Below are positions 1-45,229 of a stretch of 45,229 nucleotides of DNA, one piece after another. The DNA comes from Nitrospirota bacterium (GTDB lineage: Bacteria; Nitrospirota; Nitrospiria; Nitrospirales; UBA8639), in the NCBI GenBank assembly GCA_029864405.1, contig JAOTTP010000017.1, positions 1-45,229 of the forward strand, in the 5' to 3' direction. The position numbers were made by a program, and so were the translations under genes. The notes under the pieces are model-generated. The model did no database searches, was not told where the DNA came from, and saw only the letters and a list, made by a program, of their open reading frames with translations. The first letter of the stretch is position 1. Each line of letters starts with the position of its first letter.

Positions 1-1
1 G

Positions 2-709
2 ATGGATTGCCAAATGCCCGAAATGGATGGATATGAGGCCACCCGCTCGATCCGTGAGAAGGAAGCAAAAGAACAAAAAAGTAAGGCGTTAATAGATCCA
101 AAGCCATGTGCATCCAAATCCCTCCTCCCGATTCCTGATTCGTTTCTTTCCATTCCCCAACACATACCCATCATTGCCCTCACCGCCAATACCATGCAGG
201 GGGACCGGGCCAAGTGTTTGCAATCAGGAATGGATGACTACCTCAGCAAGCCTATTCGCCCCGACGAACTGACCCGCCTATTGGCCAAATGGCTGCCTCA
301 GCAGGTCCACGATACACAAATTCCAGACGATGGCCCCTACCCCCCTCCTCCCGAATCAACAAGACAACCTGCAGTCAACACCCGGACATTAAAAGAACTC
401 GAAGAACTTGGAGGACGGGCGTTTCTGAAGTCCATGATTCAGAAATTTATAGAGGATGCCCTTCAATGCGTCACCAAAATCGAGGAAGCGGTGGACACCC
501 AAAACCTGATTCAAATGCACGAGGCTGCGCATGGCCTGAAAGGGATTGCCCGAAATATGGGAGCAGATTCGTTGGCCCACATAGCCGTCCTTATTGATGC
601 CACCTGCAAGGCCGGAGAGGCGGCCGCTCTGTCCGACTGGGAACCCCAACTTCAAGACGCTTTTCAACAAACCCGGCAAGAACTCGAGGGTGTCCTAAGG
701 AACACATAA
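2..709 (+). CDS. Hybrid sensor kinase, C-terminal part (REC-HPt), cut by window edge
   Basis: Only the last 235 residues are in the window; the gene runs off the left edge and the first visible ATG is internal. The fragment opens at the phosphoacceptor strand of a receiver domain ([15 protein letters not shown], acceptor Asp at visible residue 2), continues through the IPIIALTAN and SKPI (conserved Lys) motifs to about residue 100, then a proline-rich linker, then an HPt domain (about 125-230) with the phosphohistidine at H177 in AHGLKG. It is therefore the end of a multistep phosphorelay kinase, a paralogue of the complete kinase ending at 6697. The loop between receiver helix 3 and strand 4 is enlarged by about 30 residues (about 20-54), the same place where the paralogue carries a palindromic insertion. 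The stop is TAA at 707-709; no terminator is evident downstream. Confidence 0.9.
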
Positions 710-966
710 GGAGGGAAGATCCAGAACCGGAGATGCCTCTTTTTCATACTCTTTTCTCGACATTCAAGTCCGTGCTCGTTGGCCCAATCTCTTCGCATCC
801 TCTCCCCTTTTAATTTTCTGCATTAAGAATCAACCTTCCAGAACCGAACAGTAGTAAGAACAACGCTGCCATTTCCTTTGCTAGGCCCCCTTCCCTATTG
901 GCTCTTCCGGGCACAAGGAAACGGTTAATAGGTGGTGGAGATTTTCGTTTCACAATGGAGAGTTTC

Positions 967-2979
967 ATGGTGAGTTTTGGACATTATCTACGTTCCCTGT
1001 TTTTGATCAGGGGCGTTCGCTCTTCTCACTGGGTATTAATGGGGATGTTGGGAGCCTGTTTGGGAGGCCCGGCTTATGCGGATTCTCCCATGCCCCAGAT
1101 GGAAATGGATCTCACCCAACTCAGCCTGGAAGAACTGATGTCGGTAGAAGTGACATCGGTGTCCAAAAAGAAACAAAAATTATCGGAGTCGGCTGCAGCG
1201 ATATATGTCATTACCCAAGAGGATATTCGAAGGTCCGGTGTGACCAGCATCCCTGAAGCCTTACGGATGGCCCCCGGTATTCAGGTCGCTCGCATCAACA
1301 ATAATCAATGGGCCGTCAGTGCGCGCGGGTTCAATGATCGATTTTCTAATAAATTGCTGGTCTTGATTGATGGACGCCCCATCTACAATCCCTTGTTTGC
1401 GGGGGTCACGTGGGAAGTTCAGGACACCATCCTGGAAGACATCGAACGCATCGAGGTGATTCGAGGGCCAGGAGGCACCTTGTGGGGCGTGAATGCCGTC
1501 AATGGCGTCATTAATATCATTACCAAACACTCACAAGATACTCAGGGTGTCCTGGCCAGCGGAATTGCGGGAAGTGAAGAAGGCATTGTCTCGATCCGTC
1601 ATGGAGGCAAAACGGGAGAAGACCTCCAATACCGCCTTTTCACGAAATATTTCAATCGAGATACCAGTTTCCATTCCGGTGGCGCTCACGACGACACCAG
1701 GATGTTCAGGAGCGGATTTCGTACCGATTGGAAGGCAAGCTCTTCTGACACCGTCATGGCCCAGGGAGAATTTTATACTGGGGATGGAGGCCAACAAAAT
1801 TCAGTTGCCACAAGCAATGGATTTCCGTTCGGGTTCACCACCGTCAATGAAGACGTCGAAATGAGTGGAGGGCATTTTCTGGGTCGATGGGACCATCAAT
1901 TTTCTCAGCAATCGGATATGGCACTTCAATTGTATTACGACCGATTTACCCGACACGAGGCAGCTCTCAAGACGACCATAGATACTTTTGATATAGATTT
2001 CCAACATCGTTTTGCTCTTTTTCCTCAACAAGAAGTCCTCTGGGGCTTTGAATATCGCTTTTGGATGGATGATCTGCAAAACAATCCCACCACTTCCGCT
2101 TTTGCCGATTCCCGTTCTTTCAGTCTCATCAGCGGATTCTTGCAGGATGAACTCACTCTGATCCCCGACACCTTGACTCTTACGGTCGGCTCGAAATTCA
2201 CCCATAACGATTTTACCGGATTTGAATATCAACCCAGTGGAAGAATGTTATGGATACCTGCAGAAGGCCACAGCCTGTGGGGAGCTGTTTCTCGTAGCGT
2301 TCGCATTCCCTCACGTTTCGAAGATAACGCCCAACTCAATCTTCCAGCCAGTTCTACCGTCCCCGTTCCATCAACTATCCGAGGAAATCAGCAACTGAAA
2401 AGTGAAGAATTATTGGCCTTCGAATTGGGCTATCGATTGAGCGCACTGGAACAGGTGTCTTTTGATATTACGGGGTTTTATAACCAATACAATCATATCA
2501 GAGGATCTCAAACGGTAAACCTGTTTCCACCGCTTGTGCAGGTCATCAATCAACTGGACGTCCAAACGATTGGAGTGGAACTGGCCAGTGACATTCAATT
2601 ACTTGACCGGTGGCGAATTCGTGGAGCCTATTCTTATATCAATATTGATGTAGACGGACCGGCCAACCCTGCCCTCAATACCACAGGAAGAGCCACCCCC
2701 AAACATCAGGGCTCCATTCGTTCTCTTCTCTCCTTACCCTACAATCTAGAATTCGATTCTTGGTTGCGGGTCATAGACAACCTTGGAGTGCGATCCATTC
2801 CGGGCTATGTCGAATTGGATCTCCGTCTAGGATGGAAGCCGATTCCTCAAATGGATATTTCAGTGGTCGGACAAAACCTTTTAGACAATCATCACCCGGA
2901 ACTGTTCTCATCATTTTTAGCCACCCAACCGACTGAGGTGCAACGGAGCGTGTACGGAAAAATCACTTGGAAATTTTAG
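967..2979 (+). CDS. TonB-dependent outer-membrane receptor
   Basis: A 670-residue outer-membrane beta-barrel receptor for TonB-energised uptake of a ligand that the sequence does not reveal. An N-terminal signal peptide ends at AYA (about residue 38). The plug domain follows (about 60-170; motifs AAIYVITQEDIRRSG, SARGFNDRFSNKLLVLIDG and IEVIRGPGGTLWGVNAVNG), then the barrel, which ends in an aromatic residue (KITWKF), as outer-membrane barrels do. I chose ATG 967 because GGAGAG lies 5 nt upstream; ATG 955 and a TTG at 898 are in-frame alternatives. A gene for a YfiR-like periplasmic protein follows after 26 nt, and then a CHASE8 hybrid kinase, suggesting one transcription unit in which receptor state may be sensed. 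The substrate cannot be told from sequence. Confidence 0.9.
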   Translation: MVSFGHYLRSLFLIRGVRSSHWVLMGMLGACLGGPAYADSPMPQMEMDLTQLSLEELMSVEVTSVSKKKQKLSESAAAIYVITQEDIRRSGVTSIPEALRMAPGIQVARINNNQWAVSARGFNDRFSNKLLVLIDGRPIYNPLFAGVTWEVQDTILEDIERIEVIRGPGGTLWGVNAVNGVINIITKHSQDTQGVLASGIAGSEEGIVSIRHGGKTGEDLQYRLFTKYFNRDTSFHSGGAHDDTRMFRSGFRTDWKASSSDTVMAQGEFYTGDGGQQNSVATSNGFPFGFTTVNEDVEMSGGHFLGRWDHQFSQQSDMALQLYYDRFTRHEAALKTTIDTFDIDFQHRFALFPQQEVLWGFEYRFWMDDLQNNPTTSAFADSRSFSLISGFLQDELTLIPDTLTLTVGSKFTHNDFTGFEYQPSGRMLWIPAEGHSLWGAVSRSVRIPSRFEDNAQLNLPASSTVPVPSTIRGNQQLKSEELLAFELGYRLSALEQVSFDITGFYNQYNHIRGSQTVNLFPPLVQVINQLDVQTIGVELASDIQLLDRWRIRGAYSYINIDVDGPANPALNTTGRATPKHQGSIRSLLSLPYNLEFDSWLRVIDNLGVRSIPGYVELDLRLGWKPIPQMDISVVGQNLLDNHHPELFSSFLATQPTEVQRSVYGKITWKF

Positions 2980-3005
2980 CCCCATAACCTCCCCTGGTCG
3001 GCCGA

Positions 3006-3617
3006 ATGATTATCCTGATAGCCATCGCCCAGGTCTTTTTTCACAAGGCCGTACACGTAGTCAACCAACAAGCCTTCTCACGGGAATGGAAATGCGCCTT
3101 CCTCTTGGTGATGACCCTGGCATTCGGCCATCCCAACCTCAGCCAAGCAGACAGTCCCGGTGAATACCAGGTCAAAGCCGCCTTCCTGTATCACTTTACA
3201 CAATTTATTGAGTGGCCTCAGTCACACTTCACACCGGACGATGGTCCGTTGCAACTTTGTGTGGTGGAACCAGATCCCTTCGGGTCCATCCTGGATACGA
3301 TGTTGAACGGAAAGTCAGTAGGAGCCCACGGCTTTCTCATCAAACACAATCCTTCCACGAGTGAACTCGGCCACTGTCATGTCCTGTTCCTCCCGAAAGC
3401 GCATGGTTCTCTCAAAGCGACGTTGCGTGCATCATTTGCTCACACCAATGTTTTAACAGTTGGGGAGGACGAGAGTTTTTTGGAAGAAGGCGGGATGATT
3501 CAGTTCTTTTTTGAGAATCAAAAAATCCGCTTTGCGATTAACTCTGAAGCGGTCAAACTGACCCAGTTAAAAGTGAGCGCCAAACTCTTGCGACTTGCCA
3601 AAATCGTGAATCCATGA
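3006..3617 (+). CDS. YfiR-like periplasmic protein (DUF4154)
   Basis: A 203-residue protein with the YfiR/DUF4154 core from about residue 55 to the end: [19 protein letters not shown], the [11 protein letters not shown] strand, [10 protein letters not shown] and the closing [21 protein letters not shown] hydrophobic stretch ([12 protein letters not shown]) before QADS looks like a signal peptide, so the protein is probably periplasmic; the true start may lie downstream of ATG 3006, since about 27 residues precede the hydrophobic core. In Pseudomonas, YfiR restrains YfiN, a CHASE8-HAMP-GGDEF diguanylate cyclase. Here the next gene, overlapping by ATGA at 3614-3617, carries a CHASE8-like sensor on a histidine kinase, so the same periplasmic switch may act on a phosphorelay (inference). 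Confidence 0.85.
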
Positions 3618-6600
3618 GGCCCATGTCACCTTCATCCCTTCTCAGCAGCTTTCAGCGAGCCTCGCTCAAAGCGAAGCTTCTGGTCTTTCTGATGGTGACT
3701 TCCACCATCAGCCTGACAGTCGCTGGTTCCGCATTCGTGCTCAATGACCTGTTGACCTTCCGGGATGACGTCGTACAAGGGCTGATCACTCAAGCCAATT
3801 TGGTCGGGCAAAACAGCGCAGCCGCGCTGGCCTTCAACGATCCACAGGTCGCCACAGAAACCCTGGAGGCCTTCCGCCATCAACCTGACATTGAACAGGC
3901 CGTGCTCTTTACCAAAGAGGGGATGGCATTGGCCCAGTATGGATCGGGCTCGCCACCTCGTCTTCCTCATGCCACACCCATCCAGGCGTTTCAAGTACGG
4001 GACTCTTGGGAATCGATCGAAGTGTTCAATGCCGTGTCTTTGGGACAGGATGTCATGGGAACATTATATGTTCGATCCAACATGCATGCGGTGCACACGC
4101 GGCTTACGGACATGCTGAACACCTCCATTCTTGTGGTCACACTCACTCTCCTCGTCGCCTGGCTTATTTCTTCACGGCTCCAAGCGATCATTTCCACCCC
4201 GTTGATCAATTTGACCACTATTGCCCGCCGTATCACTCAGGACAAGGATTATTCATTACGCGCGCCAGCTCACTATCCCGATGAAATTGGATCCCTCATC
4301 GATGGGTTCAACTCCATGCTGCAGCAAATCCAAGAACGGGACGCGGAACTGGCACAACACCGTAATCATCTGACAGAACTCGTCGCCGTGCAGACCAGAC
4401 AACTTACAGAAACCAATGCCCGTCTTCAGCAGGAGATCACCGAACGTACCACCGTCGCCCAACAATTATTAGCCACGACGACCGACTTGGAAGAGAATAA
4501 TCGTGAATTAGCGATTTCCCGTGATGACGCCCTGCAGGCCGCTAAAGCCAAGTCAGAATTTTTAGCCACCATGAGCCACGAAATTCGGACCCCCATGAAT
4601 GGGATCTTGGGCATGACCGGTCTCTTGCTTGATACGTCCCTGACAAAGGAGCAACGGTATTTTGCCGAAACCGTGACCCATTCCGCGGACGCCCTCCTCA
4701 CTATTTTGAATGACATTCTCGATTTCTCGAAAATGGAAGCCGGAAAGCTGGAACTGGAATCCATCGATTTCAATTTGGCCAGTACGTTGGAAGATACGTT
4801 GGATCTGATGGCCGAACGAGCCTCTCACAAGTCGGTGGAATTAACCGGGTTGGTGTTCCCGGATGTCCCAACTCAGCTCAAAGGCGATCCAGGTCGGATC
4901 CGCCAAATTCTCTTGAATTTAATCGGCAATGCGATCAAGTTTACAGAACGAGGAGATGTCAGTGTTCAAGTCTTATATCTCGACGCCTCAGAATCTCACG
5001 TGGAACTCCGATTTCATGTCTGGGATACCGGAATTGGGATTGCGCCGAAAGTTCAGCAGAGACTGTTTCAGTCCTTCACCCAAGCCGATAGCTCCACCAC
5101 CCGACAATACGGAGGAACCGGGCTGGGGTTGGCGATTTGCAAACAACTGGTGGACCTGATGGAAGGCGAAATCGGCGTTGAGAGTCAACAAGGTGAATGG
5201 AGTTTATTCTGGTTTACCCTGAAACTAGCCAAGCAGAGCATGGGGACAAAAACCGAATGGCTCCCCCGCCCTGACCTTCGAGATCTTCGTGTGTTAATTG
5301 TCGACGATAACCCTACGAATATCTTTCTGCTTCAATCCTATGCCCATAGCTGGGGAATGGTAGAATCCGCCACTCAAAACCCGCATCAAGCCCTCACCAT
5401 GCTCCAGGATGCTGTCAAACTTGGACGTCCGTATGACTTGGCTATCCTGGATTATGACCTTCCTGAACTGAATGGCCTGATGTTAGGAAATGTCATTAAG
5501 CAGGACCTCACGCTACATGCAACCAAACTCATTCTTCTGACTTCGGTGGGACGTCGAGGAGAAGCTGGTGCCGCCCATCAGGTAGGAATTGACGCCTATC
5601 TCACCAAACCCATTCGAAAAATCCACCTTCATGACGGGTTAGCCACGGTGATGGGATACTGTGTGACGGAAGGCTCGGACCAACCTCGCCCATTAGTGAC
5701 TCGGCATACTCTTCATGAAACACAACGTCACACCCGCACCAAAATTTTAGTCGCTGACGACCATGCCATTAACCAACAACTCATCGTCTTGCTTTTGGAC
5801 CGTTTGGGCTACTCCTCAGATGTGGTCGTTAACGGCCAGGAAGCCGTTGAGGCCGTGGCATCCGGTTCGTATGCTCTCGTGCTCATGGACTGCCAAATGC
5901 CCGTGATGGATGGATTTGAGGCGACACAACAGATTCGTGACGCAGAAAGCCTCCGGAGTAAGGAGTTGGGAGTGAGGAGTGAGGAGCAAAAGACAGATCT
6001 TTCTGAAACCCCTGACGCCTTACGCCTCACTCCTCACAGCCCGTCCCGAATTCCCATCATCGCGCTGACCGCCAATGCCATGCCTGGTGATCGAGAAAAT
6101 TGTTTGCATGCTGGCATGGATGATTATCTCACGAAGCCGATTAAACTTGAGAGTCTGGCTGCGGTATTACAACAATGGCTTCCCGTTCAGGAATCAGACC
6201 ATGCAGCGCCCTCTCCATCCGATTCTCATTCATCATCGTCGACCGACTCTGAACTCGCCAACCCACATGTCGTAGCACAAGTGGATCTCTCGCGAGAGAT
6301 CTATAACATTGCTCTCAAAAACGATCAGGCTCCCATTGATTCACAAAAACTACTCGAATGGCTGGAAATGGGTGGAGAAGAATTTTTAACGCGCATGCTC
6401 ACCCAATTTGTTCAAGATGCCTCGGCCTGCATCGATCACGTGCTTCATGCCTGGGAACAGAACAACATGGAAGCCCTCGCTAATGCCAGCCATGGCCTCA
6501 AAGGTATTTGTGCCAATATGGGAGCCATGCATCTTCATGAACTGGCCCGGAAAGCTGAACAGGCCGGACAGACGGGGCTCCTTCAAGACTTGGAGGACCT

Positions 6601-6697
6601 AACCCGCCAGATGTCTCTGGAGTTAGATCGAGTCCAAGAAGCAATAGCCACGAATGGAATCACGGAGAAATCCAAACACCCCGGGGATCCGCGATGA
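3614..6697 (+). CDS. CHASE8-type hybrid sensor histidine kinase (HK-REC-REC-HPt)
   Basis: A 1027-residue inner-membrane phosphorelay kinase. In order: TM1 (about 20-45); a periplasmic CHASE8-like domain (about 45-160; [18 protein letters not shown]); TM2 (about 168-187); HAMP (to about 240); a coiled coil; HisKA with phospho-His H322 in [10 protein letters not shown]; the HATPase domain ([24 protein letters not shown], to about 540); receiver 1 (about 558-682, acceptor D613 in ILDYDLP); receiver 2 (about 709-858, acceptor D759 in VLMDCQMP); and HPt (about 905-1010, H960 in ASHGLKG). The start overlaps the yfiR-like stop by 4 nt, implying translational coupling. Receiver 2 carries an in-frame insertion of about 32 residues (781-812) made by a DNA inverted repeat. 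The likely downstream target is the REC-HD-GYP protein at 6924, though no pairing can be proven here. Confidence 0.93.
5972..6037. repeat. In-frame palindromic insertion inside receiver domain 2
   Basis: Perfect 13-nt inverted arms, GTGAGGAGTGAGG (5972-5984) and CCTCACTCCTCAC (6025-6037), are separated by 40 nt, and the 5' arm is preceded by related GGAGT-type repeats from 5955. Together they encode an arginine/glutamate- then proline/histidine-rich loop (781-812) between receiver helix 3 and strand 4. Both arms are read in frame, so the kinase stays intact. It resembles a short interspersed palindromic element tolerated at a surface loop; whether copies exist elsewhere in the genome cannot be seen here. 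Confidence 0.75.
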
Positions 6698-6923
6698 CGA
6701 CTGAGGAGGGAACCCTATCGATTCCCGAGTGTGACAGGCTTTTCGCCATACCACGCACCATTGCACAGCACACTTCATTTGAAACCACAATGAAAAGACG
6801 TATCAAGTTCCACTGATTTCTAGCCGACACAAACAAATGACACAGACCATTTCCAGGGTGGCAAAATCACACGGGAATCGATACAACGACTAACCACTCT
6901 CAACTGCCTCGATAAAGACTTCA

Positions 6924-8027
6924 ATGATTTCTCAACAACAATGCCAAAATGCCAGTATTTTGATCGTTGATGATCAAATGACCAATATCATGCTCTTGGA
7001 GAGCATTTTACAAAACGCCGGGTACACCCAAGTCCATTCCACCCAAGATCCCACTCAGGTGTTGCCTCTGTTTAAAGAGCTGGATCCAGATCTGATTTGC
7101 CTTGATATCCGCATGCCTGAACTCAACGGCTTTCAGGTGATGGGACAACTCAAAATCATTCACAAGCACGCGTTTCTTCCGATTTTGGTCCTCACGTCAG
7201 AAGAGGACCGTGAAACCCGCCTCCGCGCATTAGAATCGGGCGCCAAAGACTTCCTGCATAAACCATTCGACAAGGTGGAAGTGTTAATGCGAATCCGCAA
7301 TTTATTGGAAGCCAGTCTTCTCAACAAGACGGTGTCCCAGCAAAAGGCTTCCCTGGAGGAAACCGTCCGGATCCGTACACAAGAACTCAGAGAGACCCAA
7401 CTAGAAATTGTACACCGCCTTGCCCGTGCAGCTGAACATCGAGACAATGAAACAGGGGCGCATATCATCCGAATGGCTCACTTTGCCGTGGTCTTAGGAC
7501 GCGCTGCCGGCATGACAGAAGAAGAGTGCGATGTACTCTTTCACGCGACCCCCATGCATGACGTCGGGAAATTGGGGATTCCGGACCGGATACTCTTGAA
7601 ACCCGGAAAATTAGATCCCGAAGAATTTGAAATCATGAAACAACATACCGTCATCGGCGCCCAACTCCTCTCCAACAGCCACTCTCCCGTCCTACAAATG
7701 GGTGAAGTGATCGCCCTCACTCACCACGAAAAATGGGATGGTTCGGGCTATCCAAATCGCCTTACTGGAGAGGATATTCCGTTAGTCGGCCGAATTTGCG
7801 CCATCACCGATGTCTTTGATGCGCTCTCATCCAAACGGTGCTATAAAGACGCCTGGCCCCTGGATAAAACCCTCAAGGAATTGCACTCCCTGGCGGGGAA
7901 ACAGTTCGATCCCCATCTGTTAGACTTGTTTAATGAACTCCTGCCTGTGATCACCGACATCCAGCGAACCCACACGGATATAGAGATTCCCAAATTCGAC
8001 CTCCTGGAATCCAACTATCACGCCTAA
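6924..8027 (+). CDS. Response regulator with HD-GYP domain (c-di-GMP phosphodiesterase)
   Basis: A 367-residue RpfG-like cytoplasmic protein. The receiver domain spans about 11-130, with ILIVDDQ, acceptor D61 in CLDIRMPELNG, the LTSEED strand and the Lys of HKPFD. A coiled linker follows, then the HD-GYP domain (about 165-345) with MHDVGKLGIP (H212/D213), the tandem His of THHEKWDGSGYP (GYP 275-277) and DVFDALSSKRCYK. All metal-binding and GYP motifs are canonical, so c-di-GMP hydrolysis to pGpG/GMP, gated by phosphorylation, is the expected activity. It lies 226 nt after the hybrid kinase on the same strand and is a plausible relay output for it. I see no strong Shine-Dalgarno before ATG 6924; the receiver begins 10 residues in, which supports this start. 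Confidence 0.92.
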   Translation: MISQQQCQNASILIVDDQMTNIMLLESILQNAGYTQVHSTQDPTQVLPLFKELDPDLICLDIRMPELNGFQVMGQLKIIHKHAFLPILVLTSEEDRETRLRALESGAKDFLHKPFDKVEVLMRIRNLLEASLLNKTVSQQKASLEETVRIRTQELRETQLEIVHRLARAAEHRDNETGAHIIRMAHFAVVLGRAAGMTEEECDVLFHATPMHDVGKLGIPDRILLKPGKLDPEEFEIMKQHTVIGAQLLSNSHSPVLQMGEVIALTHHEKWDGSGYPNRLTGEDIPLVGRICAITDVFDALSSKRCYKDAWPLDKTLKELHSLAGKQFDPHLLDLFNELLPVITDIQRTHTDIEIPKFDLLESNYHA

Positions 8028-8104
8028 GCAACTCGCTCCCACCATTTGGGCTCAGTACATCCGTTTCGTCCCTCTCTCCCTCATTCACGGACTTGGCTCC
8101 TTTC

Positions 8105-8269
8105 ATGTCACTACGCTTACTTCTCGCCCCGGCATCTGCCGTTCAGAGTGCGTCCCGTTCATTGCGTATCCAGATAGACCAAGATGATCAATACGATTTC
8201 ATCCTCTTCCGCGACTCCTATGGCCCCATGCGTATTGCCCACGAGTCTGATTGGTGTGTGTGGATGTAA
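8105..8269 (+). CDS. Possible 54-residue hypothetical protein
   Basis: An ATG-to-TAA frame of 54 codons. The C-terminal half (IQIDQDDQYDFILFRDSYG, then HESDWCVWM) has a protein-like mix of acidic and aromatic residues, but there is no convincing ribosome site upstream (only TTGGCTCC before the ATG) and I recognise no family. It could be a small gene, the relic of a larger one, or chance. Confidence 0.25.
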   Translation: MSLRLLLAPASAVQSASRSLRIQIDQDDQYDFILFRDSYGPMRIAHESDWCVWM

Positions 8270-8578
8270 TGCCCCCTTGGGATAGGGCGAGAGGAGTTCC
8301 CTGTCTCAAAGTCCCTAGGGACCGCTGTCACGTTCGACACTCACACTTAAGAAAGCTTTGCTTTGCCCCACCAGAATCCGACACTTTACTGAGGATTCTG
8401 TTCCAGGTACGTTGGAGATCAACCCTCTTGCATCTCTCTAGGGAAATCGTTTACTAGTCCCACCCCGTCTCCCACGCTGACTCACTCACCATCTTCGATT
8501 GCACGCCATTTTCATCTCTTTTCTACTCTTTTTGCGAATTTCCCCTTAATTTTTGGCTCGTTCCTTCCGACAAAGTCA

Positions 8579-8610
8579 GTGGGCAAAACTTTTGTAGGAA
8601 AACTGCCCAC
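8579..8610. promoter_or_regulatory. Hairpin upstream of the DUF3391-HD-GYP gene
   Basis: Perfect 7-nt arms GTGGGCA (8579-8585) and TGCCCAC (8604-8610) enclose an 18-nt A/T-rich loop. It sits about 110 nt before ATG 8720 and has no following U-run, so it is not a standard terminator. It could be a leader structure or an operator; function unknown. Confidence 0.35.
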
Positions 8611-8719
8611 AACGGGGCAGACAACCCGCACATTCTTTTCCCCATGACCACACACAACAACAGGACTCAATCGTCAGACGAGCCCAATACATGACTAATG
8701 ACTGAAATCGTGAGCTAAC

Positions 8720-10096
8720 ATGCCCTTCGTTCCACTTCATGCAACTGCTCTACGACTGGGATTGTACATCAAGATTGAGGGATCCTGGTTCAGTCATCCT
8801 TTCCCAACCAATTCATTCAAAATCGAATCGGCGAAAGACCTCGAAACACTTCAGGGACTCACGAAGGTCAAGTTGTTTTTTGACCCCGATCGTTCCGACC
8901 CCGAATGGGATCAATCGGAACCGACAGAAAAACCTATCCATAAAGCGGCCGTAGACCCTGCAGCCCCCCCACAAGACCCCTCGGGTGAATCTGTCCCCTC
9001 GGCACCCGCTTCACCAGAGCAAGAGGATTCCCCTGAAGATCTCATTCAACGAAAAATTGACCAGAATCAAGACTTCCAGGCCTACCAGGAACATTTAAAA
9101 CAAGTTGGCAGCCAATTCCAGGAGGTGGTGCTGGAAGGCAAACAGGTCATGCAAGATGTGATCTCTGGCCGACCTCGCGGACTTCGTACGGCTCAGAAAA
9201 TTGTTGGAGACCTCTATGAGATTCTCGACGTCGCTGACAACTCACGAGCACTGCTGAACCTCATCGGCTCAAATGAAACCAACGAGGAATTTTTTCTTCA
9301 CGCACTCAATGTCTGTTCATTATCTCTGATGATCGGACAGGACTTAAAATTCTCACGGGAAGCGACTGAAAAGCTGGCTCTCGGGGCCCTGTTTCACGAT
9401 GTCGGCGAACTGAAATTTCCGGCAGAGCAATTATTACGAAAAGGGTCCATGACTGCTTCCGAGCGTAAACACTTTTTAAGTATTCATCCGAAATTCGGGG
9501 TAGAGATGGTCGACAAACTTCCCAACTTTCCCTATGAAGCCATTGAGGTGATTCGCCAACATCATGAACGCCTCAATGGGTCAGGATTTCCAACAGGGAA
9601 AAAAGACGACCAAATCAGCAAGTTTGCCAAAATTGTCATGGTGGTGGATGAGTATGACGAACTGTGCCATCAGCCAAATCCCACCAAATCTCTTATTCCC
9701 TCAGAGGCTCTCTCCTATTTATATGTGAAATGTCGACACACGTTATGGCATGACGCGATAGTCTCGTTGATCAAACAGTTGGGAGTCTATCCTCCAGGCT
9801 CACTGGTCAACTTGAGTAATCAGAAAATCGGCATCGTGACCAGCGTGAATCTGGCTAACCGGCTCCGGCCGATTGTCCTCATCTATGATGAATTCGCCTC
9901 TCCCGATGAGCTAATTGTCCTGAACCTGGCAAAAGAGGATGAAGATCTCAGTATTGTCAGTGCCATTCGACCGGTTGATCTTTCTCCCAAAATCAGAGAA
10001 TGCCTCAACCCTCGTCGAATCATCAGTTACTTTCCTTCTGCCTCTCCCGCAGAATCCGGAGTCGGAGCTCTGCACACTCTGGCCGGATCCACATAA
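8720..10096 (+). CDS. DUF3391-HD-GYP protein with altered catalytic motifs
   Basis: 458 residues. The N-terminus (about 1-60; VPLHATALRLGLYI, then GSWFSHPF) matches DUF3391, a domain often fused to HD-GYP. A proline- and acid-rich linker (about 60-105) and a helical segment precede the HD-GYP core (about 180-320). The core has LFHDVGELKFP (H226/D227) and HHERLNGSGFP (281-291). Against the canonical HDIGK...HHExxDGxGYP it has Glu for the Lys after HDVG, Asn for the Asp before GxG, and GFP for GYP. The HD metal pair and the His pair remain. It could be a slow or specialised c-di-GMP/cGAMP phosphodiesterase or a binding protein. A further domain of about 100 residues (355-458) follows. The ribosome site is weak; the start is supported by DUF3391 beginning at once. 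Confidence 0.88.
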   Translation: MPFVPLHATALRLGLYIKIEGSWFSHPFPTNSFKIESAKDLETLQGLTKVKLFFDPDRSDPEWDQSEPTEKPIHKAAVDPAAPPQDPSGESVPSAPASPEQEDSPEDLIQRKIDQNQDFQAYQEHLKQVGSQFQEVVLEGKQVMQDVISGRPRGLRTAQKIVGDLYEILDVADNSRALLNLIGSNETNEEFFLHALNVCSLSLMIGQDLKFSREATEKLALGALFHDVGELKFPAEQLLRKGSMTASERKHFLSIHPKFGVEMVDKLPNFPYEAIEVIRQHHERLNGSGFPTGKKDDQISKFAKIVMVVDEYDELCHQPNPTKSLIPSEALSYLYVKCRHTLWHDAIVSLIKQLGVYPPGSLVNLSNQKIGIVTSVNLANRLRPIVLIYDEFASPDELIVLNLAKEDEDLSIVSAIRPVDLSPKIRECLNPRRIISYFPSASPAESGVGALHTLAGST

Positions 10097-10164
10097 TCGC
10101 TCCAGAGGAAGGCATCCCTAGACCGTCCTCACTCACAAAACTTGGCCTTGCGATACAAGGAGAC

Positions 10165-10566
10165 CTACGAGAGTGAGGAACGACCAACGATCTGGCGAAG
10201 CCAAGCCAACCATGTTTTCCTTGTTTCGAGAGGAGCCTCGGGATCCGGATACTCCACCCACAGCTCCTGATTCCCAAGATACTGCTCACCAATAAAGATG
10301 TGTTGGGTTCGTAATTGCCGATAGCCTCTATCATGCAACACGTGAATGAGACCTTGCAGGACCTGGTTTTCGGTGGGAACTGGGTCGACATCTATCTGAA
10401 GCGATTCATAGCGGAGCCTGGCCTGAAATCCTCCATCACGGGGAATGACATGGATTTGCCGACTAAACCCACGGTCACGGTCATCCAACCCGGCAACGTG
10501 ATAGATAAGGACGTGAGGAGATGGGGAACTCATACGCGTATGATCTATCATACCTCCGTTCGTCAT
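10165..10566 (-). CDS. Hypothetical protein, 133 residues
   Basis: I do not recognise a family. The protein is soluble-looking, with no signal peptide or membrane segment. A central part resembles an alternating strand/helix fold (HVLIYHVAGLDDRDRGFSRQ, then LRYESLQIDVDPVP and QHIFIGEQYLGNQELWVEY). Its codon use and residue mix look coding, and no frame on the other strand is better. The start is unsure: ATGs at 10566, 10551 and 10533 are all in frame and none has a well-spaced ribosome site. It is convergent with the HD-GYP gene ending at 10096, with no visible terminator in the 68 nt between, and stands alone on its strand. Confidence 0.6.
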   Translation of the reverse strand: MTNGGMIDHTRMSSPSPHVLIYHVAGLDDRDRGFSRQIHVIPRDGGFQARLRYESLQIDVDPVPTENQVLQGLIHVLHDRGYRQLRTQHIFIGEQYLGNQELWVEYPDPEAPLETRKTWLAWLRQIVGRSSLS

Positions 10567-10829
10567 CTTCGCATAAGAGGAAAAAGGCCGTCGAGCCTAT
10601 GGAGCCATTTCCGGACCTTGTGGTTCTCATACAGATTCTCCTCAGGCCAAAGCATGTCTCACTCCAACATGAAGCTCTCTTGACGGACGGCATAGGCCAT
10701 CAATTTCTCCTGATTCCTCTTGCCCGCGCTGACGCACTTTTCGTATCGTAGTACCCAGGCATTTTGAGGGAATGCTATGGAATATTTCGTGTTGTGTCCC
10801 CAACTTTTTATGTATACCATTGTCACCCC

Positions 10830-12551
10830 ATGCCAAATCCGCTGACCCTACAAAGCACGATTGAAGGTCCTCAAAAAAACCGTGGGCAAATTCTCGGGCT
10901 CGCCCTGCTTGTCGCCACCGTCGTGTTCGTCGTGGACCTCTTCCTCCCACTAGGAGTTGCCGAAGCGGTCCCCTATGTCGCCGTGGTGTTAATTGCCCTT
11001 CGATCCCCAGAAAAAAATGACTCGTTGCGTCTCGCCAGCTTGTGTACGGTCTTAACAATCGTGGGTTACAGTTTATCTCCAGCCGGGACGGAACCTTGGA
11101 TCGGCATCACCAATCGCTCCATTGCCCTATTCGCCATTTGGTCCACAGCCCTATTAGCCATGCAGGTGAGAGAGGCTGATGCGGCAACTCGCGATCAGAG
11201 TTCCATGTTGACCGGCATTTTGTCGAATATGCCGGCCGTGGCATTTCGAATCGATCAAGACGGCATCATGCATGAGTCCATCGGTCGCGGCCTGACTCGC
11301 TTCGGGTTAAAAGATTTTACGGCCATTGGACGTATTCCCCTGGAACCCCCCGATCAGATCAAGAGCCAAGTCAAGGACGGAACTGTCGCCAATTCGGTCT
11401 TCTACGAGAGCAAGGGGATATTGCAGGGAAAACCCTGGTGGTTTTTGAATTGCCTGTGCAAATTGAAAGGCGACCAACAGGGCCTCATTGGGTTTGGTAT
11501 TGATATCACGGAACGGAAACGAGCAGAACGACGCCTGGCCCTACACGATGCGGTCGCAGACATCCTGACCACCGCGTCTGATATTACAGATGCCTACCCC
11601 CAAATTCTCAAAGCCATTTGCGACACGCTGGGATGGAAAGTGGGTATCCTCTGGCGAATGGATTATCAACGCCAAGCATTGGGAGCCACCGCCATTTGGC
11701 CATCGGACTCCCCACAGGCCCAAGCAATGTCATCACCCACCTCCGGTTGGGCGCTCACACCTGATGTAGGGCTGGCCGGGCAGGTGTGGGATATTCGCAA
11801 ATCGATCTGGATCAAAGACCTCGCTGACTACCCCAAAGACCCTCGAAACCAGACGGCTCTGGAAGTGGGGCTTCACGCCGGATTCGGAATTCCCATTTGT
11901 TTAGCTGGGAATACCAGAGCGGTTCTCGAGTTTTTCGCTCCATTTCCTGAAGAAGTCGATGAGATGTTGCTTCAAAGGCTTTCACATATCGGGTTTCAAA
12001 TTGGCCAGTTTATCGAACGGGAACATAAAGAACGTCGTTTGGCCACCCATCACAGTTTAACCAATGTTCTTGCGGAGTCACCGGGCTTAACACAGGCTGC
12101 TTCCCTTATCCTGGAAGCCATTGGTGAAAATTTAGGATGGGATCTTGGAGCTATTTGGACACTGGACTCCTCGCAACAGGTCTTGCGTTGCCTCAATGTC
12201 TGGCATTCCCCTCACTTAAACCTGCATGCCTTTCAGCAGGAATCCCAAGCTATAACGTTTGCACGAGGAGTGGGATTACCCGGTCGGGTCTGGAAAAGCG
12301 GCGAACCGTCCTGGATAACCGATGTGGTGTCCGACCCGAATTTTCCGCGCGCTGACGCTGCCGCACAAGAAGGCCTCCATTCCGGATTTGCGTTTCCCAT
12401 TAAATCTGGCTCCAACATTGTTGGCGTCATGGAATTCTTCCACCGGGATATTCAAAAGCCTGACAAAGAACTCTTGGCCATGTTTGCATCTATTGGTCTT
12501 CAAATTGGCCAATTTATTCAGCGGACCGCCAAGCCTTCTCCCGATGGATAG
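10830..12551 (+). CDS. Membrane PAS-GAF-GAF sensor protein without output domain
   Basis: 573 residues. Three or four hydrophobic helices fill about 20-105 (GLALLVATVVFVVDLFLPLG, YVAVVLIALR, LFAIWSTALLAM). A PAS domain follows (about 125-235; SNMPAVAFRIDQDG, ending GFGIDITERKRAE), then two GAF domains (about 245-400 and 410-565) with matching closing motifs (LSHIGFQIGQFIEREH, then FASIGLQIGQFIQRTA). The protein stops right after GAF2, so it has no kinase, GGDEF or HTH output. GAF-GAF arrays of this type usually sit N-terminal to a transmitter, so this may be a sensor acting through a partner, or a shortened kinase. ATG 10830 is preferred over ATG 10764, which would add a 22-residue leader unlike the family. 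The sulP1 gene follows after 148 nt. Confidence 0.82.
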   Translation: MPNPLTLQSTIEGPQKNRGQILGLALLVATVVFVVDLFLPLGVAEAVPYVAVVLIALRSPEKNDSLRLASLCTVLTIVGYSLSPAGTEPWIGITNRSIALFAIWSTALLAMQVREADAATRDQSSMLTGILSNMPAVAFRIDQDGIMHESIGRGLTRFGLKDFTAIGRIPLEPPDQIKSQVKDGTVANSVFYESKGILQGKPWWFLNCLCKLKGDQQGLIGFGIDITERKRAERRLALHDAVADILTTASDITDAYPQILKAICDTLGWKVGILWRMDYQRQALGATAIWPSDSPQAQAMSSPTSGWALTPDVGLAGQVWDIRKSIWIKDLADYPKDPRNQTALEVGLHAGFGIPICLAGNTRAVLEFFAPFPEEVDEMLLQRLSHIGFQIGQFIEREHKERRLATHHSLTNVLAESPGLTQAASLILEAIGENLGWDLGAIWTLDSSQQVLRCLNVWHSPHLNLHAFQQESQAITFARGVGLPGRVWKSGEPSWITDVVSDPNFPRADAAAQEGLHSGFAFPIKSGSNIVGVMEFFHRDIQKPDKELLAMFASIGLQIGQFIQRTAKPSPDG

Positions 12552-12699
12552 TTGAAGCCCCGTGAGTCATTTTCCGGCCCGATTCATTTGTACCCATTGA
12601 CATGAATTTGTCCATTCTTTTCCTCGAAGCCTATTTGACCCATCATCGAACGCAACTGTTTCGCTCCTAGATGAAAACAATATAAACGCGAGTCATCCA

Positions 12700-14391
12700 A
12701 TGCTTTCATGGGTTCATGGCCTTCATTTCAATAATATACGGGGAGACCTCTATGGCGGATTAGTGTCGGCAGTCGTGGCCTTACCGCTGGCCTTGGCCTT
12801 TGGAGTGACATCCGGGCTTGGGGCCATCGCGGGTCTGTATGGAGCAATTTTCGTGGGGTTTTTTGCAGCCCTCTTGGGCGGTACTCCTGCACAGGCCTCG
12901 GGACCGACCGGTCCGATGACCGTCGTCATGGCCGGGATTATATTGAAATTTCAAGACGAACCGGCTTTGGCCTTTACCGCCGTCATCTTGGGGGGAGGAT
13001 TTCAACTTTTATTCGGACTGCTGGGCTTTGGACGCTATATCACCTTGGTGCCATATCCAGTGATCTCAGGATTCATGAGCGGCATTGGAGGAATTATCCT
13101 CATTCTTCAAGTTGCGCCCTTTCTAGGATTGGAAGCGAAGTCCAAAGTCATGGCCAACCTCCTGGCGATGCCTGAGCACCTCGCATCTTTTTCTCCCTCC
13201 GCCGTGTTGATTGGTTCTCTTACGTTGGCCATTGTGTATCTCACTCCCGCCTCTATCGGCAAACGTCTTCCTCCGGTGTTGTTGGCTCTCATCGTCGGAA
13301 CGATTGCGGCTAATGTCTTTTTTCCCGCTCTTCCCATTATCGGAGAAGTCCCTACTGGATTCCCCACACCTATTTGGCCAACGATGCACACCAATGCGCT
13401 CTTGCTCATGGTGGAATCCGCTCTGGTGCTGGCTTTGCTAGGAACGATTGACAGTCTACTCACCTCTCTCGTGTGCGACAATATGACACGGACTCAACAT
13501 GATTCCAACCGCGAATTGATGGGGCAAGGCATCGGAAATATGATAGCCGGGTTCTTCGGAGGCATTCCTGGGGCAGGAGCTACCATGCGATCCGTGGCAA
13601 ACATTCGGACCGGAGGCCGAACCCCTCTTTCGGGCATGTTCATGGCGGTCGTCCTCCTAGGCACCTTACTTGGCCTGGGACCCCTGGCGGAAAAAATTCC
13701 CCTCGCGGTTTTGGCCGGGCTCCTTATCAAGGTTGGCTTCGACATTATCGATTGGCGCTTTTTAAAACATATGGTGCAAACCCCACGGACGGAAGTCCTG
13801 GTCATGGTCGTCGTGTTATTAGTGACCGTCCTGGTCGATTTGATTACTGCTGTGGGGATTGGGGTTGTTCTCGCCAGTGTCATGTTTGTGAAGCGGATGG
13901 CAGATCTGGAACTTGACAGCTTGACCATCATCACAGGATCAGCAACAGAAGCACCATTATTACTTGAAGAACAACGCATCTTAGAGCGTAATAAAGACCG
14001 GCTCGTGATGATCCATGTGAATGGGCCGATGAGTTTCGGCTCGGCTAAGGACATGGTCCGCCGGCTTGAATCTGTGAAGGGTTTCAATACCTTTTCCAGC
14101 GTGGTTCTTGATCTCACATCGGTCCCCACCATCGATGGAACCGCTGCGTTAGCGATCGAAGACATGCTGGCGATGGTGAAAAACTATCACCAGCATGTCT
14201 TTTTCGTGGGGATGCGTCCGGGAGTGGCTCGTGTCCTCAAAGGACTCGGAGTGCTCGATCAGGTACGACCTGAACATCGATACGCCATTCGGTTAGATGC
14301 GTTGCGCCACGCAGCTCATGTAGGCGGCTCCACCCATCCTTTCGATGTCCCTCCCAGAGAAGTCGTACCTGAACACCCAAAACCCCCATGA
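12700..14391 (+). CDS. SulP-family anion transporter with STAS domain (candidate bicarbonate transporter), copy 1
   Basis: 563 residues. The SulP transport domain (about 10-400) begins with GDLYGGLVSAVVALPLALAF and has the anion-site signature QASGPTGPMTVVMAG; a cytoplasmic STAS domain (about 425-540) contains FSSVVLDLTSVPTIDGTAAL. SulP proteins carry sulfate, bicarbonate or other anions; BicA in cyanobacteria is a Na+/bicarbonate symporter of this fold. The next gene encodes a Na+/H+ antiporter (nhaB1, 200 nt on), and the same pair recurs at 40025-43503, so Na+-coupled bicarbonate uptake is my favoured role, though sulfate cannot be excluded. The ribosome site is weak. A TTGACA-like element occurs at about 12597, but no good -10 partner is seen. 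Confidence 0.9.
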   Translation: MLSWVHGLHFNNIRGDLYGGLVSAVVALPLALAFGVTSGLGAIAGLYGAIFVGFFAALLGGTPAQASGPTGPMTVVMAGIILKFQDEPALAFTAVILGGGFQLLFGLLGFGRYITLVPYPVISGFMSGIGGIILILQVAPFLGLEAKSKVMANLLAMPEHLASFSPSAVLIGSLTLAIVYLTPASIGKRLPPVLLALIVGTIAANVFFPALPIIGEVPTGFPTPIWPTMHTNALLLMVESALVLALLGTIDSLLTSLVCDNMTRTQHDSNRELMGQGIGNMIAGFFGGIPGAGATMRSVANIRTGGRTPLSGMFMAVVLLGTLLGLGPLAEKIPLAVLAGLLIKVGFDIIDWRFLKHMVQTPRTEVLVMVVVLLVTVLVDLITAVGIGVVLASVMFVKRMADLELDSLTIITGSATEAPLLLEEQRILERNKDRLVMIHVNGPMSFGSAKDMVRRLESVKGFNTFSSVVLDLTSVPTIDGTAALAIEDMLAMVKNYHQHVFFVGMRPGVARVLKGLGVLDQVRPEHRYAIRLDALRHAAHVGGSTHPFDVPPREVVPEHPKPP

Positions 14392-14591
14392 GGAATGTTT
14401 CTTGACAATGGCCCCTTCCCTGTTCCTAAAAGAGCATTCATTGTGTATGCTGAGCAACTCCTCACTTCACTCATTCTGGCAAAGGCCCGGATACAAGAGA
14501 GATCACCAATCAACGTATTGACCATATTGATATTGGTTAAATCAGGCAGACTCCATCTGGTACTCCCAGTCCGAAAGGTCACCTAACGGCT

Positions 14592-16184
14592 ATGAAGACG
14601 ACTGTTCCTCAGGCGCTCATACAGAATTTTCTGAACCACACTCCAACCTGGTACAAGCTGACCATTCTGGGATTCTTAATTCTCAATCCCATCTTATTGA
14701 TGACCATTGGTTCCTTTTATACCGGGTGGGTTCTCATCCTGGAATTTATTTTCACGTTGGCCATGGCACTCAAAAGTTATCCACTGCAACCGGGTGGCTT
14801 GCTCGCCCTCGAAGCCGTCTTACTGGGGATGACGACTCCGGCCACGGTCTACCATGAAGCGCTCAATAACTTTCAAGTGATCCTATTGTTGATTTTTATG
14901 GTGGCCGGGATCTATTTCATGAAAGATTTGCTGTTGTTTCTGTTTACAAAAATTCTCTTGGGCGTCCGTTCAAAAATTTTGTTGGCACTCTTGTTTTCCC
15001 TCATGGGTGCCTTCCTCTCGGCATTCCTCGATGCATTGACGGTCACTGCGGTCATCATTGCCGTCGCATTGGGTTTCTATAACATTTACCATCGGGTGGC
15101 GTCGGGCAAGCCTTCTCATTCCTCCCATGATTCCACGAGCGACCAGGACATCGCCTCGCTTCACCGCGAAGATTTAGACAATTTCCGAGGATTCCTTCGA
15201 AATTTATTAATGCACGGAGCGGTTGGAACGGCATTAGGGGGGGTCTGTACTCTCGTGGGAGAACCCCAAAATTTATTGATTGCGGACAAAGCGGGCTGGG
15301 AATTTATGGAGTTCTTTTTCCGCATGGCGCCTGTCACACTTCCGGTCTTTGCCATGGGATTAACCACCTGTCTGATCGTCGAGAAAATGCGATGGTTTGA
15401 TTATGGGTTTCAACTCTCGGATCCCGTTCGCCACATCTTGGTGGAGTTCGAAACCGAACAACAGAAACGACGAGATTCCGGGGACACGGCGAGGCTGATC
15501 ATTCAAGCCATTGCGGGGATTTGGCTGATTTTTGCTTTGGCCTTTCACCTGGCCGAGGTCGGAATCATCGGACTGACGGTGATTGTGTTTATTACCGCCT
15601 TTAACGGGATCATCGAAGAGCATCAACTTGGAGAGGCTTTCAAGGAAGCACTTCCCTTTACAGCCCTCCTTGTCGTCTTTTTTGCCATCGTGGCCGTCAT
15701 CCAGGACCAGAACCTGTTTTCGGGCATCATTGGATATGGATTAAGTTTAGAAGGATCGCATCAAATCGGCATGTTTTATCTGGCCAATGGCATTCTCTCG
15801 GCCATCAGCGACAATGTCTTTGTTGCGACAGTCTATATTCAGGAAGTACTTCGTGCCTTCCAGGCAGGCACCATTACCCGTGACCAATTTGACCTGTTGG
15901 CCGTTGCCATCAACACCGGCACCAATATCCCCAGTGTGGCGACGCCAAACGGACAAGCCGCATTTTTATTTTTATTGACTTCCTCTCTGGCTCCGGTTAT
16001 CCGCTTATCCTATGGGAAAATGGTGTGGATGGCGCTTCCCTATGCGCTGACCATGGCGAGTGTGGGGCTATTGGCTGTATATTTTTTCTTAGATCCGGCG
16101 ACCGCGTATCTCTACGACACCGGACTCATTCACCACCATAGCCTGAGTACCTCCGGGAGTCCCACCGGACCATCAGCGCATTAA
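14592..16184 (+). CDS. nhaB: Na+/H+ antiporter NhaB, copy 1
   Basis: 530 residues, close to the 513 of E. coli NhaB, and recognisable along its length: [92 protein letters not shown] and [19 protein letters not shown]. The inner-membrane protein expels Na+ in exchange for H+. It lies 200 nt after sulP1 on the same strand, in a gap with no clear promoter or terminator. It is very close in sequence to the second copy at 40025-41650, with long identical runs in the C-terminal half. Beside a putative Na+/bicarbonate symporter it would restore the Na+ gradient (inference). Confidence 0.93.
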
Positions 16185-16337
16185 TTGTTGGAAAGACCCC
16201 TTAGTGGCAGGAAGGCACAAAACGACACTCCTGCAGCAAGCCTGACTGACTGCTCGATGCAGGAGAGAAAGAGAAATGCGATCGATCAGAAACCCTTTTT
16301 CTGAATCCCTGTCGTTTGCTGTGGTTCCTGTCTTGTA

Positions 16338-17396
16338 TTACGGGGCGAGTGTCGCAACGGTTTCATTGTCCTGCATCACTCGTTCCGGATAGAGGACAAT
16401 TTCCACACGACGATTTTGGGCTCTTCCCTCCTCGGTCTCATTGGTCATCACCGGTCGCTTATCGGCATAGCCCGTCGCTGAAAATTGCTTTGGATCCATT
16501 CCGGTTTGCTCAATCAGATACCGCAACACCGTGGTGGCGCGTGCGGTTGAAAGTTCCCAATTCGTGGGATACTGTTTTTGCAGTTGCCCATAAATGCGAT
16601 GGTTGTCCGTGTGGCCTTCCACTTGGATATTTTTCCCTGGCAAGGTGGCTAACACCTGACCCACCTGTTTCATGATCTTGAGCCCGAGAGGAGTCAAATC
16701 CGCCTCACCGGATTCAAACAGGACTTGTCCCAGCATGGTCAGCACCAATCGATCATGGTGTTGAGTCACCACCAGACTTTTGCCAAATTTGTCCTCTAGT
16801 GCTTTGGTAATGCGATCGATCTCTTCTCCAACGGTGAGCACTTCATACTTGACCTTCGCCAGTTGCGCTTCCTGAACTTCACGAGCTTTTCGGACCAATT
16901 CCAATTCATGCTTTAACCGCTCCACTTCTTTGAGTCTGGCTTCCAGAGCCGAGAGGTCTTTCCCCAACAGACTATTCTGTTCACGAAGGTAAGCCATCTG
17001 GGCGATTTGTCCATCTAAACCCGACCTGACTTTTGTGAGGGCAGCTGCCAAATCATGAAAATCCGCCGGCTCCCCCCCAAAAAGAGGATCGGTCAGAGAA
17101 GCGGCTCCTGACGTGTTATCTAGTTTCCGGATTTGCGTATACAGCGCTTGGACTTCCTGCTGAACCGCTGCTAATTGTTCTTCCTTGATTTGGTCTTGCA
17201 CCTCAACGGTATGTTCGAGGGCCGACTTGGTTTCTTGAAGCTGAGTGACTTCCTGCTGCAACCGCTCAAGTTCTGCTGTGGTGAACTCTTGGCTCTCTTC
17301 GTATTCTTGAAGAGCACGTTCATGTGATTGCTGACTCACACACCCGACCACAACCGTACACGCCACTACCACAAGTAAAGTATTGACCAGTTTCAT
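16338..17396 (-). CDS. OmpA-family lipoprotein with long coiled coil
   Basis: 352 residues. A lipoprotein signal peptide (MKLVNTLLVVVACTVVVGC) ends in a lipobox with Cys19, so the protein should be lipid-anchored. A long coiled coil rich in Glu, Gln and Leu covers about 25-200. The C-terminal OmpA-like peptidoglycan-binding domain (about 225-340) has LFESGEADLTPLG, VEGHTDNHRI, LSTARATTVLRYL and AQNRRVEIVL, including the Asp and Arg that bind diaminopimelate. The start at 17396 is supported by AAGGAG 9 nt upstream and by the signal peptide; a longer frame from 17432 would bury it. Its likely role is tethering the envelope to the cell wall. It is convergent with nhaB1 and separated by about 465 nt from the nuoM-like gene upstream. 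Confidence 0.9.
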   Translation of the reverse strand: MKLVNTLLVVVACTVVVGCVSQQSHERALQEYEESQEFTTAELERLQQEVTQLQETKSALEHTVEVQDQIKEEQLAAVQQEVQALYTQIRKLDNTSGAASLTDPLFGGEPADFHDLAAALTKVRSGLDGQIAQMAYLREQNSLLGKDLSALEARLKEVERLKHELELVRKAREVQEAQLAKVKYEVLTVGEEIDRITKALEDKFGKSLVVTQHHDRLVLTMLGQVLFESGEADLTPLGLKIMKQVGQVLATLPGKNIQVEGHTDNHRIYGQLQKQYPTNWELSTARATTVLRYLIEQTGMDPKQFSATGYADKRPVMTNETEEGRAQNRRVEIVLYPERVMQDNETVATLAP

Positions 17397-17860
17397 GGTG
17401 CATGCTCCTTCACGTTCACCGCCTCTCCTCACCCCAGGTTCTCTGCCATCAATGACGCCTGAGGATTCAAGACTGATTTGTAACTTTGGGCCTGCATTGT
17501 TTCAATCTACTCTGCTGAATACCATCTTCACCTTCGAAGAGAGCAGAGAAGATTATTCTCGGCATTCTTGATAGGACACTTGAGAAAACCAGCAAGAACA
17601 CGGGAAAAATCGCTTGAAGAAGTCAGAATGGCCTCTCAATATTTCCCAACGACCACAACTGACGCCGTTTCAATTCACTGAAGATGAATGCGGAAAGATG
17701 ATGGGAAAAAGGAGAAGCGAAGGGGTCGATTGGGGGGGAGAAGTTTGACTGTCGTCTTGCGTGCTCACCCACCGGGACCATGCTGTCCCGACATAGGCTC
17801 TTCTGGATGTATCGTCTTCGTCTTGAGCACTTCGATTGTCCCGAAGACTGGCCTCGTCCG
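17397..17860. other. Intergenic region upstream of the OmpA-type gene
   Basis: 464 nt between the nuoM-like stop and the OmpA-type start, both on the - strand, so it should hold the end of the antiporter operon and the promoter of the lipoprotein gene. A short inverted repeat CGGGAC/GTCCCG with a 6-nt loop lies at about 17773-17790, and CTTCG/CGAAG nearby at about 17829-17845. Neither is followed by a U-run on the - strand. I see no gene and no convincing promoter. Confidence 0.5.
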
Positions 17861-19369
17861 TTATCGAATCGCCACCTCGTGGAGCATTCCCACCTGGTAT
17901 TGGGCCATATGTTGAACCAGGTGCGTGACGCTGGAATCCATCATTTCCATGAGCGGAGACGGATACAAGCCGATCCCCAAGACTAGAACCGCAAGAGGGA
18001 TCACCGTGGCCAACTCTCGTATACTCAAATCCGGGAGTTGTGAGATGGTGGGATTTTTGGGTTGACCCAACACCACCCGTTGGAGCATCCAGAGCATATA
18101 CGCCGCAGCGAGGACAATGCCCCCCATGGACAACAGCACCATCACATAGCTTTTAAAGGATGTTCCGACCAAGACCAAAAATTCTCCGATAAAATTACAT
18201 GTACCAGGCAATCCAAAGGATGCCACTGAAAACAGACAAAAAAGCGCCACAAATCGAGGCATCGATTTTTGCAATCCTCCATAATCGTGAATCGACCGGG
18301 TATGAGTTCGATCATACAATTGCCCGACAGCCAAAAAGAGGGCTCCTGTGGTAATCCCATGGTTCACCATCTGCAAGATGGCTCCTTGAATACCATGGTT
18401 ATTGAACACGAAAATTCCCAATGTCACAAATCCCATATGCGAAATGGACGAATACGCCACCAGCTTTTTCAGATCCGACTGGGCCAAGGCCATATACCCC
18501 CCATACACAATACCCGCCACGGACAACCATAAGATATACGGGGCAAAGGTCACTGAGGCCTCAGGAAACATGGGCAAACAAAATCGTAAAAATCCATACC
18601 CACCCATTTTTAAGAGCACCCCTGCCAAAAGAACGCTTCCGGCAGTGGGGGCTTCGGAATGGGCATCCGGCAGCCATGTGTGAAACGGTAACATGGGTAA
18701 CTTAATAGCAAAGGCTAAAAAGAAAGCCAGAAATATCCAAAACTGGGCGTCGGGGGAATAGGTTTTCTCGGCCAAGGCCAAAATATCGAACGTCCGCCCC
18801 CCTTCGACATACAACCCGAGTATCGCTAAGAGTAAAATCAGGCTTCCTGACAAGCTGTACAAGACGAATTTGATGCCGGCCGCAATTCGTTGGGGGCCAC
18901 CCCACAAAATGATCATGAAATACATGGGAATCATCGTGACTTCCCACAACATGAAAAACAAAAACAGGTCAAGGGCGGTGAACACCACAATCATGGCCCC
19001 TTCGACCAAAAGAATCATCGCCATAAAGGAGCGTACACGTGTCGTAATGGATTTCCAGGAGCAGAGTACGCAAAAGGGACAGAGCAGCGTCGTGAGCAAA
19101 ACCAGGAGAAGACTAATCCCATCCACCCCGACTGCATATTGAATATTGAAGGTCGGCATCCATGCCATCCGCTCCACAAATTGCATGCCTTGCGTGGAAA
19201 AATCAAATTCTTTCAACAGCACCAATGAGAGAGCACCAGCCCCCAGCGTACACCCGAGAGCCACACGCCGAATCCATTCCTGATCCTGAATACAGGCAAT
19301 GATCGCAATACCCAAAAACGGAATGACAATCATGACACTCAAGAGATGTTCAGTGAAAATCGTGTTCAT
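17861..19369 (-). CDS. NuoM-like proton/cation-translocating subunit
   Basis: 502 residues, a 14-helix antiporter-like subunit of the NuoM/MrpD family. Key charges are visible: Glu of FFMLWEVTMIPMYFMI in TM5, Lys of AFAIKLPMLPFHTWLPDAHS in TM7, a Lys-containing TM8 (VLLKMGGYGFLRF) and the LKKLVAYSSISHMG loop. It closes the cluster, 134 nt after the nuoL-like gene. Because the locus encodes no NuoB/C/D/E/F/G/H/I, it is not an ordinary NADH dehydrogenase operon. The protein more likely forms part of a membrane arm with the NuoL-like and Mnh proteins and DabA (inference). NuoM-type identity is clearer than MrpD-type. Confidence 0.9.
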   Translation of the reverse strand: MNTIFTEHLLSVMIVIPFLGIAIIACIQDQEWIRRVALGCTLGAGALSLVLLKEFDFSTQGMQFVERMAWMPTFNIQYAVGVDGISLLLVLLTTLLCPFCVLCSWKSITTRVRSFMAMILLVEGAMIVVFTALDLFLFFMLWEVTMIPMYFMIILWGGPQRIAAGIKFVLYSLSGSLILLLAILGLYVEGGRTFDILALAEKTYSPDAQFWIFLAFFLAFAIKLPMLPFHTWLPDAHSEAPTAGSVLLAGVLLKMGGYGFLRFCLPMFPEASVTFAPYILWLSVAGIVYGGYMALAQSDLKKLVAYSSISHMGFVTLGIFVFNNHGIQGAILQMVNHGITTGALFLAVGQLYDRTHTRSIHDYGGLQKSMPRFVALFCLFSVASFGLPGTCNFIGEFLVLVGTSFKSYVMVLLSMGGIVLAAAYMLWMLQRVVLGQPKNPTISQLPDLSIRELATVIPLAVLVLGIGLYPSPLMEMMDSSVTHLVQHMAQYQVGMLHEVAIR

Positions 19370-19503
19370 AGCCTTCCCTTCATGACATGCCGATCATGAC
19401 ACCACCAAGGCATGAAAGACGCCCTTTTGTTTTTGACATTTAGTGTCATTGAATTTCAGTGCTGTGCTCCTTGTCCCCAGATCTCTGACAAGCTACCTGC
19501 GGA

Positions 19504-21681
19504 TTACAGGACAAACAAAAACACCAGCAAAATCCCAAAAATAAGCCAGAAAATCATCACCAGCAAGTGGTGCTGTAACGTGCGAGGTTCCAGTTCACGC
19601 ATCATGTCCCCGGTGGCCTTGGCCTGACCCCCTGCACGATTCACATTTTTATCGAGAATTTTAATGTCGATTGCTTTCCACAGCCAGTTGGCAATCCCAA
19701 GGCTTTGTTTCCCGATCCCCACCACTACCCGGTCCACACCACGAAGGTCCACCACCCGCCAGAGCCACCCGGCCATTCCTACGCTATTCCGGCCTAAACC
19801 CACCACCAGCCCATCAATCCCCCGAAGATCCACCACTCGCCACAACCACTTCGCGGTTACCACCGACACATTTGCAACTCCCATGATCAGCGCGTCAAAG
19901 ACCTGCCGGTCGACAACCCGCCACAGCCATCGGGAAAACCGGAGAGTTGGCAGCACAACATACGCCTCATACATTTCGTCGAAATACAATTTATTCAGGA
20001 AATGGACATACCAGCGCTTGCCCATTTCCGATTGTTGAAACCAGGATCCAGAAAATTTTGTCAATGAAAAGTACCCCACTGCTACGCCACCAACAGCCAC
20101 AGCAAGGGCAAGAATGAGTTGCAAGCCCGTCCCACTCGAGGATTCTTTTAAAATAAGAGCCGTCCGATGTCCCACGACCGGCGACAGAAATTGCGCAAAC
20201 CAACTCCACAAGATCAGCAACAGGCTTCCAACGATTCCGATGCCAGCCAAGATTCCCAGAAGATGAATGGGGGAAAAGAAACGAGGCTGCATGGCTTGCC
20301 CCTCCATTCCATCTCCAAAGGCTGTCGATAGAGGTTGATAAAACAACACCAGGACGCCACGTATGACATACATGGCTGAGAAAAATACCGTCAGAGATCC
20401 CAGAATCCAAAATGTCCATTGAGCTGGGGCTCCCGGTTGAGCCATCCACAATTGTTCATAGGGCCCTGAGAAAATAAGAAACGGGGGAAGACAGGCTAAC
20501 AGCACCGCCCCTGACAGGAATGGCCACAAGGAATGGGTTGAGGGCGCATGTGGGGAAAACGAAGTTGGTTCATGTCCATGCGAGCCGACCGAACGAAGGG
20601 CATTTCCCGTCGATAAAAATAAAAACCCCTTCAAACATCCATGGGCCAGCATATGAAAAATAGACACCACAAAGGCCCCGACTCCGCAGGTCATGATCAT
20701 GAAACCGATTTGACCAATCGTGGAAAAGGCGAGCATGCGTTTAATATCCACCTGGGTCAAGGAGACCAGGGTCGCAAAGAGCGCTGTCATACCCCCTATC
20801 ACCGCAATGACGGTCATGGCTTCAGGCGAAAGCATCACTAACGGACTCATGCGAACCAACAAGAAGGGTCCGGCATTCACCATGGTTGCGGCGTGAATCA
20901 AGGCCGAAACTGGCGTGGGCGCTTCCATGGCAAAGGGTAGCCAGACGTGGAAGGGCACTTGTGCGGATTTTCCCATGGCCCCCATGAATAAAAAGAGGGT
21001 AATGAGAGTTAAGACGTGAATGTGAACGTCCAACCCGAGCCAGCCGAACAGGTTGATCGTGTTTCCCTGTATGGACTGGGCTTCCGCTAAGATCGTCTGG
21101 ATATCCAGCGTTCCAAAGGTGGAATAGGTCAGAATGACTCCAAAGCCTAACCCCACATCGGCAACCGAATTCATTAAAAAGGCTTTGGTGGCGGCCTGAG
21201 CAGATGACTGCCGTTCGCCCCAATGAGCAATCAATAAATAGGAGCAGATCCCCATGATTTCCCAAAACACATACATCATGAGCAGATTATTGCTCATGAC
21301 CAGCATGATCATGGAAAAGGTGAACAGAGCAATGACCGCAAAAAAACGGTTATACCGAGGATCGCCGATCATATAGCGGGACGCGTACACATGCACCACG
21401 CTGCTCACACCGGTGACCAGGAGCAGGAGCAACACGGTGAGCTGGTCGACGTAGAGCCCCAAATCGACAACGAGATCTCCGGAATGGATTAGTCGATACA
21501 AGGGAACGGAGAATGCTCCGTCAGATGCCACTTGAGCAAACGCGATGGTGGAAAAGGCGAAGGATAGGGCCATCGCCGGGATACCGATCTTATGGCCTTG
21601 CTCCCCCAGCCAGGGTTTCCCCAGCACGAGAATCAGAACAGCCATCAGAGGAAGGAGGGGAATGAGGATGAAAAATGTCAT
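19504..21681 (-). CDS. NuoL/MrpA/DabB-like antiporter subunit with repeated lateral-helix region
   Basis: 725 residues. The antiporter core (about 1-510) has Glu of MYVFWEIMGICSYLLI, Lys of GKSAQVPFHVWLPFAMEAP, and HAATMVNAGPFLL. Partners of DabA are NuoL-like (DabB), and MrpA starts with the same fold, but this protein lacks the MrpA C-terminal part, which is encoded separately at 23992. From residue 585 the segment that normally forms one lateral helix consists of three full 27-residue units beginning WLWRVVD (585, 612, 639) and a divergent fourth beginning WLWKAID (666), then a terminal membrane helix (about 702-725). Each unit resembles the single motif near the end of ordinary NuoL (W..vD..viDg.V.G). 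It lies 29 nt after mnhD. Confidence 0.92.
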   Translation of the reverse strand: MTFFILIPLLPLMAVLILVLGKPWLGEQGHKIGIPAMALSFAFSTIAFAQVASDGAFSVPLYRLIHSGDLVVDLGLYVDQLTVLLLLLVTGVSSVVHVYASRYMIGDPRYNRFFAVIALFTFSMIMLVMSNNLLMMYVFWEIMGICSYLLIAHWGERQSSAQAATKAFLMNSVADVGLGFGVILTYSTFGTLDIQTILAEAQSIQGNTINLFGWLGLDVHIHVLTLITLFLFMGAMGKSAQVPFHVWLPFAMEAPTPVSALIHAATMVNAGPFLLVRMSPLVMLSPEAMTVIAVIGGMTALFATLVSLTQVDIKRMLAFSTIGQIGFMIMTCGVGAFVVSIFHMLAHGCLKGFLFLSTGNALRSVGSHGHEPTSFSPHAPSTHSLWPFLSGAVLLACLPPFLIFSGPYEQLWMAQPGAPAQWTFWILGSLTVFFSAMYVIRGVLVLFYQPLSTAFGDGMEGQAMQPRFFSPIHLLGILAGIGIVGSLLLILWSWFAQFLSPVVGHRTALILKESSSGTGLQLILALAVAVGGVAVGYFSLTKFSGSWFQQSEMGKRWYVHFLNKLYFDEMYEAYVVLPTLRFSRWLWRVVDRQVFDALIMGVANVSVVTAKWLWRVVDLRGIDGLVVGLGRNSVGMAGWLWRVVDLRGVDRVVVGIGKQSLGIANWLWKAIDIKILDKNVNRAGGQAKATGDMMRELEPRTLQHHLLVMIFWLIFGILLVFLFVL
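19687..19929 (-). repeat. Three tandem 27-codon units in the nuoL-like gene
   Basis: Units start at residues 585, 612 and 639 (DNA 19929, 19848 and 19767, reading down the - strand), each exactly 81 nt. Shared residues are WLWRVVD at positions 1-7, Asp at 12, Gly at 17 and small or hydroxyl residues at 22-26. A fourth unit (666-692) keeps WLW and D but diverges later. The DNA of the copies has drifted apart, so this is an old protein-level duplication rather than a recent slippage product. Confidence 0.9.
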
Positions 21682-21710
21682 ATCAGGAGTACACCATTAC
21701 CCCAATCCTG

Positions 21711-23180
21711 CTAAAGCCCGGGTGGAACCGCGTTTTTGAGGAGAAAGCTGACAATGTGATCGCTCATCAGCCCCAAAACAATGACCGCCACCGATGTCGC
21801 GCCGAGACTAATCCGTACCGCCAACGGAACCTCACGTATGAGGGGAGGCTGCTGGACTGACCGATCACGAAACACCCGTTCAAACAACTTCATGAAATAG
21901 GCCAGAGTCAACAGGGTCGCAATGAGCACTGCCCCAATAGCCAGGTAATTCTGCGCTTCCACCGCGCCAAGAATGATATACCATTTTCCAAAAAACCCTC
22001 CGGTGGGAGGAATCCCGATCATCGACAGGGCTATGACCACCAGGGCTACCGACATCCATCCCGGTCCCCCATACAATCGACTTAGGTCCTCAATAGTTCG
22101 AACCCCATAGAGATGAATAATCGCCCCTGCCCAGAAAAACAATCCTGCCTGCATCACCGCATCATTCAAGAGATAAAACACTCCTCCGACAAATCCGGTT
22201 TGATTCCCGAGACTAATCCCCACCAGAACCAACCCGATATGCGAAAGTCCTCCATAGGCAAACATGCGTTTGATCTCTACCTGGGACAAGGCGAGGAATG
22301 CGCCAATCAAGGCGGCAAGCGCGCCCAACACCCCCACTAAAAACAGGATGGGGATCTGGTAAACCACTGCATGGACTCCGAGCACCCAAAACATAATGCG
22401 GATCCATCCATACAAAGCCACCTTGGTCACTAACGAAGCCAGCATGGGTGACACTCTGTCCGGAGCATACGTGTAGGCATCCGGCAACCACCCATGGAGG
22501 GGCACCAACGCCATCTTGATGCCCAGCCCAATAAACATGAACAGGACTCCGACGGCGATGGCTCTGGAGGTCACCAAAGGCGGCAGACGCTGAGCCAAGT
22601 CCGCCATATTGAGCGTACCCGTTTCGGCATACAGGTACCCCACTCCCAGGAGATACAACGAAGCTCCGAACGTACCTAGAATCAAATATCGAAAACCCGC
22701 GACGAGAGCCTTTCCACCGGCCAACCCTACCAAGGCATACGCACACAAGGCCGACACTTCCAAAAAGACAAAGAGATTGAAGAGATCCCCGGCAAACACC
22801 ATCCCGATCAGACTGGCTATCAATAACAACACCAGCGTATAAAACGGGACAATCCGGCTGCCAAGATAGGGAAACAAAACCGAACTGAGGAAGATGATGC
22901 ACACCAAAGCGACGAGGCTAAGAGCCACAGTCATGACGCTGGCTAATCCGTCAGCCACCCACTCAATCCCGACTGGAGCGGCCCATCCCCCAAACTCATA
23001 ATGGATCGTCCCGGTTTGAAGAACTCCTATCAAATTGGCGACCGAGACCGGGACCATTCCCGCCACAACACCAATCGCTAAGAAGCGGCACCATTCCCGG
23101 TGTTTGAGCCCGATTAACGGCAGACAAATGGCCAAACCTAAAGGCAACAGAAAAAGGAGCACGGGAAGGTGTTGCGTCAT
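21711..23180 (-). CDS. mnhD: MnhD/MrpD-like antiporter subunit
   Basis: 489 residues, a 14-helix antiporter-like subunit. It has Glu in FNLFVFLEVSALCAYALV (TM5), Lys in GIKMALVPLHGWLPDAYTYAP (TM7), Lys in SLVTKVALYGWIRI (TM8) and KRMFAYGGLSHIGLV. The GIEWVADGLASVM stretch near the N-terminus is typical of MrpD. In Mrp complexes MrpD pairs with MrpA to exchange Na+ for H+. The start overlaps the mnhC stop by 4 nt (23177-23180). It is the third 14-helix subunit of the locus besides the NuoL- and NuoM-like proteins, so the assembled membrane arm may hold three such channels. Confidence 0.9.
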   Translation of the reverse strand: MTQHLPVLLFLLPLGLAICLPLIGLKHREWCRFLAIGVVAGMVPVSVANLIGVLQTGTIHYEFGGWAAPVGIEWVADGLASVMTVALSLVALVCIIFLSSVLFPYLGSRIVPFYTLVLLLIASLIGMVFAGDLFNLFVFLEVSALCAYALVGLAGGKALVAGFRYLILGTFGASLYLLGVGYLYAETGTLNMADLAQRLPPLVTSRAIAVGVLFMFIGLGIKMALVPLHGWLPDAYTYAPDRVSPMLASLVTKVALYGWIRIMFWVLGVHAVVYQIPILFLVGVLGALAALIGAFLALSQVEIKRMFAYGGLSHIGLVLVGISLGNQTGFVGGVFYLLNDAVMQAGLFFWAGAIIHLYGVRTIEDLSRLYGGPGWMSVALVVIALSMIGIPPTGGFFGKWYIILGAVEAQNYLAIGAVLIATLLTLAYFMKLFERVFRDRSVQQPPLIREVPLAVRISLGATSVAVIVLGLMSDHIVSFLLKNAVPPGL

Positions 23181-23557
23181 TCCATCCTTTTGAGAATTTC
23201 TTCTTCGTCCAGACTGCCATATTTTTTATAAATGGCATCAGCTAGGGCCAAAGAGACTCCCAGGGTGGCAACGCCCACCACAATAGCGGTCAATGTCAGC
23301 ACGTGAGGGAGGGGATTCGTATAGACTTCCGGCTGAATAACCTCGGTGGTGGAAAGCAGGATGGGCACCGTGGCGCCTCGCTTGGCACTGGTCGTCACGA
23401 GGAAGAAGATGACACTGGTTTGCATGAGATACATCCCGATGAGTTTTTTCACCAGATTGTACCGGGTCACCATAATATAGATGCCCCACAGAAACAGCAG
23501 CACGAAGGCGATGTAATTGGGGCGCTGCAGCCACCCCCCAATCAACTCAAACATCAT
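23177..23557 (-). CDS. mnhC: MnhC/MrpC-like subunit (NuoK homologue)
   Basis: 126 residues, three membrane helices in the NuoK/MrpC pattern: YIAFVLLFLWGIYIM, the LIGMYLMQTSVIFFLV helix, and LPHVLTLTAIVVGVATLGVSLALA. The LTAIVVG segment is the MrpC/NuoK signature. The start (ATG 23557, or the adjacent ATG 23554) overlaps the end of mnhB by 8-11 nt, and its stop overlaps the mnhD start by 4 nt, which indicates tight co-translation. The C-terminal tail is soluble and acidic (DEEEILKRME). Together with MnhD and the NuoL-like protein it would form the conserved Mrp/complex I membrane core. Confidence 0.9.
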   Translation of the reverse strand: MMFELIGGWLQRPNYIAFVLLFLWGIYIMVTRYNLVKKLIGMYLMQTSVIFFLVTTSAKRGATVPILLSTTEVIQPEVYTNPLPHVLTLTAIVVGVATLGVSLALADAIYKKYGSLDEEEILKRME

Positions 23558-23995
23558 ACTCCTGCTCGGTGTCGTGATAGGCCAAGCTAAGAACGATAGA
23601 GATCCCGGTCACTGCAACATCCACGGCCACTCCGATTTGTGCCAGGAGAATCCCCATATACCGACGTGTGGGAGCATCCAAACCCGGAATCTCCAAATTG
23701 GCATAGTTCAGAAATTCCCCACCTCCAATGAGGCATAAGCCTCCGACTCCCACAAAAATGATCAATCCCACTCCATCACCATGCAACGCCTTTTCCACCA
23801 GGCGCCCCTGAGGGGACTTCAGCCCAAACACCAAAAAGGTCAAGATCATACTGGTCGTCCAAATGACGCCGGCTACAAATCCCCCCCCGGACCATATTGG
23901 CCGAAGAATAAAACGTACAAAGCAAACAACTGGGCCAAAGGAATGAGCAAGCGACTCATGGTCTGAACAATAATACTGTCGTGCATCTGTTTCAT
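23547..23995 (-). pseudogene. mnhB: mnhB (MrpB-like) interrupted by a frameshift in a G8 tract
   Basis: ATG 23995 overlaps the upstream stop by ATGA, so translation should start here. The first frame encodes 40 residues (23873-23995) ending near GQYGPGGD and a TAG. The rest of MrpB (FVAGVIWTTSMILTFLVFG onward, to the stop at 23547) lies in another frame. The break falls in eight consecutive G (C on the + strand, 23881-23888), exactly at the codons of the family's conserved PGGGF motif; nine G would restore one protein of about 149 residues, a normal MrpB length. Both halves are otherwise well preserved. So this is a recent mutation, a homopolymer sequencing error, or a slippage site that makes some full-length protein. 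Confidence 0.85.
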
Positions 23996-24525
23996 GAGCC
24001 GGGCTCCTTTAATAACAACGCACAGGCAATGCCGGCCGTAAAAATCACCACGGTTTCAATCAAGGTATCAAATCCCCGATAGTCCATCAGAACCGACGTG
24101 ACCACATTCGGCGTGAGAGTGTCCGCATAACTTTGCTGTAAGTACACAGGAGAGATATGCACATTTGGCGGTGAGGTTGGGTCGCCGAACCGTGGAAGAT
24201 CATTGGCCGCTAATAACAGAAGAAGGCCCAGCATGGGCAGTCCGAGCACTCCAGCCAGGGGAGGAGGAGGACGACGAAGACGGCTATCTTTGGGGGCGGT
24301 ATCAAACAACGTAATGAGAAACAACACGGTAGCCAACCCGGCCCCAATCACGGCTTCCACAAATGCCACATCCACCGCGCCCAGCCAGGCCCAAACCAAA
24401 GCCAGGAAGAAACTGTACGAACCGAGAATGAACACAGAACTCATCAATTCCTTCACCAAAAATGTCGCGCTGGCCGCCGTGAGGACCAGGAGTAACAGCA
24501 AGACAATGTTCACCGAATACATCAT
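23992..24525 (-). CDS. MrpA C-terminal-like subunit (DUF4040 / MbhD-MbhE type)
   Basis: 177 residues with about five membrane helices. The first half (LVLTAASATFLVKELMSSVF, then AVDVAFVEAVIGAGLATVLF) is the DUF4040/MbhD-like NuoJ-related region. The second half (TPNVVTSVLMDYRGFDTLIE, then VVIFTAGIACALLL) matches the last part of MrpA/MbhE. In standard Mrp operons these lie at the C-terminus of MrpA; here they are a free-standing subunit, complementing the NuoL-like protein. ATG 24525 is chosen because it overlaps the mnhG stop as ATGA; the longer frame from 24687 overlaps mnhG and begins with non-membrane, unlikely sequence. The stop overlaps the mnhB start by 3 nt. Confidence 0.87.
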   Translation of the reverse strand: MMYSVNIVLLLLLVLTAASATFLVKELMSSVFILGSYSFFLALVWAWLGAVDVAFVEAVIGAGLATVLFLITLFDTAPKDSRLRRPPPPLAGVLGLPMLGLLLLLAANDLPRFGDPTSPPNVHISPVYLQQSYADTLTPNVVTSVLMDYRGFDTLIETVVIFTAGIACALLLKEPGS

Positions 24526-24821
24526 TGGTCTTCCTCTGTCTGAGGTTTCACGCCCGCCCGATACGCCGCTCGGACAGTTGCATGAGCAATGACCGGATTC
24601 AGAAGCAAGAGCAAGACCAGGACAACGAGGATCTTTAACATATTGATCCCGAATCCCTGATAAATAGAAAGGCCCGCGAGGACGCAAATCGCCCCTAAGG
24701 AATCGGTCAGAGAGACCGCATGAGATCGCGTAAACACGTCGGGGAGTCTAAGCGTGCCAATCGCGGCAACCACAAGAAAGAATACGCCAAACAGAATTAA
24801 CCCGACAGCAAGGATGACCAT
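24522..24821 (-). CDS. mnhG: MnhG/MrpG-like subunit
   Basis: 99 residues, three membrane helices. The family signature is clear: IGTLRLPDVFTRSHAVSLTD, then GAICVLAGLSIY and LLLLLNPVIAHATVRAAY. MrpG is a small structural subunit of the Mrp cation/proton antiporter in the cytoplasmic membrane. Its ATG follows the mnhF stop directly (24822), and its TGA overlaps the next start by 4 nt, so it belongs to one translationally coupled operon. Its length is ordinary for the family, and I see nothing unusual in it. Confidence 0.92.
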   Translation of the reverse strand: MVILAVGLILFGVFFLVVAAIGTLRLPDVFTRSHAVSLTDSLGAICVLAGLSIYQGFGINMLKILVVLVLLLLLNPVIAHATVRAAYRAGVKPQTEEDQ

Positions 24822-25088
24822 TTAGGGTGCACCTCGTTGCTCAAGAAACTTGGCAATGGCAAACGCCCCAACCAAGTTCAGAAGCGCATACCCCGTGGAG
24901 ATATCCACGAACATCTCCACACGGTCATACACCGTGCCCATCACCACAACCAGAATGATGGCTTTGGTCGAAATTCCATTCAATCCTAATACCCGATCAA
25001 ACACCGTCGGACCCTGGATCACTCGGTACAAATACACGAGAATGAGGACCGATAAAATGATTAAGAGAAACAGAAAAAAATTGATCAT
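24822..25088 (-). CDS. mnhF: MnhF/MrpF-like subunit
   Basis: 88 residues with three helices: FLFLLIILSVLILVYLYRVI, the family motif GPTVFDRVLGLNGISTKAII, and EMFVDISTGYALLNLVGAFA, ending in AKFLEQRG as MrpF proteins do. It is a small membrane subunit of the Mrp antiporter; in some bacteria MrpF alone has been linked to bile-salt or Na+ efflux, but that is not evident here. The start overlaps the mnhE stop by 4 nt (25085-25088), and mnhG begins right after its stop. Confidence 0.92.
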   Translation of the reverse strand: MINFFLFLLIILSVLILVYLYRVIQGPTVFDRVLGLNGISTKAIILVVVMGTVYDRVEMFVDISTGYALLNLVGAFAIAKFLEQRGAP

Positions 25089-25579
25089 CGCTGATTCGTG
25101 TCTTCCTGAAAGACCCAGGCAAGCTGGCGCTCCATCCGACCGGTGGTGAGATCCTTCCCTGCTGTCTCATCTATGGCATGCACCAAGAATGCATTGCCGT
25201 TGACTTCCACGGTAATGGTGCCAGGCGTCAGGGTCACAGAATTCCCAAGCAGAACGATCGCGCCCCGATGTCTTAAATGAGACCGATAGGTAATGAGTAT
25301 GGGCTTAATGGGTAACGAGGGATTCAGAATGAGTTTCGTCAAATGCAGACTACTCTCAACAACCCGTAGAAAGAGCCAGGGGCTGTACAGCACCACACGG
25401 GCCCATGGGAAATGGTGAAAGGGAGAATGAGGGAATCCCGTGTTTAACCACGCGACTCCACAAGAGACCATGAATCCAAGAACGAGGTGAAAATTGTCGT
25501 ACTTCCCTGATAACACGAGCCAGACACAAAATAGGGCCAGGGTGTTAGCGATAAACTGTTTCGGAAAAGAAGACTTCAT
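25085..25579 (-). CDS. mnhE: MnhE/MrpE-like subunit
   Basis: 164 residues. Two N-terminal helices (FIANTLALFCVWLVLSG, then LVLGFMVSCGVAWLN) precede a cytoplasmic domain with SSLHLTKLILNPSLPIKP and LLGNSVTLTPGTITVEVNGN, the MrpE core. It is the first gene of the Mrp-like run and has GAGGA in its leader 10-15 nt before the ATG at 25579. A terminator-like hairpin (25637-25694) lies 57 nt upstream of the start, so transcripts from dabA would have to pass it. The gap of 485 nt to dabA contrasts with the tight overlaps downstream, which suggests a separate control point for mnhE onward. Confidence 0.9.
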   Translation of the reverse strand: MKSSFPKQFIANTLALFCVWLVLSGKYDNFHLVLGFMVSCGVAWLNTGFPHSPFHHFPWARVVLYSPWLFLRVVESSLHLTKLILNPSLPIKPILITYRSHLRHRGAIVLLGNSVTLTPGTITVEVNGNAFLVHAIDETAGKDLTTGRMERQLAWVFQEDTNQR

Positions 25580-26064
25580 CCTGCGCTATCCTCAGACCAC
25601 AAGCTGAACTTCTCAACTCCATGAACCCGATAAGGTAAAAAAAAAGCCAACCAAATGTTTTTCGAATGAGGTGTTCAAAAAACCTGGTTGGCTTGTACTG
25701 TCTCCAGCCTATCCGTAACTCACGAAATGCTGGGAACCCTACGGCCATGATGAATGATGTTTCGGAAAACCGGATGCTCCCACTCTCCCTACTCGGTCTG
25801 CGACCGATAAAAAGAGGGGCCTCATCCTTTTCAACAATACGCAAGCCTCTGACCTTATACCAGGCACTCTCTTCAATCCACAACTCCGAATCAAAGGGAT
25901 ATGTTCGATTGGAGTCTTTAACCAACCTACTTGGGAGCACTTGATCCTGTAGATGGAACCGAAAGCCCTAGGGAATACAAATCTCTCATCGGAGATGATG
26001 TGGAATTCGATCAGGAATTCAAAGCACGGCAAAAGTCAAAAAGACTTTCCTTCTCATCGTGAAA
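25580..26064. other. 485-nt gap between dabA and mnhE
   Basis: Besides the hairpin at 25637-25694 there is a short hairpin TCGGTC-GCA-GACCGA (about 25794-25808) and a GAATTC-N6-GAATTC direct/inverted repeat (about 26005-26022). A 131-codon frame on the - strand crosses both the hairpin and the mnhE start; I do not regard it as a gene because its residue mix is unlike any family I know and it lacks a ribosome site. The length suggests a long structured leader or an internal promoter. Confidence 0.5.
25637..25694 (-). terminator. Terminator-like hairpin in the leader of mnhE
   Basis: On the - strand a 10-bp perfect stem is formed by AAGCCAACCA (from 25694) and TGGTTGGCTT (to 25644), followed by nine T (25645-25637). 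About 31 nt lie between the arms, and part of this could pair internally (AGGT/ACCT). It has the form of an intrinsic terminator but sits only 57 nt before the mnhE ATG. The same stem recurs before dabA (29195-29253). It may end dabA transcripts, attenuate mnhE, or both. Confidence 0.75.
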
Positions 26065-29000
26065 TCATATTGTAACCGTGACTGGTTCCCAAGTTGAATC
26101 AGCGAGATACCGTGAAAAGCCTTTGGAGTCTGGATCACACGCTATGACATTCATCCATTGGTTATGGAAGACATGCTGAAGCAAAACGTGTTTCTGAATG
26201 ATGGACCGTATTCGATCCCGCGGCGCCTCAATGATGGCGAGTAAGCGCATGGGTTCATGATAGTGCCGCGCCCCATCGTTTACCGATTGGAGGGGAAGGC
26301 CTTTTTGCAGATCACTTTGGCTCCCTAACATCACACCAACTCCGGCAACCATATTGTGAATGACCTTGCTCCCACTCCCATAGGCCCAAGGATCCACCGC
26401 CGAAAAGTAATACGTTAGGTTAATCAATTCGCCCACGATGAGAGGTGCGGTCATGATTTTTTCAAGAAAACTCCCATCAGGATCTGAGCCAGGGTCGTAG
26501 GAATGCAAAAAGACTCTCCCTTCCAAATCCAGACCCTTGGTAAGAGCCCGCCTTCCAATCAAAAAGGCGGCGTTCCCTGACAATCCCCATTCAGGACGGG
26601 AATTAGCCCAATCCATGCTCCGTTGTCTGACATGCTTGAACGCTTCATTTGGAGACACCGCTGTCGGAGCACCGGGAATTCGCTGGCATCGTTCCAATGC
26701 CTGATGTGTGCCAGCCTGCTCCAAGTCCCTCACCAACAGTGCTAAATCCTCTCCATGGGTAGCAGGAACATCGACAAGGTCATACAACGTCACTCGATCT
26801 GTGGTCGTGTTGTGTTTGGCGGGAAGAAACCAGGTGTCCTCTGGAATGACCAGACCATGATCGCTCAGAATTTGCCGAACCTCTGGATTATTGGCCATGG
26901 CGGCAAAGACACGAGCATTCGGGTCACCATGACTGCCTCCACATGCGCCACAGTCCAGGGCCGCATAATAGGGATTATTATCGGATTGGCTTCCATGACC
27001 GCAGACCATCACAAACCGGCCAAAGTTTTTCGTGAGGCCGATCACACGCAATCCGCCCTCCACAAAGGCCGCTTGCTCCAATGGGGTGAAACCTTGCGTC
27101 AGTTCTCCCAAACGCTGCGTTCCCTGCTCGTCTTTACCTGAAGGCTCAACAGGAATATACGTGGCCACGGTGCTCCCGAGCCACTGCTGCAGCCACTGTT
27201 TGACGGTGTCGAAGGAGGTTCGAAACAGCGTTTTCCCTACCAACCCGACGCTAAAAAACATTCCTAGCACATCAATCAGCATAAAGGAGGCAAATGGATT
27301 GTGCTTCAGATCATGAAAGAGGTGATGACTGAGTTGATGCCACCGGGTCCCTGAAAGATAGTCCTTCACCCTATCATCCTGACCTATTCGGGGAACTTCG
27401 ATCACTTCCGATTTCGGTGCCAACAAAATGGGACACAAGGCCAAATGGTCGTGGCTATCAAATGCTACATGACTCATGGGTACCCCAAAGAACCCGGCAT
27501 ACCCAAAGGTTTCATACGGCCCCTGAGCTTCAAGATGACGACGAAACGACTCTGACCGAGCATCGATACAAAAAATCCCTTGCGCCCGCGGCCGCTCATT
27601 GGTAACGGGTGCCACCGCTTGATGTCCGCTGATGTTCCCCAGCAAATACTCCCGATAGACGTCCTCATACGCTTCAAGCCATACCGGTCCATGTGCAGAT
27701 TGGGGAAAGAGATCCAGCCATTCCAGTAGGGTTGAAATGTCGGTGTAAGACAATTCGTGTACCTCAATTGGAGTCAATTCCAAAAACTGAGCCAGGTGAA
27801 AAAGTCGCCAAGCCTGATGACACACCCCGTAAATATTAGGGTCGGTGGGGTGAGAAGAAGGGAGGCTCAACTCCTGTTCATGCTCACGATGTTCGTTCCA
27901 ATAGGCTAGTAGTGCAGGTAACGTCCCCTTGATGCCCCATTCCCGTTGGCAGAGTCCTTCCACCATTCCCGATTCATAAAAGAGCCGGACGGCCAGATAT
28001 TGCAGAGGATCGATGGGGTATCGTTGTTGGGCAGGATACCCGGAATGGTCTCCACGCCAGCGAATAAACCCTGCCCATCCGGGCAATTGGGCCAGATGCC
28101 GCGAGAGATACTCTGGCCATCGCTCCTTCGGGATATTGAGATCCTGGAGATGTTTGCACAACATCTCTTCTGGTTCATCGGAAAGTTCGCGGAATTTTTG
28201 TCGAAGATGAGGGATCCCGAGAAATTTGCCTGAGAGATCCCCTTGCGCCAGTTCTCGCCATGCAGCATAAAATCCATTCTCTCTTGAAGGCATGCTCCAT
28301 CCGGCAACTCCCTCGTCAACAAATGCCGCAATCCATTTGATCATGTGGGTATTGATGGTCTCAACCAGCACGCTCCCCGTTACCCGATCCAGCCAATCAC
28401 CCAACGTCCTGTCTGCGGGTAAATCAACCGGGACAGAATGGGCTTCTTCTCTTGTTGAAGCAGAGCTCCGACTAAGACCAGGTGCATGAAAAGAAGCCGT
28501 ACCCGACACAGGGTCAGACAAGTGGCAGGCTGCCAACGAACTTTTCCAGAGGTTGTGCAGATAGGCGGATTCCGGATCATGTCGGCACTTCTCGCACTCC
28601 CGAATCGTTTGGTCAATAATGGATGTTCGAGAATCCTCGGGAAGATCGGACCGGAACCGTTTTGTCGCACCCTCTAATTCTATGGTCCAAGTCAGGAGGA
28701 CAGGATTTAACTCTTCAATGCCGTAAATGGCATGAATCCGCCAGATATCTCTCGCGTGAATGGTGCGCCCACCAATTTGAATAGTCGCCTGAGAAGGGAG
28801 AGAAGGACCGACACGCTGAAGAGCCCGTTCAACAGCGGTCTGGGTAATTCGACCTTGATGAAAAAATCGGCGATATTCTTCAACAGGCAGAAACCCCTTG
28901 GCACCCAGCAACTGATGCGCTTCCGCAATCGCCTGGGCAAACGGTAAATGCTCGAGGTCCCGAATGGGATTGTAGTAAGCAAACGTTTTCATCGGCCAAT

Positions 29001-29091
29001 ACGGCCCAATGGGTCGACACGCCTCGGCAACGATTTCTCGAAGCCATCGCCAATTCGTCACGGATGGACGATCTTGATCAGCGTGGTTCAT
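26065..29091 (-). CDS. dabA: DabA/MpsB (DUF2309) inorganic-carbon transport subunit
   Basis: 1008 residues from ATG 29091, chosen for GGAG 8 nt upstream; ATG 29121 is an in-frame alternative. The DUF2309 family supplies the beta-carbonic-anhydrase-like half of the DAB pump, thought to drive one-way CO2 hydration to bicarbonate at the membrane using an ion gradient through a NuoL-like partner. The four expected zinc-site residues are present with family-like spacing: Cys508 and Asp510 (GIFCIDARSESFRRHL), His699 (VMVCGHGSQSDNNPY) and Cys714 (ALDCGACGGSHGDPNAR). There is no signal peptide. It is the first gene of the - strand cluster, divergent from mpsC, with a leader holding a terminator-like hairpin. 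At about 1000 residues it is longer than many DabA proteins, mostly N-terminal to the active site. Confidence 0.95.
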   Translation of the reverse strand: MNHADQDRPSVTNWRWLREIVAEACRPIGPYWPMKTFAYYNPIRDLEHLPFAQAIAEAHQLLGAKGFLPVEEYRRFFHQGRITQTAVERALQRVGPSLPSQATIQIGGRTIHARDIWRIHAIYGIEELNPVLLTWTIELEGATKRFRSDLPEDSRTSIIDQTIRECEKCRHDPESAYLHNLWKSSLAACHLSDPVSGTASFHAPGLSRSSASTREEAHSVPVDLPADRTLGDWLDRVTGSVLVETINTHMIKWIAAFVDEGVAGWSMPSRENGFYAAWRELAQGDLSGKFLGIPHLRQKFRELSDEPEEMLCKHLQDLNIPKERWPEYLSRHLAQLPGWAGFIRWRGDHSGYPAQQRYPIDPLQYLAVRLFYESGMVEGLCQREWGIKGTLPALLAYWNEHREHEQELSLPSSHPTDPNIYGVCHQAWRLFHLAQFLELTPIEVHELSYTDISTLLEWLDLFPQSAHGPVWLEAYEDVYREYLLGNISGHQAVAPVTNERPRAQGIFCIDARSESFRRHLEAQGPYETFGYAGFFGVPMSHVAFDSHDHLALCPILLAPKSEVIEVPRIGQDDRVKDYLSGTRWHQLSHHLFHDLKHNPFASFMLIDVLGMFFSVGLVGKTLFRTSFDTVKQWLQQWLGSTVATYIPVEPSGKDEQGTQRLGELTQGFTPLEQAAFVEGGLRVIGLTKNFGRFVMVCGHGSQSDNNPYYAALDCGACGGSHGDPNARVFAAMANNPEVRQILSDHGLVIPEDTWFLPAKHNTTTDRVTLYDLVDVPATHGEDLALLVRDLEQAGTHQALERCQRIPGAPTAVSPNEAFKHVRQRSMDWANSRPEWGLSGNAAFLIGRRALTKGLDLEGRVFLHSYDPGSDPDGSFLEKIMTAPLIVGELINLTYYFSAVDPWAYGSGSKVIHNMVAGVGVMLGSQSDLQKGLPLQSVNDGARHYHEPMRLLAIIEAPRDRIRSIIQKHVLLQHVFHNQWMNVIACDPDSKGFSRYLADSTWEPVTVTI

Positions 29092-29194
29092 TGCCCCATC
29101 TCCACTTTTCCAAGAGCCCATCCATCTAAAATCGTCAGAAAATGTTTGAAGAAGCTATACGTGATACGAAGCGCGCGATTAACTATTCCACAAT

Positions 29195-29253
29195 AAAAAA
29201 GCCAACCGAGAAACGTCCCCCTTGCTAATTTCAGAAGATCATTCGGTTGGCTT
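29195..29253 (-). terminator. Terminator-like hairpin in the leader of dabA
   Basis: On the - strand an 11-bp perfect stem, AAGCCAACCGA (from 29253) with TCGGTTGGCTT (to 29199), encloses about 33 nt and is followed by six T (29200-29195). It lies about 104 nt before the dabA ATG and downstream of a plausible promoter, in the position of an attenuator. A second possible helix, ATCGCTT/AAGCGAT (29259-29297), sits just before it. The same nine-base arms occur in the hairpin before mnhE. Confidence 0.75.
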
Positions 29254-29256
29254 ATT

Positions 29257-29310
29257 CTATCGCTTACCTCCATCCCATCGTGATTGATGCAAGCGATCAG
29301 ACAAACCCAT
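29257..29310 (-). CDS. Possible leader peptide, 17 residues
   Basis: An ATG-to-TAG frame encodes MGLSDRLHQSRWDGGKR and stops 3 nt before the 5' arm of the dabA-leader hairpin. A ribosome ending there would cover that arm and could prevent the terminator from forming. The ribosome site is weak (TTGAG about 7 nt upstream), and there is no run of a single amino acid, so this is a suggestion from position only. Confidence 0.25.
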   Translation of the reverse strand: MGLSDRLHQSRWDGGKR

Positions 29311-29404
29311 TCGACGCTCAAGGTCAAAACCAGCACAGATACCACCCTCCTCAGACATTCGAGGGAACGACCCGCTCTCTTCTTGACCTCACATGAACAA
29401 TACG

Positions 29405-29434
29405 CTTATATCAGGGGGGTAGGCTGTTCCTCAA
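29405..29434 (-). promoter_or_regulatory. Candidate sigma-70-type promoter for dabA
   Basis: On the - strand TTGAGG (29434-29429) and TATAAG (29410-29405) are 18 nt apart. A start near 29398 would give a leader of about 300 nt containing the possible leader peptide and the hairpin. The -35 match is only moderate (4 of 6), so confidence is low. Confidence 0.3.
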
Positions 29435-29515
29435 GCTCCTGAGATTCACTCCTCAGGGAATGTGAAGGTTCTGTTGTTGATGGGCAAGGCCGGTCTTGCC
29501 GTAAAGGGTCACTGT

Positions 29516-29887
29516 ATGAAACCCAGCTTCACACGAGGTGAAATGGAATCGGCGATCCGAAATGCCATCATTAAATTTGAGCAGGAATTCATGGGCCGGG
29601 GTCCCACCGATGTTCGAGCCAGCATTCTACGCGACACTATCCTTATTCGGCTCAAAGGCGTCCTCACGCCGGCCGAACGCCAACTGGCCAAGAGTGAAGA
29701 AGGCATTGGAATGGTTAAACAAATGCGCCAAAATCTCATTTCCCAAGGAAGAGAGCAACTCTGTCGTGAAATGTTGGAGATCACCGGAGCGGAAACGACT
29801 GCCCTGTTTACGGATATCGATACCCGGATTGAAGAACGCATTATCGTCCTGACGTTAGATCGTGATTTGGAAGCGACATTTCGGTAA
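29516..29887 (+). CDS. mpsC: MpsC-family protein (DUF2294)
   Basis: 123 residues, soluble. The DUF2294 signature is clear: FEQEFMGRGPTDVRASILRD, the IRLKGVLTPAERQLAKSEEG stretch, and TALFTDIDTRIEERIIVLTL. In Staphylococcus aureus mpsC lies in the mpsABC operon with the NuoL-like MpsA and the DUF2309 protein MpsB, and Bacillus ybcI lies in the ndhF-ybcC region; its biochemical role is not established. Here it is divergent from dabA, 424 nt away start to start, which keeps that association. ATG 29516 is chosen for AAGGG about 8 nt upstream and because the conserved domain starts there; a longer frame begins at 29462. A 6-bp hairpin GGCAAG/CTTGCC lies just before its ribosome site. Confidence 0.85.
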   Translation: MKPSFTRGEMESAIRNAIIKFEQEFMGRGPTDVRASILRDTILIRLKGVLTPAERQLAKSEEGIGMVKQMRQNLISQGREQLCREMLEITGAETTALFTDIDTRIEERIIVLTLDRDLEATFR

Positions 29888-30061
29888 ACATCGTCAACGA
29901 GACATCTACACGGCAGATGCCATCCATGACTGCGCCAGCTGAACCGTTACCTGATTCTCATGGACTGAATTCGTGAGTTTTTCCGTTTTTCCCTTCCTGC
30001 TTATTGAGGAACAGAAATTTTCCACTCTTGACTTCTGGGATATTTGCCTTATCTTTAAAGC

Positions 30062-30730
30062 ATGACTCAAGGACGCGTGTTAACCCATGATGAGAAAAAA
30101 GCCTCTGAGGCGGCCTTTCGGGGGTTGCCAATGGATGATTCATGGACGGATTCTGCCAAAGCCGTCTATGAAGGTCTTCTTCAAGCATTAGGTGAAAAGC
30201 CCCTAAGCCATCCTATTCCTCCAGACAAGGAACCTTCCGAGTCGGAGGAGGGATCGGATCTTTTGCCTCCAGATTTCTCCGCACCATCCCAGGTAGCGCT
30301 TTCACTCAGCTCCGGAGATATTCCTGCAGAATTTGCATCACTCCCGATTCGATCCCGAAAGGAAGCCATTGAGTCAGGAATACTCAAAGACGTCACGCCA
30401 ATCGCTCAAAGTGTGGGTCTGGATTTCTGTGTAGGCATGACTAACCCTCTCTGGGATCAATACATCACCCCTTCCCCCGAATTTACAGATGAGAGTATTC
30501 AAACCCGCCTACGCGATACCCTGGTGGCTGTGCGCCTCCGGTTGGCCAGCCTGAAAGAACCAACTCCGCTAGTGGATGTTCCCATCTTGTTACAGTTTCC
30601 TCCTGAACCAACTCCACAGCTCTGCATGACCTTCGCCTTATTTCACAAGGATCCCGTTGATGGGAATTGTTTGCTCCTGATCCATCCTGGTGAAGTCTTC
30701 GCCACCCGCCAAGCCTTTGAGAATAACTAA
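30062..30730 (+). CDS. Hypothetical protein, possibly DUF6573-like C-terminal half
   Basis: 222 residues, no membrane segment. The N-terminal 90 residues are polar and proline/serine/glutamate-rich, probably flexible. From about residue 98 a compact domain begins (IRSRKEAIESGILKDVTPIA, then VGLDFCVGMTNPLWDQYI). This resembles the R-x-x-A-I-x-x-G-x-L-x-D-V-T start of DUF6573-type proteins, from memory only. The end (QLCMTFALFHKDPVDGNCLLL) looks like a closing beta-hairpin. No function can be given. It stands alone after mpsC with 174 nt between, has no good ribosome site, and is followed by a long non-coding stretch. Confidence 0.65.
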   Translation: MTQGRVLTHDEKKASEAAFRGLPMDDSWTDSAKAVYEGLLQALGEKPLSHPIPPDKEPSESEEGSDLLPPDFSAPSQVALSLSSGDIPAEFASLPIRSRKEAIESGILKDVTPIAQSVGLDFCVGMTNPLWDQYITPSPEFTDESIQTRLRDTLVAVRLRLASLKEPTPLVDVPILLQFPPEPTPQLCMTFALFHKDPVDGNCLLLIHPGEVFATRQAFENN

Positions 30731-31080
30731 CTCACCCTTCTGCCATAACCCAGGCCATTCTTGTAGGCAAGGAAGGCCTTCTTCCAATTCCTAACTGATA
30801 CGTGTTGTGATTGTTGACCGCCGATAATGCTTAATATAGACCTTCAGCATTGCTTTGAAACTCGTAAAAATGAGTGATGAGGCGAAAAGTGAGAGCAATG
30901 AGAAGCAAGGAAGTTGAAAAACAAGGGGCTCTGCTCTTCCCGGTTTAGATTTCACACCGTGCAAAAATGAGGAAGGCATTGGGGAACATTCCCAATGGCC
31001 AGAGGGCGTTTTTCAAGCCCGTGAGCTTGTGGCTCACGGGCTTGATCCCTATAGGCACAGAGGAACGGAGAAAAACCTCT
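30731..31080. other. Non-coding stretch with inverted repeats
   Basis: No convincing gene. AATGCT/AGCATT arms occur at about 30826-30851 and a strong 13-bp hairpin at 31014-31044 (listed separately). The stretch joins the end of a decayed cytochrome gene on the - strand, so part of it may be that gene's former downstream region. Confidence 0.5.
31014..31044. repeat. Perfect 13-bp hairpin (REP-like or terminator-like)
   Basis: Arms CAAGCCCGTGAGC (31014-31026) and GCTCACGGGCTTG (31032-31044) enclose the 5-nt loop TTGTG. On the - strand it lies 37 nt after the end of the decayed cytochrome gene but is followed by A residues, and on the + strand it is preceded, not followed, by T. It is therefore not a standard U-tailed terminator on either strand. 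It may be a REP-type palindrome. Confidence 0.7.
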
Positions 31081-31980
31081 TTACTCCAAATCGCTCGGAT
31101 TGTTGAATAACGCAGGCAACGCAATATTGCCATGTCCGTACTGCGGGAATTTCTGGGTTTGAGAATCCCCGGGATTTAAATGGGAAGCCGTATCGTCTAG
31201 CGAAAACAAGACCAACGTCTGTAGAAAATTGACAACCTGGCCCTGACTTTCATCCGATAACCGGGCAAAACGATCTCGAGCATTTTTGCTTCCCCTCCGT
31301 GCCCCATGATGACCGACCACAGATCGATACTCGGCCCGTCATGCCCGTAAGGGGCAGTCCTACCCACTCCCCATTGAGGTTCGGTGATAAACTCCTTAGT
31401 CAACGTGCCATAAAAATTGCGTTGCAAATAGTTTGGGCCTCAGTCATGGCGTTAAAAATCCGCATAGATTTTCTTGACCACAACCCGCTGGCCATTTGGC
31501 TTTTTCGCGGAAAGCGAACCCGCCACGGACTTCTTGGAACAGGGGAGTCGCCACGGCAAACAGGTGATTAAATATCCCTCGTCGGCGGTCATAGGTGGTT
31601 TCCACATCAGCTACTCACCGATCTTTCCCAATGACAAAATTTTGGAAATGGCATCCAGTGCATTGAATGTTCTGAAAGATCTTCTGCGATTTTTCACTGG
31701 CCTGTGTTTCCCGCCCTATGCCCGGTTTAAAATAATTCAACAAATGGAACTCCATATGGTCCACCAGACTTGTGGGAATTTCATTGGCGACCCATCTCGA
31801 TCCGGATCATCACTTGCACTCGCAGCAGGCGGCACTTCGACGGTATCTATCTTCCCATTTAACCCCATTCCCCCAGGTGTGAGGACTCGATTCCCCGCTG
31901 ACGGCTTGGCAAGATCCGGGGCAATGGTTTACCCTCCATTGCTTATTGTTCCATTTTTTAAGCACGGCATTCCCATTCAT
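31081..31980 (-). pseudogene. Decayed di-heme cytochrome c / oxidoreductase-like gene
   Basis: Reading the - strand in shifting frames recovers one protein. It runs VLTPGGMGLNGKIDTVEVPP, DDPDRDG, a frameshift, NEIPTSLVDHMEFHLLNYFK, the heme site CTGCH (about 31657), then GKDR, a TGA where Arg is expected (about 31617), then VADVETTYDRRRGIFNHLF. Further on come KKIYADF, TAA, RHD, TGA, GPNYLQRNFYGTLTKEFITE, GRTAPYGHDGPSIDLWSVIM, another frameshift, and DRFARLSDESQGQVVNFLQT. Order and motifs are those of large di-heme cytochrome c family proteins with a C-terminal GHDG region. At least three nonsense codons and two or more frameshifts make it clearly dead. The 5' end is not well defined; the limits given are approximate. 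Confidence 0.85.
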
Positions 31981-32033
31981 TCTAGGGGTGAAAGGCATTC
32001 TAACTATTGCCCAAACCAGACTTGAAAGAGAAA

Positions 32034-32846
32034 ATGCCCCCGTCCCCTGAGAAACCAATTCTTTCCCAACCACCATTAAACCCTTTCGGGGGAAAAACTT
32101 TAATTGTGGACGCGGAGCAACCGGATTGCTTCACACTACCCAGTGAAGCGCTCGCTCAAGCTCAAGAGGATGATCAAATTTTCATTCGACCAGGGATTTA
32201 TGAAGATCGATTGGTGATGACTGATCGAACCATTCATCTTGTCGGCGCAGGGCGAGATCAGGTCACGATATTCAATCGTCGGAGCGGCCCGTGCTATCTT
32301 CAGCGAGTCCCTGGAGGACAAATCAGCGGAGTGACGTTTCGTTATGTGGGCAGCGACCAACATTCTGCCCTGAATATTTTAGATTCTGTGTGCACCATAT
32401 CTCACTGCAGAGCCACAGAAGGAATTTTATCCGGAGTTGTCATTTATGGACCAGATTGCCGCCCGACCTTACTCGGCAACGAAATCTCTCATAATCGGGA
32501 GTCCGGCATTTTTTCTTTTGCTGGAGCTCAACCGTATCTGCGCGAAAACTCTTGTGTTGGGAATCATCATTTTGGAATCGCCGCACGGGACGAGGGCACT
32601 CGACCTGATGTGATTAAAAACATCTGTCGAGAAAATATGCTGAGTGGCATTCTCCTCTTTCACTTCGCAAAAGCTCTTGTCCTCGAGAATACCTGCACAG
32701 ACAATGCTCATTGGGGAGTCGTGCTTACCCCGGATTGTGAAACCACGCCAACACCTGAAGACCTCCACCAATCCAATCAATTGGCAGATAACCCTCGCGG
32801 GGCCTATACCCTCACCACGGAACCTTTGGCTGATATTGGTCGCTAG
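32034..32846 (+). CDS. Right-handed parallel beta-helix repeat protein
   Basis: 270 residues. After about 25 polar residues the sequence follows the pectate-lyase/NosD-like beta-helix pattern of about 23-residue coils: ALAQAQEDDQIFIRPGIYED, GAGRDQVTIFN, ISGVTFRYVG, ISHCRATEGI, LLGNEISHNRESGIFSFAGA, LRENSCVGNHHFGIAARDEG, NICRENMLSGILLF and LENTCTDNAHWGVVLTPD. No signal peptide is visible, so it is probably cytoplasmic, like FBXO11-type beta-helix modules; catalytic residues cannot be assigned. ATG 32034 has GAAAGAG just upstream and is preferred over an in-frame TTG at 32007. The gene begins where the decayed cytochrome gene's 5' end lies on the opposite strand. Confidence 0.8.
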   Translation: MPPSPEKPILSQPPLNPFGGKTLIVDAEQPDCFTLPSEALAQAQEDDQIFIRPGIYEDRLVMTDRTIHLVGAGRDQVTIFNRRSGPCYLQRVPGGQISGVTFRYVGSDQHSALNILDSVCTISHCRATEGILSGVVIYGPDCRPTLLGNEISHNRESGIFSFAGAQPYLRENSCVGNHHFGIAARDEGTRPDVIKNICRENMLSGILLFHFAKALVLENTCTDNAHWGVVLTPDCETTPTPEDLHQSNQLADNPRGAYTLTTEPLADIGR

Positions 32847-32957
32847 ATCGAATCGTCGCACACTACTGGTCGCTCACCACGACGATACCGGATGCTGGGC
32901 AACAAAGATCTATGATAAGGTGGGCGGCGTTGACAGAACTTCCCAGGACGATTCGAG

Positions 32958-33398
32958 ATGAATAACAATCTGTGGCATCAACTGAACGCCGTGTTGGGTA
33001 GCCTGACGGTCACGGTGGGACTCTGGTTATTAGTGGGAGCCTTACCGGTGTCTATGGGAATTGCCCTGGCCATAGGGCTCGCATTCCTGTTGGCCTGGAA
33101 ATGCGCTTCCATGGGATATATTTGGGCTGTCTCGACGCTTCTTTTAGGGTTAGAAAGTTTTGCATGGCCCATCATGCAAATGGCCGATCTTCAAAAGCTG
33201 GGACCAGAACCTCCATTAGAAGAATTGGAACGAATTTTCACGGCCGTGTTGTTTGGCCTTTTTTCCGGCGTGTTCTGGATGACCTTCGCCTATGGCATTT
33301 TCAAACGTACCCGAGGCACGGAAACCCCGACCGCTCCTTCGATAACCATTCCCAAAACCAAAAACCAGAAGAAACAGTCAAGAAGACAATCAGGCTAA
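32958..33398 (+). CDS. Hypothetical membrane protein, 146 residues
   Basis: No family recognised. Four hydrophobic segments are visible: VLGSLTVTVGLWLLVGALPV, MGIALAIGLAFLLAW, YIWAVSTLLLGLESFAWPIM and FTAVLFGLFSGVFWMTFAYG. Between the third and fourth is an acidic stretch (GPEPPLEELER), and the end is a basic, Lys/Arg/Gln-rich tail that should face the cytoplasm. It follows the beta-helix gene after 111 nt on the same strand and is convergent with priA, with only 24 nt between the stops and no visible terminator. The ribosome site is weak. Confidence 0.65.
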   Translation: MNNNLWHQLNAVLGSLTVTVGLWLLVGALPVSMGIALAIGLAFLLAWKCASMGYIWAVSTLLLGLESFAWPIMQMADLQKLGPEPPLEELERIFTAVLFGLFSGVFWMTFAYGIFKRTRGTETPTAPSITIPKTKNQKKQSRRQSG

Positions 33399-33422
33399 TC
33401 ACGCTATGAGGCCAAACTGCTG

Positions 33423-35744
33423 CTATTGAATGACCATGGGGTCCACATTGAATTCAACGACCACAGGGGCTTTGGGAAATTCTGCCTCATACTCCCGCTG
33501 AATGCCTCGAAGACCTCGCTGTGCTTCCAATATATCATTCGTTTTCATCAAAAAGAGTACACGGGGGTTTTTAATCTGCCCGGGTTTCTTGGATGCCATG
33601 GGCCCCAAAACCATTGGCGTTCCAATGATCCCTTTTCCCTCCTCACAAGCAACTCTTCTCACTTCAAACTCTCTCAACCGTTGATGCAGAAAGTCCACGA
33701 CCCTTTGAACTTGAGACGCCTGAGCCCCCGTCACGACTAACAAAATCACATGGGTAGCCGGAGGATATCCTAAGGCTTCCCGCAACTCTAATTCCTGGTC
33801 ATAAAACATTCCTGGACGCTGTTGCCCGATGGCAGTGAGTACATGATGATCAGGGATTCTTGTTTGGAGAATCACTTTCCCGGGCTCCTGCCCATTCCGG
33901 GCCAAGGTGAGAGCCTTCGACAACATCTGAAACGTCCGTTCGGCTGATCGGAAGTCAGGTATATGGAGCCCAAGATCCGCTTGAGGGAACCCAATCACCG
34001 GAGCCGTAGGTGGGTGTGACTGGTGAATAAAAAACTCCGTCCCAATCAGCACTCGAATATCCCTTAGCCTGAATTGGCGTAACATCGCATCGGCCGCCTC
34101 GGTGGTTTTCACGTTCTCTCGATCAAATCGAGCAACCGAGACCGTCGGGAAAAGACGAACCACCTCTTCTTCCAGTCGCTGCGTCCCTGTGCCGGAAAAC
34201 CGAAACACCGTGCCCTGACATGTGGGGCAGGTTTCAGGTGTTGGCTGAATTCCCTCACAGTAGGAACACACCAAGCGCGAAGGTCGCTGATACAGTTTCA
34301 ATGGCACCCCGCAGGTGGTACACATCGGAGCCTTCCCGCAATCCCGGCACATTAGCGCACTGGAAAACCCCTTGCGATTGAGAAGTAAAATAACTTGCTC
34401 CCCCTGGTCCAGCGCCCAAGTCATCCTGGTGAGTAAAACCGGTGACAGGATGGTCCCATAGGGTAATGACCGTAAATCGATCATCTCCACCTGAGGAACC
34501 TGCTGTGATGAGCGTTCTAGTGACTCCCTGATCTGCTCAGTAAATCGTCCATATAGTTCCAACGAAGGACGTGTCGAACCGTAGACCACGAGTGCCTGTT
34601 CACATTCTCCACGCATTCGCGCGACTTCTCGAGCGTGGAAATACGGAAGATGCTCATCTTTATAGGACGGATCCTCTTCCTGATTAATCCAAATGAGCCC
34701 CAAATTTTGAACAGGCAGAAATAGTGCGGACCGGGTCCCCACCACGACCTGCACGTCGCCCTGTTGAATCCGTTCCCATCGAGCAGCACGAACCATTGTC
34801 GAAAGATGGCCATGATAGACCTCAACCTGATTGTTGCCGAGGAGCCGTAACTGTTCGGCCAGGATTTCAGCTTGCTGCACTTCGGGAGCAAGGATGAGCG
34901 CTCGACGACCCTGATCAACAACGGTTTCAACCATCTTGAACAACAGATCCTGTCGTAATGATTCCGATCCCACCACAGGCACTTCCTGGAAACCACCGTC
35001 CCGCACCGCACGCAAAAGATTCTCCCATGTCTGATTTTGTTCAGTGGAGTCGCACGCTTTTCGCGGAACAAATGCTGAAAGATCCGTCCTTTTTTCTACA
35101 GGTAGATCAAATAATCCCGGGGAAACCGGAAGCACCGGTTTTCGGCCAGCACTGGTTGCACCCACCGGACTTGGGGCATTGGGTCCGGAAGGTCTGGTGG
35201 TCCGTTCGGTTATCCATCCTTTCTTTTTTAACCGAGTCAGAACAGCAGGAACCTCCTTCATTGTTCGTGTGAGAGACGATCGGAGTAAGCCTTTGGGAGC
35301 CTGCTCTAATTTCCGAAGCACGAACTGAATGTCCGATGCCAGAGCCTTATCCGATAAAGCCAGCCGACCTTCGTCCGTTAAAAAAACATGCCTGGCCACT
35401 TTTACTGCATACGGTGGAACAATCAGCCGCAAACATGCTGACAGAGGAGCCAGATAATAATCGGAAATCTTTTCAACCAGCCTGAGAAGGTTGTGTTCCA
35501 ATGGACGATTCCCGGCATCGGCCTCCAACGAAAGAATGGCTCGCAGTGGTTTATGACGGAACGGAGATTGAAGGGCAGAAGAGGTTTCTGACCCAAATAT
35601 TGTCACGACCACTCCAGAGACAACGGCAGACCCCAAAGGAACCGCCACGGGGCTTCCCACATGAAGCAGGGCAAGCAGCTTCGGGGGGACTTGATAGGTA
35701 AAGACTTGGAACCGCCTGCCCGGCAGGACCACATCAGCAAGCAT
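33423..35744 (-). CDS. priA: PriA-like primosomal protein with degenerate ATPase motifs
   Basis: 773 residues, the full PriA length and order: N-terminal 3'-DNA-binding domain (ADVVLPGRRFQVFTYQVP), winged-helix region, two helicase lobes, the zinc domain, and a C-terminal domain. All eight zinc cysteines are present (CRDCGKAPMCTTC at about 466-478, CSYC at about 493-496, CPTC at about 506-509). The ATPase motifs are not: the Walker A region (about 255-267) reads VPVVGSESLRQDL with no GKT; the DEEH box reads NQEE (354-357), replacing the catalytic Glu by Gln; GSATPS reads GSTRPS; the motif V region reads TEFFIHQSHPP; and the motif VI QVxGRAGRG reads KALTLARNG. It probably keeps DNA and partner binding but not helicase activity (inference). 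It stands alone on the - strand. Confidence 0.9.
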   Translation of the reverse strand: MLADVVLPGRRFQVFTYQVPPKLLALLHVGSPVAVPLGSAVVSGVVVTIFGSETSSALQSPFRHKPLRAILSLEADAGNRPLEHNLLRLVEKISDYYLAPLSACLRLIVPPYAVKVARHVFLTDEGRLALSDKALASDIQFVLRKLEQAPKGLLRSSLTRTMKEVPAVLTRLKKKGWITERTTRPSGPNAPSPVGATSAGRKPVLPVSPGLFDLPVEKRTDLSAFVPRKACDSTEQNQTWENLLRAVRDGGFQEVPVVGSESLRQDLLFKMVETVVDQGRRALILAPEVQQAEILAEQLRLLGNNQVEVYHGHLSTMVRAARWERIQQGDVQVVVGTRSALFLPVQNLGLIWINQEEDPSYKDEHLPYFHAREVARMRGECEQALVVYGSTRPSLELYGRFTEQIRESLERSSQQVPQVEMIDLRSLPYGTILSPVLLTRMTWALDQGEQVILLLNRKGFSSALMCRDCGKAPMCTTCGVPLKLYQRPSRLVCSYCEGIQPTPETCPTCQGTVFRFSGTGTQRLEEEVVRLFPTVSVARFDRENVKTTEAADAMLRQFRLRDIRVLIGTEFFIHQSHPPTAPVIGFPQADLGLHIPDFRSAERTFQMLSKALTLARNGQEPGKVILQTRIPDHHVLTAIGQQRPGMFYDQELELREALGYPPATHVILLVVTGAQASQVQRVVDFLHQRLREFEVRRVACEEGKGIIGTPMVLGPMASKKPGQIKNPRVLFLMKTNDILEAQRGLRGIQREYEAEFPKAPVVVEFNVDPMVIQ

Positions 35745-36110
35745 AGGTGGTTACGACTTTCATGAGCATCCGATTCTACCAGCGGGTTGTTCTCCTCACA
35801 ACGCTTTCCAACCTCTGGCCTTCAGACCAGCAAATATGATGTGGATCACGATCCGATAGGCGCTTAGGCTCTAGAATATTATCAACTGTCTTACGCGCTT
35901 ATCATGGTACTCACTGTGCATTTGGTTGCCCGGTTCCATCACCGACACCTTCAATCATGCATGTTTAGCGGGACACCTTGACGATTTCGATGAAAACGGG
36001 AAGGATAGAAACAACAACTTGAACCCTATCCAGTCTGTTGGTCAAGAATCGGTTGGCTCACAATCTTCGGCACGAACAAGACACAGATAAAGAGAAGGAA
36101 AGAGCAAACA
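35745..36110. other. Intergenic region upstream of the small membrane protein
   Basis: About 366 nt between the divergent priA start and the small + strand gene at 36135. It contains GGATC-AC-GATCC (about 35838-35849), a short inverted repeat, and a sigma-54-like element at 35905-35920. No other gene is evident. Confidence 0.5.
35905..35920 (+). promoter_or_regulatory. Weak candidate sigma-54 (-24/-12) promoter
   Basis: TGGTACTCACTGTGCA has GG and GC elements exactly 10 nt apart and matches about 9 of 12 consensus positions (TGGCACG-N4-TTGCW). It lies about 215 nt before ATG 36135, on the far side of which an NtrC-type activator gene is encoded. It is a single match of moderate quality. Confidence 0.35.
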
Positions 36111-36134
36111 ATGCAATCAGAGGAGGACAACAAG

Positions 36135-36227
36135 ATGGGGGGCTTGGAAACACTTGGAATATTGGCTCTTGTGATTGGAATCATTGGCGTCATTGTTCTT
36201 CTCAAAAGCCGGAAAAATTCCCAATAG
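36135..36227 (+). CDS. Small single-helix membrane protein, 30 residues
   Basis: ATG 36135 to TAG 36227, preceded by a consensus AGGAGG 8 nt upstream, the strongest ribosome site in this part of the window. The product is one membrane helix (LGILALVIGIIGVIVLLKS) with a short Gly/Glu N-terminus and a basic tail (KSRKNSQ), so N-out/C-in insertion is expected. An in-frame ATG at 36111 would add eight polar residues. It is convergent with the NtrC-type gene, and a sigma-54-like element lies upstream. I know of no family. Such proteins often regulate larger membrane complexes, but the partner is unknown. Confidence 0.6.
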   Translation: MGGLETLGILALVIGIIGVIVLLKSRKNSQ

Positions 36228-36364
36228 GGACAGGCCCGTTCACTCTGTGAACAACGTGGAATCCAATTCTCTTGAAGGACCACTTCAGGGTGTCAACACG
36301 TTCTGAGGAAACGAAGACTCGAACATCCTCATGAAGAGGCTACCTCAGGCCACAACAGATACGA

Positions 36365-37753
36365 TCAGGACTCAGGGATTTTCTTGAGGCGACGATCCAA
36401 AGCAAATCGAGTAATGCCAAGGTGCTTGGCGGCGAGACTTTTATTATGATCGGATAACCGCATCACTTCTTCAATCAAGTCGCTTTCAATGTCCGCGAGT
36501 GTGTGTTCTCCGAGAATCATTTCCATACGCACCACCTGTTGATCGCCTCGGGCGACTGCATTCACCGAAGAACGGGCTTCTTCGTGAACCTCACGAGGCA
36601 GATCCCCTTGCGTCAGGCTTTTTCCACGACAAAAAATGGCCGCACGCTCCATGATATTTTCCAGTTCACGGATATTTCCCGGATACGGATAGCGTTCCAA
36701 CAGCCGTTCAGCTTCCGGCTCAATAGCCGTGACCTCTTTCCCAAGGTCCTTGCTTTGTCGAATCAACGTCGCAAGACCCAGCGGGATAATATCCTCTGTT
36801 CGATTCCGTAATGGCGGGAGATCAAATGACACGACATTCAACCGGAAAAACAAGTCCTCCCGAAATCTGCCTTGCGCCACATCCTTGCGAAGATCCCGAT
36901 GGGTGGCCGCAATCAAACGAAAATCTACATCAATATCCACTTGCCCACCCAATCGCTTAAACGAACGCTCCTGTAACACGCGAAGCAATTTGGCTTGCAT
37001 AGAAGGGTTGAGGTCTCCGATCTCATCTAAAAAAAGGGTTCCGCCTTCCGCCTGCTCGCAGAGGCCGGGTTTGCGCTGGTTCGCCCCTGTGAAGGCCCCA
37101 CGTTCATAGCCAAACAACTCACTTTCAAATAATTCCTGAGGAATGGCCGTGCAATTCACTCCCACAAACGGGCCTTTGTTCCGAGGCCCATTATGGTGAA
37201 GCACTCTCGCGACAAACTCTTTACCCGTTCCCGTTTCTCCAAGCAGCAGCACCGTCGTTTTCAGGTTTTTCGCCATTTCCTGAATTTGCCCAACCAATTC
37301 TTTCATACTGGGACTATTGGCAATCAAACTGTGGAAGGCATATCGCCCGGGCCTATCCTCCGTTTCAAAGTCGATACGGCGGCGAAGCGTCAGATAGTCC
37401 AATGCTCGATCGATCACAGGTTCCACGCTTGAAAAATCCACGCTTTTAATAAGAAAATCATACGCACCGAGTTTAATGGCTTCCACCGCATCTTCCACCG
37501 TGCCATAGGCCGTGAGGAGAATGATCAGGGCCTGTTGGGATTTGGAACGAATATGTTTGAGTGTCTCCAGTCCGCTCAAGCCGGCCATCTTTAAGTCCAA
37601 CAAAATGAGGTCAGGCGCATCATGGTCAAGGGCTTCCAATAAAGCCTCTCCCGAATCAAAGCTTCGAACTTGATGGTGTCGTTTCGCAAGACGTCGGCTG
37701 ATGGCTTGGCGAACCACATCATCATCATCTGTCACAAAAATGTTGGCGCGCAT
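36365..37753 (-). CDS. NtrC-family sigma-54-dependent response regulator
   Basis: 462 residues. Receiver domain (about 4-120; TDDDD acidic pocket, acceptor D53 in LILLDLKMAGLSG, TAYG, and Lys in FLIKS); AAA+ domain (about 140-380) with Walker A GETGTGKE (172-179), the sigma-54-contacting GAFTGA loop (219-224), Walker B FLDEIGD (D243/E244) and the arginine-rich GRFREDLFFRLNV; and a C-terminal Fis-type helix-turn-helix (about 425-460; SLAAKHLGITRFALDRRLKK). It activates sigma-54 promoters by ATP hydrolysis when phosphorylated. It lies 18 nt after the kinase gene in the same operon. The likely nearby targets are the -24/-12 element before sulP2-nhaB2 (43585-43600) and possibly the one at 35905 (inference). 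Confidence 0.94.
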   Translation of the reverse strand: MRANIFVTDDDDVVRQAISRRLAKRHHQVRSFDSGEALLEALDHDAPDLILLDLKMAGLSGLETLKHIRSKSQQALIILLTAYGTVEDAVEAIKLGAYDFLIKSVDFSSVEPVIDRALDYLTLRRRIDFETEDRPGRYAFHSLIANSPSMKELVGQIQEMAKNLKTTVLLLGETGTGKEFVARVLHHNGPRNKGPFVGVNCTAIPQELFESELFGYERGAFTGANQRKPGLCEQAEGGTLFLDEIGDLNPSMQAKLLRVLQERSFKRLGGQVDIDVDFRLIAATHRDLRKDVAQGRFREDLFFRLNVVSFDLPPLRNRTEDIIPLGLATLIRQSKDLGKEVTAIEPEAERLLERYPYPGNIRELENIMERAAIFCRGKSLTQGDLPREVHEEARSSVNAVARGDQQVVRMEMILGEHTLADIESDLIEEVMRLSDHNKSLAAKHLGITRFALDRRLKKIPES

Positions 37754-37771
37754 GCGTTACACCGTTGAGAG

Positions 37772-39682
37772 TTAGGGTTGGCAGACGCAAGGAAGCCACC
37801 ATGTCATGGTGGTCCCGATTCCTGACTGACTTTCCACATGAATCTCTCCTCCATGAGCTTCGATGATATTTCGACAAATCGCCAATCCCAGTCCGGTTCC
37901 GCGATGCTTGCCGGTGGTGAAAAACGGCTCAAAAATCCGAGGGAGAGCACTTGGACTGATTCCCTTTCCATTATCTTTGACTGTAAACCGAAGACCCGGT
38001 ATTCGTTCATCAGTTTCCTCTTCAACGGAAAGACCAAGACATCCGCCCTCCGACATCGCTTCAACGGCATTTTGAATCATATTCAACATCACTTGCTTCA
38101 GTTGATCTCGATCAGCTTGGATGGAACCCAGATTCGCTGCCGGGAGGAATTCGACCTGAATGGCCTTTTGCTTGATGGGTTCACTAAGCACCTGTAACGA
38201 CTCTCGAACCAGATCTTCCAATTGAAAGGTGACGGGAATCAATTCTCTTGGCCGCGCATAGTCAACGATTTGATTCACGATGCGATCCAATCGCCGGGTT
38301 TCCTTGAGAATGGTCACCAGATCCTCATGCCGGGAGTCACCCTCGGGGAAATCTTCCATCAGCAACGTCGTGGTCGACCCAATACCCACCAGCGGATTTC
38401 GAATCTCATGGGCAATACCCGCAGCCATTTGGCCTAACGTGGCCAATCGGTCGGATCGGTTTAATTGTGCACGCATATGCTCTAAAGCCGTGATATCCAC
38501 ATTGAACCCTTGATACACCATCATCTGACCGCCTTCGTCTTGAATCGGAACGGCCCGACATAAGACCTTTCGAACAGCTCCGTCCGGATGCAGAAAGCGA
38601 AAAACGCGCTCAAAGGGTTCCCCCTGATTACACGCCTCCTGAAAAGCCTCTCGCCCCTTCTCTCGATCATCTGGGTGAATCGCCTCCCACATGTGTTCGG
38701 GATTTAAGGCCTCATCCGGATTTCGTCCAGCCAAAATCCAATTCTGCCGGTTGCTAAAAATCAGATGGACATTTTCTGCCGTAAAAATTCCAATGGGCGC
38801 ATGATCCACAATTCCTCGATATTTGGCCTCAGAAGAGGAAACCTCCTGATTCAGCATCCGAAGCTCCTGTTCGGATTGTTCGATACGGCTGATATGACTG
38901 CGAATCTGAGTGCCCATCGTCTGCATGACCCTCGTCAATTCACCAATTTCATCATGTCGGTGGAACACCGGAATATTCGGTATGGTTCCCCCGGAAACAT
39001 TTTCCACAGCTTTGGCCAAGGTCGTTAATGGACCCGTAATAGACTGGGCAATCAGATGAAGAGGAACCAACAACAAAATCAATGCCAACGACCCTCCCCA
39101 CACGACCACCCCCATCAGGGCCGCCCGATCTTCGGCGCTACTCGCAAGGGCCTGTTGCAGCTGCATGACTTCTCGCCGATCAAACCGAGCCATCTCTTCA
39201 CGAATGGCGAGCATGAGAATACGACCTTTCTCGCTCTCAATATAATCCATGGCCTCTTCCGAATGCCCCGCTTTGATCCGTTCAATCAGCCGATCTTTGT
39301 CGCTCATTAATTGTCTGACCATTTTTTGAACAGATTCTATTAACTGTCGCTGAACCTCAACAGGCTCGACCATCTGTCTCAAGGAACTCCCGAGCAACAT
39401 CACCCGTTGCTTGGCCGCCAGATAGGGCTGCAAAAATGGGGGTTGCTGTGTCAACACATAGCCGCGAAACCCGGTTTCGAGATCCACAACCAATCGCATA
39501 TATTCTGCGGACGCGGTTTGCACATGATACACATCATTGAGACGATCTTCGTCCAACGAAAAAGTCTGCACGCTCTTAAAGGTCACCAGGCTCAAAATTA
39601 AGACGGCCAGAACCGGGACCCCCGAGACTAAAAGAAGTTTTCTGGCGATTGGAAGATTTAAAAATAATCTACTGAGAGACAT
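37772..39682 (-). CDS. NtrB-like membrane sensor histidine kinase (CHASE3-like-HAMP-PAS-HK)
   Basis: 636 residues. TM1 (about 15-36); a periplasmic four-helix domain (about 40-185) with the CHASE3-type VVDLETGFRGYVLTQQPPFL; TM2 (about 187-210); HAMP (about 210-265); PAS (about 285-400; IVDHAPIGIFTAENVHLIFS, ending QGFNVDITALE); HisKA with phospho-His H425 in AAGIAHEIRNPLVG; and the HATPase domain ([28 protein letters not shown]). It lacks receiver domains and is the direct partner of the sigma-54 regulator 18 nt downstream. The signal is unknown; CHASE3-type domains sense envelope or extracellular conditions. Its own gene follows nhaB2 on the same strand after 342 nt. Confidence 0.93.
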   Translation of the reverse strand: MSLSRLFLNLPIARKLLLVSGVPVLAVLILSLVTFKSVQTFSLDEDRLNDVYHVQTASAEYMRLVVDLETGFRGYVLTQQPPFLQPYLAAKQRVMLLGSSLRQMVEPVEVQRQLIESVQKMVRQLMSDKDRLIERIKAGHSEEAMDYIESEKGRILMLAIREEMARFDRREVMQLQQALASSAEDRAALMGVVVWGGSLALILLLVPLHLIAQSITGPLTTLAKAVENVSGGTIPNIPVFHRHDEIGELTRVMQTMGTQIRSHISRIEQSEQELRMLNQEVSSSEAKYRGIVDHAPIGIFTAENVHLIFSNRQNWILAGRNPDEALNPEHMWEAIHPDDREKGREAFQEACNQGEPFERVFRFLHPDGAVRKVLCRAVPIQDEGGQMMVYQGFNVDITALEHMRAQLNRSDRLATLGQMAAGIAHEIRNPLVGIGSTTTLLMEDFPEGDSRHEDLVTILKETRRLDRIVNQIVDYARPRELIPVTFQLEDLVRESLQVLSEPIKQKAIQVEFLPAANLGSIQADRDQLKQVMLNMIQNAVEAMSEGGCLGLSVEEETDERIPGLRFTVKDNGKGISPSALPRIFEPFFTTGKHRGTGLGLAICRNIIEAHGGEIHVESQSGIGTTMTWWLPCVCQP

Positions 39683-40024
39683 TGGTGATTCTCCGAGACC
39701 CTCTTTCCGAAAACCTCTTATGGTCCATTCAAATCATACCGTGGCAGGCCTGTGACAATACATCAGGACCCTCGGCCCACTATACCCCAAAAGCCCGACA
39801 AATCTCATTATGGGACGTGCCAACCCCAGGAGCATTCCTCTGCTCCGAATCCATTTCCTGAACAGGTTGATCAGCTTGCCCGTGCCAAAATTCTGAAGAA
39901 ATATTCCATGGTCAGACAAGACAATCTTTGATCACATGCGGGAATATCAATGCTTGGCAATGGCAAGTCTGGTGAAATATCGGTGAGTCAGAAAGCCTAG
40001 GAGAGAGTTGGACAGAGCCAATGC
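39683..40024. other. Intergenic region between nhaB2 and the kinase gene
   Basis: 342 nt that should hold the promoter of the kinase-regulator operon on the - strand. A near sigma-54 match (GC-N9-CC at about 39875-39890) has the wrong spacing by one base and is rejected. I see no gene, no convincing terminator after nhaB2, and no clear -35/-10 pair. Confidence 0.45.
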
Positions 40025-41650
40025 TTAATGAGGCAAAGTAAAACCAGGCATGGACACTGGAATCCCCTGAGCTGGATGGTGTTCTGCCACGGCCGGCACA
40101 TGATGTGTCAAGATCCCTTGTGCATAGTAAGTTTGTGTCACCGGTTGCAACAACACATACACAGACAAGAGCCCCGCGAGTGTCATGGTGACCGTATACG
40201 GAAGAGCCATCCACACCATCCGGCCATACGAAAGACGAATCACGGGGGCAAGAGCCGACGTCAACAGAAAGAGAAAAGCCGCCTGCCCATTGGGAGTCGC
40301 GACACTGGGAATATTGGTCCCCGTGTTAATGGCGACTGCCAGGAGATCAAATTGATCACGGGTAATCACTCCCTGATGAAAGGCCCGCAGGACCTGTTCA
40401 ATATAGATCGTGGCGACAAAGACATTGTCGCTGATGGATGACAAGATGCCGTTGGCAATAAAAAACATGCCGATTTGATGATCCCCATCCATGGCCAAAG
40501 CATAATGGATAATGCCTCCGAAGAGTTGTTGCTCCTGGATCACTGCTACTACTGAAAAAAACACCACCAAGAGCGCCGTAAACGGAAGAGCCTCTTTGAA
40601 GGCCTCTCCAAGTTGATGCTCTTCGATAATGCCATTGAAGGCGGTAATAAACACGATCACCGTGAGTCCGATAATTCCGACCTCCGCCAAATGAAAGGCC
40701 AGGGCAAGAATTAACCAGATCATAGCCAGACCCTGAACGATCAAACGGGCCTTAAACCGATGATCCATCTTACGGGAGGTCTCTTGGTCAAACCCCCAAA
40801 GAATGTCCCTGACGGCTTGGGGAAGACCGAATCCATAACCAAACCATCGGAATCGTTCGACCAGGCCACAGGTCAGGAACCCCACAATCAACACCGGGAT
40901 GGTCACAGGAGACATGCGGATAAAGAATTCAATAAAATTCCAACCCGCCTTCTCTCCGATCAACAGATTTTGCGGTTCTCCGACTAAGGTGCAGACTCCT
41001 CCCAGCGCCGTGCCGACTGCGGCATGCATGAGGAGGTTCCTTAAAAACCCCCGAAACTCCTCTAAATTAGTGCGATGGATGGTGCCAACGTCATGATCAA
41101 GAGAATGGTCATGATCATCTTGAACCCCTTTTCCGGAAGCCACTCGGTGATACACTTTGAAAAATCCCACCCCTACCGCAATGATGACCGCAGTGACGGT
41201 GAGAGCATCCAGAAAGGCCGACAAAAATGCCCCCATTCCTGAAAATAACAGGGCCAGCTTCGTTTTCGATCTGACCTCGAGCAAAATTTTCGAAAAAACA
41301 AACAACAACAAATCTTTCATGAAGTAGATCCCGGCCACCATGAAAATCAGCAGGAGGATCACCTGGAAATTATTGAGCGCCTCATGATAGACGGTTTCGG
41401 GTTTCGCCAACCCAATGAGTACGGCTTCAAGCGCCAGCAGCCCACCAGGTTGCAGGGGATAACTTTTTAACGCCATCGCCAAGGTAAAAATAAATTCAAT
41501 AATGAGGGCCCAACCCGTGAGAAATGGACCAATGGTCATGAACAAAATGGGATTGAGGATCAAAAATCCCAGAATAGTCAGCTTGTACCACCTTGGGGCA
41601 TGATCAAGAAAATTTTGGCCAAATGCCTGAAGAAACGGCATCGTCATCAT
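40025..41650 (-). CDS. nhaB: Na+/H+ antiporter NhaB, copy 2
   Basis: 541 residues, closely matching the first copy at 14592: [79 protein letters not shown] and [19 protein letters not shown]. Over the last 200 residues most differences are conservative. The cytoplasmic loop after YHRVASGK (about residue 180) and the C-terminal tail differ between copies and may carry regulation. The longest frame begins with TTG at 41662; ATG 41650, 41647 or 41641 are more likely starts. It lies about 53 nt after sulP2, so both are probably one transcript from the sigma-54-like promoter at 43585. Confidence 0.93.
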
Positions 41651-41703
41651 TGAAAATCCCAACTAAGAATGGTTCGTGATCGAGCAGTCAGCATAAATGT
41701 TCT

Positions 41704-43503
41704 CTACTGTGCCGCCAGGACTGGTTCACTCTGAGCTTGAGGTTTTGCCTCTACTGCCTTCTTTTCCACAATCTGCATAGCCTTATCCAGGACCTCATTA
41801 AAGTGTGCGCAGATATGATCCTCCTGAAGTCTGGACAGTTCATTTAAATCGGCAAGAACCTGCCGGGTCCTGGGGGACATGCCGGCGGTCAACACCGCGA
41901 CTCCGCGACGATTGGCGGCTTCAATTAAATCGCCCAACGCGTAGGCGCCAGACAAATCCAACTCATCCAGCCATTTGCACCGAATGATGAGCACATCTTT
42001 GCCGTCAAGATGTTCCACCGTCTCATTCAGCCAATCGATCGCACCGAAAAATAATGGACCGTGAGGACGAACGATGATAATCCGATCTCGAACGATATGT
42101 TCAAAGCGACCGCTAATCTCTCCCATATTTGCCCCATTTTGGCTGATCTTCCTGGCATAGTCTCTGGCGAAGGAAAAAATGAGATCTTCTTCTTCCTGTT
42201 TCACATCTTCATCCCGTTGATTGAGATCTGCCTTATAGCGATCGGACTGGTCTTTCACGAAGCGGAAAAACGCCACTGCGAGTCCCATCGCCATGGCGGA
42301 CAGCAAATTCCAAAATACGGTCATGAAGACCACGAGACCAAACACCATCAAATCAGAGGTCGGCAATCTTCGAACCACCGGCAGGACTCGCATATCAAGA
42401 ATGTCATACCCGGCCTTGAGGAGAATTCCCGCCAAGGCGGAAAGAGGGATCGAGGCGGCCAGAGAACCCAGACCGAGAATGAACGAAAGGAGGACAAGCC
42501 CCATGGTAATGGACGACAAACGGGTTCGAGCCCCACTCTGAATATTGACGACACACGGCATCGTATTGGTGGCTCCGCCCAACCCCCCGACCAATCCTGA
42601 AAAGAGATTGGCCGATCCCTGGGCGACCAATTCCCGGTCACTGTTGTGATGTGTGCCGGTCATATTATCCACAATAAGGCAGGTCAGCAGACTATCAAAT
42701 ATACAGAGACCGGCGAGGGCTGCAGCCGGCACAAACGCTTCTTGAAGAAGGTCAAGATTGGGCAGATACAACTCAGGAAAGCCTGTGGGCACATCTCCGA
42801 TTTTAGGAATATCTAATCCCAGCGCTGTGGCCGCTGCCGTCCCAACAAACAAGCCAATCAATGGTCCCGGCAACCAGGTGACCGGAGAAATTTTTGGCCA
42901 TATCATCACAATCACTAACGTGAGCAACCCAATTCCCACGGCAGAAGGTGACGCATGCATAAACGTGGAAGGCAATTCCGTAATGGCGGACGTAATACTC
43001 TTGGCGCCAGGAAGTCCCAGAAATGGGTTGAGCTGAAGCAACATATACAAGAAGCCTAGCCCGGTCATGAATCCCGAAATGACTGAATAGGGAGTGAACT
43101 TGATAAACTGTCCGAGCTTCAAGAAGCCTAGAACGATCAAAATAACCCCGGCTAAGGCGATGGTCGTAAAAATAAAGACGAGATGAGGAGAACCATCAGG
43201 CAATTGATGGGTCTGCGCGATGTTAAGAATTTGGATGGTCATTGGACCCGTTGGTCCGCCCACCGACCAGAGTGACCCACTTAAGGGTCCTGCAATAAGG
43301 CCCGCTGCCACAGCCGACCACATCCCCGCAATGGCCCCGAGCCCGGAAGCCACCCCAAAGGCCAGGGCCATGGGAAGCACCACCATCGCCACTGTCACCC
43401 CGGCCAACACATCCCCTCTGACATGGCTTCCTAAGCCCTGTAAATTTTCTTTAAAATTAAAATCTTTGAGATATCCACGAATACCCGCAGGCACATACCC
43501 CAT
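41704..43503 (-). CDS. SulP-family anion transporter with STAS domain (candidate bicarbonate transporter), copy 2
   Basis: 599 residues. ATG 43503 has GGAGG 8 nt upstream and is chosen over 43530. The transport domain (about 20-420) shows GDVLAGVTVAMVVLPMALAF and VGGPTGPMTIQILN; a charged linker of about 60 residues rich in Asp, Glu and Gln (KADLNQRDEDVKQEEEDLIF) follows, then the STAS domain (about 475-570; IIVRPHGPLFFGAIDWLN, LDLSGAYALGDLIEA). Compared with copy 1 it is longer, has the charged linker, and is clearly more diverged than the two NhaB copies are from each other, which suggests a different affinity or control. Na+-coupled bicarbonate uptake is the favoured role from pairing with nhaB; sulfate or other anions remain possible. 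Confidence 0.9.
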   Translation of the reverse strand: MGYVPAGIRGYLKDFNFKENLQGLGSHVRGDVLAGVTVAMVVLPMALAFGVASGLGAIAGMWSAVAAGLIAGPLSGSLWSVGGPTGPMTIQILNIAQTHQLPDGSPHLVFIFTTIALAGVILIVLGFLKLGQFIKFTPYSVISGFMTGLGFLYMLLQLNPFLGLPGAKSITSAITELPSTFMHASPSAVGIGLLTLVIVMIWPKISPVTWLPGPLIGLFVGTAAATALGLDIPKIGDVPTGFPELYLPNLDLLQEAFVPAAALAGLCIFDSLLTCLIVDNMTGTHHNSDRELVAQGSANLFSGLVGGLGGATNTMPCVVNIQSGARTRLSSITMGLVLLSFILGLGSLAASIPLSALAGILLKAGYDILDMRVLPVVRRLPTSDLMVFGLVVFMTVFWNLLSAMAMGLAVAFFRFVKDQSDRYKADLNQRDEDVKQEEEDLIFSFARDYARKISQNGANMGEISGRFEHIVRDRIIIVRPHGPLFFGAIDWLNETVEHLDGKDVLIIRCKWLDELDLSGAYALGDLIEAANRRGVAVLTAGMSPRTRQVLADLNELSRLQEDHICAHFNEVLDKAMQIVEKKAVEAKPQAQSEPVLAAQ

Positions 43504-43584
43504 TCTTATTTCCTCCGCCTTGTTCGTCATCGTCTATTACAGAAACCAAAGAACAAACGTTTCAATTTTCCAACGAACTTCATC

Positions 43585-43600
43585 CGCAACATGCATGCCA
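43585..43600 (-). promoter_or_regulatory. Sigma-54 (-24/-12) promoter of sulP2-nhaB2
   Basis: On the - strand TGGCATGCATGTTGCG matches the consensus TGGCACG-N4-TTGCW at 10 of 12 positions, with GG (43599-43598) and GC (43587-43586) exactly 10 nt apart. Transcription would start near 43574, giving a leader of about 70 nt to ATG 43503. An NtrC-type activator is encoded four genes downstream in the same direction. Confidence 0.65.
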
Positions 43601-43711
43601 ACAATCAACCGGATAGGTTTCCAAGAAAATCCTCTGACTTTCCTTTACATTTCAGACTATTCTGCCAAGAGATCCCGTGGCGGTCTCAGCCAGAGTCTTC
43701 TCGCTCAGCCC

Positions 43712-43746
43712 CCCTGTGCGAATTCGTACGGTGTGCCCTGTGCGAA
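43712..43746. repeat. Paired 11-nt direct repeats, candidate activator sites
   Basis: CCCTGTGCGAA occurs at 43712-43722 and again at 43736-43746, 24 nt apart. The first copy runs into the palindrome CGAATTCG. The pair lies about 110-150 nt upstream of the sigma-54-like promoter, where enhancer sites for NtrC-type activators are usually found. Confidence 0.5.
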
Positions 43747-43841
43747 ATTAACCCTCGTTCCGGCATGAACAAGAGAAGACGACTCTTTGCCTTTTGGGAA
43801 AATCAGGAATTGGGAAGGGTAATGCTATCCGGGCGGATGAA

Positions 43842-45227
43842 CTAGAATGTCAGCGTCGCCATGGTATACACATAATTGACATCGGCCGTTCCAGGGCTTT
43901 GTGGCACTCGATCAAAATAGGAGCCTTTGAAAAAGCGTGTATATCCTACCTCAAATGCCGTATGCCGGAAATAACCGGCCTGAGGCGCCCACGTTATGGA
44001 GGTATCCAACATATTTCCAAGGAAAGTGCCCGCTCAACCCGTCGGGTCCTGCAGACCGCTGCCCACAAAAGGACCGCGGGCATCGGCCAGCCAGAACGTC
44101 CGATGAGATACCATCAACTTAACAGAGGATGTCGGTTGAAGGGTCGAACGAAATCCAACAGGTGAAATAATATTGGATGGAAAGATAATTCCCAAAATTC
44201 CAGTTGGTCCGTATTCTGCACGGCGTTTCGCGAACAAGAAATCAAAATTCTTTTTCGGATTCTTGTCTCCGGACGAATAGTCAAATAGATAGACAAACCG
44301 TAAGGGCCATTCGGTCCCAAAACTATAGCCCACCTCACCGTGATCGCGATGTGCAACGTGATTCGTATGATCGACCTCCCCAACTTGATAGATCGATTCT
44401 ACCTCATAATCAAATTGTTCTTTCGCAGGCTGGGCAAATACCCGAAATCCCATAGTGGAAAGATTACGTTTTTGAAGATTACTCCCCTCATTCAACTGAA
44501 AGAGATATAACTCCCCATTAGCCCACGGGACATGGCTACTCGAAATCGCTGCACCGGAAAAGTAGCTAATGGGGCTATTCCAATCCGGGCTGACCGTATG
44601 TCGTTGAACAGGCTGTGTGACGAAAGCCCGAAGGCCCCAATCGGAGCTTTTGTCCGCTCCGACGGTCAAATGCGCACCATCGAATGATGGAGTAAAGCTT
44701 CCATACCGATGTCCCGCCACAAGACGCCCTTGGCCAAAATCCAGGATCAAACGCCCAACTTCAAATTTTCCGGAACTTCCTGTTCCCAAAAAATTCTGAG
44801 ACACCAGATCAAGGTGAAGTTGAAAAACATCCAGATGATCGACAAAATTGGGATTGTGATCCTGCCCCCGATCAGCCACGGGAGCACGAAAATCCGCTAA
44901 TTCCAGTGTGAATCGGATAGGGTCCCAGATATCCTTGATTCCAAACAAAATCCTAGTCCGTTGAGCGACCATCTGATCACTTCCTGCTGTCCCTTTCGTA
45001 AAACTGTGACTAAAGGTTTCATAGCGGGTTCGATGTTCAACCCCCAAATCCATCCATTTCGGCGTCATAGCAGAAAGTGAATTGGGCTGTTGTAAAATGA
45101 TTTTCAAACGATCAAAATCACTCGGGAATTCTTTGGAGGCATCGCCAGCACCAAATGTACTTGTTGCCCATGAACAGCCTCCAAGAATCATGAGGATCGT
45201 TATACGCATAATTCGAAAGGTTTTCAT
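43842..45227 (-). pseudogene. Alginate-export-family outer-membrane porin interrupted by in-frame TGA
   Basis: The frame opens at ATG 45227 with a signal peptide (ITILMILGGCSWATSTFGAG) and continues as a barrel of the alginate-export type: LGVEHRTRYETFSHSF, FTLELADFRAPVADRGQ, FEVGRLILDFGQGRLVAG and FDGAHLTVGADKSSDWGLRA. A TGA at 44034-44036 ends it after 397 residues, but the same frame goes on for 64 more codons to a TAG at 43842. These encode the expected last strands (TWAPQAGYFRHTAFEVGYTR, FFKGSYFDRVP, and the closing YVYTMATLTF with terminal Phe). Without that C-terminus the barrel would not assemble normally. A C-to-T change in a CGA codon would explain it; a sequencing error or readthrough are the alternatives. 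Confidence 0.8.
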
Positions 45228-45229
45228 CA

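Follow-up and report, generated by a model that had tools for sequence, protein, structure and literature searches.

For complex I it has long been asked whether the lateral helix of NuoL-type antiporter subunits acts as a passive strap, as a coupling rod or as a ruler, and the question is posed again by a locus of a Nitrospirota bacterium in which this helix appears to be built from tandem units. The locus lies in contig JAOTTP010000017.1, of which the whole stretch of 45,229 nucleotides was analysed (hereafter the window). An earlier note, made from the sequence, had proposed that the units set how many NuoL-, NuoM- and MnhD-like subunits the strap can hold, in the manner of a molecular ruler. 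We asked what the repeat is, to which complex it belongs, and whether loci encoding more antiporter subunits have more units.

A 27-residue tandem repeat in a NuoL-like subunit

The repeat-bearing protein scores 471.6 bits against the NuoL profile TIGR01974 (cut-off 407.5), contains the domains PF00361 and PF00662, and has a core fold whose best matches are NuoL/ND5 chains (probability 1.00). The two end motifs of its strap align with those of complex I NuoL. Profile, domains and core fold support the proposal that the repeats belong to the region of the lateral helix in a NuoL-like subunit, and on these sequence comparisons we regard the lateral-helix reading as well supported. Three units of exactly 27 residues, each beginning WLWRVVD, and a divergent fourth stand before the last hydrophobic helix, which comes after unit 4, just as had been described; the interval first given for the repeat, 19687–19929, covers units 1–3, and unit 4 lies just outside it (Table 1).

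Table 1. Features of the window that bear on the repeat and its locus
Feature	Positions	Strand	Size or residues	Motif or basis of assignment
NuoM-like antiporter subunit	17861..19369	-	502 aa	TIGR01972, 623.7 bits (cut-off 263.8)
NuoL-like antiporter subunit, DabB/MrpA/NuoL type, carries the repeat	19504..21681	-	725 aa	TIGR01974, PF00361, PF00662
C-terminal end motif, leads into last hydrophobic helix	19564..19590	-	residues 698–706	EPRTLQHHL
Unit 4, divergent	19606..19686	-	residues 666–692, 27 aa	begins WLWKAID
Unit 3	19687..19767	-	residues 639–665, 27 aa	begins WLWRVVD
Unit 2	19768..19848	-	residues 612–638, 27 aa	begins WLWRVVD
Unit 1	19849..19929	-	residues 585–611, 27 aa	begins WLWRVVD
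N-terminal end motif	19975..19995	-	residues 563–569	NKLYFDE
MrpD-like antiporter subunit	21711..23180	-	489 aa	family profiles
MrpC-like subunit	23177..23557	-		family profiles
MrpB-like ORF, shorter than in relatives	23547..23849	-	100 aa	family profiles
DUF4040 (MbhD/MbhE) protein, equivalent of MrpA C-terminal part	23992..24687	-		family profiles
MrpG-like subunit	24522..24821	-		family profiles
MrpF-like subunit	24822..25088	-		family profiles
MrpE-like subunit	25085..25579	-		family profiles
DabA, probable inorganic-carbon transporter subunit	26065..29121	-	1018 aa	PF10070, 860.5 bits

Units 1 and 2 are identical at 13 of 27 residues, units 1 and 3 at 11 and units 2 and 3 at 18, while unit 4 shares 6, 7 and 8 residues of 27 with units 1, 2 and 3, respectively. 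The 108-residue stretch has a self-identity of 0.48 at an offset of 27 residues and of 0.04–0.10 at offsets 24–26 and 28–29. None of 20,000 shuffles reached 0.48, the best shuffle value over offsets 10–60 being at most 0.31, which rules out a chance or low-complexity repeat. At the DNA level the window units are only 0.42–0.65 identical, so the series is old in the window lineage, and silent differences among them (0.65–0.80) are likewise those of an old series. Tandem Repeats Finder at score 30 reported no array at the position of the repeat. The repeat in the window protein is a protein-level one and not a recent DNA duplication.

The repeat lies in an Mrp-like locus with DabA

Ten genes follow one another downstream on the minus strand in the order dabA, mrpE, mrpF, mrpG, DUF4040, mrpB, mrpC, mrpD, NuoL-like and NuoM-like, and three of them are of the antiporter type. 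The MrpE, F, G, B, C and D subunits of a Group 3 Mrp antiporter are all encoded. Full-length MrpA is absent: the NuoL-like protein reaches 210.3 bits against TIGR00940 (cut-off 920.45), and the C-terminal part of MrpA is a separate DUF4040 protein. DabA (PF10070) and a PF00361 partner are both present, the partner seven Mrp genes away from dabA, and DabA contains the motifs CIDAR, CGHGS and CGACGG, which we take to have a role in zinc binding. No electron-transfer-arm nuo genes were found among the ORFs typed, and the locus has one NuoM-like gene rather than the two of 2M complex I. The best explanation of the window protein, judged from these assignments, is that it is a putative NuoL-type subunit of an Mrp-like complex encoded with DabA, for which we use the working label Mrp-DAB.

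The MrpB-like ORF is 100 residues long, against about 149 in most relatives, and a 40-residue ORF lies in another frame just upstream of it (region 23547–23995, minus strand), so that the gene looks interrupted, whether by assembly error or in reality. Gene pairs for a SulP/STAS permease and an NhaB antiporter flank the locus at 12700–16184 (plus strand) and 40025–43530 (minus strand).

Mrp-DAB resembles the Mrp antiporter in its MrpE, F, G, B, C and D subunits and in the lateral helix on its large subunit (PMC9568556, PMC7419157), but MrpA is split into NuoL-like and DUF4040 proteins and a NuoM is added. With DAB2 (DabA2–DabB2) it shares a DabA and a NuoL-type partner; unlike Mrp-DAB, DAB2 has a short DabB2 lateral helix and no Mrp subunits (PMC13144422). 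The SKD of complex I NuoL at broken TM12 is missing from all 28 Mrp-DAB rows of alignment A1, which was read by eye, a regular expression for the region having been too narrow (no match in 14 of 49 rows); DabB2 is also without NuoL's Lys399/Asp400 at this place (PMC13144422). The same kind of locus, with group 3 Mrp genes and then NuoM- and NuoL-like genes, is described in Ca. Nitrospira alkalitolerans (PMC7784846) and lineage IV Nitrospira (PMC12342949), and NhaB and a BicA-type SulP are found there as well. In the available parts of these two papers we found no mention of the repeat for the Nitrospira Mrp loci; the term DUF2309 is absent from both main texts as available, and DabA from that of PMC12342949.

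Complex I provides a yardstick for strap length

Strap length was taken as the number of residues between N-[KR]-x-Y-x-D-E and the C-terminal end motif (EPRTLQHHL in the window, QSGQxQHY in complex I). It is 54–55 residues in 33 canonical Nitrospirota complex I NuoLs (32 by script, and 54 by eye in L138), and M and N adjoin NuoL in 27 of the 33 stretches fetched. In loci with L, M, M and N it is 79 residues in 11 of 11, which bears out the starting premise that complex I variants with an additional NuoM have a longer NuoL lateral helix. The relation is already published for 2M complex I (PMC9040806, PMC6606698, citing Chadwick et al. 2018), whose NuoL lateral helix is reported to be longer by about 26 residues in a similar place and is read as spanning the extra pump subunit. 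By eye, the two strap stretches of the 2M NuoL show no mutual resemblance. In one MrpA from the same phylum (L162) the end motifs are, again by eye, just about 23 residues apart.

Two complex I NuoLs (L152, L153) have 79 residues although the 19 kb fetched around them show a single NuoM. According to PMC9040806, NuoL inserts also occur in Nitrospirota complexes without an extra pump gene, so a parting of length and gene count is already known. The same source describes complex I variants of Ca. Manganitrophaceae with a 26-residue insert in the helix of MrpD2; these have one insert in a different complex, whereas Mrp-DAB has a tandem series of two to five. Ahead of the strap region, three canonical NuoLs (L157, L158, L159) have a segment of low complexity in which Ala, Pro, Gly, Glu and His abound, with repeats such as GAPMEG in L157; the strap region itself keeps the usual 55 residues.

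Strap length steps by 27 residues in Mrp-DAB relatives

Relatives were drawn from a whole-protein search of 395 Nitrospirota genomes (at most two candidates scored per genome; 351 genomes matched, most holding complex I NuoL only) and from a tail-alignment scan of genome_contigs, which gave 77 stretches and 43 loci and, since it used repeat and tail patterns, leans to repeat-bearing members. The Mrp-DAB family is represented in bins of Nitrospirota, Nitrospinota, Acidobacteriota and Planctomycetota and in the cultured Pseudohaliea rubra DSM 19751, whose protein (L117) has three units, all degenerate. In the 49 distinct proteins that have the two end motifs, the distance between them is 81 (2 proteins), 106 (1), 107 (2), 108 (19), 134 (2), 135 (21) or 162 (2) residues, where 81, 106–108, 134–135 and 162 correspond to two, three, four and five units, and 44 of the 49 distances are exact multiples of 27. 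This set leaves out six loci that lack the C-terminal end motif (the DabA-L-M loci L068–L072 and L042, discussed below), the fragments L073, L106 and L108, and nearly identical duplicates of genes that had been fetched more than once. Strap length in Mrp-DAB relatives is quantised, stepping by fixed 27-residue modules; steps of this kind are in part to be expected from tandem duplication alone.

The Mrp-DAB strap is 27 to 108 residues longer than the 54–55 residues with which complex I crosses two subunits, and such a length invites the idea that it extends past MrpD, over the small Mrp subunits or a neighbouring protomer, and would hold the complex or an oligomer together. The isolation of Mrp complexes as both monomers and dimers (PMC9568556, PMC7419157) is consistent with this proposal, which we nevertheless find decidedly doubtful. 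Unit number varies although all the small-subunit genes stay. The lateral helix of complex I NuoL ends beside the last antiporter-like subunit, and the C-terminal end motif of the Mrp-DAB strap aligns with that of complex I NuoL. The interface of the solved Mrp dimer, moreover, is formed mainly by MrpE (PMC7419157).

Unit number does not follow the encoded antiporter subunits

Apart from the window, 31 of the 48 relatives have all ten genes on one strand, and the units number four in 17 of these, three in 13 and two in one. Each of the 45 loci showing D, L and M has one of each (M is split over two ORFs in L079), with two units in 2 loci, three in 22, four in 19 and five in 2. Unit number changes at least ten times on a quick core tree (55 rows, 49 of them labelled; 15 of 52 inner branches weak). 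Within a Nitrospina clade (99% SH-aLRT), L119, L118, L112, L121 and L095 carry 2, 2, 3, 3 and 4 units, and L119, L121 and L095, with two, three and four units, have all ten genes.

That unit number might be explained by a further NuoM encoded away from the locus was considered and, on the 26 genomes tested, rejected. One NuoM of the Mrp-DAB kind was found in 26 of 26 genomes tested (67–100% identity; in two pieces in G302), some of which are incomplete (the window's own is 66% complete) and eight of which are without a completeness figure; the next best match anywhere in these genomes is 58%. Their unit numbers are two (1 genome), three (10), four (14) and five (1).

Since unit number varies without following the encoded pump subunits, a ruler for encoded subunits fails its test. 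With two to four units across 31 loci of the same ten-gene make-up, we find no support here for unit number setting or reflecting how many NuoL-, NuoM- and MnhD-like subunits are encoded, and the comparison of the earlier note's ruler with the loci goes against it: the comparison of homologues that it had called for shows no relation between unit number and antiporter genes, the outcome that it had itself named as speaking against a ruler.

A ruler might act instead on stoichiometry: each unit would cross one antiporter-like subunit, and a single NuoM product would be reused (L-M-M-...-D), the strap fixing its copy number. Complex I offers a precedent, in that an extra NuoM goes with 25 more residues (54–55 to 79), and window units 2 and 3 are alike (18/27), as expected for a repeated partner, which the 2M stretches are not. 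NuoM is also the most conserved of the L core, M and D, surpassing the other two in 426 of 435 pairs from 30 complete Mrp-DAB loci (mean identities 0.739 for NuoM, 0.590 for the L core and 0.618 for D), compared with 166 of 351 pairs in which M surpasses L and N in 27 canonical complex I loci (means 0.635, 0.638 and 0.568 for M, L and N), the pairs not being independent. Such conservation might be expected of a subunit in contact with further copies of itself, but it could also have other origins; it is the sole hint in the sequences that we keep for a stoichiometric ruler. Duplication, however, also leaves alike units, and the stoichiometry would have to shift often, even among close Nitrospina relatives. 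With one NuoM of this kind in each of the 26 genomes tested, the stack would need to consist of a single protein, and we know of no example of such a stack built from one protein. We therefore regard the stoichiometric ruler as unlikely. Distinctly unlikely, in our view, is the fuller proposal that the modules between the NuoL-like and MrpD-like subunits set NuoM copy number and that lineages retune the ions moved through gain or loss of 81 bases.

Loci with DabA but without Mrp genes

Six loci (L042, L068–L072) contain DabA, L and M, and no Mrp genes were found in the stretches fetched (4–20 kb, some ended by contig ends). Units counted by eye number one (L042, L069, L070, L071), two (L068) and three (L072), some of them of 26 residues, and the last helix of these NuoL-like proteins differs from that of the Mrp-DAB kind. 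Loosely, unit number is higher where Mrp genes are present, yet it varies within each kind of locus. In the NuoL-like protein of L072 (9233–11443, plus strand) two neighbouring units are almost the same and each 26 residues long, so that units shorter by one residue exist as well.

Second DAB-type sets were seen in several places. A divergent one separates a forward DabA from the Mrp genes (L056, L064; genomes G133, G137). The window genome itself has, on contig C185 (L016), a 570-residue NuoL-like protein that stops where the strap region starts, a divergent M-like protein and, at the contig end, the first codons of a second DabA. In genome G081, the sole DabA lies about 260 kb from the Mrp locus, yet there are three units in the strap.

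These loci bear on the suggestion that the units form a docking surface for DabA and not a strap. Of the 48 relatives, 31 have DabA within the locus as it was fetched, and a good part of the others are ended by contig or stretch limits; one to three units are carried also by the DabA-L-M loci in which no Mrp genes were found. Three units are kept in G081 despite its distant DabA, however, and in the second DAB-like locus of the window genome the NuoL-like protein breaks off where the strap would begin; both argue against DabA docking as the main role. Solved DabB2, in addition, has just a short lateral helix (PMC13144422), and we consider the docking explanation highly improbable.

Predicted shape of the strap

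The highest 19-residue Kyte–Doolittle value is 1.35 in the units and 3.19 in the last helix, and every unit contains charged residues, which as a prediction, and short of proof, speaks against membrane-spanning units. Twenty-seven residues make 7.5 turns at 3.6 residues per turn, and in an ideal helix without breaks each unit would therefore point away from the one before it. The mean hydropathy over 210 unit instances (duplicates included) gives moments in opposite directions at 100 degrees per residue, at 108 degrees for positions 1–9 and at -85 degrees for positions 10–18. Two AlphaFold2 models, built from 30 and then 49 aligned rows, have pLDDT below 50 over residues 609–709 and 616–713. 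Breaks at pLDDT below 50 fall at 617–626, 644–659 and 671–679 in one model and at 617–622, 644–646 and 671–676 in the other; they are 27 residues apart, with one per unit in units 2–4 and none in unit 1, and give a hint from modelling that there may be one helix break per unit. In E. coli NuoL the helix is kinked at its contact with NuoM, insertions of 6–7 residues in the lateral helix are tolerated at most tested places, and an insertion between NuoL and NuoM strongly cut pumping (PMC3274701).

The units are under selection and arise by duplication

Across 55 pairs drawn from 11 close relatives, dN/dS has a median of 0.11 over the four units, compared with 0.064 over a stretch of 210 core codons. 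The units are under purifying selection, and a dN/dS of 0.11 rules out neutral junk. In the group of 11 close relatives, orthologous units have mean identities of 0.76–0.93 and units inside one protein of 0.25–0.46, so each unit keeps its own sequence there. The closest unit pairs in four proteins (L088, L095, L100, L112) are 0.84–0.96 identical in DNA, as left by recent 81-base duplications. Together, recent 81-base duplications and purifying selection indicate a series that is extended by tandem duplication and retained afterwards.

The likeliest reading: a modular strap that tolerates changes in length

The reading that fits best, and that we hold to be moderately likely, is a modular strap whose length is tolerated over two to five modules. 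The lateral helix would be a membrane-surface strap between two anchoring helices, grown by tandem duplication of a single 27-residue module of the kind found in ordinary complex I NuoL. Each module may be one step along the membrane surface and is probably a helix with a break near VD-x-RG, and the strap would tie the NuoL-like subunit (DabB-like and presumably facing DabA) to the NuoM-like, MrpD-like and small Mrp subunits. Its length, free of a one-to-one match to the encoded pump subunits, may be tolerated over two to five units, with any excess serving as added reach or left as slack. That excess length is tolerated is what we infer from the variation alone, and a subunit stoichiometry varying with unit number would give the same data. 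The small insertions borne by the E. coli NuoL helix at most tested places favour a tolerant strap (PMC3274701). The strap of complex I, for its part, behaves as if length-matched, which counts against a tolerant strap, as does the strong loss of pumping after an E. coli insertion between NuoL and NuoM (PMC3274701).

Mrp-DAB differs from 2M complex I in having one NuoM where the latter has a second NuoM gene, and in having one to four more modules than the complex I pattern, its modules being recognisable tandem copies of variable number. In the literature searched, as far as its text was available, we found no description of tandem modules in a NuoL-type lateral helix.

A length match seen in complex I cannot be taken for granted in a sister complex. 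Mrp-DAB is a natural length series, with two, three, four or five modules while the other genes are unchanged, and such a series could separate the strap, ruler and rod readings of the lateral helix. Were the ruler true, lineages would tune the ions moved by a DabA-coupled pump through steps of 81 bases.
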